DNA from: an uncultured Methanomicrobiales archaeon
GTDB lineage: Archaea > Halobacteriota > Methanomicrobia > Methanomicrobiales > Methanospirillaceae
Assembly: GCA_903832665.1 (NCBI GenBank)
Contig: CAILCG010000016.1
Coordinates: 124,001 to 188,000, forward strand
Reading direction: 5' to 3'
DNA length: 64,000 bases
Part shown: one piece after another, positions 1-64,000 of the stretch
How positions within the stretch are numbered: position 1 is the first letter of the stretch
Layout of the letters: each line of letters starts with the position of its first letter
The notes under the pieces: generated by a model
The model's input: only the letters and a program-made list of their open reading frames with translations
Database searches by the model: none
What the model was told of the DNA's origin: nothing
Position numbers and translations under genes: made by a program

Positions 1-1438
1 CGCTGGACTCGAAGTCCTTCGTATCATCAACGAGCCCACCGCAAGTGCTCTTGCGTACGGCATTGACAAGGAACAGGATGCCACGGTCCTGGTCTATGAT
101 CTTGGCGGCGGTACCTTCGATGTGTCTATCCTCACGCTAGGGGATGGCGTCTTTGAAGTGAAATCCACCGCTGGGAATAATCACCTGGGTGGCGATGATT
201 TCGACCAGCGGGTAACTGATTACCTGGTAGAAGAGTTCAAAAAGAAAGAGGGCATCGACCTGCGCACGGATCCCTATGCCATGCAGAGACTGCGGGATGC
301 CTCAGAGAATGCAAAGATTGAGCTCTCCCAGCGCCAGAGCACCAACATCAACCTGCCGTACATTACGCAGGACAAGAGCGGCCCGAAGTTCTTAAACATC
401 GATCTCACCAAGGCCAAGCTCGAACAGTTGATCGGTGACCTGGTCGAATCGACCGTTGGCCCGGTCAAGCAGGCACTCAGCGATGCGAAGCTTGAGGCTA
501 AAGATATCGATCACGTCTTACTTGTTGGCGGTTCAACCCGTGTCCCGATGGTCCAGGATACCGTGAAGAAATTGCTCGGAAAAGAACCCGACAAGGGACT
601 CAACCCGGATGAATGCGTAGCTCTGGGCGCTGGTATCCAGGGTGCCGTGCTAACCGGGGAGACAAAAGATATTGTGCTCCTGGACGTCACCCCCCTCACC
701 CTGGGTATCGAGACACTTGGCGGCATTGCAACCAAGCTCATCGAGCGCAACACCACCATCCCGACCCGCAAAAGCCAGATCTTCTCAACAGCAGCAGACG
801 GCCAGACCAGTGTCGAGATCCATGTAGTCCAGGGAGAACGTGCACTGGCAAAAGACAACTTCACGCTCGGCAAGTTCCAGTTGACCGGCATTCCCCCGGC
901 TCCCCGGGGCATTCCCCAGGTTGAAGTCACCTTCGATATCGATTCCAATGGTATCATTCACGTCTCTGCCAAGGATCTTGGTACCGGCAACCAGCAGAAC
1001 ATCTCGATCAAAGGAGACAAGAAACTCTCTGATGAAGACATCAAGAAGATGATGGATGCTGCAAAGACCTTCGAGAATGAAGACAAGCAGAAGCGCGACG
1101 AGATCGAACTCCACAACCAGGCCGATACCGCTGTCTTTACCGCTGAGAAGATGCTCAAGGAAAGCGGCGACAAGCTTGATGCTGAAGACAAGCAGAAAGT
1201 TGAAGAGAGTGCTGCTGCTGTTAAAAAAGCGCTGGCAGACGATAATCTCGATGAGATCAAGAAGACCATGGAAGCACTCACCGAAGCAGTATATGCTGTG
1301 ACGACAAAGATCTACCAGAAAGTCCAGGCAGAGCAGGCCGCCCAGCAGCAGTCTGCGGGTGCCGGTGCTCCGCCAAACCCGGAAGCCAAAGACGATGACA
1401 ATGTCGTCAATGCAGATTACAAGGTAAAAGAAGAGTGA
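1..1438 (+). CDS. dnaK: Molecular chaperone DnaK (Hsp70), 5' end outside window
   Basis: This is an ATP-dependent cytoplasmic chaperone that binds unfolded segments and works with DnaJ and GrpE. The window opens inside the gene: codons run in frame from base 2, giving 478 visible residues. The first of these match the Hsp70 nucleotide-binding domain, including the phosphate-binding stretch [10 protein letters not shown], and further on [13 protein letters not shown]. The beta-sandwich substrate domain follows ([14 protein letters not shown]), then the helical lid and an acidic, Ala/Gln-rich tail that ends KVKEE. About 120-140 N-terminal residues are missing because of the window edge, not through damage. 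dnaJ starts 8 bp after the TGA stop, so the two are very likely one operon, with grpE expected upstream. Hsp70 is not universal in archaea; in methanogens it is generally thought to have come from bacteria. Confidence 0.97.
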
Positions 1439-1446
1439 ATTAACCT

Positions 1447-2571
1447 ATGGGCGCAGGAGATTATTACGACACACTCGGCATACCCCGGAATGCCGATGAG
1501 AAAGAAGTAAAGAAAGCATACCGCAACCTCGCCCGTAAATATCACCCGGATGTCTGCAAAGAACCGGGAGCAGAAGATAAGTTCAAGAAGATCAACGAAG
1601 CCTACAGCGTACTTTCTGACGAGCAGAAGAAAAGCCAGTACGACAATATGGGCCACGAAACGTTCACGAACGCTTCGAAGGGCTCGTACACCGGAGGTGG
1701 GCAGAGTGGCGGAGGCTTCTCTTCCGACTTCTCCGGCTTCGGGGATATTTTTGATTTTTTCGGTGGAGGGCAGCGGCGATCAGGACCTCAGCCGGGTGCA
1801 GATCTTCTCATGCGCATCCAGATCGGGCTGGAGGATGCCGTTTCGGGTATCGATCGCGAGATCGAAGTGATGCACACTGAACCCTGTGCAGCCTGCAGCG
1901 GTTCGGGAAGCGAGAACAAACGCCTCAACGTATGCCCCCGATGCGGGGGAACCGGGCAGATGCGACAGACGGCCAACTCTGCGTTTGGCCAGTTTGTCCG
2001 CATGACTCCCTGCACCCAGTGTGGGGGGAAAGGAAAGATCCCCGAGAAAATGTGCAAAGACTGCCGGGGCTCGGGACATACCCGAGTAAAGAGAAAAATT
2101 TCCATCCACATCCCGGCCGGGATTGATAATGGCATGCGGCTCCGGATGGAGGGGTACGGGGAGGCCGGAGATTACGGTGCAGCCAATGGTGACCTGTTCA
2201 TAGAAGTTTATGTCCAGACGCATGACCGGTTCGTACGAACAGGCGATAATCTTGAGACTACCATTGAGATAAGTCCCGCACAGGCGGCCCTGGGAACCTC
2301 CATGGAGATTGAGACAATCGACAAACGTCATATCGATCTCAAGGTGCCGGCAGGAATTCAGTATAATACCGCACTGAAGATCGGCGGCGAAGGAGTGAAA
2401 CGCCGCGATCATCCCGGTGATCTGCTCGTGCGGATAAAGATCGTTACGCCAAAATCCCTGAGTAACGAACAAAAAGAGCTCTACCAGAAACTTGCCGATC
2501 TCGAAGGCAGTTCAACTGCTGGCGGCGGTTTTTTCTCGGGTATCATGGGAAAGAAAAAAGGGAAAAAGTAA
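1447..2571 (+). CDS. dnaJ: Chaperone DnaJ (Hsp40, type I)
   Basis: This is the co-chaperone that stimulates the DnaK ATPase and hands it substrates. The 374 residues show the full type I layout. The J domain covers about residues 5-70 with the HPD signature at residues 33-35. It is followed by a Gly/Phe-rich linker around residues 75-115. The zinc-finger domain has four CxxCxGxG-type motifs ([32 protein letters not shown]), and two C-terminal beta domains follow. The C-terminus ends in a Lys-rich stretch. It lies 8 bp downstream of dnaK and is surely co-transcribed with it. The upstream ribosome-binding site is weak, which fits translational coupling. Length and motif order are normal and nothing is missing. 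Confidence 0.97.
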
Positions 2572-2574
2572 ATT

Positions 2575-2592
2575 CCCGGATTTTTTTTTTTG
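2575..2592 (+). terminator. T-tract terminator after dnaKJ
   Basis: An uninterrupted run of eleven T residues (2581-2591) follows the dnaJ stop codon within 20 bases. Oligo-T tracts without a strong stem are typical archaeal terminators. The next gene has its own spacer of about 60 bases. Confidence 0.6.
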
Positions 2593-2650
2593 AAATCATC
2601 ACCCGCTTTTTGCGCACCTATTTTTAATCACCGCATGCAATGAGATATCG

Positions 2651-3619
2651 ATGAAGCTGCTCTTTGAGATCTCAGGTGAGAACCCGACCCTGCCATTTGC
2701 TGAACTTGCCTGTGTCGGTACCATTCTTGAAGAGCGACTGCAGGTAGCGGTTGCTGAGTGTCCTCACCCGGACCAGGCAAAGCGGCTTGCCATGACACAG
2801 GTCGTACTCGAGTACCTGGGGGAATGCAAACCCACCATCCCTTCATTCCGGGACCTGCTCAAAGACCTGGCAATCACTTCTTCCGGCACATTCGCCGGCA
2901 GGGCCAAAAAGATCCACCCCGGGAGTAATGAACATAATCCCTCTTCGCAACGGGAGTTTGAACGGTTGATCGGCGATATGATCTCCGGCCCGGTCTCGCT
3001 GGACAACCCCGAAACTGAGTATCGAGCCATACTCTCTGAGGACCGATGTTATTTCGGAAAAGTACTCTACTCGATCGATCGTTCCGGGTATGATGCGAGA
3101 AATCCGGGGAAACGGGACTTCTTTCACCCGGGGGTAATGATGCCGCGAATGGCCCGGACGCTGGCAAATATTGCCGGAGTGCAGTCCGGGGATTCGGTTC
3201 TCGATCCCTTCTGCGGAACCGGTGGCATCCTTATCGAGGCAGAGTTGTTGGGAGCGCTTGCTATTGGCAGCGATTTCGATCCCCTGATGGTGCAGGGAAG
3301 CCGGCAGAATATAGGTCAGGCATCCCTGATGCGTGCGGACGCCACCCGGTTACCCTTACGGGATCATTCGATCGACTCGGTTGTCACCGACCTGCCGTAT
3401 GGCCAGTCGGTCTGTATCAAAAAAGCAGACACCATGGATAACCTCTATGCCGACGCCCTGGATGAGATCAACCGCGTATTAAAACGAGGGCGGCGGGCAG
3501 TTGTGGTGACGCACAAGGATATTTCCGCCATCGCCCGCCAGCACATGACGGTGTACCAGCAGCACGAACAGCGCGTGCACAAGAGTCTTACCCGTCGCGT
3601 CCTGGTTCTCGGCCACTGA
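2651..3619 (+). CDS. tRNA (guanine(10)-N2)-dimethyltransferase, Trm-G10 type
   Basis: This SAM-dependent enzyme methylates G10 of tRNA in archaea. The 322-residue protein has an N-terminal THUMP-like region (about residues 1-140). A Rossmann methyltransferase domain follows, with the SAM-binding motif VLDPFCGTGGILIEA (about residues 185-200), an acidic residue on the next strand (GSDFD) and the catalytic DLPYGQS motif, a variant of the (D/N)PPY motif of N-methyltransferases. The phrase HPGVMMPRMARTLANIA ahead of the SAM motif is also typical of this family. The ATG at 2651 places the THUMP start correctly. The gene stands alone between the dnaKJ terminator and a TPR gene. Annotation as Trm-G10 is well supported by motif order; a related RNA guanine methyltransferase is the alternative. 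Confidence 0.88.
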   Translation: MKLLFEISGENPTLPFAELACVGTILEERLQVAVAECPHPDQAKRLAMTQVVLEYLGECKPTIPSFRDLLKDLAITSSGTFAGRAKKIHPGSNEHNPSSQREFERLIGDMISGPVSLDNPETEYRAILSEDRCYFGKVLYSIDRSGYDARNPGKRDFFHPGVMMPRMARTLANIAGVQSGDSVLDPFCGTGGILIEAELLGALAIGSDFDPLMVQGSRQNIGQASLMRADATRLPLRDHSIDSVVTDLPYGQSVCIKKADTMDNLYADALDEINRVLKRGRRAVVVTHKDISAIARQHMTVYQQHEQRVHKSLTRRVLVLGH

Positions 3620-3625
3620 TTCGCA

Positions 3626-3636
3626 CTTTTTTAAAG
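3626..3636 (+). promoter_or_regulatory. TATA-like promoter element for the TPR gene at 3679
   Basis: The AT-rich box CTTTTTTAAAG lies about 45 bases before the ATG at 3679. Archaeal TATA boxes sit roughly 25 bases before the start of transcription, which would leave a leader of about 20 bases. Supported by sequence shape only. Confidence 0.35.
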
Positions 3637-3678
3637 AATTATTTATGGTGCATCCATGCCAGATATGATACGATAGTT

Positions 3679-4326
3679 ATGTCCACCAAAAAAATACTGT
3701 GCATGGGATTTTTCATTCTCCTTCTCCTCATACTTTGCACCCTGCCGGTCCTGGCATATTCCCAGGAAGCGACGGATAAATACGCCCAAGGAAATGCCCT
3801 GATGAAAAATAAAAATTATACCCAGGCAATCGAGGCGTATGAAGATGCGATCTCCCTGGCCCCGGATTATTTTGAAGCCTGGAATGGTAAGGCAGATGCC
3901 CTGAACCGGGTCCAGCGCTTTACCGAAGCACTTGCTGCATCGAATACGACACTGGCATTGAACCCCGACTATGTGCAGGGATGGATCAACCGGGGCTATA
4001 TCCTCTATAATCTTGGACAGACGGATAATGAACTCAAAGCCTATGACAAAGCCATCTCCATCGATCCCTCCAGCCCCGCTGCCTGGTTCAACCGGGGCTA
4101 TTCGCTTGCCGGCATGAAACGCTATGACGAAGCCCTCGCGGCATTTGATACCGTGAAGTCACTCGATCCCAACTATCCCAATCTTGCTGCAAACCGGCAT
4201 ATCGCAGAACAGAGTCGCGATGCGGCTACACCCTGGTATGTCAAAAATGCTCTCACGTTAGGAATCATCGCATTTTTTGCGATCGGTGCCATTGCGTGGT
4301 TCATTTCCGTGAGGAAAGAACACTAA
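3679..4326 (+). CDS. Small membrane-anchored TPR protein
   Basis: The 215-residue protein has an N-terminal signal or anchor segment (hydrophobic core residues about 9-25, ending near the sequence LAYSQ). Four consecutive 34-residue TPR units follow (about residues 32-167, each with the usual W/Y-G-A pattern and DP at the unit end), and a C-terminal hydrophobic helix (about residues 190-209) ends with RKEH. The topology suggests that the TPR array lies outside the membrane, tethered at the C-terminus. TPR arrays are protein-binding scaffolds; the partner is unknown. The gene is convergent with the giant TPR gene at 5101-19782, and its units are of the same general class, but the giant protein lacks signal and membrane segments. 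Function beyond scaffold is not assigned. Confidence 0.85.
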   Translation: MSTKKILCMGFFILLLLILCTLPVLAYSQEATDKYAQGNALMKNKNYTQAIEAYEDAISLAPDYFEAWNGKADALNRVQRFTEALAASNTTLALNPDYVQGWINRGYILYNLGQTDNELKAYDKAISIDPSSPAAWFNRGYSLAGMKRYDEALAAFDTVKSLDPNYPNLAANRHIAEQSRDAATPWYVKNALTLGIIAFFAIGAIAWFISVRKEH

Positions 4327-4344
4327 TTTTTTACACTGAAAAAA

Positions 4345-4505
4345 TGCACAGGACCGTATGGTCACACCCGAAACGTGAATATCGGTATCATCATCGAGTG
4401 TAATGATGATCCCCCGCCTCAGGGCCTCTCCGAGGCACGGCGGGGCAAGGAGGTTTCCTTCAATTTAATTTGTAGTCATTGATCCGCCGTGGAGGCGGCG
4501 AAGTT
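4345..4505 (-). repeat. Dispersed repeat family A, copy 1
   Basis: Read on the reverse strand, this copy holds the family A core: GGAAACCTCCTTGCCCCGCC, then GTGCCTCGGAGAGGCCCTGA, then GGCGGGGGATCATCATTACA. The core folds as CCCCGCC...GGCGGGG around an inner GCCTC/GAGGC stem. Related copies are at 21930, 22097, 44585 and 51340 on the plus strand, with a remnant near 55225. It lies in the 3' intergenic space between the convergent TPR genes and is about 60 bases from a family B copy. No protein is encoded. Confidence 0.75.
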
Positions 4506-4566
4506 TATCATAATTAAAAATGAGAGGAAAAAATTCTCGTAACACTCCTTACAACCACATTTTTAT

Positions 4567-4803
4567 GGGAAATCACCGATTTCCATTCAGTCCTCTTCTG
4601 GATATAAGAGGGTGACCCCCTCTCTCCCCCAGAGGGGGAGGCATCCCAAGGGGAGCATCCCCTTGACCCCCATTTCGGAAGTTCTTGTCGAATTTACGAG
4701 GTTATCGAAATATGGGGGATGCCCGAGCGGCGGGGGCGGAAGCACGAAGTGCGTGAGCCCCCAAGAGCGACTACTCAATTTCCCGCAAAGGTTTCTCCAG
4801 AAC
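4567..4803 (+). repeat. Dispersed MITE-like repeat family B, copy 1
   Basis: The copy runs from GGGAAATCACCG through the shared internal blocks CCCCCTCTCTCCCCCAGAGG, CATCCCAAGGGGAGCATCCC, GCCCGAGCGGCGGGGGCGGA and AGCACGAAGTGCGTGAGCCC to the 3' end GGTTTCTCCAG. The right terminal repeat is recognisable, while the left one is eroded. An open frame across it (4612-4911) follows the repeat, not a gene, because the same frame is broken in other copies. It sits between two convergent genes, so it causes no disruption. Confidence 0.75.
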
Positions 4804-5100
4804 AAAATTTTTCTCTACCCCTCTTTTTTTTATTGCATCATTGCGTTGAAAAGAATTTGTCAAAATCCGGTGCCATTTCGGCCAAATATTAAAAAAACCT
4901 CAGCCCAATGAAGAAGCACGTTTTTTCGAATATTTCCCGAGAATTTTTTTTTTAGACTGTGCTGAATCTCTGCGGGATCGAATTTAAAGCCAAAAAAACA
5001 TTTCGTAGCGTGACTCGTTCGGTGTGCCAACATAGGATCGTACGGTATACTTAAACTGACGGGAGAATACGTTCAAAAAAAAGCGGGTTGCTGAAAGGAA

Positions 5101-8100
5101 TTACCGGGATTTGTCATAACAGATCTTGGCTTCATCATGCTTGCCGATCGTATCCAGAATCCCACCGATATCCATCCAGACTTCTTTCCGGGTTGGATCA
5201 AGCTCCAGGGCATGCTTGAATGCGGTCAGGGCATCCTGGTATTTTTCCAGCTCTTTTAACGAGCGTCCCTGGTGAATCCATGCATCCACAAATTCCGGCT
5301 GGAGGGTGATCATATCGCTGTATGCCCCGACTGCCTCTTCATAGAGGCCGAGTGCATCAAGCGCACTGCCCTTGGTAAAGTGGGCAATGGAAAATGTCGG
5401 ATCGATGCTGATCGCCCGATCATACGAGATCAGGGCGGCTTTGTCTTTATTCTGACCTGCCAGGGACATCCCGTGACGGGTCCAGCCGACCACGTTCTCG
5501 GGATCGATGGCCAGACCCTGTTCATAGGAAGATTGTGCTTCCTTGAACTTCCCCAGGTCGTAAAAGGCATTTCCTTTGCCAATCCACGCTTCTGCCAGGG
5601 TCCCGTCCTGTTCGAGCGCCCGGTCATAGGCATCAATGGCATCGCGGGTCATGCCCAGTTCCGCCAAGGCTACTGCCTTGTGAACAAAGGTAGAGGCAGC
5701 ATGGTCGATCTCCAGGGCACGATCGTACGACTGGATGGCATCCCGGTACTGTTCGAGGCCCGCGTAGGCAATCCCCCGGTAGGCAAATGTCTCGGCAGAA
5801 CGGGGTTTATTCTCAAGTGCATGATTGTACGCAGTGATCGCTGCGTCAAGGTTACCGAGCTCTGCATAGGTCCTTCCCATCCAGAAGAACGCGGGAGAGC
5901 AGGTCGGGGTGATCTCTATCGTGTGCTCGAATGCGGCAAGCGCTCCTTCAAAATTACCCAGGGAGAAATATGCTCTTCCCTTTTCGTACAGGGCATCGGC
6001 AGATCCGGGATTTATTGCCAGTAATCGATCGAATGCCGCGATCGCACCCTTGAGATTATCGTTCTGGATCAGGGCAAGGCCTTTTTCATAGAGCGCCTCT
6101 TCAGAATCGGGCGTTATGGAAAGTGCTGCATCAAAGGCGGCAATCGCGTCATCGTACCGCTGGATCCGGGCAAGCGCAATACCCTTCTGCTGGTATGCCT
6201 CGCAGTACCGGGCATTGAGTTCAAGCGCCTTATCCAGTAATGCGATCGCATCCTCGTAGCGCTTCTGGAGAACCAGGGCTACTCCCTTCTGGTAGAATGC
6301 CTCCGTATAATCCGGCCGGTTTTCCAGGGCCAGGTCAAAAGCCTCGACCGCTTCAGTGAACCTCTTTAGCTGGATCAGGGCAATTCCCCGGTAGAGATAG
6401 GGGACCGCATAGGAGGATTCGATCGCAACTGCACGATCATAGCAGTCGAGTGCAGCATCGTAGCTGCCCAGGTGGGTCTCCGCGATGCCTCGATAGAGCC
6501 AGGAATCGGCAAACGTCCCATTTTGTGCAAGCGCCTTGTCAAAAGCAGTGATGGCTTCATGGTACATGGCGAGACCGGACAAGGCCTGCCCTTTCTGGAA
6601 GAATGCCTCAGAGCAGCGGGGACGGTACGAGAGGGCTGCATCCAGGTTCCGTATTGCTTCCTGGTACCTCCCCAGCCGGACATTCGAGACACCAAGGTGG
6701 TAATGAGCCTGTGCATCTTTTCCATCGATTCCCAGCGCTTTGTTATAACAATTGATCGCCTCGGGATCTTTTGACAACGCAGAGAGAGCAATGCCCTTGC
6801 CGGTCCAGATCATGCCTGCGGTCGGCCGAATCCGGAGCGCCGGATCGAATGCCCCGATTGCATCCTCGTACCGTCCCAGCCATATGAATGTCCGGCCCTT
6901 CTGGTACAGGGCATCGATATTTTTCGGTTCAATTAAAAGAGCATTTTCAAATGATACTGCCGCTTCCCGGTACATCCCCAGCTGGAAGAGCGAACGCCCC
7001 TTGTCAAAAAATGCCTGGGTGTAATCGGGACGAATCTGAAGTGCCCGAGCAAATGCTTCAATCGCATCTTCGTAGCCACCGAGCGCGAAGAGTGCACTGC
7101 CTTTCAGGTACCATGCCTCTGCATTGGAGGGATCGATCTCCAGTGTCTTGACGTACGCTTCAATGGCATCGTTGTACCGGTGGAGCTCTACCAGGGATCT
7201 CCCCCGGTGAAGCCATCCGTCAAGAGAACGCGGGCTGATGAGCAGCATCCTGTCAAAAGCTTCAATGGCATCAGCCTGGCGTCCGGTTGCCGCAAGGGAT
7301 AATCCCTTGTTGTAGTGGGCAAGGGGATTTCCTGCATCCAGGTCAATGTCCCGGTTGAAGGCAATTATTGCCTCTTCGTGCCGTCCCAGGTGTGCCAGTG
7401 CAAGGCCTTTTTCATAATGAACTGCAGCATAATTTTTCTCAAGGGTCAACGCTTTATCGAAGGTCTTGACGGCCTCCCGGTACATTCCAAGCGATGAGAG
7501 GGAGAGTCCCTTGTCATAGAACGCTTCGACAAACCCGGGATCTATCTCGAGTGCCAGGTCATGCTCCTTTGCGGCTTCTTCAAACCTGCCAAGGCGATAG
7601 AGGGCCTTTCCTTTGAAGTGATGGGACAGCGCGTGGGCAGGATCGAGCGAAAGGGCCTTGTTGTATACCGCGATCGCTTCCTTTGTCCGGTCAAGGAGAT
7701 CCAGGGAACGGGCTTTCTGGTACACTGCGGAAAAATTATCCGGCTGGATTCCCAGGCACCGATCGAATGCCACCAGTGCTTCGCTGTGCCGGGTGATCTT
7801 TGCAAGGATCAGCCCCAGTTCCAGCCATGCTTCAGCGTTTTCAGGGGTGAGGGTGAGCAGCTGCTCATAGGATTCTGCAGACCGGGTATAGTCACCTGCC
7901 TCAGCCAGGGCTGCGGATCGATAATAGAGCGCTGCGGTATCTCCGGGAGCAGAGACAAGCGATCCATCCAGGGCCCTGACTGCTTCTGCAAACTTTTTGA
8001 GGGTGAAGAGGGCGAGACCCTTTTCGTATAATGCACATGCATCCCAGGGTCTGAGTTCGAGAACCCTATCAAATGCCGGTATCGCATCTTCCATCCTGCC

Positions 8101-11100
8101 GAGAAGGGCATAGGCCCGGCCCTGTTCAAGGAAGGCCCGGGACGATTCCGGATTATAGGTAGCGGCTTGTGCAAACGCTTCTATCGCTTCTTCATAGTGC
8201 CCGAGCTGCAGGAGAACTGAACCCTTCTCTACCCATATAGCGGGGTTTTCAGAATCCAGGCGAAGTGCAGCATCAAAAGCAACTCCCGCATCTGCAATCC
8301 TCCCAAGAAGTACCAGCGATAACCCCATTTCATATGAGGGTTCAGACTGCCGGGGGAGATGTGCAGCAGCAGAGGCGAGAACTTCTGCGGCCTCAGTATG
8401 CCTGTCGAGGCGGGTCAGCGAGCGGCCTTTTTCAAAGAGAATTTCCCCATTTTCCGGCTCTCGCCCCAGGGCAATATCCAGGATGTGGATGGCATCTTCA
8501 TATTTCTCCAGTCTGCCCAGGGATCTTCCCTCCAAAAAGAGGAGGGGAATATTGAAGGGGTCGCCTGCACGAGCCCGTTCAAACGCTTCAACGGCCTCGG
8601 CGTACATATCCAGGCGTTCATATGCGATACCGGTATGATACCAGGAAACGGCATGTTCCGGTTCGTACGAGAGCATCCCGGCCAGAGTGGTAATCTCTTC
8701 ATCATACCGCCCGAGCTCCTCGAGAGCAAGCCCTTTGGCCAGGTATGCCCGGGTGAAACCGGGATCACAGGCGATCGTGCGGTCGAAGGAGAGTATGGCA
8801 TCCTCATGCCGGCCCAGTGCTTCATACGCACGACCCAGGGCAAAGTGCCCGTCCCGCTGGCTGTCATCGAGACTGAGTGCCTGCAGGAAGGCTGCAACGG
8901 CGTCATCGTAACGTGATAGCCGGAAGAATGCGCAGCCTTTCTCGAAGTGGGGATCATAGGTCTGCGGATTGAATCCGATCGCCTTTTCGAATGCATCTGC
9001 TGCTTTTTCATACTGCCGGGTCTCTGCCAGGGCACTACCCTTGCCATTCCAGACCTCGTAGTTGCCGCCATCAAGTTTGATTGCGGCATCGAACGCCACA
9101 ACGGCCTCCTTGAATTTTTTCAGCCGGGACAGTGCGAAGCCCTTGTGATAAAACGCCGGGGCATAGCTTGCATTCACCTTGAGACATTTATCAAAAGCGG
9201 TAACGGCTTCTTTGTACTGTGACAGGCGGAGATTTGCAAGACCGGTATCAAAAAACGCGGTATCAAAATGCGGATCAATTCCCGTTGCGCGTTCGAATGC
9301 GGTGATGGCATCGGTATCCCGGTTCAACTGGGTCAGGGCTACTCCTTTGTCATAACAGGCATTGGCATACTTCGGGTTAATGGCAAGGGCATGATCATAC
9401 GATGAGACTGCGTCATCAAATCTTCCCAGTTCAAAGAGGGCAATCCCCCGGTCATACCACCCGTTTGCCGAAGCGGGCCTGAGATCAAGGGCGCGCGTCA
9501 GGGCCTCAACTGCCGGCTCAAACTCCCCGGTCGAGAGATGTGCGCTCCCTTTCCTGAACCAGGCCTGGGCGCAGGCAGGATCTGCGGTAAGTACCTGTTC
9601 GAAACACTCAATTGCATCCCGGGTCTTTTCCAGTCCGAGATATGCTTTCCCTTTCCGGTACCATGCGGTACTGTTCCCGGGTTCCAGTGCAAGGGACCGG
9701 TCAAAGGCTTCCAGGGACTCGGCATACCGCTCGCATTCATACAACGTGCTTCCTTTCAGGATCCAGACGTCGGCGCGGTTATTCTCCCTATCCAGTGCGG
9801 ATTCGATCGGGACCAGAGCTTCGGTAAACCGCTGGAGTTTTGTAAGGGCGAGGGCACGCTGGTACATCACCGTTGCATCTTCAGGGGTCAATTCCAGCAT
9901 CTTATCAAAAACCTGGAGGGCAATTTCATATTTGCCAAGCTGCATATAGGCCAGGCCGGACTGGTAGATCGCGTCATGAATCGAAGAATCGTGGGTAAGG
10001 GCGATCTTGAATTCCTTTATCGCCTTTTCATATTTTCCAGTCGCATTTAAGGCAAGTCCTTTCTGGTAATGTGCTCCTGCATGCTCGGGAAGATACTGGA
10101 GAGTATAATCGAAGGATTTTATCGCTTCGGGATAATTCCTGAGGCAGGCAAGGGCAAGACCTCTTCCATAGGCCGCATCGGCAAACGTGGAATCGAAGGA
10201 TAGCGTGAGATCGAAGGCTGCAACAGCATCTTCATTTAGTCCCTGCGCAAAAAGCGCCTGACCTTTACCGAATGCGGCGTGAGCATCTTTTGGACTCATT
10301 TCCAGGGTCCGGTTAAACGCCTCGACAGCTCCGGTGAAGTCCCCCAGTAAAACCTGCACCTGTCCTTTCTCGAACCAGGTAGCTGCATCTTCCGGTGAGA
10401 ATTCTATCGAGCGGTTCAGGGAATCCAAAGCATCCTGGTACCGGCTGCACATGAGAAGTGAGTGTGCCCGGTTGAACTGTATTCGGGCATCATCCTGACC
10501 AAGGGTAATTGCGTGATCGAAAGCCACAACCGCATCCCCATGGCGTTCAAGGGTCGCCAGGGCGAGTCCTTTCTGATAGGCGGCATCAGCGAGACAGGGA
10601 TTGAATTCAAGGGTGAGATCGAATGCCGGAATCGCCTCTTCAAACCGCTGAAGATTTATTAACGCGAGCGCCCGTTGATACATGACGATGGGATCGGCAG
10701 GAGTAAGGTCCAACATCCGATCAAAATATCGAAGGGCATTTTCAGGATCCCCCAGTTGTACACAGGCTAAACCAGACCGATAGATTGCATCATGGATTGA
10801 AGGGTCGAGATCCAATGCGGCCTTGAATTCCTTTATTGATTTCTTGAATTTTCCCTGTGCGAAAAGCGAAAGTCCTTTCTGGTAGTGCGCTCCGGCATGC
10901 GCAGGAAGATAGTCGATCGTATAATCAAATGATTTTATCGCTTCTGAATAGTTTTCCTGGCGGACAAGGGTTAGGCCTTTTCCATAGGCTGCATCAATGA
11001 AGGTCGAATCAAGGGACAATGCAAGATCAAAGGCAACAATGGCGTCATCGTCCCGTTTCAGTGCCGCTAATGCCTGGCCCTTTCCAAATGCTGCATGGGC

Positions 11101-14100
11101 ATCCTTTGGATCCAGTTCAAGGGTCCGGGTAAAGGCGTCAACAACACCGGGGTAATCTTCCAGCAATGCCAGAACCTGTCCTTTTTCAAACCAGGTAGCT
11201 GCGTCTTCCGGTCCAAGTTCTATCGAACGGTTCAGGGAATCCAGTGCATCGGGGTATCGGCCACAGACCAGGAGTGCATGGGCCCGACTGAAAAAGATCG
11301 CAGCGTCATTCCGACCAAGAGTTATTGCCTGATCAAAAACAACAACCGCTTCTTCGTATCGTTCGAGAGTCGCAAACACGAGTCCTTTCTGGAAGGCGGC
11401 AGCCGCGTGGCTGGGATCGGACTCAAGGACGAGATCGAATGCAAGAAGCGCTTCTTCGAACCTGTGAAGACAGGTTAATGCAAGCGCCCTTTGGTACAGG
11501 ACGACTGCATCTCCGGGAGTGAATTCCAGCATCTGATCAAAAGACCGAAGAGCATTTTCGAACCGTTCAAGGAGCGCATATGCCAGACCGGACTGGTAGA
11601 TTGCGTCGTGAATAGAAGAATCGCGAGAAAGTGCTGTTTTGAATTCCCGTATTGCCGGCTCATATTTTGCAAGAGCATTCAGCGCGAGTCCTTTCCGGTA
11701 GTGTGCTCCGGCGTTGTCGGGATCGTACTCGAGCGCATAGTCTAACGATTTGATCGCTTCAGAATAATTTCCCCCCCTGGCAAGGGCAAGTCCTTTTCCA
11801 AAGGCCGCATCTGCGAATGCCGAATCCAGAGATAGCGCGAGATCGAACGCAGCAATGGCTTCATCATCCCGTCCCAGTGCAGACAGTGCCTGACCTTTTC
11901 CAAAAGCTGCATGGGCATCTTTCGGACTCAGTTCGAGGGTCTTTTCAAATGCTTTGACGGCACCGCTAAAGTCTCCCAGCAATGACAGTACCTGTCCTTT
12001 ATCATACCAGGTGATCGCATCCTCCGGGGCAAGTTCAATTGAACGGTTCAGGGATCCCAAAGCATCGCTGTACCGCCCGGCTACCAGGAGGGCATGTCCG
12101 CGACTGAAGGTAATACCGGCCGTCTCCTCCCCAAGCGTAAGAGCCATGTCGAACGATGCAATCGCCTCATCATTCCGGCCAAGGATGAAAAGGGCCACTC
12201 CTTTGTTGTATGCAGCGCTCTGGTGCTGCGGGTTGAGTTCCAGGGTACGCTCGTAGGCAGAAAGAGCTTCTTCGAATCGTTCGATCTTCTGCAGCGTCTC
12301 TGCTTTTTCGAACCAGGCAACCGTACAGGAACTGTCGTTTGCGAGGGCATTATCAAACGCGTGCAATGCATCATCATACAGTGCCATCCGGGCATATCCC
12401 TGGCCTTTGTAGTACCAGGCCGCGGTATTCTGCCCGTCAATTGCCAGTACTTTTTCAAAGAGGGTGATGGCATCTTCCCAGCGCCGGAGGTGCATGTATG
12501 CCTTTGCCCGGAAGAACAGGGTCTTTACATCCTGGGGCCTCTGTTTTAAGGATTTGCCCAGTGCCTCTACCGATTCCTTGTACCGGTCCAGGCGATACAA
12601 GGCATATCCCTTGCATGTAAGGATATCCGGGTTTGCCTTGTCAGAATCCAGTGCATGATCGAACGATATAACCGCATCCTCGTACTTTTTGAGATTAACG
12701 AGTGCCTCGCCGCGCCCGCGGTGTGACTGCCCGTTCTCGGGATCGAGAAGAAGGGCTGCATCGAATGACTCAATGGCATCTTCATACCGCCCTATATGGG
12801 CAAGGGCCAGACCTTTTGCCAGGAAAGACGGGGCATCCTGGCGGTCCTGGGAAAGGGCCCGGTCGAACGAGAGGATCGCTTCAGGGTAATTCTCCAGTTC
12901 AAAGAGTACAAATCCTTTTTCCGCATGAACCCGGGACGTGTCGAGCCCGAGGGAAATACACTGGTTGAAGACCTCAAGAGCAGGTGCAGCCTGTTTCATC
13001 CGGGTCAGGGCCAGTCCTTTTTCATACAGAATGTCTACCGTGCCCGGACTGACTGCCAGGAACGCGTCGAAGGTTTCTATGGCGGATTCATACATTTTAA
13101 GGGTGAATAATGCCCTTCCCTTGCCACTCAGGGCATCGGTATTTACCGGATTGAGCCCCAGCGCATGATCGAACGAACCGATTGCGTCGTCAAAAAGTTG
13201 CAGCCTTACCTGTGCCATCCCGCTATAGAGAAATGCCCGTTCACAGGAAGTGTCGAGATGGGTGACCCGGTGGTAAGCCGGAATCGCTTTGTCATAGAGT
13301 TCCTGTTTGTCAAATGCCCGGGCCTGCCCGTAGAGTGCGGTCACTTCTTGTGGTGCCACAGCAATTACCCGGCCGAATGCGTCGGCGGCTTCGGGATACC
13401 GGGCCAGGACAAACAGCGCACGTCCTTTCTGGAGGTAGGCCGGTTCGAAATCGGGGATGGTGTTGTTTGCCTGTTCAAAAGCAGCCACCGCATCAGAAAA
13501 ATTACCGGTCCTGAACAATGCAATACCCTTATAATAGAACGCTTCTCCAAAAGCGGGTTGGCTGGCGAGCGCCCGGTCAAAGGAACCTGCTGCTTCTGAC
13601 GGAGAGTCCAGGCTGAGCTGGGCACGCCCCTTGTAAAACCATGAGTGGGCACTTTCCGGATCGATCTCGAGTGCACTATTATAGGAGAGGATTGCCTCCT
13701 GGTATCGTTCTTCTGCGGCAAGACAAAATCCTTTGATCAACCACGCATTGGCGATCTTCGGACTGGTCTCGAGGGTACGCGAGAGTGCTTCTATTGCCTC
13801 GGTAAATCTTCCCAGTTCTGCAAGGGAGAGACCCTTGTGATAGAGTGCGTCGGTATATCCCGGGTCCAGTTCAAGAGCCAGAGCAAATGACGACACCGCA
13901 TCATCGTGCTGGACCTGCAGGGCCTGCGTGAGACCTTTCTGGTATACGATATCTGCTCTCTTTGGTTCCAGCGTCTGGGCCGCTTCGAACACAATGATCG
14001 CCTCGGCATAATTCTCCAGACGGATAAAGGCCAGTCCTTTCTGGTAGAATGCATCGGCATTGTCCGGGGTGATCTCGAGCGTGATATTGAAAGAGAGCAC

Positions 14101-17100
14101 TGCCTCTTCGTACATCCCGATTGAACCAAGGGCTATTCCCTTGCGATAGAATGCAGGAGCATACCCGGGAATCAGTTCCAGAACCTGATCAAAGGATTCA
14201 ATGGCCTTTGCAGGATCGTCCAGGTGGATAAGCGCAAGACCACGGTCAAAATATGCCTGGGCATTGGTATGGTCCAGTTCGATAGTCCGGCTGAACGCAC
14301 TGACTGCCTTGTCGTACTGTTCGAGATCCAGCAGGGCGACACCTTTCCGGTACCATGCCCCGGAAAATTCCGGATTGATCTCGATAGCCCGTTCGGCGGC
14401 GGACAGGGAATCTTCATTGCGCCCCAGGTCATGGAGGGCAAGGGCTTTGTAAAACGCTGCATCAGCGGACCGGGGATCGAGTTCCAGGGTGCGATCGAAA
14501 GAATCGAGGGCATCCCGGTACAGGCCAAGGGTGTACAGGGACAGTCCTTTCTGGTAAGCGGCAGCGATATCCGTGGGCTGCAGGGAAAGGGCCCGGTCAA
14601 ATGCCGTGATTGCATCTTTATGCAGCCCGGTTTTTGCGAGCGCGTACCCCCGGTTATAATGCGCCGGTTCGAGACTGGGCTCGATCTCGAGGGCCAGGTC
14701 AAACGAAGCGACCGCTTCGTCAAACCGGGATAGTTTCAGCAGCACGAGCCCTTTCTGGAAATGGGCCTCGCAAAATGCCGGGTTCAGCTCCAGTGCCCGG
14801 TCGTAGGCTTCATTGGCTTCAGGATAATTTTCCAGATCAGACAGTGCCCGCCCTTTATGATAATATGCCGGGGAACTATTGGGCGATTCATGGATCGTCC
14901 GGTCGAAATCCTTGATCGATTCCCGCAGTTTGCCGAGCTGGTACAGGGCCAGTCCCTTGTTCAGTCGTGCGTCAGTGAATTTTGGTTTGATATGAAGGGT
15001 CTTGTCAAAAGAAAAGACCGCCTCGCTGAACATCTCCAGGTCTGCATACGAGAGTCCCTTGTGGTAAAATGCGAGGGCATTTTCCGGATCATAGATCAGA
15101 GCCTTGTCAAAAGCTTCGAGGGCTTCTTTGTTCTGTCCGAGTTTCTGGAGGGCAAGGCCCCGGTTAAAGTGACCCTGGGCATTACTGGTATCATTCTCGA
15201 GATTGCGATCAAAAGATTCGATCGCTTCGGCATACCTGCCCAGTTTGAGGTACGAATATCCCTGGTAATAATTGGCTTCGGTATACGAAGATTCCATCCC
15301 GAGTGCCCGGGTAAATGCGTCAACCGCTTCTTGGTACCGGCCGATCTCTGTTAACGATCGGCCTTTGTTATACCAGGCAGGGGCAGAGGGCCCGAGAGCA
15401 ATGGTCTTTTCAAACGCAACAATGGCATCCTGGTGATCCCCGAGTTTTGCAAGGGCAAGTCCCTTGTGATACTGGGCATCGCTGTTGGCAGGATCGATCT
15501 CCAGCAGCACTTCAAAAACATGGATCGACTCCTCGACCCGGTTGATCTTTTCAAGAGAGAGTCCCTTGTAGTGGAACGCGTCAATGCATCGCTGGTTCAG
15601 GGCAATGGCATTATCAAAGGCATCGATGGCATCCTGGTATCTTCCCAGGTCATAATAGGCCCTGCCGCTCTTTACCCATCCGTCCACGTGCCCGGGATCG
15701 ATCTTTACCGCTTTGGTATAGGCGGCAATGGCATCCTGGGTCTTGCCCAGTTCATTCAATGCATCGCCTTTCCGGACCCAGATGTCCCGCAGGGATGGAT
15801 TCAGGTCAAGTCCGCGGGTGTAGGCAACGATCGCGTCCTGGGTCTTTCCCATATCGTACAGGACATTTCCTTTCTTCACCCAGCCATCCGAAAGGTTCGG
15901 ATCGATCTCAAGGACCTTGGAGAATGCAACCAGGGCTTCGGGTTTTTTGCCGAGGCTGACATTTGCATTTCCTTTCAGCATCCAGATATCAACAAGGGTT
16001 GGGTTTAAAGAAAGAATACGATCTGCGGTTTCTATGGCATCGGTATAGCGTTTGAGCTGGACCAAGGAGCCGGCCCGGTAGATGAGCGCTTCAATGAGCG
16101 AGGGATTTGTCGCAAGACTCCGGTCCAGGCACACGACTGCCTCTTCATGGCGGGAGAGGTGGGCCAGTGCAATGCCCTGGTACATGTAGCCGTCAGAAAG
16201 GGACGGATCCATCCGGGTTGCGGTAACGAGGGCTTCGAGGGCCTTTCCGTACTGCTTGGACTGGAGGTAGGCAATACCCAGGTAGTGATAGGACTGGGGA
16301 TTTGCAGAATCCCGGTCAATGGCCTGCTCGAACGTGCTTACCGCTTCGGCGTAGCGTTCAGACTGGATGAGCGCGATTCCCCGGAAATGATAGGCCGGGG
16401 CATTGGCCGGATCGATCGCGAGTGCCTGGTCGAAAGCCCGTATAGCCTCTTCATAGCGTTCCCGCCCGGCAAGAGATATGCCCAGGTAATAGTAAGCCGG
16501 GCCATTTTCGGGTTGCAGGGCAGTTGCCCGTTCGAACGCCCTGATCGCCTCATCGTAGCGTTCACGCTGGGCAAGTGCAAGTCCCTTGTGATAGAGGGTC
16601 TTTGGATCATCCGGCGAGAGTTCAAGCGCCTGGTCATAGGAGAGCACCGCTTCGAGGTGTTTGCCCATCCGGGCGAGGGCGGCCCCGCGCTCGTACCATG
16701 CCGGGGCACACTGGCGGTTGATCTCCAGCACGCGATCAAAAGCCTTCACTGCCTCTTCTGCCTTCTCCTGTGCAGAAAGTGCAAGCCCGGAATAATACCA
16801 GGCCTGGACATTTCCGGCATCATCCTCAAGCGCCAGGTTGAGTACGGTAACGGCATCGGAAAACCGGGAGAGATTGACCAGGGCAATTCCTTTTTTTACC
16901 GCTGCTTCCGTGAGCTGGGGATTGAGGGCAATCGCCCTCTCGAACGCTTCTACGGATTTTTCTTCAAGGCCCAGGTGCGAAAGGGTTGTCCCTTTTTTGA
17001 GCCAGGCATCCACGAGGGCGGGATTCTGTTCAAGAGCTTGATTGAAGGCAACATTTGCATCTTCGAACCGCTTGAGATGCATGAGGGCATTGCCTTTCTC

Positions 17101-19782
17101 ATATGCCGCATCCGCGTGCTGGGGAGACAGGGAAAGGACCCGGTCAAATGCCGCCACTGCATCGTCAAAGCGGTTCAGCTTCACCAGGGATTTTCCGCGG
17201 TAATACTGGGCATTGACGGAGGTAGGATCACTATCAATGACCCGGTCAAAAGCCAGGACAGCCTCGTTATATGAGCCGATACAAAAAAGAGCCTGGGCTT
17301 TTTCATACAGGGCATCGATATTCTGCGGGTCGAGGGCAATGACGAGATTGAATGTTGTTACGGCTTCGTCGTATTGCCCGGTATTTACCAGCACATGTGC
17401 CTTCCGGGAAAGGATCTCGGCATTATCAGGATCGAACTCAAGAGCCTGGTTATACGAACCAATCGCTTCCTGCAACCGGTTTGAAAGGTTCAGGGCGTTC
17501 CCCCGCTCGAAATAGGCATGGGAGAAGCGGTTGTTGATCTCCAGCGCTTTATCGAATGCACGGATCGATTCGTCAAAACGGTTCAGGGAGAGCAACGCGA
17601 TACCCTTGTGGAACCATGCCCAGACATCCCGCGGGTTATCCTCGAGGGACCGGTTGAAGAGGACAATGGCTTCACCAAACCGGTCAAGGTTCACCAGGGC
17701 AATTCCCTTGCGGACCGATGCTTCGGTATGTTTTGGATTTAAGACCAGAACCTTGTCAAATGCCGTGATTGCGTCATCCTGCCTGCCAAGGGTGGCGAGA
17801 GTGATACCCTTGTGGAACCAGGCATTGATGAGCGAAGGATTCTGTTCAAGGGCTTCGTCAAACGCCAGGAGGGCCTCGTTGAGCTGTTCAAGGTGCACAA
17901 AAGCCATTGCTTTTTCATACAATGCCCCGGCATTCTGCGGAGATAACGCAAGGACACAGTCAAATGCATCGATGGCATCATCGTACCGCTCCAGGTTCAT
18001 GAGCATGATGCCCCGCTGATAGAGCGTCAGCGTGTGGGAAGGATCGATCTCGGCTGCCCGGTCAAAGGCATCGAAGGCATCGCTGTACCTGCCAAGGCTC
18101 GCGAGCGCCAATCCCCGGTTGTAATATGCATTGACATAATTCGGATTGATCCTGATCGCATCTTCAAAAGCCCCGATCGCCTCTTTTGCCAGGTCCAGTT
18201 TTGCAAAGGCAAGACCCAAGTCATAGAAGGCCTGGGCATAGGAGGGTTTTATCTCAATACTTCGCTGGAACGCATCGATTGCCTCTTCATACCTTCCGAG
18301 TTTTGCGAGCAGGAGACCTTTCTGGTGATATGCCTGGGGGTTTTCCGGTTCCGTTGCGAGCGTCCGGTCAAACTCGAGGACTGCTTCGGTGTTTCGCCCC
18401 AGCTTTGCAAGAGCAAATCCCTTGTGATACAGTGCATCCGCGTGGGAGGGTCGGATCCGGAGGGCAATATCATACGCAGTTATGGCCTCGGCAAACCGGC
18501 CGAGATGCGCATACGACAACCCCTTCTGGTAGGCGGCTGCAGCGCAGGAAGGATCCAGGGTCAGCGCATCCTCAAATGATTCGAGGGCTTCCTTGTACCG
18601 GCCCAGGCGGGTGAGTGCCACGCCGCGGTAATAGAAGGATGCAGCATGATCTTCTCTTTTGTCCAGGGCATGGTTGAAGGCATCCAGTGCTTCATCGTAC
18701 CGGTTCAGGTTGATGCAGGAGACTCCCTTGAGGTAAAAGGCATCGGCATTCGACTGGTCAAACGAGAGGGTCCGATCGAAATCCTGGGCTGCTTCATCAT
18801 AATCATTCAGGAATGCATAGGCAATACCCCGGTTGTAATACGTCTGGGCATGGGCAGGATTCAGTTCCTCAGCCTTGTCAAAAGCACTGATCGCTTCAGT
18901 GTAGTGCTGGAGCTGGTTGTGGGCAAGTCCCAGGTGATACCAGGCATCTGCCTGCTGGGGGTTGAGGGAGAGCGCCTGCTTCAGGGCAGAAACCGCTGCA
19001 TCATATTTCCCGGTCTTTAAGAGAGATATTCCGTTTATGGTCCAGATATCTGCATGATCGGGCTCGGATTGGAGAAATTTTGCTGCAGACTGTGCTGCTT
19101 CTTCGTAGCGTTCCTGTTTTGCTAAGATGAAACACCGGTAATACCAGACCCAGACATCGGCAGGGTCAAGCTCGTTGGCCTTCTCAAAAGCGGCCAGCGC
19201 TTCGTCATATTTTCCTATCTCGTAGAGGGATATCCCGCGGTTATAGAATGCCCGGGCATAGGTGGGAACGATCTCAATGGCCTTGTCATATGCAATGATC
19301 GCTTCGTGATGCCTGCCAATATCCCCGAGCGCGATGCCTTTATTGTAGAAAACTTTTGCATGTTTCGGGTCGAGGGTGAGCGCATGATCATAGGCGCTGA
19401 TCGCTTCCTTGAACCGTCCCAGCTCATATAATGCAATGCCTTTTAAGATCCAAGCTTCGGCATTGTCAAACCGTATCGAGAGCAGTTGTTCGCAGGCATC
19501 GAGGGCTTCTTCATTCCTACCAATCTGGGCCAGGGTAGCGGCTTTGTTATACCAGGAATTCGGGTCGCCGGGCTCTATCGAGAGGGCCAGATCATACGAT
19601 GCGATGGCCTCTTCAAATTTCCCCAAGTCGTACAGGGCAATCCCTTTGAAATAATGAGCTTTTGCAAGTTTGGGGAAGAGCGCAAGACCACGGTCGAACA
19701 TGACGATGGCTTCCTGGTACCTGCCAAGGTCATAGAGTTCGATGCCCTGGCGCAACAATGCTTCAGCATCACTCTTATTCAT
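5101..19782 (-). CDS. Giant TPR-repeat protein, 4893 residues
   Basis: A single open frame of 14.7 kb encodes a protein built almost entirely of 34-residue TPR units: 4893/34 gives about 143 repeats from residue 5 to the C-terminus. Each unit keeps the Y/F-x-K-G-x-A-L, A-I-x-A-F/Y-D-x-A-L and x-P pattern (for example YNKGIALGDIGRHHEAIIAY). There is no signal peptide, membrane segment or enzymatic domain, so it should be cytoplasmic. TPR arrays form right-handed superhelical scaffolds with about seven to eight units per turn, so this would be a solenoid of roughly 18 turns. Blocks of eight TPRs are duplicated inside it (see repeat entries). The ATG at 19782 has GAGGT ten bases upstream, and a TATA-like box lies further up. 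The gene is monocistronic, ends in TAA and is convergent with another TPR gene. Partner proteins and function are unknown. Confidence 0.95.
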   Translation of the reverse strand: MNKSDAEALLRQGIELYDLGRYQEAIVMFDRGLALFPKLAKAHYFKGIALYDLGKFEEAIASYDLALSIEPGDPNSWYNKAATLAQIGRNEEALDACEQLLSIRFDNAEAWILKGIALYELGRFKEAISAYDHALTLDPKHAKVFYNKGIALGDIGRHHEAIIAYDKAIEIVPTYARAFYNRGISLYEIGKYDEALAAFEKANELDPADVWVWYYRCFILAKQERYEEAAQSAAKFLQSEPDHADIWTINGISLLKTGKYDAAVSALKQALSLNPQQADAWYHLGLAHNQLQHYTEAISAFDKAEELNPAHAQTYYNRGIAYAFLNDYDEAAQDFDRTLSFDQSNADAFYLKGVSCINLNRYDEALDAFNHALDKREDHAASFYYRGVALTRLGRYKEALESFEDALTLDPSCAAAAYQKGLSYAHLGRFAEAITAYDIALRIRPSHADALYHKGFALAKLGRNTEAVLEFDRTLATEPENPQAYHQKGLLLAKLGRYEEAIDAFQRSIEIKPSYAQAFYDLGLAFAKLDLAKEAIGAFEDAIRINPNYVNAYYNRGLALASLGRYSDAFDAFDRAAEIDPSHTLTLYQRGIMLMNLERYDDAIDAFDCVLALSPQNAGALYEKAMAFVHLEQLNEALLAFDEALEQNPSLINAWFHKGITLATLGRQDDAITAFDKVLVLNPKHTEASVRKGIALVNLDRFGEAIVLFNRSLEDNPRDVWAWFHKGIALLSLNRFDESIRAFDKALEINNRFSHAYFERGNALNLSNRLQEAIGSYNQALEFDPDNAEILSRKAHVLVNTGQYDEAVTTFNLVIALDPQNIDALYEKAQALFCIGSYNEAVLAFDRVIDSDPTSVNAQYYRGKSLVKLNRFDDAVAAFDRVLSLSPQHADAAYEKGNALMHLKRFEDANVAFNQALEQNPALVDAWLKKGTTLSHLGLEEKSVEAFERAIALNPQLTEAAVKKGIALVNLSRFSDAVTVLNLALEDDAGNVQAWYYSGLALSAQEKAEEAVKAFDRVLEINRQCAPAWYERGAALARMGKHLEAVLSYDQALELSPDDPKTLYHKGLALAQRERYDEAIRAFERATALQPENGPAYYYLGISLAGRERYEEAIRAFDQALAIDPANAPAYHFRGIALIQSERYAEAVSTFEQAIDRDSANPQSYHYLGIAYLQSKQYGKALEALVTATRMDPSLSDGYMYQGIALAHLSRHEEAVVCLDRSLATNPSLIEALIYRAGSLVQLKRYTDAIETADRILSLNPTLVDIWMLKGNANVSLGKKPEALVAFSKVLEIDPNLSDGWVKKGNVLYDMGKTQDAIVAYTRGLDLNPSLRDIWVRKGDALNELGKTQDAIAAYTKAVKIDPGHVDGWVKSGRAYYDLGRYQDAIDAFDNAIALNQRCIDAFHYKGLSLEKINRVEESIHVFEVLLEIDPANSDAQYHKGLALAKLGDHQDAIVAFEKTIALGPSAPAWYNKGRSLTEIGRYQEAVDAFTRALGMESSYTEANYYQGYSYLKLGRYAEAIESFDRNLENDTSNAQGHFNRGLALQKLGQNKEALEAFDKALIYDPENALAFYHKGLSYADLEMFSEAVFSFDKTLHIKPKFTDARLNKGLALYQLGKLRESIKDFDRTIHESPNSSPAYYHKGRALSDLENYPEANEAYDRALELNPAFCEAHFQKGLVLLKLSRFDEAVASFDLALEIEPSLEPAHYNRGYALAKTGLHKDAITAFDRALSLQPTDIAAAYQKGLSLYTLGLYRDALDSFDRTLELDPRSADAAFYKALALHDLGRNEDSLSAAERAIEINPEFSGAWYRKGVALLDLEQYDKAVSAFSRTIELDHTNAQAYFDRGLALIHLDDPAKAIESFDQVLELIPGYAPAFYRKGIALGSIGMYEEAVLSFNITLEITPDNADAFYQKGLAFIRLENYAEAIIVFEAAQTLEPKRADIVYQKGLTQALQVQHDDAVSSFALALELDPGYTDALYHKGLSLAELGRFTEAIEALSRTLETSPKIANAWLIKGFCLAAEERYQEAILSYNSALEIDPESAHSWFYKGRAQLSLDSPSEAAGSFDRALASQPAFGEAFYYKGIALFRTGNFSDAVAAFEQANNTIPDFEPAYLQKGRALFVLARYPEAADAFGRVIAVAPQEVTALYGQARAFDKQELYDKAIPAYHRVTHLDTSCERAFLYSGMAQVRLQLFDDAIGSFDHALGLNPVNTDALSGKGRALFTLKMYESAIETFDAFLAVSPGTVDILYEKGLALTRMKQAAPALEVFNQCISLGLDTSRVHAEKGFVLFELENYPEAILSFDRALSQDRQDAPSFLAKGLALAHIGRYEDAIESFDAALLLDPENGQSHRGRGEALVNLKKYEDAVISFDHALDSDKANPDILTCKGYALYRLDRYKESVEALGKSLKQRPQDVKTLFFRAKAYMHLRRWEDAITLFEKVLAIDGQNTAAWYYKGQGYARMALYDDALHAFDNALANDSSCTVAWFEKAETLQKIERFEEALSAYERTLELNPQHQSAAYNKGVALFILGRNDEAIASFDMALTLGEETAGITFSRGHALLVAGRYSDALGSLNRSIELAPEDAITWYDKGQVLSLLGDFSGAVKAFEKTLELSPKDAHAAFGKGQALSALGRDDEAIAAFDLALSLDSAFADAAFGKGLALARGGNYSEAIKSLDYALEYDPDNAGAHYRKGLALNALAKYEPAIREFKTALSRDSSIHDAIYQSGLAYALLERFENALRSFDQMLEFTPGDAVVLYQRALALTCLHRFEEALLAFDLVLESDPSHAAAAFQKGLVFATLERYEEAVVVFDQAITLGRNDAAIFFSRAHALLVCGRYPDALDSLNRSIELGPEDAATWFEKGQVLALLEDYPGVVDAFTRTLELDPKDAHAAFGKGQALAALKRDDDAIVAFDLALSLDSTFIDAAYGKGLTLVRQENYSEAIKSFDYTIDYLPAHAGAHYQKGLSLFAQGKFKKSIKEFKAALDLDPSIHDAIYRSGLACVQLGDPENALRYFDRMLDLTPADPIVMYQRALALINLQRFEEAIPAFDLTLEFNPCLADAAYQKGLALATLERHGDAVVAFDHAITLGQDDARIQFNRAHSLLMCSRYQDALDSLNRSIEFSPEDAATWFEKGQVQVLLGDFTGAVEAFNRTLEMSPKDAHAAFGKGQALFAQGLNEDAVAAFDLTLSFDSTFADAAYGRGLALACLRNYPEAIKSFDYTLQYLPEHAGAHYQKGLALNATGKYEKAIKEFKIALTHDSSIHDAIYQSGLAYMQLGKYEIALQVFDKMLELTPEDATVMYQRALALTKLQRFTEALVPIESALDRENNRADVWILKGSTLYECERYAESLEAFDRSLALEPGNSTAWYRKGKAYLGLEKTRDAIECFEQVLTADPACAQAWFRKGSAHLSTGEFEPAVEALTRALDLRPASANGWYDRGIALFELGRFDDAVSSYDHALAINPKYANACYDKGVALTQLNRDTDAITAFERATGIDPHFDTAFFDTGLANLRLSQYKEAVTAFDKCLKVNASYAPAFYHKGFALSRLKKFKEAVVAFDAAIKLDGGNYEVWNGKGSALAETRQYEKAADAFEKAIGFNPQTYDPHFEKGCAFFRLSRYDDAVAAFLQALSLDDSQRDGHFALGRAYEALGRHEDAILSFDRTIACDPGFTRAYLAKGLALEELGRYDEEITTLAGMLSYEPEHAVSWYHTGIAYERLDMYAEAVEAFERARAGDPFNIPLLFLEGRSLGRLEKYEDAIHILDIALGREPENGEILFEKGRSLTRLDRHTEAAEVLASAAAHLPRQSEPSYEMGLSLVLLGRIADAGVAFDAALRLDSENPAIWVEKGSVLLQLGHYEEAIEAFAQAATYNPESSRAFLEQGRAYALLGRMEDAIPAFDRVLELRPWDACALYEKGLALFTLKKFAEAVRALDGSLVSAPGDTAALYYRSAALAEAGDYTRSAESYEQLLTLTPENAEAWLELGLILAKITRHSEALVAFDRCLGIQPDNFSAVYQKARSLDLLDRTKEAIAVYNKALSLDPAHALSHHFKGKALYRLGRFEEAAKEHDLALEIDPGFVEAFYDKGLSLSSLGMYREAVKTFDKALTLEKNYAAVHYEKGLALAHLGRHEEAIIAFNRDIDLDAGNPLAHYNKGLSLAATGRQADAIEAFDRMLLISPRSLDGWLHRGRSLVELHRYNDAIEAYVKTLEIDPSNAEAWYLKGSALFALGGYEDAIEAFARALQIRPDYTQAFFDKGRSLFQLGMYREAAVSFENALLIEPKNIDALYQKGRTFIWLGRYEDAIGAFDPALRIRPTAGMIWTGKGIALSALSKDPEAINCYNKALGIDGKDAQAHYHLGVSNVRLGRYQEAIRNLDAALSYRPRCSEAFFQKGQALSGLAMYHEAITAFDKALAQNGTFADSWLYRGIAETHLGSYDAALDCYDRAVAIESSYAVPYLYRGIALIQLKRFTEAVEAFDLALENRPDYTEAFYQKGVALVLQKRYEDAIALLDKALELNARYCEAYQQKGIALARIQRYDDAIAAFDAALSITPDSEEALYEKGLALIQNDNLKGAIAAFDRLLAINPGSADALYEKGRAYFSLGNFEGALAAFEHTIEITPTCSPAFFWMGRTYAELGNLDAAITAYNHALENKPRSAETFAYRGIAYAGLEQYRDAIQSYDRALEIDHAASTFVHKAVALAELGMTRDAIDAYDRALEQDGTLAEAWIGKGNAFYDLGKFKEAQSSYEQGLAIDPENVVGWTRHGMSLAGQNKDKAALISYDRAISIDPTFSIAHFTKGSALDALGLYEEAVGAYSDMITLQPEFVDAWIHQGRSLKELEKYQDALTAFKHALELDPTRKEVWMDIGGILDTIGKHDEAKICYDKSR
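9772..12219 (-). repeat. Tandem 816-bp (eight-TPR) super-repeat inside the giant TPR gene
   Basis: Three successive units start at 12015, 11199 and 10383 (reading down), exactly 816 bp apart. Each encodes the same ordered series of eight TPRs, beginning (I/A)TW(Y/F)(D/E)KGQV and passing through KDAHAAFGKGQAL, GAHY(R/Q)KGL and SSIHDAIY(Q/R)SGLA to SLNRSIE(L/F). The third unit keeps the pattern for six TPRs and then diverges. Two TPRs before the first unit match the unit's last two. Shared idiosyncratic phrases, not just TPR consensus, show duplication of a block as a whole. Confidence 0.9.
16603..18030 (-). repeat. Older 816-bp (eight-TPR) duplication inside the giant TPR gene
   Basis: TPRs encoded around 17826-18030 and 17826-17419 (phrases YEKAMAFVHL, ALEQNPSLINAW, RKGIALVNLDRF, DKALEIN) recur exactly 816 bp lower as YEKGNALMHL, ALEQNPALVDAW, KKGIALVNLSRF and DRVLEIN. 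About six units match. The divergence is much larger than in the 9.8-12.2 kb array, so the same eight-TPR block size was used in an older event. Confidence 0.75.
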
Positions 19783-19850
19783 GTATTTTTTTACCTCGCA
19801 ACGATAAATTATGTTAAATTTTTTTCGCGTGCAGTACTAAGTAAGTATAC

Positions 19851-19862
19851 GTTTTATAAAGG
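19851..19862 (-). promoter_or_regulatory. TATA-like promoter of the giant TPR gene
   Basis: On the reverse strand the sequence CCTTTATAAAAC lies about 70-80 bases before the ATG at 19782. Expected transcription start is near 19828, giving a leader of about 45 bases that contains the GAGGT ribosome-binding site at 19793-19797. This is the best archaeal TATA match in the spacer. Confidence 0.5.
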
Positions 19863-19963
19863 CGGCATATACCTTTTCCGGTACTATATATGTACCGCAG
19901 GCATTTATGAATCCTGTTTTTATACCAGCAGGATTTCAGGGAATAATCCGTGAAAAAGGGATT

Positions 19964-20927
19964 TCAGGTGCCGCACACGTTTTTTATCACCCGTGCAAGC
20001 CGCCCGATACCCGTGACGATCTTCTCATCAGTAGAGTTGGAGAAGTTGAGACGCATGGTATTCACCCCGCCCCCATCGATATAGAACGGGGTACCGGGCA
20101 GAACAGCCACGCGTTCCTGCAATGCTGCGTCAAAAACGTCCTGCGATGAGCAGCCATCCGGCAGGGTCACCCAGACAAACATTCCCCCATGGGGCCGGGT
20201 CCAGGTCACCGAGTCCGGGAAGGTATCTGCCATCACGCTGAGCATGCATTCACACTGGTTTTTGTGGGCATCCTAGATCTTTTTTATGTGATGGTCGATG
20301 GTTCCCTGGCTCAGGTACCCGACTGCGATTCTCTGCGACAGGTAATTGGAGTGCAGATCGGAAGCCTGCTTTGCAATCACGATCTGCTCCATGATTGCCT
20401 CAGGCGCCACTATCCATCCGAGCCTCATGCCCGGTGCCAGGATTTTTGAAAATGATCCCGTGATGATGGTCTGTTCGGGAATATATTCCCGGAACGAGGG
20501 CAGGGATCTGCCGGAGAAGTTCAATTCCCCGTAGGCATCATCTTCAATGTACAGGCTGTCCGTTTTCTCAAGGATACCGGCGCTCTCTTTCCGGGATTCC
20601 TCGGTGTAGGTGATGCCCGACGGATTCTGGGAATTTGGAACCCCGTAAAAGAAACGGATATGGTTCTGCCGGCAGGTATCCTTCTGTGGTGGAATACTGC
20701 AGAACGGACCGGCCATCATCGGCAAGGACCCGTGCAGCGGACTGTGCGATCCCGTCCACATCGATGAGTGCGGGGTTCGGGAGACCGCCTGCAAAAGAGA
20801 TGATCCCGGGATTCTCGGTGACCTTGAGGATCTCGCGGATAAAGGATTTGGGAGTTTTTGCCATTCTCTGTGCGAAATGGTACTGCCGTCCAGCAGTACC
20901 GGAAAGGGGAGAAGGAGAGGATTTCAT
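19964..20927 (-). pseudogene. Broken PLP-dependent aminotransferase (fold type I, LysN/MocR-like class)
   Basis: Three pieces of one aminotransferase lie in order on the reverse strand. The N-terminal piece (ATG at 20927) contains IREILKVTENPGIISFAGGLPNP and ends at YSTTEGYLP. The middle piece (frame shifted) starts at HIRFFYGVPNSQNPSG and includes the PLP-lysine region ITGSFSKILAPGMRLGW. The C-terminal piece has RPHGGMFVWVTLP and TMRLNFS. Compared with the family, about 90-100 residues are missing between the first two pieces, with a frame change, so an internal deletion is likely. The middle and last pieces are in the same frame, separated only by a TAG at 20273-20275. Intact relatives transaminate 2-aminoadipate, branched-chain or aromatic amino acids. 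With the cofactor-binding middle partly deleted, activity is not expected. Confidence 0.85.
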
Positions 20928-21110
20928 AAATCGCCTGGTACCTGCTATTACGAAGAACAGTTTGGATGTATATATTGTTAAAACTGCATCTGTCGAAACA
21001 TTATCACCAAGCATTTTTTTTAAGAAAAATCCCCGGAGAGCAAGAGCAACGGTACACTTTCACCCTGCCCACGGCATTTTTTCTTATATCCGGGTAAGCC
21101 ACTGTGCTGT

Positions 21111-21287
21111 ATGCTAACCAGAACAATTCCCCGCGAAGAGTACCGCGTCCAGACATCCGGCAGGATACGGGAGAAGATCCGGGAAGTATTCGGGCAGGAG
21201 ACTTCCATGAATGATGACGTCCTCTTGAGATGCTACACCCTCAGCAACGAAGGGGATCTTGTCATGATATTGCGCGGATATCCATAA
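21111..21287 (+). CDS. Small hypothetical protein, 58 residues
   Basis: The open frame runs from ATG at 21111 to TAA at 21287. The product is charged and soluble, with the segments RIREKIREVFGQE and NDDVLLRCYTL followed by GDLVMILRGYP. Amino acid composition and third-base pattern look like coding sequence, and no competing gene overlaps it. No clear ribosome-binding site is visible. I do not recognise the family. It lies between the aminotransferase pseudogene and tRNA-Thr. It could also be a remnant. Confidence 0.45.
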   Translation: MLTRTIPREEYRVQTSGRIREKIREVFGQETSMNDDVLLRCYTLSNEGDLVMILRGYP

Positions 21288-21333
21288 ACTTTTCAGAAAG
21301 ACTGCGCTCGATGAAAAAAACGAGAAGAATAAG

Positions 21334-21407
21334 AGCCTATGCCGAGATTTGAACTCGGGACTTCCTCCTTACCAAGGAGGCACACTGCCGGGCTGTGTCA
21401 CATAGGC
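21334..21407 (-). tRNA. tRNA-Thr(GGT)
   Basis: The reverse strand folds into a complete cloverleaf. The acceptor is GCCTATG/CATAGGC (7 bp). The D stem is ACAC/GTGT, and the anticodon stem CCTCC/GGAGG holds the loop TTGGTAA (anticodon GGT). The T stem is CCGAG/CTCGG with loop TTCAAAT. The discriminator base is U and CCA is not encoded; there is no intron. The anticodon GGT reads ACC and ACU threonine codons. Confidence 0.95.
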
Positions 21408-21929
21408 ATTTTTTCACAATCGCCTTATTCAGGGTGCCCGGATTTGCTGAGCCTCTTGAAGCGGATTGCCTAACAAAGTTGTAAGTCATCCCTATAAAAC
21501 ATTGCGGAAAGAACCGGGTAAATCCGGGTCATTTTCCCTGAACACAGAGGGACCCCGATTTGACTGTCATCCGGAGCGCACGAATGGGGGTGAGGCATGG
21601 TGCGATTATTTTAGAGAATCAGTCCCGGAGGCTATACAATATTTTTGACAGAATTATACTGATTAATGCCGGGGAAACCATCCTGCGAAATGGGTTCTCG
21701 CGTTTGGGGAACACTGATGGAGCGTACTTCAGCGTTGCTAAAAGTGACCCCAATCGTCTCATGAAACAGCCATAAGGCAGCAATTAAAATCCAGCAGTAA
21801 AGGGAAGATCTGACATGATGTTCCCCCGACAAACAGAAGGGGTGACGCTCCACAGTACCAGAAAAGAAGAAGCCGGGAAAAAGACCCTGTTAGAAAAATA
21901 TGGTTTAATATCTGCATGATCAAGATGCG
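21408..21929 (+). other. Intergenic stretch, no gene seen
   Basis: About 520 bases between tRNA-Thr and the first family A copy. Short open frames exist but have no ribosome-binding sites, no recognisable motifs and no coding-like base pattern. I see no clear structure in it. Confidence 0.5.
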
Positions 21930-22205
21930 ATGAACCCGCCGCCCCCTACGGGGCGCCCCCGCGGCGGCTAAATACGTAAAAATGAAAATGAAGGAAACCT
22001 CCTTGCCCTGCCGTGCCTCGGAGAGGCCCTGAGGCAGGGGATCATCGTAATGATCAGAGTCAGATTGAATTCCCATTCATATGCGTACTCCTTGATAATC
22101 AAAATCCTGGAAACCCACTGCCCCACCATGCTTTGGTGAGTCCCGAAGCCCGGGGACCATCGAAAGATTGGAGTCGAATATGAACTCCCGTTCATATTCA
22201 ATTTC
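21930..22205 (+). repeat. Dispersed repeat family A, one good copy followed by one degenerate copy
   Basis: The first copy (about 21930-22085) has the GGAAACCTCCTTGCC block and the hairpin core with GAGGCCCTGAGGCAGGGG. A second, eroded copy follows directly (about 22097-22205: GGAAACCCACTGCCCCACCA, then GAAGCCCGGGGACCATCG). Both copies end with a similar ATTCATAT-containing tail. Non-coding. Confidence 0.65.
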
Positions 22206-22292
22206 CCCAAAACCTGCGCTGAAAACTAACAACAATAGAATGATTTTTTCAAAAAGTCCTGAATGACTTCCAAAAAAGATAAAATTATTTCG

Positions 22293-22437
22293 GCCCTGTT
22301 GAAATCCTATTTCCGGTGATTCACTTTCTCTTACATGTGGTTTGGAGGGTGACTTCCTCTCTCACCCAGAGGGTGGGCAGCCCAACAGGTGCATCTCCTT
22401 GACCCCCCCCTCTTTTTTTTGAGGGTTTCAACAGAGC
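22293..22437 (+). repeat. Family B element, 145-bp internally deleted copy
   Basis: The ends GCCCTGTTGAAATCC (22293) and GGGTTTCAACAGAGC (to 22437) are inverted repeats matching at 13 of 15 positions. Between them only the left part of family B is kept (GAGGGTGACTTCCTCTCTCA, CATCTCCTTGACCCCC). The right half is missing. It lies immediately beyond the mscS stop codon. Confidence 0.65.
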
Positions 22438-22439
22438 CA

Positions 22440-23486
22440 TTATTTCTTTAACCGGACTTCCATCTGGGGGAAGGGGATCTCGATGCCTTCTGCGGCAAAG
22501 CGTTCTGCGATCTGCGAATTGAGGGAATCCTTTACCTCATCCGGAAGATTGTATTTTCGTGCCCAGACGTACAGGATAAACTTCAGGCTGGAATCCTGGA
22601 ACTCCAAGAAGAATACTTTCGGCGCAGGATCGTCAAGGAGATAGTCGGTCTTTTCGATCGTACTGCAGGCAATCTCCATCAGGATCTCTTTTACCCGTTT
22701 TGGATCGCTGCCATACGCAACCGAGACCGGGAGAGTAATACGGAGTTTCTGGTCCGGCTCTGCATAGTTGATGATGATATTGGTGGTGATCTTATTGTTG
22801 GGGATCGTGACAATCTGGTAATCCAGGGTCTTGAGACGGGTGCTTCTCGGCCCAATGCTGATCACGTCCCCATAGTACTGGTCCACTTTTATCCGGTCGC
22901 CCACCTTGAACGGTTTGTCGACCGTTATGATTGCCCCGCCAAAAAAATTGGAGATGATATCCTGGGCTGCCAGGGCAACGGCCAGCCCGGCGATACCGGC
23001 CCCTGCAAGGAAGGGGGTGATATCGACTTCAAAGATGGACAGGATGACCATGATGGCGGCAAACCAGACAACATACTTGACCACGAGTTCGAGCAGTTCC
23101 ACCAGCCGGTCATCCCAATCCCCTTCGGATTGCTCGGCCAGTTCATGGCCATAGATCGCGATGATGTCATGAAGGAAGGACGAGACGATCCATGCGCCGA
23201 TCACAATATAGAAGGCGGTAACGAAGCGGGGATCGAGCAGCCACTGCAGACTTGCGGGCAAGATGCCAAAATGGCTGATGGCAAAATAGCACGCGACTAC
23301 GATGATTGCGATCTGTACTGGGGTACCGATGGCCGCGATGATGATATCATCCCATCTCGTTTCCGTCTCACCGGCCTTGGTCTTGAGCCAGTTCACTACC
23401 TCCCGAACGACAAGGGCAAGCAGTATCCCGATAACTACCGTTGCAGCTGCATACACATAGCTGATATCTGAAATCCCGGACTCCAT
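22440..23486 (-). CDS. mscS: Small-conductance mechanosensitive channel, MscS family
   Basis: The 348-residue inner-membrane channel opens under membrane tension to release osmolytes on hypo-osmotic shock. Several transmembrane segments occupy the first half. The pore-lining helix and following beta domain are clear: GAGIAGLAVALAAQDIISNF, then FGGAIITVDKPFKVGDRI, QYYGDVISIGPRSTRLKT and PNNKITTNIIINY. A C-terminal alpha/beta domain ends PFPQMEVRLKK, as in typical MscS proteins. I chose the ATG at 23486 (MESGISDISY) over an upstream start because the hydrophobic segment follows it at normal spacing. The gene is divergent from hypD with only 44 bp between starts, so promoters overlap. A family B relic touches the 3' end. 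Assignment to the family is firm; gating properties are unknown. Confidence 0.93.
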   Translation of the reverse strand: MESGISDISYVYAAATVVIGILLALVVREVVNWLKTKAGETETRWDDIIIAAIGTPVQIAIIVVACYFAISHFGILPASLQWLLDPRFVTAFYIVIGAWIVSSFLHDIIAIYGHELAEQSEGDWDDRLVELLELVVKYVVWFAAIMVILSIFEVDITPFLAGAGIAGLAVALAAQDIISNFFGGAIITVDKPFKVGDRIKVDQYYGDVISIGPRSTRLKTLDYQIVTIPNNKITTNIIINYAEPDQKLRITLPVSVAYGSDPKRVKEILMEIACSTIEKTDYLLDDPAPKVFFLEFQDSSLKFILYVWARKYNLPDEVKDSLNSQIAERFAAEGIEIPFPQMEVRLKK

Positions 23487-23530
23487 GTACGTAGTCTTAT
23501 GTGACCAAACGTAAATAATATTGAGATTAC

Positions 23531-24559
23531 ATGGCGACGGGGACTGATATTGCCAAGACACTTGCCGAGCTCGTTGACCGGGATATGACCTTTATGCATA
23601 TCTGCGGTACGCATGAAGCATCCATTGCGCGATCCGGCCTGCGGAGCATCCTGCCCGAACAGCTGAAGATTGTTATGGGCCCGGGATGCCCGGTCTGTAT
23701 CACCCCGCAGGGCGAGATTGATGCAGCCCTCGATCTCGTTGAGAAGGATTGCATTATCGCGACCTACGGGGATCTGCTACGGGTGCCCGGGTCAAAAGGC
23801 TCACTGGAATCCTGTGGGGGAGATATCCGGGTGGTGCAGGGCGTTCACAAGGCCGTAGAGATTGCCGAGAAGACAGACAAGGAAGTTGTCTTTATCTCGG
23901 TGGGATTTGAGACCACGGCACCCACAGTTGCGGCAACGCTCCTCACCCGGCCCCCCAAAAACTTCTCGATCCTCTCCTGCCACCGCATCGTCCCCCCGGC
24001 AATGAAATGGCTGCTGGAGCAGGGCGAGGCAAAACTTCACGGGTTCATGCTTCCCGGCCATGTCTGCGCGATCATGGGCTATGATGAGTATGAACAGTTC
24101 CCGGTGCCGCAGGTTGTAGCGGGCTTTGAACCCGAAGATATCCTCCTGGGCCTGCTCATGCTGGTGAAGCAGGTGAAGGAAGGGACCCACCGGGTTGATA
24201 ATGCGTACCCGAGGGTGGTCTCCCGCGAAGGTAACGTGAAGGCAAAGAAGCTCATGTACGAAGTCTTTGAGACTGCCGATGTTGAATGGCGTGGGTTCCC
24301 GGTAATTGCGGGCTCCGGCTTACGGCTCAAACATGAGTTCGAACAGTACGATGCCCAGAAGAAATTCGATATCGTCTTCAAGCACATCAGCAAGCACTCC
24401 GCCTGTGTCTGCGATAAGGTGCTGAGAGGGATCGCGTCGCCTTCGGACTGTAAACTCTACGGGAAGGTCTGCACGCCGCGAAACCCGGTCGGTCCCTGCA
24501 TGGTCAGCCATGAAGGGGCCTGCAAGATCTGGCATATGTACCACGCGAAGAAAGCGTGA
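23531..24559 (+). CDS. hypD: [NiFe]-hydrogenase maturation protein HypD
   Basis: HypD is the iron-sulfur scaffold that, with HypC, carries the Fe(CN)2CO unit during assembly of the [NiFe] hydrogenase active site. The 342-residue protein has the diagnostic motifs: CGTHEASIARSGLR with Cys25, GPGCPVCITPQ with Cys53 and Cys56, SVGFETTAPT in the central domain, and a Cys-rich C-terminal region (SACVCDKV, DCKLYGKVC, GPCMVSHEGAC) that binds a [4Fe-4S] cluster. Length is normal for the family. It stands alone here; other hyp genes are not in the window, as is common in archaea. The presence of hypD agrees with a hydrogenotrophic methanogen. It is divergent from mscS across 44 bp. Confidence 0.97.
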   Translation: MATGTDIAKTLAELVDRDMTFMHICGTHEASIARSGLRSILPEQLKIVMGPGCPVCITPQGEIDAALDLVEKDCIIATYGDLLRVPGSKGSLESCGGDIRVVQGVHKAVEIAEKTDKEVVFISVGFETTAPTVAATLLTRPPKNFSILSCHRIVPPAMKWLLEQGEAKLHGFMLPGHVCAIMGYDEYEQFPVPQVVAGFEPEDILLGLLMLVKQVKEGTHRVDNAYPRVVSREGNVKAKKLMYEVFETADVEWRGFPVIAGSGLRLKHEFEQYDAQKKFDIVFKHISKHSACVCDKVLRGIASPSDCKLYGKVCTPRNPVGPCMVSHEGACKIWHMYHAKKA

Positions 24560-24566
24560 CGAATTA

Positions 24567-24585
24567 TTTCTTTTTTTTCTTTTTT
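24567..24585 (+). terminator. T-tract terminator after hypD
   Basis: Two runs of T (TTTCTTTTTTTTCTTTTTT) start about eight bases after the hypD stop. This is a typical archaeal oligo-T terminator. The remaining spacer to 24870 has no gene that I can support. Confidence 0.55.
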
Positions 24586-24870
24586 GGTGCGGGAATTTTT
24601 GGTGGAAAGCCTTCACGAGGAGGACGCAGACACTCCGGGAAACCCCCCGGCTTTTCATGCCTCTGCCCTGTCATACGGGCATCCACCATAATCGCAATAA
24701 CCCTAATAATGAAAAACCCGGGGTCATGGGGATGCTTCCCCTGAGCGGCTTCTCTCTGGAAGATGCGTGAGGAATAACTCTCCTACATGAGTGCTACAAT
24801 TTCGCGAATTATCGAAAAATTGTGCTTAAACAGAGAAAAAATGATAAAAAAATGGATGAATTATTTTAGA

Positions 24871-26319
24871 TTATTGTTTCTTTCTCATTACGAAAAGACC
24901 GACTAAACCAACTGCACCGACTACAACGAGACCGGGAAGACCGGGGCTCTGGGTTGTTGAGGGAGGTGCCATCTGGGTCTTGGCCGGAGTTGTTACCGGA
25001 GCACTGGTGGTGGTGAGTGGTGCCGGGGTTACCTGGCTACCGGAGACTGGAGCTGAAGTTGAGGGCGCTTCTTTTGCCACCTTGAAGAAGAGCGCATAGG
25101 TGCTGAAGTGAGTAATCTGGGCGCTGGCCGTGTAGGTAACCGGGTCCACTACCGTGGGAACCGTTGCCCAGCTGTGGGACGCTGCGTCATAGTACTGGAT
25201 TGTCATTGCTGCGGTGTCGCCATTTACCTTCGCGAGTGCATCGGCCCACTGTGCGGGTATCAGCGAGAAGCTCAGGGTAACAGACCCACCGGTAAACTGT
25301 GCCCCGGAGGGTTCACATTCTACCGAGTAGCCGGAGAACGAATATACTCCACCCTGGCTTGCTGCCAGGTCCGGGAGGGTAGCCGGGTCCATGGGGGTAA
25401 TGGTGATCTGACCAACGGGCTGGCCGGTACCGGAGACTACCTTTGTTCCGGTGTTGATGTCCAGCGATGAAGAGAATCCTGCTGCCGGGTCTGTCTCAAT
25501 CGCGTACTGGGCAAGAACCTGTCCGTCTTCATTATGGAGGATAGTTGCTGAGGTTCCGGAAATTCCGGGAGGAGCTAACAGTTTCCCGGGACCTGCCTGT
25601 GGGGCTCCCTGGCCTTGACCGGTGTTACCGCCATCAGAGCCGCCATATCCTTCTGATCCGCCGCCGGGGTTAAGGGGTGCCGGGGGTGCAACGATAGCAA
25701 AAGTCTGATACAGGAGAGGTGCACCGTTATTGGTGACTTCAACGGTCAGATGACCGGTGTTGACATTGGTCACGGTAAAACTCAAGGGTGCTGAAACGAC
25801 CGGAGCCGCTACATCTCCTGCTACACTGTAATCGATACCGGTCATGGTAGAAGTTTTTGTAAGTGCCGTAAGGGTCACATCATAATTTCCCGCCTTGATG
25901 TTCTGGTTTGCGGTTATGGTGTTGGTACCCGCAGTCTTGGCCGGGGAGTATTCCGCGCCGCCGTACTTCACGGTGAGGGGGTTCTTCGATAACGTGACAC
26001 CGGTTGTCGTCAGCGTTGTTACTGATGTACCCGTAGTGAACGCAAAGGGCATGTTGACGCCGCTGAGTGAGACCGAAGTTGACGGGGTCACAAGGTCTGT
26101 CGAAGTTATCCGGTAGCTGAAGTGATCCCCGGTGTTGAGGCCTCCAACCTGGATACTGATTACGTCACCAGAGTGCACGTTGTTCACATCGGCAGGCGAA
26201 TTCAGCGTGGCGGATGGAATTGCCGGCGCTGCCGAAACAGCGGGTATTGCGGCCAGGAACATCAATGCTACCAGCAGGATGCCAAAAACCGCGTATCTTG
26301 TCGTTCTCATTTCGTTCAT
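24871..26319 (-). CDS. Secreted surface protein with C-terminal membrane anchor
   Basis: The 482-residue protein begins with a signal peptide (charged MNEMRTTR, hydrophobic core, probable cleavage after AVSA near residue 30). The ectodomain is rich in Thr, Ser and Gly, with beta-type sequence and a Gly-rich linker around residues 215-240 (GGGSEGYGGSDGG). A Thr/Pro-rich stalk follows. The C-terminus has SPGLPG followed by a hydrophobic helix and RKKQ, which resembles the PGF-CTERM-like sorting/anchor signals of methanogen surface proteins. The segment around residues 340-440 (FSLIPAQWADALAKV, VDPVTYTASAQITHFSTYAL) matches a repeat often found in Methanomicrobiales surface proteins. Function is unknown; a cell-envelope or adhesive role is inferred. 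It is monocistronic and has a clear spacer on both sides. Confidence 0.85.
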   Translation of the reverse strand: MNEMRTTRYAVFGILLVALMFLAAIPAVSAAPAIPSATLNSPADVNNVHSGDVISIQVGGLNTGDHFSYRITSTDLVTPSTSVSLSGVNMPFAFTTGTSVTTLTTTGVTLSKNPLTVKYGGAEYSPAKTAGTNTITANQNIKAGNYDVTLTALTKTSTMTGIDYSVAGDVAAPVVSAPLSFTVTNVNTGHLTVEVTNNGAPLLYQTFAIVAPPAPLNPGGGSEGYGGSDGGNTGQGQGAPQAGPGKLLAPPGISGTSATILHNEDGQVLAQYAIETDPAAGFSSSLDINTGTKVVSGTGQPVGQITITPMDPATLPDLAASQGGVYSFSGYSVECEPSGAQFTGGSVTLSFSLIPAQWADALAKVNGDTAAMTIQYYDAASHSWATVPTVVDPVTYTASAQITHFSTYALFFKVAKEAPSTSAPVSGSQVTPAPLTTTSAPVTTPAKTQMAPPSTTQSPGLPGLVVVGAVGLVGLFVMRKKQ

Positions 26320-26611
26320 CGTTTAGTCATCTCCGGAAAATATTACATTTCCTTTATTTTAATAGACTTTAAACGTTACGATTTTTATGAAAAAGAAAAA
26401 TTATTATTCCGGCTAGGGTGGATCCAGGACAGCCAGAGACGAAGAATATTCACACCGGGGAGAAATTTCGGCGCATTAGACATCTCTGCTTTGTTATATA
26501 GATATCCGGACATTTTGATCCCAATCCTGCCGGAAGAGCGTTTTTCCCAGATGTCAAGAGTAATATTCATAAATTCATTATAAAAATTATTTCTTAACAA
26601 CGTTGACCTGC

Positions 26612-26920
26612 TTAATAAAGCAGTAGAACCTGCTGAATCCGGTCAGTACGACGACGTGCCGATCTCGTAAACAGGGTCATAAAATTCGATAGCAGCAACG
26701 TGAATATCTGGTTTAACAAAGGCATAATTCTTTTCAAAATGTGCAATACCAAGGTACCCTGAATTCGTTTGCACAAGCTGCGGATACCGACACCAATTTC
26801 ATTGAGGCGTGATATGACAAATGCATGATGCTTATGGAACCCTAAACGTACCTTGAAGCGATTCATGCATCCAATATTGTCTTGAAGATCGATCCACATT
26901 ACGGACATGATCGTGAACAA
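26612..26920 (-). CDS. Doubtful 102-residue frame in a gene-poor stretch
   Basis: This is the only sizeable frame between 26320 and 27243. The product is basic with a hydrophobic C-terminal half (LHILKRIMPLLNQIFTLLLS). No ribosome-binding site and no family are recognised. A second reverse frame across its 3' half also reads as plausible protein (GIAHFEKNYAFVKPDIHVAA), which suggests a decayed gene with a frameshift. The rest of this 900-base spacer (26320-26611 and 26921-27243) holds only AT-rich sequence and no gene that I can support. Confidence 0.25.
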   Translation of the reverse strand: MFTIMSVMWIDLQDNIGCMNRFKVRLGFHKHHAFVISRLNEIGVGIRSLCKRIQGTLVLHILKRIMPLLNQIFTLLLSNFMTLFTRSARRRTDRIQQVLLLY

Positions 26921-27243
26921 CGGAACCCTGTACAGAAGAAAATTAGGGAGTCAGTCAGTTTCTCCCATGAGTCTGCGGGGATACAAACGAAGTTGTCTTA
27001 CTGAGAGGAAAGGTCCGCGGTAGTTTATGAGACCTGGCTCCACCTGATTTTCCCAAATAACCACTCGCCCCAACGGTTCACCCGGAAAGATGCCTGATTG
27101 GCAGGATATGGCATCCTAACGATTCAGGGAAAAAATACGATCATCCCATTTGGTAAAGGAGAGCGGAAGAAATGATGAAATTATGGAAAAAAGGAATGTT
27201 AGTGAAGGTGTACTGTTAATTAAAAAAATTGGATACTCTCCCG

Positions 27244-27828
27244 TCACCCACCCAGCTCCGCGATCATCCCCACGACATGCTGAGCGGTACCGGGATCCAG
27301 TACTCTCATCAAAACCAGTCCGGCAATTGCCGCAAACACGGTCCAGAATACCTTCTTTACCTGCTCGTTCTTCCCAAGGGTCTCGATGATTGCTCCGGTG
27401 TCTACGTGCATTCCCTGCCGGATGATCCCGGGCAGGAAGACAAAGAGTGGAAGGAAGATCATCGCCGCTCCCATAAAGGCTAGGGTCAGCTCGGTCCTTG
27501 AAGCAAGGTAGAGGCCCGCCGGGATACTGAACACGAGAGCCAGCACGGCCGCCAAAACCACCTCTCCGAACCAGAAGTAGTGTCTCTTCTCCCGGCAGGT
27601 TGCCCGTTCCTCATCGTCAAGCGCTGATATATCGAAGATGCCAACCGCGCTCAGCATTCCGTACCAGACCGCATGGGTCTCTTCAGGGTCCGCGACAATC
27701 CCTAGGAAGAGGATCGCAACCGGAACTATGAGGAGGATGAACGGCAGGTGCGCAAGGAGAAAAATAATGGCGAGGAGGATCCCCGCACCACAGATGGACA
27801 CCCGGGTCTGCACCACGTCCTCAAACAT
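27244..27828 (-). CDS. Unrecognised multi-spanning membrane protein, 194 residues
   Basis: The start at 27828 (MFEDVVQTRV) overlaps the end of the upstream gene by eight bases, a sign of translational coupling. A longer frame exists upstream but has low-complexity shadow sequence. The protein has about five hydrophobic helices: residues about 10-45 (probably two), 93-115, 120-145 and a C-terminal one near 170-188. A soluble charged loop lies between (ADPEETHAVWYGML, LDDEERATCREKRHYFWFG). There is no signal for a known transporter or enzyme. It is the last gene of a reverse-strand set running from 28448 to 27244, perhaps from 29222. Function is unknown; membrane location is supported by hydrophobicity alone. 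Confidence 0.75.
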   Translation of the reverse strand: MFEDVVQTRVSICGAGILLAIIFLLAHLPFILLIVPVAILFLGIVADPEETHAVWYGMLSAVGIFDISALDDEERATCREKRHYFWFGEVVLAAVLALVFSIPAGLYLASRTELTLAFMGAAMIFLPLFVFLPGIIRQGMHVDTGAIIETLGKNEQVKKVFWTVFAAIAGLVLMRVLDPGTAQHVVGMIAELGG

Positions 27829-28294
27829 CGTCCCCGTCCGCAGCGATAGTGAACTCAAAGACCGGACTCGTGCAGCCGCCATTGCCCGGCCCAAAGTCGC
27901 GTTCTTTCCCCATCCGGTTTCTTGCCCGTTTGGCGGTCCGGATGCGGACCGTGTGGATCCCCGGGGCCCGGGGGTACACGCGGCGTCCGTCCACATCCCG
28001 CATCTCCCGGTAGTGCGGGATCTCGAACCAGTACGGCCAGAAGCGGACCCCCCGGGGGATATCGGTGCCCCGCCGGAGATCCTGCAGCCGCATGGGGAAG
28101 AGGTTGTCATAAATGATATCGATGATCAGGTCCTCATCACTCGCTTCCCGGTGCAGCTCCAGTTCATAGAAGATCGGGTTGCGCCGGACCACCTCCATGG
28201 ATAGGGGCGTCTCCTTTGTGAGGGGGGCCAGGCCGCTCCAGGTGCCCCGGTAGAGGCCCGTCACGGTTGCGACCGGTAAGACTTCAGCTCCCAT
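27821..28294 (-). CDS. Unrecognised soluble protein, 157 residues
   Basis: I start it at the ATG at 28294 (MGAEVLPVATVTG); the upstream extension is shadow sequence of the next gene. It overlaps the 54-residue gene upstream by 11 bases and the membrane-protein gene downstream by eight, so all three are probably translated together. The product is rich in Arg and aromatic residues and appears mostly beta-strand (GVRFWPYWFEIPHYREMRDV, RRVYPRAPGIHTVRIRT). It has no Cys pairs, signal peptide or membrane segments. The pattern would suit a small structural or ligand-binding beta domain, but I do not recognise the family and give no function. Confidence 0.7.
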   Translation of the reverse strand: MGAEVLPVATVTGLYRGTWSGLAPLTKETPLSMEVVRRNPIFYELELHREASDEDLIIDIIYDNLFPMRLQDLRRGTDIPRGVRFWPYWFEIPHYREMRDVDGRRVYPRAPGIHTVRIRTAKRARNRMGKERDFGPGNGGCTSPVFEFTIAADGDDV

Positions 28295-28448
28295 GATGCA
28301 ACTCCTTGTAATGCTCATGCTCTTTGCGGAGTCGTTTGAATTCCTCGACAATCTCATCGTACCGGCCGATTCGCTGGTAGATGACAAACAGCAGGGGGTA
28401 CACCGGGAGCACCGCTCCCAGGATGACCCCCAGAACTTCCGTTTCCAT
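28284..28448 (-). CDS. Small single-span membrane protein, 54 residues
   Basis: The ATG at 28448 has an excellent ribosome-binding site (AAAGGAGG, seven bases upstream), which decides the start. The N-terminal half is a hydrophobic helix (VLGVILGAVLPVYPLLFVIY). The C-terminal half is a charged, probably coiled segment (RYDEIVEEFKRLRKEHEHYK). This layout resembles small phage-type or toxin-like membrane proteins only in general shape. It opens the overlapping set 28448-27244. The spacer of 270 bases upstream (28449-28718) contains short inverted repeats such as GGATCAGATTCGTGATCC near 28600. Confidence 0.75.
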   Translation of the reverse strand: METEVLGVILGAVLPVYPLLFVIYQRIGRYDEIVEEFKRLRKEHEHYKELHHGS

Positions 28449-28718
28449 AAGTAAACCTCCTTTGAAAAAATTTCCTGCACCGGGATGAGGGGATGTTATC
28501 CCTTTCCCGTGCCGGTATGGTGTGTCGGGAGTGAATTGCGGGATCCGTATTTGCCGGCCGGGTTTTTTCAGCCAGGGTGTTCCTGGTGGCTTCACCGGAT
28601 CAGATTCGTGATCCTTTCCGGTAAATTCCGCTTCAGCCCCCCGGCTTTTTCCTGCTGGTGACCCGGCTCAACCAGCACCCGCTTCACTCTCCCGTCTCAC
28701 ACCGTAGAATTCACTTCA

Positions 28719-29222
28719 TCAGGCCAGCGCCGGGACCGTATCGGCCCACGTCTCGACCTTTGTCCGGATGCTGTCATCCGAGTAGGACGTGAGGCTCACA
28801 TTCTCACGGCCCAACGTCACCATGTAGAGTTCCCCATTGGGATCCCGGCACCGGATGGTGGCGGAGTAGGTCTCGTTATCGAGATCCCGTACGGGAGTTC
28901 CCGCATGGGCGGTTGTCAGGGCCGCACTCGCGAGGAGTGCTGCTGCGCCGGCATTGAATCCAGCGACCGAGTTGAATTTCACGTTGTCAGTTCCCACGGT
29001 CTTGGCATCCGCATCCTGGTAAAAGATCTTTGCAACGTAGGTCTCCTTGGTCTTCTCGACTGCCGGGTGATCCACTCCTGCGGTAGTGTAGGCTACGCAC
29101 CCGAACGGGTTGTCCGTCAGGACCGACTGGACGATTGTGTTGAATGCTGCAACATCCGCAATCGGGTTTGCCAGCTGGCGGATCGCGGTCTTTACGATGG
29201 TTTTTTGTATGAAATCTGCCAT
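28719..29222 (-). CDS. Unrecognised soluble protein, 167 residues
   Basis: The protein begins MADFIQKTIVKTAIRQLANP. It has helical and beta segments, a central Ala-rich stretch (GFNAGAAALLASAALTTAH) and a C-terminal part that reads as beta strands (SATIRCRDPNGELYMVTLGR), ending TWADTVPALA. There is no signal peptide or membrane helix. A ribosome-binding site (AAGGTG) lies about 12 bases before the ATG. The leader upstream contains three consecutive hairpins (29277-29368), and beyond that lie the 258-bp repeats. An abundant self-assembling or virion-type protein is one guess from composition and context, but nothing in the sequence proves it. Same orientation as the 28448-27244 set, 270 bases upstream. 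Confidence 0.75.
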   Translation of the reverse strand: MADFIQKTIVKTAIRQLANPIADVAAFNTIVQSVLTDNPFGCVAYTTAGVDHPAVEKTKETYVAKIFYQDADAKTVGTDNVKFNSVAGFNAGAAALLASAALTTAHAGTPVRDLDNETYSATIRCRDPNGELYMVTLGRENVSLTSYSDDSIRTKVETWADTVPALA

Positions 29223-29276
29223 ATTTTGTTTTCACCTTGTTTTTTTTGAAAGGTTCATTCAGAACCCTGATACTGA

Positions 29277-29368
29277 GAAGAACCGTTTGTGGTTCTTCGA
29301 TGGTTTCAGGATCCGCTCCGCGGATCCCCATTTACGGTTTTTCTGGGAATGTCTGCGCAAACATTCCC
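29277..29368 (-). promoter_or_regulatory. Leader with three consecutive perfect hairpins
   Basis: Three inverted repeats follow each other. GAAGAACC/GGTTCTTC (29277-29298) has a six-base loop, GGATCCGC/GCGGATCC (29309-29327) a three-base loop, and GGGAATGT/ACATTCCC (29345-29368) an eight-base loop. They lie 55-146 bases upstream of the 29222 gene, so they would be in its 5' leader or promoter zone. This could be a structured mRNA leader or protein-binding sites; no known riboswitch class is recognised. Confidence 0.55.
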
Positions 29369-29667
29369 GAATGGGAGAGTATTTCTCCTTCGTCGCTGGG
29401 CCCTTTGACATATCACTATGGGACGCCGGAGGAGATGGGTCTGGCTGAATAAATTTTCAGAGTCCGAATTGGAAGATAATGAGGGAATTTGAGGAAAATC
29501 CGGGGTTCCCTGCCAGCCGGATGATTTCGCAAAAATGGGAATATAGTAGCCGGTTTACTCCCACTCTTGGGCAGTGCTCTCATTTTTTGAAAACAGTCAG
29601 TTATTGCCCCACGTTCCTTGTATCGATCACACGCTTCTATAAGAAACCCTGATCCCCCGGTGTTTTT

Positions 29668-30360
29668 GCCTTCCAAATATTGCTAATTATAACAGGAAAA
29701 CTCCGACGTAAAACTATACCCGTCTGATTGAATTATTACCGCATTTTTTCGAATAATTACCTCAAGCCAGGAAAAAATGAATAATCGGAGCCCGTATTGG
29801 CCTTATTTATGAGGTACCCCCCAATGGCAGTTGAAAAGTGATTTCATCCAAAAATGGATCACATATTGCCCATATTTCTGGTTCAGGGAATGATTACCTC
29901 CTGAACTATGGGCCCCGGGCGTTTCCGCCTTCCAAATACTGCTAATTATGACCGGCAAAATTCCGACGTAAAACCATACCCGTCTGATTGAATTATTACC
30001 TCATTTTCCCGAATTATTACCTTAAGTCCGGGAAAAATGAATAATCGGAGCCCGTATTGGCCTTATTTATGAGGTACCCCCATGGCAGTTGAAAAGTGAG
30101 TTCTTCTAAAAATGGATCCTATAGTGCCCATATTTCTGGTTCAGGGAATGATTACCTCATGAACTATGGGCCCCGGGCGTTTTCGCCTTCCAAATACTGC
30201 TAATTATTACCTCTGATTCACCGACGTAAAATCATACCAGTCTGATTGAATTATTGCCCCATTTTCCCGAATTATTACCTCAAGAACGGGAAAAATGACT
30301 AATACGGGCCCGTATAGGCCTTATTTCGGAAGGACTCCTGTTTCTTAAAAAGTGAGTAAT
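29668..30360. repeat. Three tandem 258-bp non-coding units with iteron-like motifs
   Basis: The phrase GCCTTCCAAATA(T/C)TGCTAAT recurs at 29668, 29927 and 30185, so the period is 258-259 bp; the third unit is partial. Within the units, the motif GAATNATTACCTC or close variants occurs about nine times (29730, 29751, 29888, 29990, 30011, 30146, 30201, 30248, 30269). The blocks CGTCTGATTGAATTATT, CGTATTGGCCTTATTTATGA and ATGGGCCCCGGGCGTTT are also shared. No open frame is conserved across units. Dense short direct repeats in AT-rich sequence resemble replication-origin iterons or multi-site operators. Confidence 0.85.
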
Positions 30361-30503
30361 CCCGATCCAAGGATCCTTACTCCCCGGAAAAAGCCTCATT
30401 CGTTGGGGGAGAGGGAAAATCGTGGAATTACCATCGCAAGTCTTACAGGAGAGATGGCAGGTGAAGGGTAAAAAATATTTTTTTCTCCGGACCACGTTCC
30501 GCC

Positions 30504-30878
30504 TTACAGCGCGACTGCGGTTTTCCCGGAAAGGGGCTGACCGTCCTGTCCCAGTTCAACGAGGCTTTCGCTGGTAAGGCGGAAAAACCGCCATGTGCCG
30601 TGCCTTGAGCGGAGCCAGAGCTCCCGCGAGATGGCATCATGCCTCGTGACCCTGCGGAGCTGGAGAAGTTCATCCTGGAACTCCACCATAAGTTCCGCGA
30701 CCGGTGCATGGATCCGTGAACAATAGGAGACCCGAACAAACGCTACCGGTAGTGCAAAGACGATCGCAAAATCATACAGGCTTTCCGGGCCACACCCGGC
30801 AACCTGGATTGTCCCTCGCTGACGTGCAATGGGGATCGAATCGGCCAGTGTCCGGCGTGACGGGGGTCCCCGGCTCAT
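30504..30878 (-). CDS. Hypothetical protein, 124 residues, coupled to upstream gene
   Basis: The start ATG overlaps the stop of the 89-residue gene upstream (ATGA arrangement, four bases), so the two form an operon. The C-terminal two thirds look like a compact alpha/beta domain: FVRVSYCSRIHAPVAELM, then EFQDELLQLRRV, then RELWLRSRHGTWRFFRLT and VELGQDGQPL. The order of acidic and basic residues (D-F-A-I, E-F-Q-D, W-R-F-F-R) is faintly like small PD-(D/E)xK nucleases, but the key ExK is not evident. Similar small proteins appear in other Methanomicrobiales as far as I recall; function is not known. The first 25 residues are Arg/Ser-rich and may not be part of the fold. Confidence 0.65.
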   Translation of the reverse strand: MSRGPPSRRTLADSIPIARQRGTIQVAGCGPESLYDFAIVFALPVAFVRVSYCSRIHAPVAELMVEFQDELLQLRRVTRHDAISRELWLRSRHGTWRFFRLTSESLVELGQDGQPLSGKTAVAL

Positions 30879-31144
30879 GCGGTTCTCCCGAAATCCGGTT
30901 CTCCGGTACTGTGCCGGAGTTCCGGTAAGGAATTCCCGGCTTCCGCCAGTCTCGCAACCCTCACCGGGGCAAGCTCTTTTGGCAGGGATTTTGTCCGGAC
31001 GGATACATTGTAATGATGCCAGTGGGTCCGCTTTACGCTGATGCGATACACCGAATCGCCTGTCCGGTAGATCTGCCGGGCGATCGTATGGGGCAGGAGG
31101 TAGAGCGGGACTTCCCCTTCAGTCACGAATCTGCTCTTCGGCAT
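30875..31144 (-). CDS. Hypothetical basic protein, 89 residues
   Basis: The product starts MPKSRFVTEGEVPLYLLP and is basic, with alternating hydrophobic residues (DSVYRISVKRTHWHHYNVSV) suggesting a short beta-rich domain that could bind nucleic acid. No family is recognised. It overlaps the next gene by four bases. It lies in the same reverse-strand island as the 27-29 kb genes, across the iteron-like repeats. The C-terminal 20 residues are low complexity. Confidence 0.55.
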   Translation of the reverse strand: MPKSRFVTEGEVPLYLLPHTIARQIYRTGDSVYRISVKRTHWHHYNVSVRTKSLPKELAPVRVARLAEAGNSLPELRHSTGEPDFGRTA

Positions 31145-31193
31145 CCTGTTTTTCGCCTCCCGTAAGTTTCACTGCCTCTTCTGCTCATTGCCA

Positions 31194-31418
31194 TCATCTA
31201 CCCCATCCGGTTTCCCGGTCTTTTTCCTGCCGGATGGATCGTATATCCGTTCCGGGACTTTCTGTCCGGATCAAACCTCCATCCGGGTAAAATGTCGGTA
31301 CTCTCTCGATAATCTCAACGGTATCCTGCCGGACACCGTCAATTCCGTTCTGTTCTCTCGGTGTGAGTTGTATGCTATCACTTCCCTTCTTCCCACCCCG
31401 GGGCCGGGAACATTTCAT
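31194..31418 (-). CDS. Doubtful 74-residue hydrophilic frame
   Basis: This frame precedes the 31144-30504 pair on the same strand. The product is very hydrophilic (REQNGIDGVRQDTVEIIERV). No ribosome-binding site is visible and the opposite strand is also open for 84 codons, so this is weak. If real, it would be the first gene of the small operon. Confidence 0.25.
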   Translation of the reverse strand: MKCSRPRGGKKGSDSIQLTPREQNGIDGVRQDTVEIIERVPTFYPDGGLIRTESPGTDIRSIRQEKDRETGWGR

Positions 31419-31566
31419 AAGGATTTACTAAAATTATCCTAACCCCCGGGTGGACCGGGTCTGGTGAAGTTCGTCGCTTCCCGGACCCGGACTCTCTTTT
31501 CGGGACAACCCCCGGCTGTCCACAAATGGGGATTACATAAAGGGAGATATCGTAAAAGTACTTTTT

Positions 31567-31728
31567 GTGTACCTCATCCTGGTTGGCATTGTGCTCACGA
31601 TATTTACTTCGATCACCTTTGCTGACCCGAATTTTGCCCTGTCGGCAGTTATCCTCGCACTACCGGCATGGTTCCTGGTACGGAAGGCAAAAGCCCGGTG
31701 GGATGCAGTGGATCCGGCCGTATTCTGA
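31567..31728 (+). CDS. Small membrane protein, 53 residues
   Basis: From GTG at 31567 the product reads as a hydrophobic helix (VYLILVGIVLTIFTSITFAD), a second hydrophobic segment (ALSAVILALPAWFLV) and a basic tail (RKAKARWDAVDPAVF). The frame is open upstream to 31537, near a GGAGAT sequence, but no ATG is in frame there, so the start is uncertain. The 3' 105 bases are duplicated at 33219-33323 in degraded form. The similarity between the copies follows the reading frame, which supports coding. Function is unknown. Confidence 0.5.
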   Translation: MYLILVGIVLTIFTSITFADPNFALSAVILALPAWFLVRKAKARWDAVDPAVF

Positions 31729-32139
31729 AAAAAACTGGAGTGAATGAAAGGACGCTATTTTTTCCCAAATACGTTTCCTTGAGATTCACCCGTTCATTGT
31801 AAAACATTTTCAAGGATGCCAAAAACGTATAATAACAGGATCTATCCTCCGCTCTTCATCGGCATGATATTCCTGCGTCACAGCAGAAAAAAGGTTAACC
31901 CTGTTTTCCCAACGGGAGACAATGTCAGTATCCACGCGAATGCAGCGTTCTCCCGGGAGTAGGCGATACGATTTAATCAGTGCCATAATCGGAAAAGATA
32001 TTTTGTTGCAGTGATTCGATCATCCAGTGGAGAAGGGAAAACGGAATGATTATTTCCATCCCACCAAAGTTTTATTGCGTTCTGACGTTTCGAGCGAGAT
32101 CTTAAGGTAAGAATTTTTAAAAAAATATCTTTCATATCA
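31729..32139 (+). other. Intergenic stretch, no gene seen
   Basis: About 410 AT-rich bases between the 53-residue membrane gene and the convergent epimerase. One weak reverse frame (31977-32177) overlaps the epimerase 3' end and lacks any motif. I see no structured element. Confidence 0.5.
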
Positions 32140-33201
<1,062 letters not shown>

Positions 33202-33218
33202 CTATACCGTGCACCCCC

Positions 33219-33323
33219 GACCCGTACGTTGCCCTGTCGGCAGTTATCCTCGCACTACTTGCATGACTCCTGGTACGGAAGGCAAAAGCCCGGTGGGATG
33301 CAGTGGATCCGGCAGGATTCTAA
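33219..33323 (+). pseudogene. Degraded duplicate of the 53-residue membrane-protein gene
   Basis: This segment matches 31624-31728 almost base for base (GCCCTGTCGGCAGTTATCCT and GAAGGCAAAAGCCCGGTGGG are identical). It carries a TGA in the middle (GCA TGA CTC for GCA TGG TTC) and lacks the 5' half. Both copies are in the same direction and bracket the epimerase gene. Confidence 0.75.
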
Positions 33324-33375
33324 CCTTTTTGACATGCGGATTATCTTAAATAGATCCACGGCACTAGTGCAGACT

Positions 33376-33776
33376 ATGCCACTCATGGAATGGACCGAAG
33401 AACTGGGAGTCCGGGTTACCGAGATCGACAACCAGCACAAGAAACTCATCGGCCTCATCACCAAGCTGCACGATGCAATGCGGGCAGGGAAAACAGGCGC
33501 TCGGAGGAACACTCCAGGAACTTGCGGCCTACAGTCTACCACTTCCAGGCCAAAGAAAAATACATGCAGCAGTTCAACTATCCCGGGTATCTCAAGCATA
33601 AAGCTGCCCACGCCACTTTCGTAAAGAAAATTACCGATTTCCAGAAGGATTTTGCCAGCAATCGCCTAGGAATTACGCTTGACCTGATTAATTTTCTCAA
33701 GGACTGGGTAAACAATCATATCAGAGAGACCGATAAGCAGTACTCGGCATTGTTCAATGCAAAAGGGCTGGTATAA
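33376..33776 (+). pseudogene. Bacteriohemerythrin gene with two frameshifts
   Basis: Hemerythrins bind O2 at a di-iron site in a four-helix bundle. The N-terminal part (MEWTEELGVRVTEIDNQHKK) and the C-terminal part (YPGYLKHKAAHATFVKKITD, WVNNHIRETDKQY) are clear and hold iron-ligand His residues. Between them the frame shifts twice by one extra base. The first is near 33489-33495 (a run of four A where three would read AGKQALGGTLQELAAY). The second is near 33531-33536, after AAY, returning to YHFQA. In the second helix the ligand Glu expected four residues after His reads as Lys (HFQAKEKY). Both the shifts and the altered ligand argue for a decayed gene; sequencing error remains possible for the shifts. 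Confidence 0.8.
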
Positions 33777-33975
33777 GGTCAATGGGATGGACCATCCCCG
33801 GCACCGGGCGGGGAGATGACCAGGAGAAACAGACCGGTATCCACTTCCTAGCAGATGAGAGGATGATTCAGGTACCGGGCGGGAAATGCAGGGTTGAGTG
33901 TTGACAACGCAATTATCCTTTTTCCTGTCAGCATCGTAATGTTTTATTCCAGGAAACACGCAATCCGACATACCT

Positions 33976-34521
33976 ATGGGAAAGGTCATTGTCTTTATCG
34001 CTGCCAGTCTCGACGGTTTCATTGCCCGGAAGGATGATGATATCTCCTGGCTCGATGCGTTCAGCGCCAGTGGCGAAGACTATGGATTTGGGAAATTTAT
34101 CCAATCCGCAGGCACGGCAGTGATGGGAGCCGGGACATATGAGCAGTCGCTTGCCCACCCGGAGCGGCTCCTGAAGGGCCTGAAAAATTATATTCTCACC
34201 AGCAGGTCTCTGCCCCGGGTGCCGGGAATGAATACGGAATTCTGGCACGACTCCCTCCCGGCGCTTGTAGGGAAAATACGGCAGGAATCAGAGAGAGATA
34301 TTTACCTTGTTGGCGGTGGCCAGGTGATCTCCCGGTTTCTATATGAGGGCCTCGTTGACGAGGTCCACCTCTTCCTCGTCCCGGTGATCCTGGGGGAGGG
34401 CATCCCGCTCTTCACGGGGCTTTCCCGGGAAATTTCCCTGCAACTTGTCGGGACATTGCCCTACCCTGCCGGCATCGTGAGGCTGCAGTATGTGCCGGAA
34501 CCATCTCCATCGAAACGCTGA
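33976..34521 (+). CDS. RibD C-terminal / dihydrofolate reductase-like protein
   Basis: The 181-residue cytoplasmic protein belongs to the RibD C-terminal/DHFR fold, NADPH-binding reductases of pterin or flavin precursors. Visible family features are the N-terminal strand and SLDGFIARKDDDISWLD (typical 'aaSLDGfIA' motif), VMGAGTYEQ, the nucleotide-binding YLVGGGQVISRFL, and EVHLFLVPVILGEGIPLF near the C-terminus. The length is normal for stand-alone members (about 175-185). Such proteins are often annotated as dihydrofolate reductase, but most have no proven substrate, so I leave the reaction open. The gene is monocistronic, 100 bases ahead of the EVE-domain gene. Confidence 0.88.
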   Translation: MGKVIVFIAASLDGFIARKDDDISWLDAFSASGEDYGFGKFIQSAGTAVMGAGTYEQSLAHPERLLKGLKNYILTSRSLPRVPGMNTEFWHDSLPALVGKIRQESERDIYLVGGGQVISRFLYEGLVDEVHLFLVPVILGEGIPLFTGLSREISLQLVGTLPYPAGIVRLQYVPEPSPSKR

Positions 34522-34623
34522 ACATCCGCAGACACATGAATCGCTGATTCGGCGGGATTTCATAGAATAATATCCCAGGCATTATACCAAGCTATTTTAT
34601 CTGAAAGAAAAGATCGGGTCATT

Positions 34624-35055
34624 ATGGAAACAATGCGATACTGGATCCTTGTGGCATCCCGGGAACACGTGATGCTTGGAGTGGCGGGAGGATTTGCCCA
34701 GGCCGGGCACGGAAAGCGGGCCGGCCTGGCCCGGATGCATGCTGGAGATTGGATCATCTACTCCCCAAAAGAGGTGTACGGGGGAGACGAACCGCTCCAC
34801 GCCTTTACCGCGCTGGGCGAAGTGACGGACGATGAGATTGTGCAGGTCGAGATGTCCCCGGATTTCAAACCCTTCCGGAGGAACGTGAAGTACCGGCTCA
34901 CCGGTACCGTGAAGATCGAACCGCTGATCCAAGACCTGACTTTCATCCGGAATAAGAAGGCGTGGGGCTCTGCCTTCCGTTTCGGGTTGCGGGAGATCCC
35001 AAAAGAGGATTTCGACCGGATTGAGCGGGCATTTGGCGGAAGACCGGCCCAATAA
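34624..35055 (+). CDS. EVE-domain protein
   Basis: The 143-residue protein is an EVE domain (PUA-like fold) that binds modified bases in RNA or DNA in characterised relatives. Evidence is the N-terminal MRYWILVASREHVMLGV, the motif RMHAGDWIIYSPKE, FTALGEVTDDEI, FRRNVKYR in the strand pair, and FGLREIPKEDF near the end. This is the order of the UPF0310 subfamily. It begins at the ATG at 34624 or the one three codons later. There is no fused restriction or YTH partner, so it is a stand-alone reader. The neighbouring RibD-like gene is on the same strand but 102 bases away. Confidence 0.88.
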   Translation: METMRYWILVASREHVMLGVAGGFAQAGHGKRAGLARMHAGDWIIYSPKEVYGGDEPLHAFTALGEVTDDEIVQVEMSPDFKPFRRNVKYRLTGTVKIEPLIQDLTFIRNKKAWGSAFRFGLREIPKEDFDRIERAFGGRPAQ

Positions 35056-35202
35056 TGCTACCGGGGAACAACCGGTCATATTCTCCGTAATGAACCAACC
35101 CAGAACCCGGCACTCCGAGGCACTGGGAACACCGCCAGGTGTCCGGTGTGCAGGGCTATCCTGAAGATGAACAGCCCTGCCGTATCGTTACACCGGGACC
35201 AG

Positions 35203-35577
35203 TCAGCATTTCTCTTCGCAGGAGAAGGCTTCGGCCGGATCTGCGCCACCGCATTTTTCTATGCAGCGTTTGCAGGTGAGGTACTGGGGGGTCGTGACCA
35301 GGCTGCAGGCACCGCCATCCGTACTGCAGAATGCGTACTGACGACACTTGTCCCCCAACTGGTAGACAGCAGTACAGACCTGTGGGGGATTGGCTCCGCA
35401 GGCCAGACTGAGGCCATGATAACTCGTGAACCCGCACCCGGACAGTGCCGGAGTGGCGGGGGTAGCAATCGGGGATACCGGAGGGGCTGTCCCCCCGGGC
35501 CGGGGTGATGTGCAGCCGGCAAACAGCAGCGTGAGCACGACAACACCAGTCATCAGGAGAGCGAGAGCGTATTTCAT
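35203..35577 (-). CDS. Cys-rich lipoprotein
   Basis: The product (124 residues) begins with a signal peptide (MKYALALLMTGVVVLTLLFA) followed by a lipobox-like AGCTS, so the mature protein is probably lipid-anchored outside the cell. A Pro/Thr-rich linker follows. The C-terminal domain has ten Cys residues (GCGFTSYHG, ACGANPPQVC, DKCRQYAFC, GGACSLV, CKRCIEKCGG, FSCEEKC), which suggests several disulfides. I chose the ATG at 35577 over the GTG at 35589 because AGGTG lies nine bases before it. The family is not recognised. It is monocistronic and convergent with the EVE gene. Confidence 0.75.
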   Translation of the reverse strand: MKYALALLMTGVVVLTLLFAGCTSPRPGGTAPPVSPIATPATPALSGCGFTSYHGLSLACGANPPQVCTAVYQLGDKCRQYAFCSTDGGACSLVTTPQYLTCKRCIEKCGGADPAEAFSCEEKC

Positions 35578-35680
35578 GATGGATTTCACCTAATTCCCGG
35601 ATACACAGATTCCCGTGCTGATATATAGTATTTATCCGGGAACGAGAGATCCCCAATCATTTTTTTTCAAGACCGGGAAA

Positions 35681-35908
35681 TTACACGACAACCTGTTTTG
35701 TCCGGAACTGGGTCCGGACTTTCTCGGAAAAGAACTTTCCCATCTCACCGGAATGCATGAAATCCTTATAAATTTTCAAAGGAACCCCGGAATACTGGTA
35801 CACGAGTCCTGTGCTGAATTCGATCTCCAGGATTTTGGTAAGCTCGTCATATCCCACCGAGCGCAAAATAACAGACTTAACGGACTGTCTTTCCAAAGGT
35901 ATCACCAC
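35681..35908 (-). CDS. KTSC-domain protein
   Basis: The 75-residue protein consists of one KTSC domain, named for a conserved KTSC stretch and related to a part of lysyl-tRNA synthetase-linked proteins. Diagnostic phrases are SVILRSVGYDELTKILEIEF, VYQYSGVP and IYKDFMHSGEMGKFF. The domain is often found as a stand-alone protein in phages and prokaryotes and may bind RNA; the exact role is unknown. The length covers the whole domain. There is no operon partner. Confidence 0.85.
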   Translation of the reverse strand: MVIPLERQSVKSVILRSVGYDELTKILEIEFSTGLVYQYSGVPLKIYKDFMHSGEMGKFFSEKVRTQFRTKQVVV

Positions 35909-36397
35909 TGCCTTACAGGAGCGCTGGAGAGTTAAGGGTTTTTATAAAAACAATCAAATCGGCAATGCAGCGCGACTCGTCTCCCTACTTTGCACTACCC
36001 GGTCCGCTTTTTTACAAGGAGGCTCGTCACACCGCAAAGGTAACGAAAATGTTTCGGCCGGGTGGGCGTGCTTAAAAAAACTACCCGTTACAGATCGCTT
36101 TGTCCTTTTATTTTTATGGGAAATCGTTAAAAAGAAACACGCAATCGCCCATGGGGGCCCCGATGGGAAGAGATGGAGTTATTCTCACAGTGGCCGAAAG
36201 AGAAGATACAGACAAAAGAAAAATGAAGATTTCGACGTAGAGGGAAAAACCTGCCTGGTACGGCATTTTTCTGAAAAGGGCTGACGAGAAAAGCACGCGG
36301 GGGCGGTTGCCGGGTATCGCGAAGAAACGAACAAATTATCGGTTATACGTCTGCCAGCACCCGCTCCGCCCGCATCTTCCTCTCCTGCCACGCCGGC
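35909..36397 (+). other. Intergenic stretch with a weak short frame
   Basis: About 490 bases. A TATA-like TTTTTATAAAAAC occurs near 35939, divergent from the KTSC gene, and is followed by a frame of about 37 codons (MQRDSSPYFALPGPLFYKEA...). This frame has no ribosome-binding site, so a transcript, possibly non-coding, is only a guess. No repeat copy is present. Confidence 0.3.
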
Positions 36398-36871
36398 TCA
36401 GCCGGGAGCGTCTCCCGTGTCCTCGTCCTTAAGAAAGATCGTCTGCCACGAGACCCGCCCCTCTTCAACCGCTTTTTTGATCAACGTCTCTTCCCGGGTA
36501 AGCCTGCCTTTTCCTTTCTTCACTTCCACCAGCACAATATTGATTCGGTCGCCCCCGTCATCCTTTACGGAAGTGTACCCGTCAAAGACCACGAAATCGA
36601 TCGGGTTGCCAATGAACCGTGCATCCGCAGAAGAGAAGGGAAAGTCCGGAAGGAGCGGCCCCATCTGTTCCGAGATCCTCCCCTTGAGCGTTGATCGGGA
36701 GCGGTTGACCGAATCCTTCCGTATCGTGCTCGTGCACTCAATCTTCCAGCGCTCGAGATCGTTTCTTGCCTGAGCTTCGATAGCCCCGATCTGCAGGCGG
36801 AAGAAGAAGTAGGCAGCAACGATCCCGAGAATGAACATAACAAAGGGAACAAGAATGTCGGTAAAAGTCAT
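36398..36871 (-). CDS. Membrane-anchored PD-(D/E)xK nuclease-like protein (Holliday-junction-resolvase-related)
   Basis: The 157-residue protein has one N-terminal transmembrane helix (residues about 5-26) followed by a helical linker and a nuclease-like core. The core shows SEQMGPLLPDFPFSSADARF, GNPIDFVVFDGY with the candidate metal Asp, and VLVEVKKGKGRLTREE, the E-x-K motif of PD-(D/E)xK enzymes. This layout matches the small group annotated as endonucleases related to archaeal Holliday junction resolvases (Endonuc_Holl). Known members carry the same membrane helix, so a membrane-bound DNA-processing role is inferred. The gene is monocistronic. Confidence 0.82.
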   Translation of the reverse strand: MTFTDILVPFVMFILGIVAAYFFFRLQIGAIEAQARNDLERWKIECTSTIRKDSVNRSRSTLKGRISEQMGPLLPDFPFSSADARFIGNPIDFVVFDGYTSVKDDGGDRINIVLVEVKKGKGRLTREETLIKKAVEEGRVSWQTIFLKDEDTGDAPG

Positions 36872-37032
36872 GACTATTTTGTGAGCGGGACGGGTATAGA
36901 AAGGATATGAGCAGGGGGTGAAGGTGATCTGATTCGCAACCGGGTGATGAGAACACAGGCAATTTTGGGGACGGTCACAGCATTATTACCGCGTCCGTAA
37001 GTTTTTTACCATTCCATCACGGTATATCGTCA

Positions 37033-37677
37033 ATGGACAGGATGACGGAAAGAGCCCGGCCAGCGATCGATCTCATCTTTGCGGTTATTCTCCTGATAGC
37101 AACGCTTTCTACCGCGTTCTGTGTATACCAGGCGACCCGGTGGAACGGGTTCCAGGCGATCGATTTCGGGGAGTCGTCACAGCTCCTGACAGAGTCGATT
37201 CGGGCAACGAGCACCGCTGACTCCCAGGTGGTCATCGATGTCCAGATGTTCACCAGCTGGGTGAATGCGGTGAGCAAGGGGGATCGTGTCCAGGCTGCTT
37301 TCCTCAAGGAACGGTTCCGGGGGGAGTTCCGCCCTGCATTCGATGCCTGGATTGCCGGGGCAAATACGTCTGCAAACCCGATCCCGGCAGGAACTTCGTT
37401 CGATCGTCCCGAATATGCCTTGTCCAAGTACCATGAGAGTGCGGCACTGGAAGAACTGGCCACAGCAGCATTCGACCGGGGCGTTGATGCAAACACGAAC
37501 GGGGACCAGTACATCTCAAACACGGTCCTCTTTGCCATTGTCCTCTTCTTCTGCGGAGTATATTCCCGGTGGGAGTCGATTCGGATACGGGCTGCATTGC
37601 TCGTTGTCACGCTGTTCATATTATCAGGTGCGATAGCTTCGCTGGGATCCCTCCTGTTAAGAGTGGGATATGTATGA
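37033..37677 (+). CDS. Unrecognised membrane protein, 214 residues
   Basis: An N-terminal transmembrane helix (residues about 13-33) is followed by a soluble, mainly helical domain of about 130 residues. It includes the phrases FGESSQLLTESIRATSTADS, FTSWVNAVSKGDRVQAAFLK and RPEYALSKYHESAALEELA. Two more helices close the protein (about residues 160-178 and 188-210). The topology suggests an extracytoplasmic sensor-like domain between membrane anchors, but there is no HAMP, kinase or methyl-accepting module. I do not recognise the family. The start at 37033 gives MDRMTERARP; the internal Met at residue 4 is possible. Confidence 0.8.
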   Translation: MDRMTERARPAIDLIFAVILLIATLSTAFCVYQATRWNGFQAIDFGESSQLLTESIRATSTADSQVVIDVQMFTSWVNAVSKGDRVQAAFLKERFRGEFRPAFDAWIAGANTSANPIPAGTSFDRPEYALSKYHESAALEELATAAFDRGVDANTNGDQYISNTVLFAIVLFFCGVYSRWESIRIRAALLVVTLFILSGAIASLGSLLLRVGYV

Positions 37678-38057
37678 GTTCATCCGGTCCGGGAAGGCTG
37701 TATCCGGTCTCTATTTTTTTTAGCCGGATGGAAAATATCTGACAGGATTCCTGAGAACGGTTGATCGCTTCCGGGCGGGGGGAATTTTCCCGGGCACGTC
37801 CAGCCCAAAAATCTGACAGAAAAATGACATATGGCCAATCTCCTTTGGTATTTTTGCGGTCCATCCAGTGGCATCATGAGGATGTAATCGGAGGGCTGGC
37901 AGGAGAGGCCCGATTCATGAAAACATATGAGATGCCCTTTGCACCGGGAAACCATTGGAAAAAAAGTGCAGGTTTTTTTCCACATTCTTTGTCTTTATCT
38001 ACCCTGGAGGATGATTTTGGGATCGAACGGGGAGATCACAGGAGGGAAATAACAAGT
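37678..38057 (+). other. Intergenic stretch, no gene supported
   Basis: About 380 bases. Several short frames occur on both strands with no motif or ribosome-binding site. The only structured bit is a T-run (37708-37716) after the upstream gene, which may terminate it. Confidence 0.45.
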
Positions 38058-38195
38058 ATGACATTACACAGGAATATCAGGACATTACACCGGACAGGAA
38101 CCGAAGGGACTATTAATTTTGCCGCTTTTCTGGTATTATCAGGAATGATCCTTGTCGGGCTCCTGGTACTTGCCACGCCGCCCGGGATAATGTAA
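38058..38195 (+). CDS. Small single-span membrane protein, 45 residues
   Basis: The ATG at 38058 is preceded by GGAGGG at a spacing of about 11. The product has a basic N-terminus (MTLHRNIRTLHRTGTEG) and one hydrophobic helix (FAAFLVLSGMILVGLLVLAT). It is too short to place in a family. The 250 bases that follow (38196-38444) hold a weak hydrophilic frame (38230-38436) that I do not support as a gene. Confidence 0.5.
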   Translation: MTLHRNIRTLHRTGTEGTINFAAFLVLSGMILVGLLVLATPPGIM

Positions 38196-38444
38196 CGGAT
38201 CGTTTTCCCAGGGCTGGAGGGAAGGAAGCGTGTCGGGACAGACGCCCAAAAACGGAGGCATCCGGTGGCATGGCAGTGTTACAGCATTCCCCCGGAACCG
38301 TGCGAACCGGGAGACCAACGCAAAGGAGAAGCTCCGCTCCGGCAACAATATGGATGTGCACGGAACAGTTCCTGAAACAGAACCAGAACGAAGAACTCAA
38401 TCCGGGGGACCGGTACGATTGTTCAACCGGAAATAAGGCGGACC

Positions 38445-39077
38445 ATGTTCGGGACACATAATTTAGCAATTTTTTTCTTTGCCGGGATTGCCCTTAACCT
38501 GGTCCCCGGGCAGGATACCCTCTATATTATCGGCCGCAGCATTGCGCAGGGCAGAAGGGCCGGCATCGTGTCGGTGCTCGGGCTCGGAACCGGCTGTACC
38601 ATCCATATCCTTGCCGCAGCGATAGGACTCTATTCGCTCCTTGCCCTCTCGCCCTTTGCGTTCACCGCGATCTGCACGGCCGGAGGCCTCTACCTGATCT
38701 GGCTTGGTATCATGACGATCGCCCGGCGCACTGCTGCCCGGAAGGTCTTCACGTTCGGGAGTTCCCCCGAATCGGCGTGGCAGATCTACCGGCAGGGTGT
38801 GTTTACGAACCTGCTGAACCCGAAAGTGGCACTCTTCTTCCTCGCGTTCCTGCCGCAGTTCATTGATCCCGTCTCAAATCTTGGATCCATTTCCTTTCTC
38901 TTTCTCGGGGCGATCTTTCTCTGCACCGGTACGGTCTGGTGCCTGATTGTTGCTTTCAGTGCATCCACCCTCGCAGATACCTTCCGGGACAATGCAACGA
39001 TCCAGCGGGGTTTTGAATATTTTACCTGCCTGCTCTTCATCGGACTGGGAATCGGTGTCCTGCTGGGGCAGATCTAA
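38445..39077 (+). CDS. LysE/RhtB-family amino acid exporter
   Basis: The 210-residue inner-membrane protein has about six hydrophobic helices and the family signature close to the N-terminus (LNLVPGQDTLYIIGRSIAQGRRAGIVSVLG). The C-terminal half has the conserved GVFTNLLNPKVALFFLAFLPQF motif. LysE/RhtB proteins export amino acids and analogues such as homoserine, threonine or lysine by proton antiport; the substrate cannot be told from sequence. Length and start are typical. The gene is alone, and the 3' flank holds a partial family B copy. Confidence 0.93.
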   Translation: MFGTHNLAIFFFAGIALNLVPGQDTLYIIGRSIAQGRRAGIVSVLGLGTGCTIHILAAAIGLYSLLALSPFAFTAICTAGGLYLIWLGIMTIARRTAARKVFTFGSSPESAWQIYRQGVFTNLLNPKVALFFLAFLPQFIDPVSNLGSISFLFLGAIFLCTGTVWCLIVAFSASTLADTFRDNATIQRGFEYFTCLLFIGLGIGVLLGQI

Positions 39078-39089
39078 AATCCCCGGATC

Positions 39090-39250
39090 GATTTCTGCAA
39101 GGAAGGCCAGAGGCTGGGAGCTGAGCGGGAACGCGACAGCGGGCATAAGGAGGCAATGCCCGGGCGGCGGGACAAAAAGCACGAAGTGCATGAGCCCCCA
39201 AGGGCGATTTGTCAATTCCCCGCAAGTATTTCTCCTTGGCAAAAAAATCA
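39090..39250 (+). repeat. Family B element, right-half remnant
   Basis: Bases from GGAGGCAATGCCCGGGCGGC through AGCACGAAGTGCATGAGCCC and CCAAGGGCGATTTGTCAATT to TTTCTCCTTGG match the right half of family B. The left half is missing or unrecognisable. It lies between convergent genes. Confidence 0.6.
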
Positions 39251-39255
39251 TGCAT

Positions 39256-39936
39256 TCATCCGATCTTCCAGGCCGTTTTCAAGGAGAAGTCGGCATCGGA
39301 GTACCGGATTTCCGCAGAATCGGCAGCAGCAGTGATGACAATGCCGTTGAGGAATTCAACCGCGGCCAGCTTCCGGTTAAAAAGAGTTGATATGATGGGA
39401 AACAGGGTGATATCATGCGCAACCACGATGAGCAGGTCATTTCGCCCTGCTACGGGAAAGGATACCAGGCTTCTTAAAATCTTATTTGCATAGTGGCGGG
39501 GGTTCTGTAACGCATCTTTGGGAATCCTGTTGTCAAGCCATCTCCGGATACCCTCCGGCCCGCCGATTTCATTCCGGATAGCTACATAGGTGTCCAGGTT
39601 CACCACCGGGCTTTCAATTTCCGGCTGGCAACCGATGAGGTGGACGCGGCCGGCCGGGGCAAACCCGTCAGCGATCGCTTCCGCAGTCTTCCTGCACCGC
39701 CGGGCGACCGTATGCCCGAGAAACAGGTCATTGCCCATTATAATTTCCTGCAAAGATTCCCCGAATGCCCGGGCCAGGAAAACACCCTCCGGAGTGATGT
39801 CCATAGCTTCACGAAGCTCCTGGGGAACTCCGTAAAAGGAGTTCCTTGCGGAATGGCGCATCAGAATAATGGTTCTCCCGTCGTGGAACACATCTTTGAG
39901 AATCTCCAGAACAAAATCGCCAGGTTTCACATGCAC
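39256..39936 (-). CDS. Histidine phosphatase superfamily protein
   Basis: The 226-residue protein carries the phosphatase signature IILMRHSARNSF (RH motif, with the His expected to take the phosphate), RRCRKTAEAIADGF after the second conserved Arg, and the distal His in LLIVVAHDITLFPIIS. The family includes phosphoglycerate mutases, SixA and acid phosphatases. The substrate here is unknown. Compared with small mutases it has an insertion (VNLDTYVAIRNEIGGPEGIR) and resembles archaeal sugar- or phosphoprotein-phosphatase variants. There is no signal peptide, so it is cytoplasmic. The start at 39936 is the only reasonable ATG. Confidence 0.85.
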   Translation of the reverse strand: MHVKPGDFVLEILKDVFHDGRTIILMRHSARNSFYGVPQELREAMDITPEGVFLARAFGESLQEIIMGNDLFLGHTVARRCRKTAEAIADGFAPAGRVHLIGCQPEIESPVVNLDTYVAIRNEIGGPEGIRRWLDNRIPKDALQNPRHYANKILRSLVSFPVAGRNDLLIVVAHDITLFPIISTLFNRKLAAVEFLNGIVITAAADSAEIRYSDADFSLKTAWKIG

Positions 39937-40174
39937 TCATCTCCGATCGGTTTTTTTCTCCTTGAGGGATCCTGAGGATTTTTTGCCCCCCTTATTCCCA
40001 GGATGCCCGGGCCGGTTCATCCAGTATCCCGTCGGTTCAAAGAGATACATTGTTTATTGTATATATTCCGGGGGTAGTTCCCGGGATCCTCCCGAACTGG
40101 TTTAAGTGAAAATCCTGTATTTTTACATTGCTCCTCATTATCCTGAATCGCAGGAGCCTTTGGAAAGAACCACC

Positions 40175-40830
40175 GCATTTTTTTCCATCTTCCCTGGCCT
40201 TATATCCCCGGTTCATCAAACTAGTGATCATGCCCCTGAACTAACAGGGCAAAAGAATCCGATCATAATCCCGGAAAATATGAGAATATTGGAGGTCGAT
40301 AACCAGAAAATTTCAGATAACCCGGTATTTCACGGCTCCTGGTTCTAAACCTGGAGCAAACCCTTCATCAAATCACCTTTACATCATACACTTTTCTACC
40401 CGGGATCAAATTGCGAGATCCGGGATGTGGCGTTTTTTAAATAACCCGTAATTGGATAGCCCGACATTGACAGCCACCCGCCCTGATCGGTTTATCGTAA
40501 CTAACCCAGAAACAGCCCATGGATATGTTCCTCGGTTTGTGGGAGAAAATTGTCCCAAATATACCTTTGGATAATGGAGCACATGAGAAAATATCGCAGC
40601 ATTTTTTTCCAACTTCCCCGTCATTATATTCCCGGTTCATCAACCTAATGATCATCCCCCTGAACTAACAGGGCAAAAAAAACCGATCATAATCCCGGAA
40701 AATACGAGAAAAAAGGAGGTCGATACCCAGAGAAGTTCAGTTCACCCGGTATTTTACGGCTCCAGGTGCCAACCCTGGAGCGAACCCTTCATCATTCACC
40801 TTTATCCATCATACATTTCTATTCCCGTGA
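40175..40830. repeat. Two direct copies of a ~230-bp intergenic sequence
   Basis: Bases 40175-40405 recur at 40599-40830, offset 424. Shared phrases include CCCTGAACTAACAGGGCAAA, CCGATCATAATCCCGGAAAA, GGAGGTCGATA and CTGGAGC-AACCCTTCATC. The blocks contain small inverted repeats (CCCTGAACTAACAGGG). Neither copy encodes a conserved frame. They lie between the histidine-phosphatase gene and the serine hydrolase, so the long upstream region of the hydrolase consists largely of this duplication. Confidence 0.7.
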
Positions 40831-40988
40831 ACCGGGACACACGTTCTTTTCCAGTACTCCCAGAATTTATATAGCCGTCCCTCAAAACAAGGGATATCAA
40901 ATCATCCGTCCGGAGAACTTTCTCCATCACATATTCAGGTCCATCGGGCCGATCCTTGAACAAAAAGGTTCCAGTCTCCGCCACGCTC

Positions 40989-42188
40989 ATGCACAGATAT
41001 CCTCAGGTGATTACCATCGGCAACAAAAATCTCTGGCTTATCCCGCTCATTCTTATCATCATTGCGACACTCATTTCTGCCGGCTGCACGCAACCGTTAC
41101 CACCCGGGCAACCGGACACGGTCAGATTGCCAAATCCCCCTCCCGCATCGGTAAGCGCAGATCTCCAGCGCATGAGCGGGAACGTAATCCAGGGTACCGG
41201 TATCCCCGGTATGCAGATTGGGATAGAAGCCCCCCCGTGGAGATGGAATTCCGCAGCCGGTAATGCATCTCCCCTCACCGGAGAACCGGCAGAACCCGGC
41301 ATGCATTTTCTGATTGCCAGCGTCTCAAAGACCTTTACGAGTGTCGCCATACTGAAGCTTGCAGAGGAAGGGAAACTATCGATCGAAGATCCCATCAGCC
41401 GCTGGCTGCCGGCCGATCTTGTTGCAAAAATTCCCAACGGAGACCGCATCACCATCCGCCAGCTCCTCGATCACACGAGCGGTATTGCGGACTATGACGA
41501 GAACGCGATCATCCTGGCCGAATACCAGGACCCGGATACCCCGGTTCCCTACCAGGCCGGCATTATGCAGGGGCTCAACGCCAGTCCGCTCTACCCGCCG
41601 GGAACAAACTACACCTACTCGAACGTGAACTATATCCTGCTCACGCTCATTGTTGACAAAGCAGCCGGGGTCCCCTACGAGGATTATGCAACCCGGGCGA
41701 TCTTTGTTCCGCTGGGCATGAACGATACCTTCTTCCAGCAGACCAACCACATTCCCGGCCCCCACATGCAGGCCACCATGCCCGGCCCGGATGGTACGGC
41801 GATGGATTTTACGGACCTGTACGTGCAGTTCGACCGGGGGGCTGGCGACATTGTCAGCACAACTGCCGACCTCAACCGTTTCCACCGTGCGCTCCGCGAG
41901 GGAAAGATCCTCAGCAGGGCATCGCTAGCGGCAATGGAAAAACCCACCGCACAATCGGGCCGAGCGGGGTACGGCCTCGGTTATGCCACTGAATTTATCG
42001 CACCCGCGAACCTGACCGTGCAGGGGCACACCGGTGGGTATCCCGGATCGTTCACGTTCTGGTATTACGTGCCGGAGAAGGATACCTACGTGACCTTCAA
42101 CCTGAATTCCGCGGGGAGATCCATGGAGAACCTGGGAGTCGTCCGCACGACAATTCTCACTGGGGTCAGGAACGGTACATGGGCGTGA
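40989..42188 (+). CDS. Beta-lactamase-family serine hydrolase, lipoprotein
   Basis: The 399-residue protein begins with a signal peptide and lipobox (ATLISAGCTQ), so it is lipid-anchored on the cell surface. The class C beta-lactamase/D-aminopeptidase fold shows its three motifs: S-x-x-K in LIASVSKTFTSVAIL, Y-x-N in YTYSNVNYILL, and HTGG in VQGHTGGYPGS. Related archaeal proteins are thought to be esterases or peptidases; they do not act on peptidoglycan, which archaea lack. The start is taken at the ATG at 40989 (MHRYPQV), because the earlier TTG frame adds residues before the signal. It is monocistronic, downstream of the duplicated intergenic blocks. The catalytic set is complete, so an active enzyme is expected. 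Confidence 0.9.
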   Translation: MHRYPQVITIGNKNLWLIPLILIIIATLISAGCTQPLPPGQPDTVRLPNPPPASVSADLQRMSGNVIQGTGIPGMQIGIEAPPWRWNSAAGNASPLTGEPAEPGMHFLIASVSKTFTSVAILKLAEEGKLSIEDPISRWLPADLVAKIPNGDRITIRQLLDHTSGIADYDENAIILAEYQDPDTPVPYQAGIMQGLNASPLYPPGTNYTYSNVNYILLTLIVDKAAGVPYEDYATRAIFVPLGMNDTFFQQTNHIPGPHMQATMPGPDGTAMDFTDLYVQFDRGAGDIVSTTADLNRFHRALREGKILSRASLAAMEKPTAQSGRAGYGLGYATEFIAPANLTVQGHTGGYPGSFTFWYYVPEKDTYVTFNLNSAGRSMENLGVVRTTILTGVRNGTWA

Positions 42189-42355
42189 CCGAATTCTTTC
42201 GGATTGGAACATTGCAAAAGAGAGACGGTGGCCGGGTAGCGGAAACGTTCATCCCGTTCTAATCCAGATACACAACCAGACGCAGGACGCAAAAACCCTC
42301 CCGGTTCTGACCGGAACCGGGAAGAGTTCAAAAAAATTCCTGCAGGAAAACTGCT

Positions 42356-44095
42356 ATGTCTGGTGAAATGGACCTCAAACTTGAGGCACTCTCGAAATAT
42401 ATCGTTACCAGCCCTTCATGGGTACGGTCCCTTGTCCTCATTCTCATCCTCTCGGGCTGTGTAGAGATCATGGCGATACTGGGGAGCGGAAGATCCCTCA
42501 TGCACCCGACCCTCTTTCCCATCGTCGCCTATCTCATTCCGGCCCTTGCGGCGCTTGCCCTGACGCCCCGGCTGGCCCGGTGGTTCTCGGGGAAACTTGA
42601 CTACGGCTGGTCGGGACTCACGGCTGCCATCGGGCTTGTCATCTCTATCTCGCTCTCGCCAATCCTGCTCTTCCGGTTCTCATTTCCCCTCTTCTTTGCA
42701 ATCTCGCTCGCCCTGGTATTTACGTTCCGGATGCTTCTCCTTGCGGCAGTGGTCAATTTCCGCCTCACACGGGTCATGATCCCGGCCCTGCTCCACTCGG
42801 GGATCGCGATCGTGGGAGCAGCGCCATTTCTCGGCCTTGAGTTTGTCCAGATCTCCATTCTCCTCCATATCAGTTTGCAATAGGCGTCATCGCCTTCATC
42901 AACGTAATCGAACGTCCCATGAAAGCAAACTTCAAAGTCGGTCCTCTCGAACTGGCCAACGCCTTCCTCGCGCACCTCTCCGAAGGCTGCAGGAAACTCG
43001 ACGACTTCGGAGTATCGGGGAACGGGTCGTCGTGCCGCAGGTATCGCTCCTCTTCCAGAGAGAGGGCAAAGAGGAGATCTTCGTAACTGTTCCCAACGTC
43101 CACCCCGGGCCCCTGGGGGAGATTGGCGGGAGCAACCTGCCAAAGATCCTTCACGGCATGCTCGGCAACGCCTCAATGGTCTTCCACGGCTCCGCCTCGC
43201 ACGATTTCAACCCGGTCGATGAAGTGGAGGTAAAAAATGTGGGTGATGCGGTGCTGGAGGCACGACCGCTCACCTGCCCCAATACTTGCTGCACACCCTC
43301 AGCCCGTACCAGTGCGGGTCGGTACAGGTGCTTGCCCAGGCATTTGGCGATACCGTGCTGGTGGTGGCGACCCGGTCACCGGTTGTTACGGAGGATCTCG
43401 AATTTTCTGTCGGGTTTGCCATCATGAAAGCAGGCGAGAGATATTTCCGCCATGTTGGATTTATCGATGCGCATAACTGCATGAATGCCCTTGAAGACGG
43501 GGTCCACCCGGGAACGGAACTCGCCATGGAATATCTCAGTGCAGCGGAGACTGCGTTTGCTGCCACCGCAAAGCAGGAGCAGGGCCGGTTCTCCGCAGGA
43601 TATACACACCGGTCCCTCCCGTTCTCCCGGCAGGAAGGGTTTGGCGATCTCGGGGTCCAGATCCTGGTCGTGGATACCGGCAGACAGAAGACCGCGTACG
43701 TACTCTTTGATGGCAATAACATGCAGACCGGCGCCCGGGACGAGATCCGGAAGAGACTGCTCCATCATGTCGATGAATGCGAGGTCGCAACTACCGATAC
43801 CCACGTGGTCAATACGGTCTCGGGCAGGAACCAGGTGGGTCTCAGGATCGGAGTCGATGCCTTTTACCCCCTGGTTGAAGAGGCGGTTGCTGAAGCCATT
43901 GCGGATGCGGCTCCGGCCCGTTCGGCCGGTGCCACAGCCTGGTGCCGGGGGATTGTGGTCTTCGGGTCGCAGCGGATCTCCCAGATCGCTTCCACGGTAA
44001 ACGGCATGATGGGATTTATTATCCCGGTCGCCGTCATCATCCTCATGGGTGCCTTCCTCACCACCGCGATGGCATATATCCTGCTGGTGTACTAA
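42356..44095 (+). pseudogene. DUF2070-type archaeal membrane protein with three frameshifts
   Basis: The span equals about 580 codons, the normal length of this archaeal family: several N-terminal transmembrane helices, a soluble domain and C-terminal helices. The N-terminal part (42356-42883) carries the membrane segments. The soluble part continues as AIGVIAFINVIERPMKANFK, then ERVVVPQVSLLFQREGKEEI and NVHPGPLGEIGGSNLP, then LHTLSPYQCGSVQVLAQAFG. The C-terminal helix is in the fourth piece (to 44095). Frame changes fall near 42874-42878, 43008-43014 and 43266-43272. All three go the same way, each as if one base were lost, so the sum is a multiple of three. The first frame ends at a TAG created by the shift. 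Either the gene is decayed or the assembly has local errors. Confidence 0.8.
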
Positions 44096-44298
44096 AAAGG
44101 GCTTGCGCAGCCATGCCGGGCAGGGGAAAACCCGGCACCGAAGAGTCTTCCGCATTATTCCGGAGATAGCGTATTTTCCGAACCAACGCCATAAACAGCG
44201 AACAAAAACCCGGGAGAAAAACTCCGGGTAAATTTTTTTTCGTCAATAATGGGAACTACAGGTACCGGTGGGATGAAAAGATCCGGAATACCATTCCG

Positions 44299-44531
44299 GC
44301 TCTGGAGAGATCATCGTTTTTCCGTTACGCGCTGGTCCGCTCCAGGATAAGGATAGTGACCCCATCTCTTCCCAGGAGGGGGAACCCCTTGATCCCCAAT
44401 TTCAAGATTTCTTGTTGAACTTATGTGGTTATCGCCCAATGGGAAGATACCAGAGAAGCGGGGAGAAAAAGGATGAAGAGGGTGAGCCCCTGAGAGCGAC
44501 TCCTCAATTCTTGGTAAGGATTTCTCCGGTA
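44299..44531 (+). repeat. Dispersed MITE-like repeat family B, copy
   Basis: Left end GCTCTGGAGAGATC and right end GATTTCTCCGG form an imperfect terminal inverted repeat. The internal blocks are shortened and diverged (GACCCCATCTCTTCCCAGGA, CCTTGATCCCCAATTTC, GGTGAGCCCCTGAGAGCGAC). Part of the 740-base spacer after the DUF2070 gene. Confidence 0.65.
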
Positions 44532-44584
44532 ATCATATAGTTCATTGATGGTGATGGGGGTTGAGACCCCCATACCCCCAGATA

Positions 44585-44775
44585 CGATTAACTCCACCGC
44601 CGCCGAAGGGAAAGCCCCCGCGGTAGATCAATGACGGAAAATAAAAATGATAGGAAACCTCCCTGCCCCGCCGTGCCTAAAGAGAGGCCCTGAGGCGGGA
44701 GAACATCATTACGCCGGATCATGGTACAGATTTCCATGCTCCGGGTGCGAACCCGACCGGTTCATGTGCGTTTCT
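44585..44775 (+). repeat. Dispersed repeat family A, copy
   Basis: It has the block GGAAACCTCCCTGCCCCGCC (one change from the usual CTCCTT), then GAGAGGCCCTGAGGCGGGAG, ATCATTACGCCGGATCA and a tail GGTTCATGTGCG. About 55 bases separate it from the B copy before it. Confidence 0.65.
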
Positions 44776-44838
44776 CCCGAGCAAAATTTCCGGCTGGCAC
44801 GTTCCGGTAAAAAAAGGAATAAATACTATTTTTTTTGC

Positions 44839-46254
44839 TTAATGTGTCCGCTTACCCGTATTTACCGAGGATATTACCGCCACGGCAAGGCAGAGCACCA
44901 CCCCGAACGAGAAAGCAATGGAAAAGCCGGCCGAGAGCACTGCGGGCGATGCGGTGATCACGTGCCGGTACGCCATCATGCCGACGACCACCTGCACCAC
45001 AATGGTCCCGAATATCGCAACCCCGAAGACCGAGCCGGTATTGCGAACCGTCATCATCACGGAGGAGGCTACTCCTTCGCCCTCCTTCTGCCCGGCTCCC
45101 AGGATCTGGCTCATGTTCGGGGGGAAGAATAATCCTATCGCAAAACCGATGAGCAGCATGGTCCCGATGATGACCGGAAGGCCGGTTGTAGCTGAAAAGC
45201 GGGTGAAGAAAAAGAAGGCGGCAGCGGCGATAAGAGCGACACAGGTTGTAGGAAGACGAGATCCATAGCGGTCCGACAGGGCCCCGGAGACCGGGCCAAC
45301 CAGGATCATCGCTACTGCGGGAATCGCAAGCAGGAGACCGGCGATCTCCGTTGATCGTCCCTGGACGTTTTCAAGGAAGAAGGGCAGCAGGAAGATCAGG
45401 CCGTTATAGACGGCCATGAGCAGGAAACCGGCAGCATTACCGAGCAGGTAGTTTCGCGACGAGAAGAGGCGCATATCGACAAGCGGGGCCCGGCACCGGT
45501 GTTCATGGACAAAGAACAGGACCCAGAGAACAGCTGATGCAAAGATACTGGTGAGAATAGGTGCAGAGGTCCAGCCAAACTCAAGTCCCTGGTTGAGGGG
45601 AAAGAGAAGCGTGATGAGGGCCATGAGGATCAGCATTGCACCAGCGGTGTCGAAACCTGATGGGGATCCCGAGGGGACATCATGGGGAAGATACCGGGCG
45701 GCGAGCAGGACCGCGATAATGCCGACCGGCACATTGATTAAGAAGATCCAGTGCCAGCTCAGGTATTCCGTGATAAATCCCCCCAGGATGGGGCCGGCTG
45801 CAATCCCGAGCGAGACCACCGTTGCAAGGATCCCCAGCGCCCATCCCCGCCTGCTTGGCGGCAGGTACAGGAGGATCATGGCCGGGGCAAGCGCCTCAAG
45901 GGCCGCCCCGCCGATTCCCTGGACCGCCCGGAACGCGATGAGCTCATAGATTGTTACCGATACCCCGCAGAGGAGCGATCCGATCGTAAAGAGGACAAAA
46001 CCCGCAATGAAGATGCGGCGGAACCCTTTGAGATCGCCTAACTTCCCAAAGACGAGGAGAAGACCCGCCAGCACGAGAAGGTACGCAAGCACTACCCACG
46101 ATACGATGCTGATGTCGACATCAAAGGAAGAAGCGATCGTGGGGAGTGAGATATTAACGATAGTGGAGTCGAGGGATGCCATGAACGCGGCAAAGGCGAT
46201 GATGATAAGAGCAAGACGGTGTTTACGGGTGATCTCTTCCGGGTTCACGGGCAT
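44839..46254 (-). CDS. MFS drug/solute exporter, DHA2 (14-helix) family
   Basis: The 471-residue inner-membrane transporter belongs to the EmrB/QacA-type drug:proton antiporters. The N-terminus reads ALIIIAFAAFMASLDSTIVN, the DHA2 signature, followed by a conserved LGDLKGFRRIFIAGFVLFT loop (motif A) and LGGFITEYLSWHWIFLINVPVG (motif C region). Fourteen hydrophobic segments can be counted, with a long central pair. It ends in a short Lys-rich tail. The substrate is not predictable. It has no adjacent regulator. The length is slightly shorter than the bacterial average, with no sign of truncation. Confidence 0.92.
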   Translation of the reverse strand: MPVNPEEITRKHRLALIIIAFAAFMASLDSTIVNISLPTIASSFDVDISIVSWVVLAYLLVLAGLLLVFGKLGDLKGFRRIFIAGFVLFTIGSLLCGVSVTIYELIAFRAVQGIGGAALEALAPAMILLYLPPSRRGWALGILATVVSLGIAAGPILGGFITEYLSWHWIFLINVPVGIIAVLLAARYLPHDVPSGSPSGFDTAGAMLILMALITLLFPLNQGLEFGWTSAPILTSIFASAVLWVLFFVHEHRCRAPLVDMRLFSSRNYLLGNAAGFLLMAVYNGLIFLLPFFLENVQGRSTEIAGLLLAIPAVAMILVGPVSGALSDRYGSRLPTTCVALIAAAAFFFFTRFSATTGLPVIIGTMLLIGFAIGLFFPPNMSQILGAGQKEGEGVASSVMMTVRNTGSVFGVAIFGTIVVQVVVGMMAYRHVITASPAVLSAGFSIAFSFGVVLCLAVAVISSVNTGKRTH

Positions 46255-46396
46255 ATAATGGAGTTCACCCTAAAAAACACTTATAGCTAACGGGAGAAGC
46301 GATCTCAATGGGGGGAATTCTCCTACCGGACATCCTGCAACAATTTTTGGAAAAATGACCGCAGGTTAAAATATCTTGCAGAGAACGGGCTATTGT

Positions 46397-46645
46397 ATGC
46401 TGTTTATCGCAATGGTGAAATTCAAAAAATCCCTGGGGAAGGAAGTTGTGGCGCAGAACCTCAGGGACATCGGGACTGACACAAAAGGAGAGATCAAGGT
46501 CCAGGGCATCTGGTGGACCCTGGGAAGGTATGATACGATCGTCATGTTTGAAGCGCCTGACGAAAAAGAAGCCATGAGAATGGTCCTGATACGGGCGGAC
46601 CGGATGGATATCGAGATGCTGGTCGCGGTACCGGCAGATGCATAG
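46397..46645 (+). CDS. GYD-domain protein
   Basis: The 82-residue protein is a single GYD domain (ferredoxin-like fold): MLFIAMVKFKKSLGKEVV, GEIKVQGIWWTLGRYDTIVM, and FEAPDEKEAMRMVLIRADR. Members are widespread in archaea and bacteria, and their role is unknown. The start is set at the ATG at 46397 because the domain begins with the first strand there; a start seven codons earlier is also open. It stops at TAG, one of the two TAG terminators in the window outside interrupted genes. Confidence 0.85.
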   Translation: MLFIAMVKFKKSLGKEVVAQNLRDIGTDTKGEIKVQGIWWTLGRYDTIVMFEAPDEKEAMRMVLIRADRMDIEMLVAVPADA

Positions 46646-46843
46646 AGTCCTGACGGGCCGGCCTGAACACAATCATTGATTCCTGCATTCTCTTTTTTCT
46701 CATCTCCCCAAAGATTCCATTAAGGAGAGTCCCTAAACCTTCCTACCTTGTTGCGATAACCAGGTTAAAACAACAGTAATAATTGAGAGTGAGACAGGGT
46801 TTTTTTTAAAAACGGATAGTGCATCTCCAAAAGATAAAGCGGG

Positions 46844-47134
46844 TCACCCATCCAAAGGAGACGGCGTAAATGCCTCATCGGGAAAAGATCTCCGGATCGG
46901 AACATGCGTGTCGCATGTCTTGGTATTAGTAGCAGCTGGGGGAATTCTTCTCGTGTGAACCGGTGTGCAGGTGCCACAAGCCTTACAATCATGCCGGCGA
47001 TTGGATCCCTCGAAACCTCTCTGGATTACCTGGGTGCTACCACAGGATGGACAGATCGGCACACCGGATATGATGAATCCGGTGAAACGGCCGACGAGTT
47101 TATTGAAGAACTCTTCAGCGATCATTTTACACAA
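46844..47134 (-). pseudogene. Transposase-type zinc-ribbon fragment (IS remnant)
   Basis: The reverse frame begins with about 25 non-specific residues and then reads CPSCGSTQVIQRGFEGSNRR and HDCKACG, the CxxC...CxxC zinc ribbon found at the N-terminus of IS1/IS1595-like transposases. After that the frame drifts (CTPVHTRRIPPAATNTK) with no catalytic domain. No terminal inverted repeats are evident. I treat it as a decayed insertion-sequence fragment. Confidence 0.55.
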
Positions 47135-47345
47135 ATCCGTGATTTATAATTCTTTTGTTATTCCAGTCTTAAAAAAAGACCTTTGACTGAAAAAAAATTT
47201 TCACTCATCATAAGAACAGGATCATGGGCCATACCGGACAGTCCTTGTCAACACACACACTTGAAAACAGAATCTTGAGACCAGAATCCCGTCGTGTAAA
47301 GGAACTCTATATGTGTTTTCAGAACGTTTTTTAACGGGAATATTT

Positions 47346-47575
47346 ATGAAAAATGAAAATGCGATTCAGGTGACAAAGGAGAGAAGGGACCTGATTATCT
47401 CCGAAATAAAGAATTATTTTCTCAAGGAGCGGGACGAGGAGATGGGTGACCTTGCAGCGGGCCTGGTTCTGGATTTCATTATGGAGAAAACTGCACCGGA
47501 TACAACCAGGGGATCTCTGATGCTCATACCTATATGCAGGATGCGGCAGAAGATCTTCTATCGCTCCAGAAGTAA
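47346..47575 (+). pseudogene. DUF2164-family gene with one frameshift
   Basis: The N-terminal part (MKNENAIQVTKERRDLIISE, DEEMGDLAAGLVLDFIMEKT) is a typical DUF2164 start. The C-terminal part (GYNQGISDAHTYMQDAAEDL then LSLQK and TAA at 47575) is also typical but in another frame. The shift lies near 47490-47498 and equals one lost base. With that base restored the gene would code for about 76 residues, the family's usual size. Without it the frame runs on to 47708 with meaningless sequence. Function of the family is unknown. Confidence 0.75.
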
Positions 47576-47752
47576 TGCTGCCGGCTTCAGCCTGGCAGCG
47601 GCTCCGTGCAAATTTTATTGGGAATCGCTCCCACGATCTCCAGCGGTGGGAGGAATCTCCTGCACCCGTGTTTTTAAAAATCCTGCAATAACGTCACCGG
47701 GGTTTTAGAAGAACATGGACAAAAAAGGATCGTATATCACGGTTCGCCATTC

Positions 47753-48121
47753 TCACCGGGCCTGGGTGTTTTCTTCCCAGAGCCCGAATGAGTTGCCCTC
47801 AGGGTCAACGCAGTTGGCAAGAAAACCCATTCCCGGTACTGCCATCTTCTTTGTCACGATCTTCCCCCCGAGACTTTTCACCTGCTCCATTGCATCGTCA
47901 ATGGAAGGCACCCCGAAATAATTCAATATACGCTGCGAAGGCTCCATACGCTTTCCCATACCACCCCCGATTCCCGGCGTCCCGTCCAGGTTTGTGGTTG
48001 TGATGAGGTTGTACTGCATCGCGGGAAATTCATTGAATTTCCAGCCTAAAAGGGCGGAATAGAATCTCTTCGCTCTCTCGATATCATCTGCGGGTATATC
48101 AAAATGAACAATCGTTGCCAT
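47753..48121 (-). CDS. Glyoxalase/VOC-superfamily protein
   Basis: The 122-residue protein starts MATIVHFDIPADDIERAKRF and has the paired beta-alpha-beta-beta-beta modules of vicinal oxygen chelate proteins: RFYSALLGWKF in the first module, RILNYFGVPSIDDAMEQVKS in the second, and VDPEGNSFGLWE with the C-terminal Glu ligand. The start at 48121 is preferred to one eight codons upstream because the fold begins there. Many such proteins act as glyoxalase, dioxygenase or antibiotic-binding proteins; the substrate is not known. Monocistronic. Confidence 0.9.
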   Translation of the reverse strand: MATIVHFDIPADDIERAKRFYSALLGWKFNEFPAMQYNLITTTNLDGTPGIGGGMGKRMEPSQRILNYFGVPSIDDAMEQVKSLGGKIVTKKMAVPGMGFLANCVDPEGNSFGLWEENTQAR

Positions 48122-48277
48122 TTTAAGATCTTCAAGAACCCTCATTAGGAGACAAGATAATAAAATTTTTTATTAAGGCAACAAAATCATCTTCTGCGGT
48201 AAATAAAATCATCTTCCTGGGGTAAACAAAGTCACTCATTTATGTCCCGGTACCGCCAACGATCGCAGGTAACCATC

Positions 48278-49492
48278 ATGTCAGCGTACCAAATTCTCCT
48301 CATCCTCATCGCAACCGCAGCACTCCTCGCTTGCGAGTGTACCCAACCTGCCGCATATCAGCAACCAGTCTCCGCGATACCGGCAATAACTATGACCGTC
48401 CCGACCGCTTCGGTACCGGTCGCCAGCCAGGATGGCATCAATCTTGCCTACGAAATTGAACTTGTCCAGGCAGGAAACACCACCCCCACGGTGGAAAAAA
48501 TTGAAGTCTTCGACCCGGCTACCGGAACGGTCCTCTATACCGCTGATGGAGAACTGCTCGCTGCCCTGTATCACCCGGCAGCAGTCCCGCCGCCTTCCGC
48601 TCCCGAGCTCCGGAATGGCACGGGAAAAGTCCCCCGGCCCCGTATTTCCCTCTGGTTCGTGGTCAGCCCCGGTGCCGTGCCGGACCGGCTCTCCCACCGC
48701 CTCACCCTGAACCAAACCGCTACCGGGCTACCCCTTGCAACGGTAATCGGGGCTGAAGTTGCCGTACGTAAAGATCTGACACCGGTGATTGTCGGTTTCC
48801 CGATGAAGGGCACGGGCTGGCTTGCCATGGAGACGACATCTCCTCTGACGCACCATTTCAGTGCGCAGATCACGGTAGACGGGGTAACCCGTGTTCCCCA
48901 GCGGTATGCACAGGACTGGATCCTCCTTGACCCGGTAACGGGGCTGGCAGCCGCCGGCAATGCATCGCTTGCGAGAAACTACTACGGATTTGGAAAAGAG
49001 ATATATGCCGTTGCTGACGGGACAGTCATGAGCGCCCTAGACGGACTCCCCGATATTGAAATAATATACTCCGCCCCAACACCCACCATCGAGACCCTGG
49101 CCGGGAATAACGTGATCATTGGCATAGGAAATAAGAAATACACCTGTTATGCCCATATGGTCAACGGCTCGGTCCGTGTGAAGGCCGGCGATATTGTCAA
49201 AGAAGGCCAGGTCATTGGCCTGATGGGCAACAGCGGCAACTCCGATCTCCCGCACCTCCATTTTCAGGTTGTGACGGATACCCCGTCGTTCCTGGGCGCA
49301 GAGGGCTATCCCCATGTCTACCGTTCCTTCAATGTGACCGGCAGGGTCAATGAGACCCTGGCAGGCGAAACGTTTTCGACATCATCCATGGACAGGGCAT
49401 GGTCGGACTTCGGCAGGTTTGTCACGTTCTTCCCACCGGTTCACCAGGAGAACCGGCTCGTCGAGAACAACGCCGTTGTCCGGTTCCCCTGA
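48278..49492 (+). CDS. Lipoprotein with M23 (LytM-like) peptidase fold
   Basis: The 404-residue protein has a signal peptide (MSAYQILLILIATAALLA) with Cys at the lipobox, a Thr/Pro linker, an ectodomain of about 200 residues (beta-rich, CATGTVLYTADGEL-like strands) and a C-terminal M23 module. In the module I see EIYAVADGTVMSA, YTCYAHMVNGSVRVKAGDIV, EGQVIGLMGNSGNSDLPHLH and the HLHFQV motif that supplies one zinc ligand. The upstream HxxxD motif that completes the zinc site in active enzymes is not present where expected (LARNYYGFGKEIYAV), so catalysis is doubtful. Archaea have no murein, so a non-peptidoglycan role, perhaps as a binding module, is inferred. The start at 48278 has AGGT nine bases upstream. 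Confidence 0.85.
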   Translation: MSAYQILLILIATAALLACECTQPAAYQQPVSAIPAITMTVPTASVPVASQDGINLAYEIELVQAGNTTPTVEKIEVFDPATGTVLYTADGELLAALYHPAAVPPPSAPELRNGTGKVPRPRISLWFVVSPGAVPDRLSHRLTLNQTATGLPLATVIGAEVAVRKDLTPVIVGFPMKGTGWLAMETTSPLTHHFSAQITVDGVTRVPQRYAQDWILLDPVTGLAAAGNASLARNYYGFGKEIYAVADGTVMSALDGLPDIEIIYSAPTPTIETLAGNNVIIGIGNKKYTCYAHMVNGSVRVKAGDIVKEGQVIGLMGNSGNSDLPHLHFQVVTDTPSFLGAEGYPHVYRSFNVTGRVNETLAGETFSTSSMDRAWSDFGRFVTFFPPVHQENRLVENNAVVRFP

Positions 49493-49690
49493 ATCACTCT
49501 GTTTTTTACATATTTCCGGTCCAGGAGCGGCGAGGAAAATTCCCCTGTGGATTCCCACGGCCTTTCCAGGGCTCAAAAGCCGGTAAATAAATGTTAATAC
49601 CATCTTGTCTGGGGAAGATCCTCCGAGTGTAGTCATCCTCACTGCCCCCATCACGCAATGCATAAATTGCCACCAGTTTGAGTATAATGC

Positions 49691-50950
49691 ATGGAGCTCC
49701 TACGGATCGAAAGGAATTCGCTCATCTGCCTTGCGATAATCTGTGTAATTTTTTTATCCGCAGTCCCGGTACAGGCCGCCGAAACATCGCATCCCTTCAC
49801 CGCCAATGATCTGGTAATGCTCCAGAGAGTTGGTGCACCATCCCCGTCGCCGGATGGAAGCTGGATTGTCTTTCCCCTGCGCAGTACCGATCTGGCCGGG
49901 AACCGGGGGCTCATCAGCCTCTGGATGATCCACCCCAACGGGACCGGCCAACGCCAGCTGACCTTTCCGCCGGGAAATGACGCAGATCCCTGCTGGGTGC
50001 CGGACAGTTCGGCCGTGTATTATCTCTCAACGCGTTCGGGCAGTTCCCAGGTATGGAAGATCTCCGTAGCCGGTGGAGATCCTGTGCAGGTAACGAATCT
50101 CTCCCTCGATCTCGCGAACCTGAAGTGCTCGCCGGACGCAAAGGCCCTGGCATTCACCATGGAGGTATTCCCGGGTCCCCGCTATGATGATACCGCAGCC
50201 CGCATGGAGACGATCGCCCAGCAGAATTCATCCGGGCAGATCTATGATTCCCTCCCTGTCCGTCACTGGGACACCTGGGAAGACGGGCGGCAGAACCATA
50301 TCTTCGTCATGTCCCTGTCGACCGGGATACCCTTTGATGTCATGAAGCAGATGGATGCCGACAGCCCCTCGCTGCCCTTTGGCGGTTCCGAGGAGTACAC
50401 GTTCACCCTGGACAGCGCCGGGATCGTCTTCTCCGCTGCCGATACCGGCCGGGAAGAGATGTGGAGCACCGAACACAGCCTTTACCTCACCTCCGTTGAC
50501 GGAACAGGACTGCCCGTCAATATCACCCCGGCAAACAGGGCATGGATTACCCAGCCGGCCTTCTCCCCGGACGGCAGGACGCTTGCATTCCTCGCGATGA
50601 CCCTCTCAGGGGCCCAGATCCGGCAGGCTCTCGAACAGCAATGGCAGGATCCTGTTCCCCCGCACAACCTGATCGTCTCGGGGCTTGCCTATACGTGGGA
50701 TGCAGCAAAACCTGCGGGAAGCAAAGTGACTGCGGTGACGATACACGGTCTCCCGCTCTACCCGAACTCGAGCTACACGGTCTCGACCGTCGCCTACCTT
50801 GCGCTGGGTGGTGACGGGTACACCACATTTTCCCAGGGAACCAACATGACCTATGGTCAAGGAGATATCAACGCCCTTGTGTCCTATATCGGCTCATTGC
50901 CGCAACCGGTAACTGCACCAGTTGATGGGAGAATACAGCGGATTAACTGA
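49691..50950 (+). CDS. Secreted beta-propeller protein fused to a 5'-nucleotidase C-terminal domain
   Basis: The 419-residue protein has a signal peptide (hydrophobic core residues 10-25, cleavage near VQAAE). It then has the N-terminal beta-propeller of S9 prolyl oligopeptidases/TolB-like proteins (repeated SPSPDGSWIVF, PDSSAVYYLS, FSPDGRTLAFLAM). At about residue 303 the sequence changes without a linker into a different family: TLSGAQIRQALEQQW, LIVSGLAYTWDAAKPAGSKV and LALGGDGYTTF, ending DGRIQRIN, the substrate-binding C-terminal domain of secreted 5'-nucleotidases (UshA type). The catalytic peptidase domain and the metallophosphatase domain are both missing. The reading frame crosses the junction cleanly, so this looks like a deletion-born chimera of two genes. 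Any enzymatic activity is unlikely; binding is possible. Confidence 0.8.
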   Translation: MELLRIERNSLICLAIICVIFLSAVPVQAAETSHPFTANDLVMLQRVGAPSPSPDGSWIVFPLRSTDLAGNRGLISLWMIHPNGTGQRQLTFPPGNDADPCWVPDSSAVYYLSTRSGSSQVWKISVAGGDPVQVTNLSLDLANLKCSPDAKALAFTMEVFPGPRYDDTAARMETIAQQNSSGQIYDSLPVRHWDTWEDGRQNHIFVMSLSTGIPFDVMKQMDADSPSLPFGGSEEYTFTLDSAGIVFSAADTGREEMWSTEHSLYLTSVDGTGLPVNITPANRAWITQPAFSPDGRTLAFLAMTLSGAQIRQALEQQWQDPVPPHNLIVSGLAYTWDAAKPAGSKVTAVTIHGLPLYPNSSYTVSTVAYLALGGDGYTTFSQGTNMTYGQGDINALVSYIGSLPQPVTAPVDGRIQRIN

Positions 50951-51029
50951 TGGGGATCCGTAATCAGCAACATTTTTTCCACGGGTGTTATTGGGAAATT
51001 ATTTTGGCGAGTCCGGCTCTAAAAAATCG

Positions 51030-51281
51030 GCTCTGTAGAATTCATCGTTTTCCTGTTACTTGCTAATCCTCTTCAGTATAGGTGAGGGTGACCCCCACTC
51101 CCCCCCAGAGGGGGATGCATCCCAAGGGGAGCGCCCCCTTGACCCCCCATGTCGGAAGTTCTCATCGCCTTTCTGAAGTTATCACTCAAAGGGAGAGGCC
51201 CGAATGGCGGGGGCGGAGGCACGAAGTGCGTGAACCCTCCAAGAGCGAATCCTCAATTCCCCGTAAGAATTTTCCTGAAAA
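51030..51281 (+). repeat. Dispersed MITE-like repeat family B, copy
   Basis: The left end GCTCTGTAGAATTC is well kept; the right end (AAGAATTTTCCTG) is eroded. The internal blocks CCCCAGAGGGGGATGCATCC, CAAGGGGAGCGCCCCCTTGA, GGCGGGGGCGGAGGCACGAA and GTGCGTGAACCCTCCAAGAG are intact. A 71-codon frame (51082-51297) is an effect of the repeat. Confidence 0.75.
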
Positions 51282-51339
51282 TCAAAGTTCGAAATAATCG
51301 GTTTCGGGATTTTTTCTGATTTTTCAAATTATGATACCC

Positions 51340-51515
51340 GCCGCAACTAAATGGGGCTTCCTGTACGGCGGATCAAGGACTAAAAAATAAAAATGCCCGG
51401 AAACCTCCTTGCCCCGCCGTGCCTCGGAGAGGCCCCGAGACGGGGGGTCATCATTACACTAGATCAGGGTACCGATTTTCAGGCACCTTTGGCGAACATC
51501 CCGTTCATGAGCGTG
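51340..51515 (+). repeat. Dispersed repeat family A, copy
   Basis: Contains GGAAACCTCCTTGCCCCGCC, GTGCCTCGGAGAGGCCCCGA, then GACGGGGGGTCATCATTACA and a tail CCCGTTCATGAGCG. It follows the B copy by about 60 bases, as at 44.5 kb. Confidence 0.7.
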
Positions 51516-51621
51516 TCGCCAGGGAAAATTTTCCGACTTTTCAAGCCCTGATTATTTCCGTAAAATATCAGGTTACCAGCAATTCCGTACCGGCCCGGCA
51601 TCACGAAATATACCGCGGCCC

Positions 51622-52287
51622 TCAGTGCCGGGTGCCTGAAGGTTTTTCCAGGGTCATGATATAGGAAAACCAGTTCCCGGAAAATTCCTTTTGGGTAAAT
51701 CCGGCAGCACCCGCCAACCGGGTAACGGTACTGCGGGTCTGGAAATGCGGATCGCGGATCGTCTCCTCCACAAGCAGGATGCCACCGGGCCTGAGTGCGG
51801 CAAAAAGTTCGGGCAATGCAGCATCACGGTCGGGGATCTCGCCCAGTACCGTTATCAACACAGCCCGGTCGAACTGTTCACTCCCGACTTTCCCTTCGCC
51901 AATACCTGCCTGGAGGAACCGGATATTCGTAAGGTTTGCAGCACGAGCCCGGTCCTCCACCTCCTGCAACATTCCCTCCTGGAGATCCATTGCCGTTACT
52001 TCGCCCCCGGGTCCCACAGACCGGGCTAGCGGGATGGTGAGACGGCCCGGGCCGCAGCCTGCATCCAGCACGCTCATGCCAGGCTTCACCTCAAGGAACC
52101 CGATCGTCTTGTGTGTGCGTGCGCTCACTCCGCCAGAAGACGGGGGATCCAGCAACCATTTCATCCAGACGGGGCAGGGAAGGGTGTAATGACGCGATGC
52201 AAAACGCCAGGCAAGGGAGATGATGACGACCAGCGCGATGAGAATTACCGGGATGAGCAATAGGGGGATAATGGGAGGTCCTGACAT
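51622..52287 (-). CDS. SAM-dependent methyltransferase with N-terminal membrane anchor
   Basis: From the ATG at 52287 (MSGPPIIPLL) the 221-residue protein has one transmembrane helix (residues about 5-28) followed by a class I methyltransferase domain. Motif I is VLDAGCGPGRLTIPLARSVG, then VTAMDLQEGM (motif II acid), RFLQAGIGEG, VLGEIPDRDAALPELFAALR, and GGILLVEETIRDPH in the last strands. The sequence resembles UbiE/COQ5-like and membrane-lipid methyltransferases. The membrane anchor supports a lipid or membrane-bound substrate, but the acceptor is unknown. A longer start at 52341 is open but adds a non-conserved tail. Convergent with the family A copy. Confidence 0.88.
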   Translation of the reverse strand: MSGPPIIPLLLIPVILIALVVIISLAWRFASRHYTLPCPVWMKWLLDPPSSGGVSARTHKTIGFLEVKPGMSVLDAGCGPGRLTIPLARSVGPGGEVTAMDLQEGMLQEVEDRARAANLTNIRFLQAGIGEGKVGSEQFDRAVLITVLGEIPDRDAALPELFAALRPGGILLVEETIRDPHFQTRSTVTRLAGAAGFTQKEFSGNWFSYIMTLEKPSGTRH

Positions 52288-52525
52288 AAATAGGGTGAGA
52301 TGGTGTGATGCATATATTTTTTTGATAATCCCTTGGTTCATTTTTTGGCGGAACGAGCATTACTCCTCTTTCCATCTCTGCACTCCTTCCGGCATGGTTA
52401 CGGGAAGAAACGGGCAGAGAAAAAACGGTCGTGTGCAGGCATCCGGGATGATATTGCCAGCAGAAAACCCGGCTCGGGAAAAAAGAGTCTGGAATAAATA
52501 GCACCACCATCTGAAATATAGTGAA

Positions 52526-53677
52526 ATGGCCGTCGCGGAAGCTGCCGGAACGAAAAGTGGTTCGCGACTTTTGTACGTGGATAATCTCCGGATCCTCCTG
52601 ATCTCCCTTGTCATCACCACGCACTGCTCAATCACCTACGGGGGCCCCGGCAGCTGGTACTTCCACGATCCGGGCAATGCTGCCGGAACACCGTTCATCC
52701 TGTGCATGATCGATTCGCTGAACCAGTCGTTCTTCATGGACTTTTTCGTGCTGGTCTCGGCCTATTTTATCGTGGGGCCGCTCCAGCGCAAGGGAAGGGA
52801 GCGCTTCACCCGGGACCGGCTGGTGCGGCTCGGCATCCCGCTTGCTGTCTGGCTCCTCTTCATCAACCCCCTGCTCATCCTCATCGTCAAGCTCGGCACA
52901 GGGACACTTCCCATGGATCTGGAGACTCTCCTGGACCCGGTCAACGGCCCCGCACTCGGGCCCATGTGGTTTGTCTTCTTCCTGCTCGTGGCAACCTTTG
53001 CGTACCTGCTCTGGACCGGGTTGGACCGGCCCGACCAGGCCATTGACCGGAAACCGCACTCGTTCCCCGGTATTATCTCCATCGCAGCCCTTGGACTTCT
53101 CCTCGGGATGGTCACCGCTGGAGTCCGTTTCTTCCTGCCCATAGGATCAACGTGGCTCTTCAATTTCCAGATCCCGTTTGCCCCGCAGTATCTTGCCATG
53201 TTCATCATAGGGATATACGCGGCACAGAACAACTGGTTCGACTCGATCCCCGCCCGGGTAGGCCGGGCCTGCACCGTTGCGGCCCTGCTGCTGGTCGCAG
53301 TCCAGCCGGTCATCCTGTACCTGTTCACGGATTCCGCATCAGGACTCACTCCCTTCATTGGTGGCGGGTTTCACTGGCCGGCAGTATGCTACGCGTTCTG
53401 GGAGTAGATGACAGGAGTGATGATCATCACGGCCATGCTCTGGATCTTCTCGCTCTGGTTCAACCGCGAGGGACCGGTCACCCGGGCCATGGCAGGAGAT
53501 TCCTATACCGTCTATATCATCCACCCGGTTGTACTCGTTCTCCTGTCGATGGCATTTACCGGCATTGCCATCCCCTCGCTAGCCAAGTTTGCCATCGTGC
53601 TGCCGCTGGCAATCGGCTGCACGTTTGCCCTTGCTCACGGGATCCGGGCAGTGCCCGGTGTGACAAAAGTGCTCTGA
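52526..53677 (+). CDS. Acyltransferase-3 family membrane protein with an in-frame TAG
   Basis: This polytopic membrane acyltransferase is of the type that O-acetylates surface sugars. The N-terminal part has the family start RLLYVDNLRILLISLVITTH with the catalytic-type His, FFMDFFVLVSAYFIVGP, and RDRLVRLGIPLAVWLLFINP, then about eight hydrophobic segments. A TAG at 53405-53407 falls inside the last third. Translation continues in exactly the same frame with MTGVMIITAMLW, SYTVYIIHPVVLVLLSMAFT and VTKVL, which are the expected final helices of the family. Reading through the TAG gives about 383 residues, the usual family length. Where relatives have CAG or another codon after FWE, here there is TAG. 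It is either a nonsense mutation, a sequencing error or a recoded amber codon. Confidence 0.8.
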
Positions 53678-53912
53678 TACCGGCGATGCTCCATCCGGGA
53701 GGAACCCGACGGGACCGTTGGCCCGGGTTCCTCCCCATGGATAAGTGCAAGAATTTTTTCACTCAACGACGGATTTATCCCTTTTTCTCAATAATAATCA
53801 GATGCGAGTAACCTTCCGTAACCAACCCGGCAGAGACCAGTACACTCCGGCGGGAGTGGAGGAAGGTAAGGATCGTTGGGGAGCAACGATTCCCGATCAG
53901 TGGATGTGAAGT

Positions 53913-54287
53913 ATGAGATCTGAGAAAGTGATGTTTTTCACGGAAAAAGAAGAAGAATTTGCCAATCTTCTCATTAAAATCGGGACGCAGAGAAATGTAG
54001 CCAAGGTGCTGGTTTTTCTTGCAAATATTCCCGAAGCAACGTCGCGGGCCATTGAACGGGGAACCGATCTGCGCCAGCCGGAAGTCTGTGTTGCCATGCG
54101 GCACCTGGCGGGGATGAACTGGGTTAAAAACCGGGATTTCAAGAAAGAGACCAAGGGCCGCCCCCGTAAGGTGTACCAGCTGGCAAAACCGCTCAATGAG
54201 ATCATGGACAACATCGCGAGTGAGAAGAAGAAAGAGACCAGCGCACATCTTGCCCGCGTGAAGCAATTGCGGAACTATATCAGTTGA
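53913..54287 (+). CDS. Winged-helix transcriptional regulator
   Basis: The 124-residue protein is a winged helix-turn-helix DNA-binding protein. Features are FTEKEEEFANLLIKIGTQRN (helix 1), VAKVLVFLANIPEATSRAIE (helix 2 and turn), RQPEVCVAMRHLAGMNWVKN (recognition helix), and KGRPRKVYQLAKPLNEIMDN, the beta-wing (GRPRKVY). A basic coiled C-terminus follows. This pattern is common in Methanomicrobia as small ArsR/MarR-like proteins of unknown target. The start at 53913 gives MRSEKVMFF; the Met at 53931 is also possible. It lies between the acyltransferase and tandem DUF2769 genes, with its own promoter space. Confidence 0.88.
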   Translation: MRSEKVMFFTEKEEEFANLLIKIGTQRNVAKVLVFLANIPEATSRAIERGTDLRQPEVCVAMRHLAGMNWVKNRDFKKETKGRPRKVYQLAKPLNEIMDNIASEKKKETSAHLARVKQLRNYIS

Positions 54288-54484
54288 AGATAATCTCTTT
54301 TTTTCCCGGCGAGCCGGAAAAACCCGGGAAGGATCGGACCGGTGTCCGATCCGGGGTATGATTATGCCGGTGGATGGCAGCACATTCCGGCGCTGAACCC
54401 CCCACGTGTCGGGTCTTTCGCACAGTGGAAAAACCGGGAAATAAAAAAAAAGATCTATTAACCATAAACGCACACCGGTTTTAC

Positions 54485-54733
54485 ATGTTTGAATCAGGCA
54501 ACAAACCTGTTGTTGAAGACACCGAAGAGAACCGGGCAATCTGCAGGAAGTACTGCAGGAACTGCCAGAACTACCGGAAATACTGCCTGGGTAAATTCCA
54601 GCCAACCGAACTTTTCTGCGCCTGCGGCCAGTCGTCTGTCCCGGACATGAAACTGCTCGGCTGTTACTGCACGGGCTGCGAGGTCTACACAAAGTACCAC
54701 CTCCGCGGCGGATTCTTCTGCGTCCGTCGATAA
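54485..54733 (+). CDS. DUF2769-family Cys-rich protein, copy 1
   Basis: The 82-residue protein starts at the ATG at 54485 (MFESGN), where the family homology begins; the longer upstream frame is not conserved in the second copy. It has nine Cys residues in a fixed pattern: EENRAICRKYCRNCQNY, LFCACGQSS, GCYCTGCEV and GGFFCVRR. This is the signature of DUF2769, small methanogen and archaeal proteins likely to bind zinc or an iron-sulfur cluster. The paralogue lies 215 bases downstream on the same strand. Function is unknown; redox or metal sensing is a guess from Cys pattern. Confidence 0.85.
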   Translation: MFESGNKPVVEDTEENRAICRKYCRNCQNYRKYCLGKFQPTELFCACGQSSVPDMKLLGCYCTGCEVYTKYHLRGGFFCVRR

Positions 54734-54948
54734 AAACTATCTTTTTTTCCGCATACCTCCGGCAGGATTACCGGAGGATAACCAGAATATACCGGTATTT
54801 TTCCTGCGTTGAAATGATTGCGTTTCAACAGGGCAGAGATAGTCCGGCAGTCGAAGTTCTTCCTTAAAAAAAACTATTGTCTCGGAGAAATTAAGGACCC
54901 CATGGGACAAGAAAACCTATAATCCATCATTGCCCACTAAGGATAAAT

Positions 54949-55194
54949 ATGATAAATCCTGCCAAGAATATTCCCGAAGATACGGAAGAGAACCGGCAGA
55001 TTTGCCGCAAGTACTGCACCATATGCCCGAATTACAAAACCCATCACCTGGAAAAATTCGAGCCCCCCGAGCTCTTCTGTGCCCGGGGCAAGTCCTCCTG
55101 CCTGGAGAAAAAAGAGATCAGGTGTTTCTGTCCGGGCTGCGAGATCTTCGACAAGCACCATCTCCGCATTGGTTTCTTCTGCGTGAACGGTTAG
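54949..55194 (+). CDS. DUF2769-family Cys-rich protein, copy 2
   Basis: The 81-residue protein has the same pattern as the copy at 54485: EDTEENRQICRKYCTICPNY, LFCARGKSS, RCFCPGCEI and GFFCVNG. The shared framework between the two products is strong, so they are tandem duplicates. The start ATG is at 54949, with a TATA-like sequence (GATAAATATG) close before. The gene ends in TAG. One Cys of copy 1 (CACG) reads as Arg here. Function unknown. Confidence 0.85.
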   Translation: MINPAKNIPEDTEENRQICRKYCTICPNYKTHHLEKFEPPELFCARGKSSCLEKKEIRCFCPGCEIFDKHHLRIGFFCVNG

Positions 55195-55224
55195 GCATTC
55201 ATTTTTCCGCTGAAGAAAACGCTC

Positions 55225-55356
55225 ATGAACGGGAGGTCACACCCGAAGCATAAAAATCAGGGTCACGACATACCCCCCTTCAGGGCGTCCCCGAGATACG
55301 GTCACCCTCATATACGGTGAAGAGGGCCGGCAAGTAACGGGAAAACAATGATTTCT
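55225..55356 (-). repeat. Remnants of family A and family B next to a full B copy
   Basis: Read in reverse, 55302-55356 is the left end of family B (AATCATTGTTTTCCCGTTAC, then TATATGAGGGTGAC), and 55225-55300 is a worn family A tail (CTCGGGGACGCCCTGA, GTGACCTCCCGTTCATGAGC). The complete B element starts 17 bases later in the same orientation. This suggests that B inserted beside or into an older B/A cluster. Confidence 0.5.
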
Positions 55357-55373
55357 TACGTTAGCAAAATTCT

Positions 55374-55622
55374 GCTCTGTAGAAATCCTTGCGGGGAATT
55401 GACAAGTCGCTCTTGGGGGCTCACGCACTTCGTGCTTCCGCCCCCGCCGCTCGGGCATCCCCCCATAGAGCGATAACCTCATACGGTCGATGAGAATTTC
55501 CGAAATGGGGTCAAGGGGGTAGCCCCCTTGGGATGCCTCCCCCTCTGGGGGAGAGAGGGGGTCACTCTCCTATATTCCGAAGTGACTGGCAAGTAACGGG
55601 AAATCGATGATTTCTACAGAGC
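55374..55622 (-). repeat. Dispersed MITE-like repeat family B, best-preserved copy
   Basis: The 249-bp element is bounded by a perfect 14-bp terminal inverted repeat: GCTCTGTAGAAATC at 55374-55387 and GATTTCTACAGAGC at 55609-55622. It is in reverse orientation compared with most copies. Internal blocks are complete (in reverse: CCCCAGAGGGGGAGGCATCC, CCAAGGGGGCTACCCCCTTG, GCCCGAGCGGCGGGGGCGGA). It encodes no protein. The flanking AT-rich bases on both sides are alike (AAAATTCT left, CAAATTCT three bases beyond the right end), which might be a target duplication. Confidence 0.85.
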
Positions 55623-55741
55623 CCCAAATTCTTACCGGGATCACTGAAAAATGGATCTGCGAGGGCCCTACTGGCTGACACCTCATAGTTCTGGTATCCG
55701 GGGGAGAGAGCACATACGCGTCCCTACACGGTCCCGGAGAA

Positions 55742-56173
55742 TTATGCACCGGGGAACGATTGCCCCTGCGACTGTCCCCCGAACGGCATAGAGAAATGAA
55801 GCTGCTCGATGACCCACCGGCTGCCGGTGTTCCGCAGCACGATCGTTGACCTGCCCTGCAGCGTCTGCTTCTTTTTCCCGTCAGTCGTGAACGTAATCGC
55901 GCTCTTTGACGTAGCCCATGCCACCCTCCCGTCACCAAAGATCTTCCGGTCGGTAAATTCTACCGAAAGGATAGTCGCCTGGCTCATATCACTCTTGATC
56001 TGCCGGATGAAGTCGTCATGATTCCCAATCACTTCATCAGGACCGCTCCCAAAGCCGGTGATGGTGGGGGAGAAGATAGCCGATAACGTTGTTATGTCCT
56101 TTTTCTGGTAGGCCGTGGCATATGCCTGGATTGTTTCCCGAACTTCTGCTTCAACCGCTGCGGTGAGTTCCAT
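55742..56173 (-). CDS. SnoaL/NTF2-like fold protein
   Basis: The 143-residue protein has the cone-shaped NTF2-like fold: helix VEAEVRETIQAYATAYQKKD, then ITTLSAIFSPTITGFGSGPD, FTDRKIFGDGRVAWATSKSA, and strands LQGRSTIVLRNTGSRWVIEQ and LHFSMPFG. It is close to the DUF4440/SnoaL-like group, which includes ketosteroid-isomerase-like enzymes and binding proteins. No catalytic residue can be named. It is cytoplasmic. The start at 56173 gives MELTAAVEAEV. It is monocistronic, next to the best B copy. Confidence 0.85.
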   Translation of the reverse strand: MELTAAVEAEVRETIQAYATAYQKKDITTLSAIFSPTITGFGSGPDEVIGNHDDFIRQIKSDMSQATILSVEFTDRKIFGDGRVAWATSKSAITFTTDGKKKQTLQGRSTIVLRNTGSRWVIEQLHFSMPFGGQSQGQSFPGA

Positions 56174-56386
56174 AGCAATCGGTTAGCGATATTGCGCTAT
56201 TATAGTTGTCACTTGCATCCGGGACTGCATGTAGTAAACATCAATGGGGGGTCAGGGAATCGGCACGGGATCTGATGCCCCCATGACGACCGGTTGAACC
56301 CGACAACCTTCAGGTACGGATCGTATGGCTTAATCTGGATTTGAGGAGAAATATTTTTTTGTAATTTATTTATCCGGGCAGGAATC

Positions 56387-57340
56387 ATGGAAGAACTCTA
56401 TCCGCTGCTGAAGTCCGTCATCATCTTCTTCCTTCTCGTAGTCTTCATCCAGCTCCTGAAGCGGCAGGGTATCTTCAATGATTCCCACCAGCCGGTCTTC
56501 AACCGGCTTGTCACGGAACTGGCGCTGCCGGTCACCATCTTCTCCACCCTTGCCATCTCCAAAATCCATGCCGACCAGATCCTTGCAGCAACCGTCATGG
56601 TCTCTACGATTGCTGTCTGCTGCTTCCTCGCGTACGTTGCATGCCGGGCCATGAAACTCTCATACGGAAAGACCGGGGCGCTTGTCATGCTTGCCGGCAT
56701 TGGCAGCACCTCGACCATGGCCTATCCCCTGATCCGGCAGACCTTCGGGGCGAACAGCGAAGCGCTGACACTGGGCCTGATCGTCGAGGAGTTCGGGGCC
56801 TGCATCCCGTATTTCATCATAGGTGTCCCCATCACCGCATGGTTCGGCAGCCGTGAGACAAACCAGGCCTCCGAGGTCTGGCCCGTGATTAAAAATTTCT
56901 TTGTCTCGCCCATCTTCATCGCGTTCATTCTCGGGCTGTGCGTCTCTCAGGTCCCGGCAGCATCATCAGTCATGGCGGGGGATTTCTTCACCACCTTCTT
57001 CGGGTACTTTGCAAACGGCCTCGAGATCCTTGTTGCGGTCTCGCTCGGCCTCATGCTCCGACCCATCGACCTGCGCCCCATCCTCCCGCTCTTCGTGCTC
57101 ATTGTCAGCATCAAGCTCTTCCTCAACCCGGCCCTCATCTTCTTCGGGGCAACCGGGCTCGGCCTCTCCGGCCTTGCTACGGAGATTCTCGTCATCGAAG
57201 CCGCGATGCCATCCGGCGCGATCGCAGCGGTCGTGGCCGGGCGGTACGGGTGTGACGGGGCGCTGGCATCCGCTCTCGTCATTGCCACCTACCTTGTCAG
57301 CCTTGCGACTATTCCCCTCATGATCTTCCTCCTGCTGTGA
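56387..57340 (+). CDS. AEC-family permease, copy 1
   Basis: The 317-residue membrane protein has about ten helices and is a member of the auxin efflux carrier (AEC) family of secondary transporters. Signature stretches are the N-terminal LYPLLKSVIIFFLLVVFIQL with RQGIFNDSHQPVFNRLVTEL, and the C-terminal VIEAAMPSGAIAAVVAGRYG with CDGALASALVIATYLVSLAT. These are the two conserved repeat-boundary regions. The substrate is unknown (organic acids or malonate in characterised relatives). Ends just before the next AEC gene, whose ATG is six bases beyond the TGA; the two form an operon. Confidence 0.9.
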   Translation: MEELYPLLKSVIIFFLLVVFIQLLKRQGIFNDSHQPVFNRLVTELALPVTIFSTLAISKIHADQILAATVMVSTIAVCCFLAYVACRAMKLSYGKTGALVMLAGIGSTSTMAYPLIRQTFGANSEALTLGLIVEEFGACIPYFIIGVPITAWFGSRETNQASEVWPVIKNFFVSPIFIAFILGLCVSQVPAASSVMAGDFFTTFFGYFANGLEILVAVSLGLMLRPIDLRPILPLFVLIVSIKLFLNPALIFFGATGLGLSGLATEILVIEAAMPSGAIAAVVAGRYGCDGALASALVIATYLVSLATIPLMIFLLL

Positions 57341-57345
57341 CTGCC

Positions 57346-58311
57346 ATGAACCCGATTGTCTACCCCCTGGGCAGTTTCATCCTGATGTTCCTCCTCATCA
57401 TCCTGATAGTCCAGCTCCTGAAGCGGCGAGGAGTTTTTAACGACAGCCACCAGCAGGTCTTTGACCGGCTCGTGACGGAGTTTGCCCTGCCGGCGATCGT
57501 CCTCACCACGACCACCATCCGGGCCGAATGGATCCTGCCCGTGTTCATCGTGATCGGGGCAGTCCTGGTTACCATGCTTGTTGCCTGGGGTGCGTGCAGG
57601 ATCTTCAAGCTCACCCCGGCCGTTACGGGTACCATCGTGATCCTCTCCGCGTTCGGGAGTACCTATACCGTAGGCGGACCGGTCCTTGGCGCCGTCTTCG
57701 GGCTCCAGAGCCAGGAGGTCGCCCTTGGCCAGGTGATCGGGTCGGTCGGGTTTGCCCTCCCCTTCTTCACGCTCGGCATCCTTGCCGCCCGCTACTTCGG
57801 TCTTGCGGAGAAAGGAGAGAAGATCTCCCTTCCGTTATTCTTAAAAAGTATCTTCTCCTCGCCGATCTTTCTTGCCTTCTGGCTGGGCCTCATCGTATCC
57901 ATACTCTTCTCCACGTTCCATCTCCCGGGAGCGGATATTTACACGGATATCTTCACCGATTTCTTCGTCGTCATCCAGCATGCGGTCAACCTGCTGGTCT
58001 GGATCGCGATCGGCCTCCTGCTGCGCCCGGTCCGGCTCCGTCTCCTCGTCACTGTCCTGGCTCTCGTTTCAGCCATCCACCTGCTGATCCTGCCGGCACT
58101 CGTTTTTGCAGGGGGAGCTGCGGCCGGCCTCCCGGTTATGCAGCAATCTGTTGCCTTCATCATGGCCGCACTGCCCTCGGGAGCGATTGCAGCGGTCGTG
58201 GCCGACCGGTACGGGTGCGACGGGAAACTCGCATCGGCCATTGTTATCTGTACCTATCTCCTCAGCCTCGTGACGCTGCCCCTCTTCCTGATGCTGGTCC
58301 CCGGTTTGTAA
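57346..58311 (+). CDS. AEC-family permease, copy 2
   Basis: The 321-residue product has the same layout as its upstream neighbour: LIILIVQLLKRRGVFNDSHQ, FDRLVTEFALPAIVLTTTTI, then MAALPSGAIAAVVADRYGCD and GKLASAIVICTYLLSLVTLP. The pair is a tandem duplication with clear divergence. The start at the ATG at 57346 (MNPIVYPLG) is chosen; a GTG at 57337 overlaps the upstream stop. The protein is an inner-membrane secondary transporter. If the two act together as a heterodimer, that is not known for AEC proteins and would be an inference from gene order. Confidence 0.9.
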   Translation: MNPIVYPLGSFILMFLLIILIVQLLKRRGVFNDSHQQVFDRLVTEFALPAIVLTTTTIRAEWILPVFIVIGAVLVTMLVAWGACRIFKLTPAVTGTIVILSAFGSTYTVGGPVLGAVFGLQSQEVALGQVIGSVGFALPFFTLGILAARYFGLAEKGEKISLPLFLKSIFSSPIFLAFWLGLIVSILFSTFHLPGADIYTDIFTDFFVVIQHAVNLLVWIAIGLLLRPVRLRLLVTVLALVSAIHLLILPALVFAGGAAAGLPVMQQSVAFIMAALPSGAIAAVVADRYGCDGKLASAIVICTYLLSLVTLPLFLMLVPGL

Positions 58312-58379
58312 AGAATGATCTCGGCTAAAGAGCTGGGGGAAGACGACAAAAAGCCGTATCGGCACTGCCAGGGAAATGT

Positions 58380-58676
58380 GCTCTATAGAGATTCTTGCAA
58401 GGAATTGAGAAGTCGCTGCCATGACTATCTCATATCCATGGAGCCCTTGGCTCAACCGCCATGTACACTCTTGGGGGCTCACCCATCCCGTGTTTTTTAC
58501 CGCCACCATGGTATCCCCCTATAGCGATAATTTCAAAAGGTTGACGAGAACTTCAGAAATGGTGGTCAAGGGGGCTCCTCTTGGTATGCCTCCCCCTCTG
58601 GGGGAGAGAGAGGGTCACCCTCCTGTATCATGAAGCGAACTGGCAAGTGATGGGAAAATGATGATTTATCCAGAGC
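58380..58676 (-). repeat. Dispersed MITE-like repeat family B, enlarged copy
   Basis: The ends GCTCTATAGAGATTC (58380) and GATTTATCCAGAGC (to 58676) are worn terminal inverted repeats. Orientation is reversed. About 45 bases not found in other copies are inserted near the left side (ATGACTATCTCATATCCATG and following). The right end is about 145 bases before the rsgA start codon, so the element lies in the rsgA upstream region. Confidence 0.7.
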
Positions 58677-58822
58677 AGGAATATGAAACAGCTTTAGGGA
58701 TGCAGTATCGATTGTGCTGCGCAATCCGCAGAACCGCGGGTCAGAATCTCCGGGTAAAAACCGACCACAAAACACTTGATGCCCCGCAGGAAATCTTCTT
58801 ATCCAAAGGTTCAGGTTTTTTC

Positions 58823-59929
58823 ATGAACTCATCATCGCCGGAATGCGGAGAGGCGCATTCCTATACCCTGGAACAGCTCGGCTGGACAGATGAACACAAA
58901 GAAGCGTTCTCAAAATATCCCGATTCCTATGTAGCGGGCCGCGTAACCTGCCGGCAGAAGACCGTCTGGGAAGTGTTCCTTGAGAGGGGAGCCGTCATGG
59001 CCGGGATCTCCGGCGCACTGCGGAAATCCTGCCGCTTTCCCGCGGTGGGGGATTTTGTTGTCCTGCTCCACCAGCCGGAGGCCGGGAGCACAACGATCGT
59101 GGATATCCTCCCGCAGAAGACCCGGTTCACGCGGGGCGCCGCCGGAAGGGAAGGCACCGACCAGGTCATTGCGGCAAATATCGATACCGTCTTCATTGTC
59201 ACCGCGGCCGGACATGATCTCAGTGCCCGCCGGACAGAACGCTACCTGGCACTCGCCCATGCATCCGGTGCCCGCCCGGTGATCGTGATCAACAAGTCCG
59301 ATCTTTCGAAAGACCCCGCCTCGCTAGCAGAGGAGATCCGCCCGGTCTCGTCCGGCATACCGGTGATCCCGGTCAGTGCCCTGAGCGGAACGGGCATCGG
59401 TCGGCTCGAAGAGTTCCTGGCTCCGGGCAGTACGATCGCTCTTATCGGCTCATCGGGAGTTGGCAAGTCCACCCTGATCAACCGGCTCCTAGGCGGGCAG
59501 GTCCAGGAGACCTCGGGCACCCGGGACTTTGATGGAAGGGGGCGCCATACCACGACCGTCCGCCAGCTCTTTCTCCTGGAAGGCGGAGCGCTCATGATCG
59601 ACAACCCCGGGATCCGGGAAGTCGGGATCGGCACGGCCTCGTCAGGCATGGATGACACGTTCCCCGAGATCCCTGAGCTTGCAGAGGAATGCCGGTTCTC
59701 AGACTGCCGGCATGAGCAGGAACCCGGCTGTGCGGTACGGGAAGCTGTTCGCAACGGAACCCTCCCGGCGTCACGGCTGGAGAATTACCACCGGCTCATG
59801 CGGGAGCTGGCGTTCGAGCAGGACAAGGCGGAGATGGGAGTTGCCCGGACGGAAAGGAAACGCTGGAAAGGGATCACGAAACTCGGCAAGGAGATCGCCC
59901 GGGGAGGGGGTGCGGGAAGGGGCTGGTGA
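58823..59929 (+). CDS. rsgA: Ribosome small-subunit-dependent GTPase A (RsgA/YjeQ)
   Basis: This circularly permuted GTPase assists late 30S assembly in bacteria. The 368-residue protein has an N-terminal OB-fold-like region (VAGRVTCRQKTVWEVFLERG, FPAVGDFVVLL) and the permuted G-motif order: INKSDLS (G4), PVSALSG (G5), then GSSGVGKSTLIN (G1), TSGTRDFDGRGRHTTT (G2) and DNPGIREVG (G3). A C-terminal zinc region reads CRFSDCRHEQEPGCAV. The start at 58823 (MNSSSPECGEAHSYTLEQLG) is chosen because the earlier frame reaches into the family B element. RsgA is normally bacterial; in methanogens it is presumed to come by transfer. All motifs look functional. Confidence 0.93.
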   Translation: MNSSSPECGEAHSYTLEQLGWTDEHKEAFSKYPDSYVAGRVTCRQKTVWEVFLERGAVMAGISGALRKSCRFPAVGDFVVLLHQPEAGSTTIVDILPQKTRFTRGAAGREGTDQVIAANIDTVFIVTAAGHDLSARRTERYLALAHASGARPVIVINKSDLSKDPASLAEEIRPVSSGIPVIPVSALSGTGIGRLEEFLAPGSTIALIGSSGVGKSTLINRLLGGQVQETSGTRDFDGRGRHTTTVRQLFLLEGGALMIDNPGIREVGIGTASSGMDDTFPEIPELAEECRFSDCRHEQEPGCAVREAVRNGTLPASRLENYHRLMRELAFEQDKAEMGVARTERKRWKGITKLGKEIARGGGAGRGW

Positions 59930-60017
59930 TTTCCCCTCAGAGGACACCCATTTTTCCGGAAAACCAGTACCATACCTATAACCGATGACAACCGTAATGA
60001 GCATCAGGACTCATACC

Positions 60018-60308
60018 ATGGAATTTCTTTCACTGATACGACCAAAACGCCAGGATTTTCTCACCACAATGACACCGGCAGAGCAGGCGACTATGACGCA
60101 GCACGCGGAATATGTCAGGGACATGATTGCCCAGAGACAGGTTTTACTGCACGGGGGAGCACCGGACGGGACCATCAGTGTTCTTGTCTATCGTGTGGGT
60201 TCCGCGACCGAAGCCCGGCGCCTTTTTTACAGTGACCCGGCCGTTATTGCCGGTATCGGGTATCCCGAATTGTACCCCCTTGCTATCGGGCATCTTGCCG
60301 CGAACTGA
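60018..60308 (+). CDS. YCII-related domain protein
   Basis: The 96-residue protein is a YCII domain (ferredoxin-like): MEFLSLIRPKRQDFLTTMTP, AEYVRDMIAQRQVLLHGGA, VLVYRVGSATEARRLFYSDP, and IGYPELYPLAIGHLAA. YCII domains may act in ring opening or as small regulatory units; the role is unknown. The start at 60018 is favoured over 59985 because MEFLSLIRP matches the normal family N-terminus. It follows rsgA by 88 bases on the same strand but looks independent. Confidence 0.82.
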   Translation: MEFLSLIRPKRQDFLTTMTPAEQATMTQHAEYVRDMIAQRQVLLHGGAPDGTISVLVYRVGSATEARRLFYSDPAVIAGIGYPELYPLAIGHLAAN

Positions 60309-60512
60309 TCGTTTCCTCACGGTTTTCCTGACGGAAGGGAGCCCGGGGGATTAAAAACCGGCAGCATTTTTTACCGTTTGAGATCGCCGGGCCCGTACGG
60401 TCGGGCAGGTGAAGGCATCCTCTCGTTTTCGATACCTATGAGGACAATTTTAAAAAAAACCTGCGAAAAAATTTCTGTAACCTTGCCTCAGGCTGGATCA
60501 ATGAAAAGAAAA

Positions 60513-61022
60513 TTACCGGCGCCGGAGCACCATGAACCCGAAGCCAAGGGAGATAGCACCTATGACGACAGCAGGATCGACCGGGGATGCCGGTGTTGAT
60601 GAGGGCCATGGCGTGGGGACACTTTTCGTTGACTTCACCGGGGGAGGAATTGTCGCTGTTGTTACCGGGGTAACCGGGGTTGTAGCTGTCATGAGATTGT
60701 TGGGGACTGGAGGGAGCACGGCATAGAATTCGATACGGTTACTGCCGGTCACCGTGACGGTCCCGGCGTAATCCTGGAACAATCTCTTCGTTGCACGCAC
60801 GGCGAGGGTTCCCGTTTTGTCGGTATGATACGTGATCGGACTGGTTCCAATGTTGACGTTCTCCAGCCAGATGGTCGCACCCTGGGGATCGGTGTCGAAA
60901 AAGATATTCCCCCCGGTACTTGCCGGGGTTGTTGTCGTGGTATTTGACAGGGCACAGACCGTACCAACGGGGATCAGCAGGAGCAGGAAGACCAGGCATA
61001 CAGGGGGAATGGATTGTTTCAT
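60513..61022 (-). CDS. PEGA-domain surface protein with C-terminal anchor
   Basis: The 169-residue protein has a signal peptide (MKQSIPPVCLVFLLLLIPVG, cleavage near VCALS) and a short Thr-rich stretch. A PEGA domain follows (GNIFFDTDPQGATIWLENVN and IGTSPITYHTDKTGTLAVRA), a beta-sandwich found in archaeal and bacterial surface proteins. A Thr/Pro-rich stalk (about residues 108-145) leads to a C-terminal hydrophobic helix with FMVLRRR. The layout is typical of methanogen cell-surface proteins. Monocistronic; the 300 bases upstream to 61318 hold no gene. Confidence 0.88.
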   Translation of the reverse strand: MKQSIPPVCLVFLLLLIPVGTVCALSNTTTTTPASTGGNIFFDTDPQGATIWLENVNIGTSPITYHTDKTGTLAVRATKRLFQDYAGTVTVTGSNRIEFYAVLPPVPNNLMTATTPVTPVTTATIPPPVKSTKSVPTPWPSSTPASPVDPAVVIGAISLGFGFMVLRRR

Positions 61023-61318
61023 AGTGTTACTTCCTTAAAGCGATAACCCGAATCCTTCAGGTGATGGTACCGTAGTAGTTATTTTACCGGGATGCCGGCA
61101 ATCGTCCCGGGGTCCCGTTTTTTTCGCCACGGTGGTACCGTATTTTTTGTTAAAAAATTGTGGTTGTCGGGGTAATTATAATCATAGGATGCCTGAGATT
61201 CTGGCAATGGGAACACTTGCTCCTTTCAGGTAACGAAACGCAAAATCCCCGGAGTGAGCAAAGGTATATCGCGCCCTTTGCAGAAATATTCAGATGAGAG
61301 ATCCTGACAACGTATGTC

Positions 61319-61861
61319 GTGCTGCTGCGGGGCGTGATGCCTTCGGGCAGGAACAAAGTACCGATGGCCCGGTTGCGTGAGGTGCTTGAAAGAGCCGGCT
61401 TTGCCCATGTCCGCACGTATATCCAGAGCGGCAATGCTCTCGTTGATTCGGAACTTCCGGCGCAGGAAGTTGAAACGACCGTTCATGGGATCATCAGGAG
61501 CCAGATGGGGGCCGATCTGGCAATCATTGTCCGGACCGGGGCCGAACTCGAAGAAGCCCTGGAGAGAAATCCCTATACCGATGGTCACGATCTCTCCCGC
61601 GTTTTTTTCGTTTCTCTTGCCCGGCCGCCACCTGAGGATAAAACCACGGAGTTATTGTCATGGGATCTCCTGCCGGAAAAACTTGCCTTTGGCCACAATA
61701 CTGCATACCTGTACATTCCGGGAAAGTATGGCAAGGAAACGCTCTCGAATAATTTCCTGGAAAAGAAGCTGGGAATCCCGGCAACGATGCGCAATTTCAA
61801 TACCATGACCCGCCTCGTGGCAATGAGCCGGGAGGCACCGGAGCAAACCGGGAAAAAGTAA
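61319..61861 (+). CDS. DUF1697-family protein
   Basis: The 180-residue protein has the DUF1697 pattern: LLRGVMPSGRNKVPMARLRE, FAHVRTYIQSGNALVDSELP, and YIPGKYGKETLSNNFLEKKL then MRNFNTMTRLVAMS. The fold is two ferredoxin-like repeats; the function is unknown. In most members the protein begins MTTYVVLLRG. Here the same residues are encoded upstream in frame (TTYV) but the expected start codon is CTG at 61304, so either CTG is used or translation starts at the GTG at 61319, losing five residues. The gene seems otherwise intact. Confidence 0.85.
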   Translation: MLLRGVMPSGRNKVPMARLREVLERAGFAHVRTYIQSGNALVDSELPAQEVETTVHGIIRSQMGADLAIIVRTGAELEEALERNPYTDGHDLSRVFFVSLARPPPEDKTTELLSWDLLPEKLAFGHNTAYLYIPGKYGKETLSNNFLEKKLGIPATMRNFNTMTRLVAMSREAPEQTGKK

Positions 61862-62020
61862 CGGCGCATCGGCTCCATCCCACATTTTTCCCATGAAGTA
61901 TTCCTGCAAAAGACCCCTCTCATTCCTGGCTATGAGGAGAATACTTCCGGACATCAAAGAAAGCCTCCCGAACATTTTTCTCTCTTTTTTTTCCATTGGG
62001 AGCCGATCTTCAAAATTTCA

Positions 62021-62271
62021 GTTCTGGAGAAATCATCGTTTTTCCGTTACTTACCAGTCACTTCGGAATATAGGATACTGACCCCCTCTCTCCCCCAGAG
62101 GGGGAAGCATCCCAAGGGGGGGCACCCCCTTGACCCCCCTTTTCGGAAATTCTCATCGACCGTATGAGGTCATCGGTCTATGGGGGATGCCCGAGCGGCG
62201 GGGGCGGAAGCACGAAATGCGTGAGCCCCCAAGAGCGACTTGTCAATTCCCCGCAAGGATTTCTACAGAGA
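62021..62271 (+). repeat. Dispersed MITE-like repeat family B, copy
   Basis: The 251-bp copy has left end GTTCTGGAGAAATC and right end GATTTCTACAGAGA, a terminal inverted repeat with a few mismatches. The blocks CCCCCTCTCTCCCCCAGAGG, CATCCCAAGGGGGGGCACCC, ATGCCCGAGCGGCGGGGGCG and AGCCCCCAAGAGCGACTTGT are complete. AT-rich flanks are similar on both sides (AAAATTTCA left; AAAGATTTCA right). Confidence 0.8.
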
Positions 62272-62408
62272 AAAGATTTCAAAAACCCGTCCGGACATTA
62301 TTCCTGACAGCAGAGTTGAACGATTTCTCGCCCGGCCGGGAACTACTCATAATAATCCACCCGGACCAGGGCGGTGGGACGGGGCCAGATTCCTGTAACA
62401 ACCGGACC

Positions 62409-62450
62409 GGGATCAACCCGGGTTGATCATAGGGACGGGATCAAGCCGGG
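62409..62450. promoter_or_regulatory. Perfect 18-bp palindrome with a related second half-site, possible operator
   Basis: GATCAACCCGGGTTGATC at 62411-62428 is a perfect palindrome. The flanking GGGATCAACCCGGG is echoed 27 bases further on as GGGATCAAGCCGGG (62436-62449). It lies about 160 bases upstream of the REC-PAS start at 62586. A protein-binding site is plausible, but no regulator is identified. Confidence 0.45.
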
Positions 62451-62585
62451 GCGATTATATGGACGGGCCGGTACCGCCCCGCTGATTCTCCACCGGCGAG
62501 CTGGCCGGCAGTTCGCATCATATGAGATTATTTATCAACCATGACTCACAACTCCCTTTTTAAGGATACTGGTTTTGGATCTATC

Positions 62586-63785
62586 ATGTTTTCAGTCCTC
62601 TATGTTGATGATGAGCCAAATCTGCTGGACCTGGGTAGGCTTTTCCTGGAGAAGTCCGGCGAGTTCCGTGTTACGACATCAACATCCGCACGAGAAGAAC
62701 TCTCATCGCCATCCATCCGGTCGTTCGATCTCATCCTTTTCGATTACCAGATGCCCGACATGGACGGGATCACGTTCTTAAAAGCAGTGCGGGAGCAGCA
62801 TGGCGATATTCCGTTCATCCTTTTCACGGGACGGGGGCGCGAGGAAGTCGTGATCGATGCGATCAACAATGGCGCAGATTTTTATCTCCAGAAAGGCGGT
62901 GATGCACGGTCACAGTTTGCCGAACTCGCGCACAAGATCCGGCAGGCGGTGAGGAGAAAACAGGCAGAACTCCTGCTGCGGGAGCAATACGAGAAGCTGG
63001 CGCAGAGTGAACAGCGGATCCGCGAGAGCGAGGCAAAGTACCGCGAGCTGGTGGAACATGCCAACAGCATCATTCTCCAGTGGGATAAGACCGGGACGAT
63101 CACGGTCTTCAATGAATTTGCCCAGCGGTTTTTCGGGTATACCCGGGAAGAGATAATCGGGAAGTCCGTGATGGGGACCATTGTCCCGGCAACGGAGTCG
63201 GGATCCGACCGGGATCTCCATCTCATGATCGACAATATCATCCGTCATCCCGGGGACCATCTGATCAATGAGAATGAGAACATCACCCGCAACGGGACGC
63301 GAGTCTGGATCCGGTGGCAGAACAAGATCCGGTGGAATGAAAAAGAAGAGTTTGACGGCCTGCTGAGCATCGGGACCGATCTCACGGAGCACCGGCGGGC
63401 AGAACAGGCTCTGCAGGAGAGTTAGAAGCGGTACCGCGACCTGTTCAATCTCAACAAAGCGGTCATGCTCATCATCAATCCCGAGACCGGCCGTATCATG
63501 GATGCAAACGCTGCTGCCAGCGATTACTATGGGTACTCCCATGAGGAACTCTCCGGGCTGGCGGTAACGGATATCAATACCGCAGATCCCACCATAGCAA
63601 AGAAGAACCTTGCCCGGTTCGCAGAAGACCGGGGGACAGTCCTGACCCTGCATCACCGGAAAAAGAATGGCGAGATCTGCGATGTCGATGTCTTCAGTGC
63701 ACCCATCATCCTGGGGGGCCAGCGGATGCTCCACTCGATCGTCCATGATGTGACGGAGCGTAAAAAGGCAAAGAGGGATGGATAA
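62586..63785 (+). CDS. REC-PAS-PAS signalling protein with an in-frame TAG
   Basis: The ATG at 62586 starts an N-terminal response-regulator receiver domain: MFSVLYVDDEPNLLDLG with the acidic pair, LILFDYQMPDMDGITFLK with the phospho-accepting Asp, and ILFTGRGREEV and FYLQKGGDARSQFAEL near the end. A coiled linker leads to a PAS domain (RELVEHANSIILQWDKTGTI, GYTREEIIGKS). At the end of this PAS-PAC unit (RRAEQALQES) a TAG occurs at 63423-63425. The sequence goes on in frame with KRYRDLFNLNKAVMLIINPE, a second PAS (SDYYGYSHEELSG) and TERKKAKRDG before TAA at 63785. Relatives have GAG for the TAG. There is no histidine kinase domain, so it may act as a sensor adaptor or as a truncated kinase. 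Confidence 0.82.
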
Positions 63786-64000
63786 CCTGCGACAGGAAAA
63801 ACCTGCCCTGGAGAGCTCCTCGTTTTCACCTTTTTCCTGCAACTCCCTGCGGCGGGTATGAGCGTGATCCCCTCTCCTCAAGATGGAGAGTAAGTCCGGG
63901 TCCCGGACCCCGGTTTTCACGCGATACAGTTACCAACCTGTTCTCGGGACCCGTTTCCCGGCCGGACCGGGTTCCTGCTTTTCTGCGCTGAATTCAAAGA
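63786..64000 (+). other. Intergenic stretch at the window edge, no gene seen
   Basis: About 215 bases after the REC-PAS-PAS stop contain no supported gene. A longer reverse frame over the sensor gene is a shadow of it. The next gene would lie outside the window. Confidence 0.4.

What the first reader, a model, noticed from the sequence alone, without database searches (positions are those of the whole stretch)
5101..19782. A 4893-residue protein made almost only of TPR units
The frame is open for 14.7 kb and codes for about 143 successive 34-residue TPRs with no other domain, signal or membrane segment. TPR proteins usually have 3 to 16 repeats; I know of no TPR protein of this size that lacks any other domain. 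If TPR superhelix geometry holds (about seven to eight repeats and about 6 nm per turn), the molecule would be a solenoid of roughly 18 turns and about 0.1 micrometre long, long enough to act as a ruler, scaffold or cytoskeletal-like element. Length estimates are inference from known TPR structures.
Basis: partly seen in the sequence, partly recalled or inferred. Interest (0 to 1): 0.85.

Follow-up and report, generated by a model that had tools for sequence, protein, structure and literature searches.

The report
Giant TPR coil growing by turns
A methane-producing archaeal genus carries a single giant coil-shaped protein built from about 112 to 159 similar small blocks, and evolution has lengthened or shortened it almost only by eight blocks at a time, which is one full turn of the coil, as if its faces must stay aligned to work.

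Summary
The frame 5101-19782 (minus strand) encodes 4893 residues: 5 lead residues, 143 complete TPRs (141 of 34 and 2 of 33 residues) and a 28-residue terminal TPR. No other domain or membrane segment was found. It is no assembly artefact: orthologues of 3806-5404 aa occupy a conserved locus across the genus (records titled Methanoregula) and its sister genus, including closed genomes, with dN/dS 0.07-0.10.

Orthologues differ in length almost only by multiples of exactly 8 TPRs (272 residues): 112, 120, 128, 136 or 144 units in 20 of 24 complete proteins. Parsimony gives 16 length changes at four sites, 12-13 of them multiples of 8 (others 15, 7, 7, 1). Eight TPRs are one superhelical turn of the consensus TPR solenoid, and AlphaFold models of two regions superpose on that turn at 1.5 Å over 272 residues. 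Other giant TPR arrays duplicate at lags 1-4 instead. Groove-lining positions are more conserved than outer ones. I infer a cytoplasmic, phase-locked scaffold or ruler of 14-20 turns. Ligand and function are undemonstrated.

The parts
5101..19782 (-). Giant TPR protein gene, 4893 aa: 143 complete TPRs plus a 28-aa terminal TPR
16708..18033 (-). Length hotspot 1 (TPR units 18-30): an 8-TPR duplication in the window protein (units 18-22 match 26-30, lag 8, about 50% identity); relatives have 8 units fewer or 7 more
12427..13446 (-). Length hotspot 2 (units 63-72): the sister genus has 8 more TPRs here
9877..12324 (-). Length hotspot 3 core (units 74-97): an 8-TPR (272-aa) block present three times, about 60-73% identical; the interval between anchor units 72 and 100 is 4, 12, 20, 28 or 36 units among orthologues (exceptions 11 and 5)
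   Evidence: AlphaFold model of units 74-90
7837..9162 (-). Length hotspot 4 (units 105-117): some relatives have exactly 8 units more or fewer
18034..19782 (-). Conserved N-terminal part, units 1-17, collinear in the orthologues (59-87% identity in the alignment); modelled with mean pLDDT 96.1
5104..5187 (-). C-terminal 28-residue partial TPR, same length in every complete orthologue
3679..4326 (+). Convergent neighbour: small TPR protein (215 aa) with an N-terminal signal-like hydrophobic stretch and a C-terminal hydrophobic stretch; conserved next to the giant gene in many relatives
122..3619 (+). Neighbouring DnaK (partial at window edge), DnaJ and UPF0020-type methyltransferase genes, convergent with the giant gene in most relatives

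Best explanation
The gene makes one continuous cytoplasmic TPR superhelix with about eight repeats per turn: 18 turns in the window species, about 14 to 20 turns in relatives. It works as a phase-locked scaffold or ruler: partners bind along the inner groove and at the two conserved ends, and the rotational orientation of these sites has to be kept. Indels that are not whole turns would twist everything beyond them out of register, so selection removes them, while gain or loss of complete turns only changes length. SHOWN: continuous TPR array, orthology, purifying selection, indel sizes of mostly 8n TPRs, predicted geometry matching a solved eight-repeat turn, groove-side conservation. INFERRED: that selection for rotational phase is the cause, cytoplasmic location (no signal or membrane segment), groove binding, and the ruler or scaffold role.
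For: Unit counts (including the terminal partial) are 112, 120, 128, 136 or 144 in 20 of 24 complete orthologues; exceptions 134, 151, 159 (one clade) and 121. Spacing between anchor units is constant except at four sites, with values 9/17/24, 10/18, 4/12/20/28/36 (and 11, 5), and 5/13/21. Most-parsimonious mapping on a tree of core units: 16 events, ten of size 8, one 16, one 24, others 15, 7, 7, 1; the 15 and one 7 can equally be read as 8 plus 7; about 1.6e-8 under a uniform-size null (illustrative). Internal duplications in the family lie at lag 8 in 16 proteins, then 16, 24 and 15, with single proteins at 1 and 7. In one clade, mid-array blocks copied at lag 8 leave the total unchanged, which needs a compensating loss. 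Other giant TPR arrays (196, 114 and 69 TPRs) show mainly short lags, 1-4. The conserved core has no 8-unit sequence periodicity, so the rule is not simply a leftover of one ancient 8-block. Eight consensus TPRs complete a superhelical turn (PMC7885266; 7-8 per turn and pitch about 72 A in PMC4191447). AlphaFold models of units 1-17 and 74-90 (pLDDT 96 and 95) match the 8-repeat CTPR superhelix 8chy over 272 residues at 1.5 A. Helix-A, groove-side positions are more conserved than outer helix-B positions (0.66 against 0.53, in 62 of 82 core units, P about 7e-8) and have lower dN/dS (0.05-0.09 against 0.10-0.13).
Against: No ligand, localisation, expression or phenotype is known. Once a tandem 8-TPR block exists, further 8-unit changes can arise by recombination without selection, which inflates the count at hotspot 3. 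Exceptions of 7 and 1 TPR exist, although 7 is still near one turn. Total counts divisible by 8 may partly reflect an ancestor with 120 units. No 8-unit periodicity was found in conservation, and only a weak one in net charge (lag 8, permutation P 0.006, one of many lags).
Confidence: 0.5

Rival explanations
1. Recombination-driven rule: the gene grows and shrinks by unequal crossing-over between 8-TPR DNA blocks that happen to be similar. The size 8 is a historical accident of the duplicating block and there is no selection for rotational phase.
For: Similar 8-TPR blocks sit in tandem at hotspot 3 and would recombine at that length. Several 8-unit changes reuse that site.
Against: Lag-8 events occur at four separate intervals plus a mid-array site, yet the core shows no shared 8-unit periodicity that would supply the homology. 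Single TPRs also share sequence, and other giant arrays do duplicate at lags 1-4.
Confidence: 0.3
2. Co-chaperone hub: a giant client or partner holder working with the DnaK-DnaJ system encoded next door, many TPR grooves binding chaperone tails or unfolded chains.
For: DnaK-DnaJ-methyltransferase lies beside the gene in most relatives. TPRs are known Hsp70/Hsp90 partners (established knowledge).
Against: Genes are convergent, not an operon. In G010 the DnaK gene is about 40 kb away while the giant gene is intact. DnaK-DnaJ-methyltransferase occurs without a giant TPR gene beside it in other genera.
Confidence: 0.12
3. Elastic spring: the superhelix stores strain or bears force between two attached ends.
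For: Consensus TPR arrays behave as spring-like superhelices in optical tweezers (PMC8944806, abstract); both ends of this protein are conserved.
Against: No anchor domain at either end. Elasticity alone would not require whole-turn indels.
Confidence: 0.06
4. Tolerated passenger: the array expanded neutrally and has no particular function.
For: Repeat proteins expand readily; lengths differ among species.
Against: dN/dS 0.07-0.10 over the whole frame, an orthologue in most genomes of the genus, conserved ends.
Confidence: 0.02

Closest known systems
Consensus-designed TPR superhelices (8- and 16-repeat CTPR; PDB 8chy, 9qhb)
   Same: 34-residue TPRs stacked without interruption; 8 repeats per turn; 272-residue segments of the models superpose at 1.5-1.8 A; best matches by sequence among solved structures
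   Different: Designed, identical repeats, few in number; the natural protein has about 143 diverged repeats with unit-specific conservation
O-GlcNAc transferase / SPINDLY TPR domains (1w3b, 6eou, 7y4i)
   Same: Long natural TPR superhelices with a ligand-binding inner groove
   Different: Far fewer TPRs, fused to a glycosyltransferase domain; none here
Nebulin (vertebrate muscle thin-filament giant)
   Same: Giant protein of short repeats whose length varies in whole super-repeats (22 to 29 super-repeats of seven modules; PMC7109182)
   Different: Not homologous; nebulin super-repeats match the thin-filament period, whereas here the core shows no sequence super-repeat and no partner is known
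Giant pure TPR protein of genome G061 (6710 aa, 196 TPRs), another family of the same order
   Same: Essentially unbroken TPR array of extreme length
   Different: Not an orthologue at this locus; internal duplications at lags 1-4, not 8

Membership tests
Tetratricopeptide repeat (TPR) solenoid | Tandem 34-residue units with the TPR consensus | tested here: met
   143 units in exact register; conserved G/A at 8, A20, F/Y24, A27, P32; Pfam TPR_1 2347 bits. Position 7 is mostly K/R and position 11 mostly L, departures from the textbook consensus
Tetratricopeptide repeat (TPR) solenoid | Each unit a pair of antiparallel helices stacked into a superhelix | tested here: met
   AlphaFold models of units 1-17 and 74-90: 34 helices each, pLDDT 96 and 95; superposition on a CTPR superhelix, 1.5 A over 272 residues. 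Predicted, not solved
CTPR-type superhelix | Eight repeats per superhelical turn | tested here: met
   By superposition of 8-repeat segments on 8chy and 9qhb and literature; tested on 34 of 144 units only
OGT/SPINDLY-type TPR enzymes | C-terminal glycosyltransferase (GT41) domain | tested here: not met
   No non-TPR domain in the Pfam scan; the C terminus is a partial TPR
Hsp70/Hsp90 TPR co-chaperones | Carboxylate-clamp residues and binding of a C-terminal EEVD-type tail | not tested
   Clamp residues were not mapped; DnaK-DnaJ adjacency is common but not constant
Nebulin-like molecular ruler | Length varies by whole super-repeats | tested here: met
   Length changes are mostly multiples of 8 TPRs
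Nebulin-like molecular ruler | Sequence super-repeat along the array | tested here: not met
   No 8-unit periodicity in the conserved core; hence not filed as a member
Nebulin-like molecular ruler | Binds along a filament and sets or stabilises its length | not testable with these tools
   No binding or localisation data

The most novel reading that the evidence does not exclude
An archaeal molecular ruler: a single TPR superhelix of roughly 0.1 micrometre whose length is set in whole turns, about 14 to 20 depending on species, because it has to stay in rotational register with a periodic partner such as a filament, a lattice or a stack of identical complexes in the cytoplasm. It would be a prokaryotic functional counterpart of nebulin.
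Probability: 0.25. Interest if true: 0.92.

Novelty: new variant of a known kind. Interest (0 to 1): 0.75.

Why it matters
A recent review gives TPR proteins 2 to 20 repeats (PMC7279152). Here an archaeal genus keeps five to eight times more, under strong purifying selection, and changes the length in steps that equal one structural turn. If selection for rotational phase is the cause, evolution is reading the superhelical pitch of a solenoid, and an unknown large periodic structure may exist in these methanogen cells. It gives a direct test: 8-TPR deletions should be tolerated and 4-TPR deletions not.

Tried and rejected
Assembly artefact: rejected (independent and closed genomes, no near-identical DNA arrays). 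Absence in G016, G024 and G025 as true loss: not supported, because the neighbouring DnaK/DnaJ/methyltransferase orthologues (and in some HypD) are missing too and a G016 contig ends there, so an assembly or binning gap is likelier. Operon with DnaK-DnaJ: rejected (convergent, separable). Giant gene ancestral to the family at this locus: no TPR gene was detected in the stretches fetched beyond the methyltransferase in other genera (two of ten stretches were short). Ancient 8-TPR sequence periodicity throughout: not found. Periodicity of conservation at 8 units: not found; charge at lag 8 only weak. Direct measurement of the superhelical turn from model coordinates: not possible, coordinates are not exposed. 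An alignment of the hotspot 3 block with G005/G031 was out of register and dropped. Papers: none found that describe this protein, in the open-access library only.

Full report
CHECK. The finding's coordinates are right; the gene lies on the minus strand: ORF 5101-19782, ATG, 4893 aa; the plus-strand reading has many stops. A dynamic-programming decomposition places 141 units of 34 residues and two of 33 (units 43 and 138) end to end after five lead residues and before a 28-residue partial unit, with no interruption. Pfam sees only TPR-class models. Hydropathy gives no membrane segment (maximum 19-residue mean 1.41). Computed mass is 543 kDa and pI 5.0.

NOT AN ARTEFACT. No tandem DNA array is reported in this stretch; units average 31% identity. 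Of the 38 other genomes of the genus that were searched, most carry an orthologue of the first 599 aa (about 60-87% identity), usually in open frames of about 3000-5400 aa, and so does the sister genus g11 at 58-60%. Several of these genomes are single contigs. Public titles call the carriers Methanoregula sp. or Methanomicrobiales; two closed contigs have lengths that I recall as those of M. boonei 6A8 and M. formicica SMSP (recall, not a test). Pairwise dN/dS over the whole frame is 0.07-0.10. Orthologues share the N terminus (MxKSDAEALLRQGIELYDLG or close) and the C-terminal partial TPR.

LOCUS. The order HypD - MscS - aminotransferase - giant TPR, convergent with small TPR - methyltransferase - DnaJ - DnaK, recurs through the genus and the sister genus with some losses. 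In other genera of the family and order DnaK-DnaJ-methyltransferase exists but no TPR gene was detected beside it. In G010 DnaK lies about 40 kb away, so the link to chaperones is not obligatory. Genomes that seem to lack the gene also lack the neighbouring genes, which points to assembly or binning gaps.

WHOLE-TURN RULE. Counting the terminal partial unit, complete orthologues have 112, 120, 128, 136 or 144 TPRs in 20 of 24 cases; G022, G005 and G031 (one clade) have 134, 151 and 159, and G059 has 121. G019 has a frame break near its start and is left out of this count. Aligning proteins unit by unit, the spacing between anchor units is constant except at four places: units 17-34 (9, 17 or 24), 62-72 (10 or 18), 72-100 (4, 12, 20, 28 or 36; also 11 and 5), and 104-117 (5, 13 or 21). 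On a tree of core units most-parsimonious mapping needs 16 changes: ten of size 8, one 16, one 24, and 15, 7, 7, 1. The 15 and one 7 can be read equally as an 8 followed by a 7. If sizes were uniform modulo 8, 12 or more of 16 would have probability about 1.6e-8; events at hotspot 3 are not fully independent, so this is illustrative. Taking one event for each of five sites still gives 3e-5. A second alignment scheme gives 8 as by far the commonest indel size over all pairs, which are not independent (362 against 60 for 16, 51 for 15 and 49 for 7).

SELF-COMPARISON AND CONTROLS. Recent internal duplications in the family lie at lag 8 in 16 proteins, with 16 and 24 as multiples, and 15 and 7 in the exceptional clade; no run at lags 2-6 passes the threshold. 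In the clade G009/G003/G010 blocks at lag 8 occur without a net change, so an 8-unit gain was balanced by a loss. Three other long TPR arrays used as controls (G061, 196 TPRs; G076, 114; G048b, 69) duplicate mainly at lags 1-4. The conserved core has no 8-unit sequence period, so the rule is not the visible trace of one primordial 8-TPR module repeated throughout.

STRUCTURE. Eight consensus TPRs complete a superhelical turn (PMC7885266); another source gives seven to eight and a pitch of about 72 A (PMC4191447). AlphaFold models of units 1-17 (pLDDT 96.1, pTM 0.75) and of units 74-90 in hotspot 3 (pLDDT 95.3, pTM 0.67) each contain a 272-residue stretch that superposes on the crystal structure of an 8-repeat CTPR superhelix, 8chy, with rmsd 1.5 A over all 272 residues, and on 9qhb with 1.7-1.8 A. 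So the evolutionary quantum equals one turn of the geometry the protein is predicted to adopt. At 6-7.2 nm per turn the window protein would be about 108-130 nm long if unstretched (inference).

GROOVE. Positions 2, 6, 9, 12 and 13 of the TPR, on helix A and taken as facing the inner groove (established TPR structure, not measured here), vary between units but are conserved between orthologous units (mean 0.66), more than outer positions 18, 22, 26, 29 and 33 (0.53); 62 of 82 core units, Wilcoxon P about 7e-8. dN/dS is 0.05-0.09 for groove-side and 0.10-0.13 for outer positions. This is what unit-specific binding in the groove would produce.

INTERPRETATION. The best reading is a cytoplasmic scaffold or ruler whose binding sites must keep rotational phase, so that length may change only by complete turns. 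The phase-selection step is inferred. The main rival is recombination between tandem 8-TPR blocks without selection; it explains repeated changes at hotspot 3 but not the same size at separate sites without shared periodicity, nor the different behaviour of other giant TPR arrays. A co-chaperone hub, an elastic spring and a neutral passenger are less likely. The working analogy is nebulin, whose length varies in whole super-repeats of seven modules (PMC7109182); it is not a homologue, and the sequence super-repeat that marks nebulin was tested and not found here.

VERDICT. The protein itself belongs to the TPR solenoid class, so its size alone is a new variant of a known kind. The strong, testable and, as far as I could find, undescribed part is the whole-turn length rule. 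Literature coverage was limited to the open-access library.

Noticed in passing
window 19976-20900, minus strand: The aminotransferase gene upstream of the giant gene is a frameshifted, truncated remnant in this genome; most relatives have an intact copy of about 410 aa and G014 shows none.
   Followed up: partly
window 3679-4326, plus strand: Small TPR protein with a hydrophobic N terminus and a hydrophobic C-terminal stretch, apparently membrane-anchored, convergent with the giant gene and often conserved there.
   Followed up: partly
L057/L058 (genome G061, contig C6, about 153.8-173.9 kb): A pure TPR protein of 6710 aa with 196 TPRs in another family of the order, longer than the one reported, with internal duplications at lags 1-4.
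   Followed up: partly
L042 / L074 (CP121470, Methanoregula sp. SKADARSKE-2): In this closed genome the giant frame is broken about two thirds along while TPR coding continues in other frames: either sequencing errors or early decay.
   Followed up: partly
window 29654-30326: A 258-bp unit repeated 2.6 times head to tail at 88%.
   Followed up: no
genomes G016, G024, G025: Bins lacking the giant gene also lack the neighbouring DnaK, DnaJ and methyltransferase orthologues; long repeat genes may cause such gaps in metagenome bins.
   Followed up: partly
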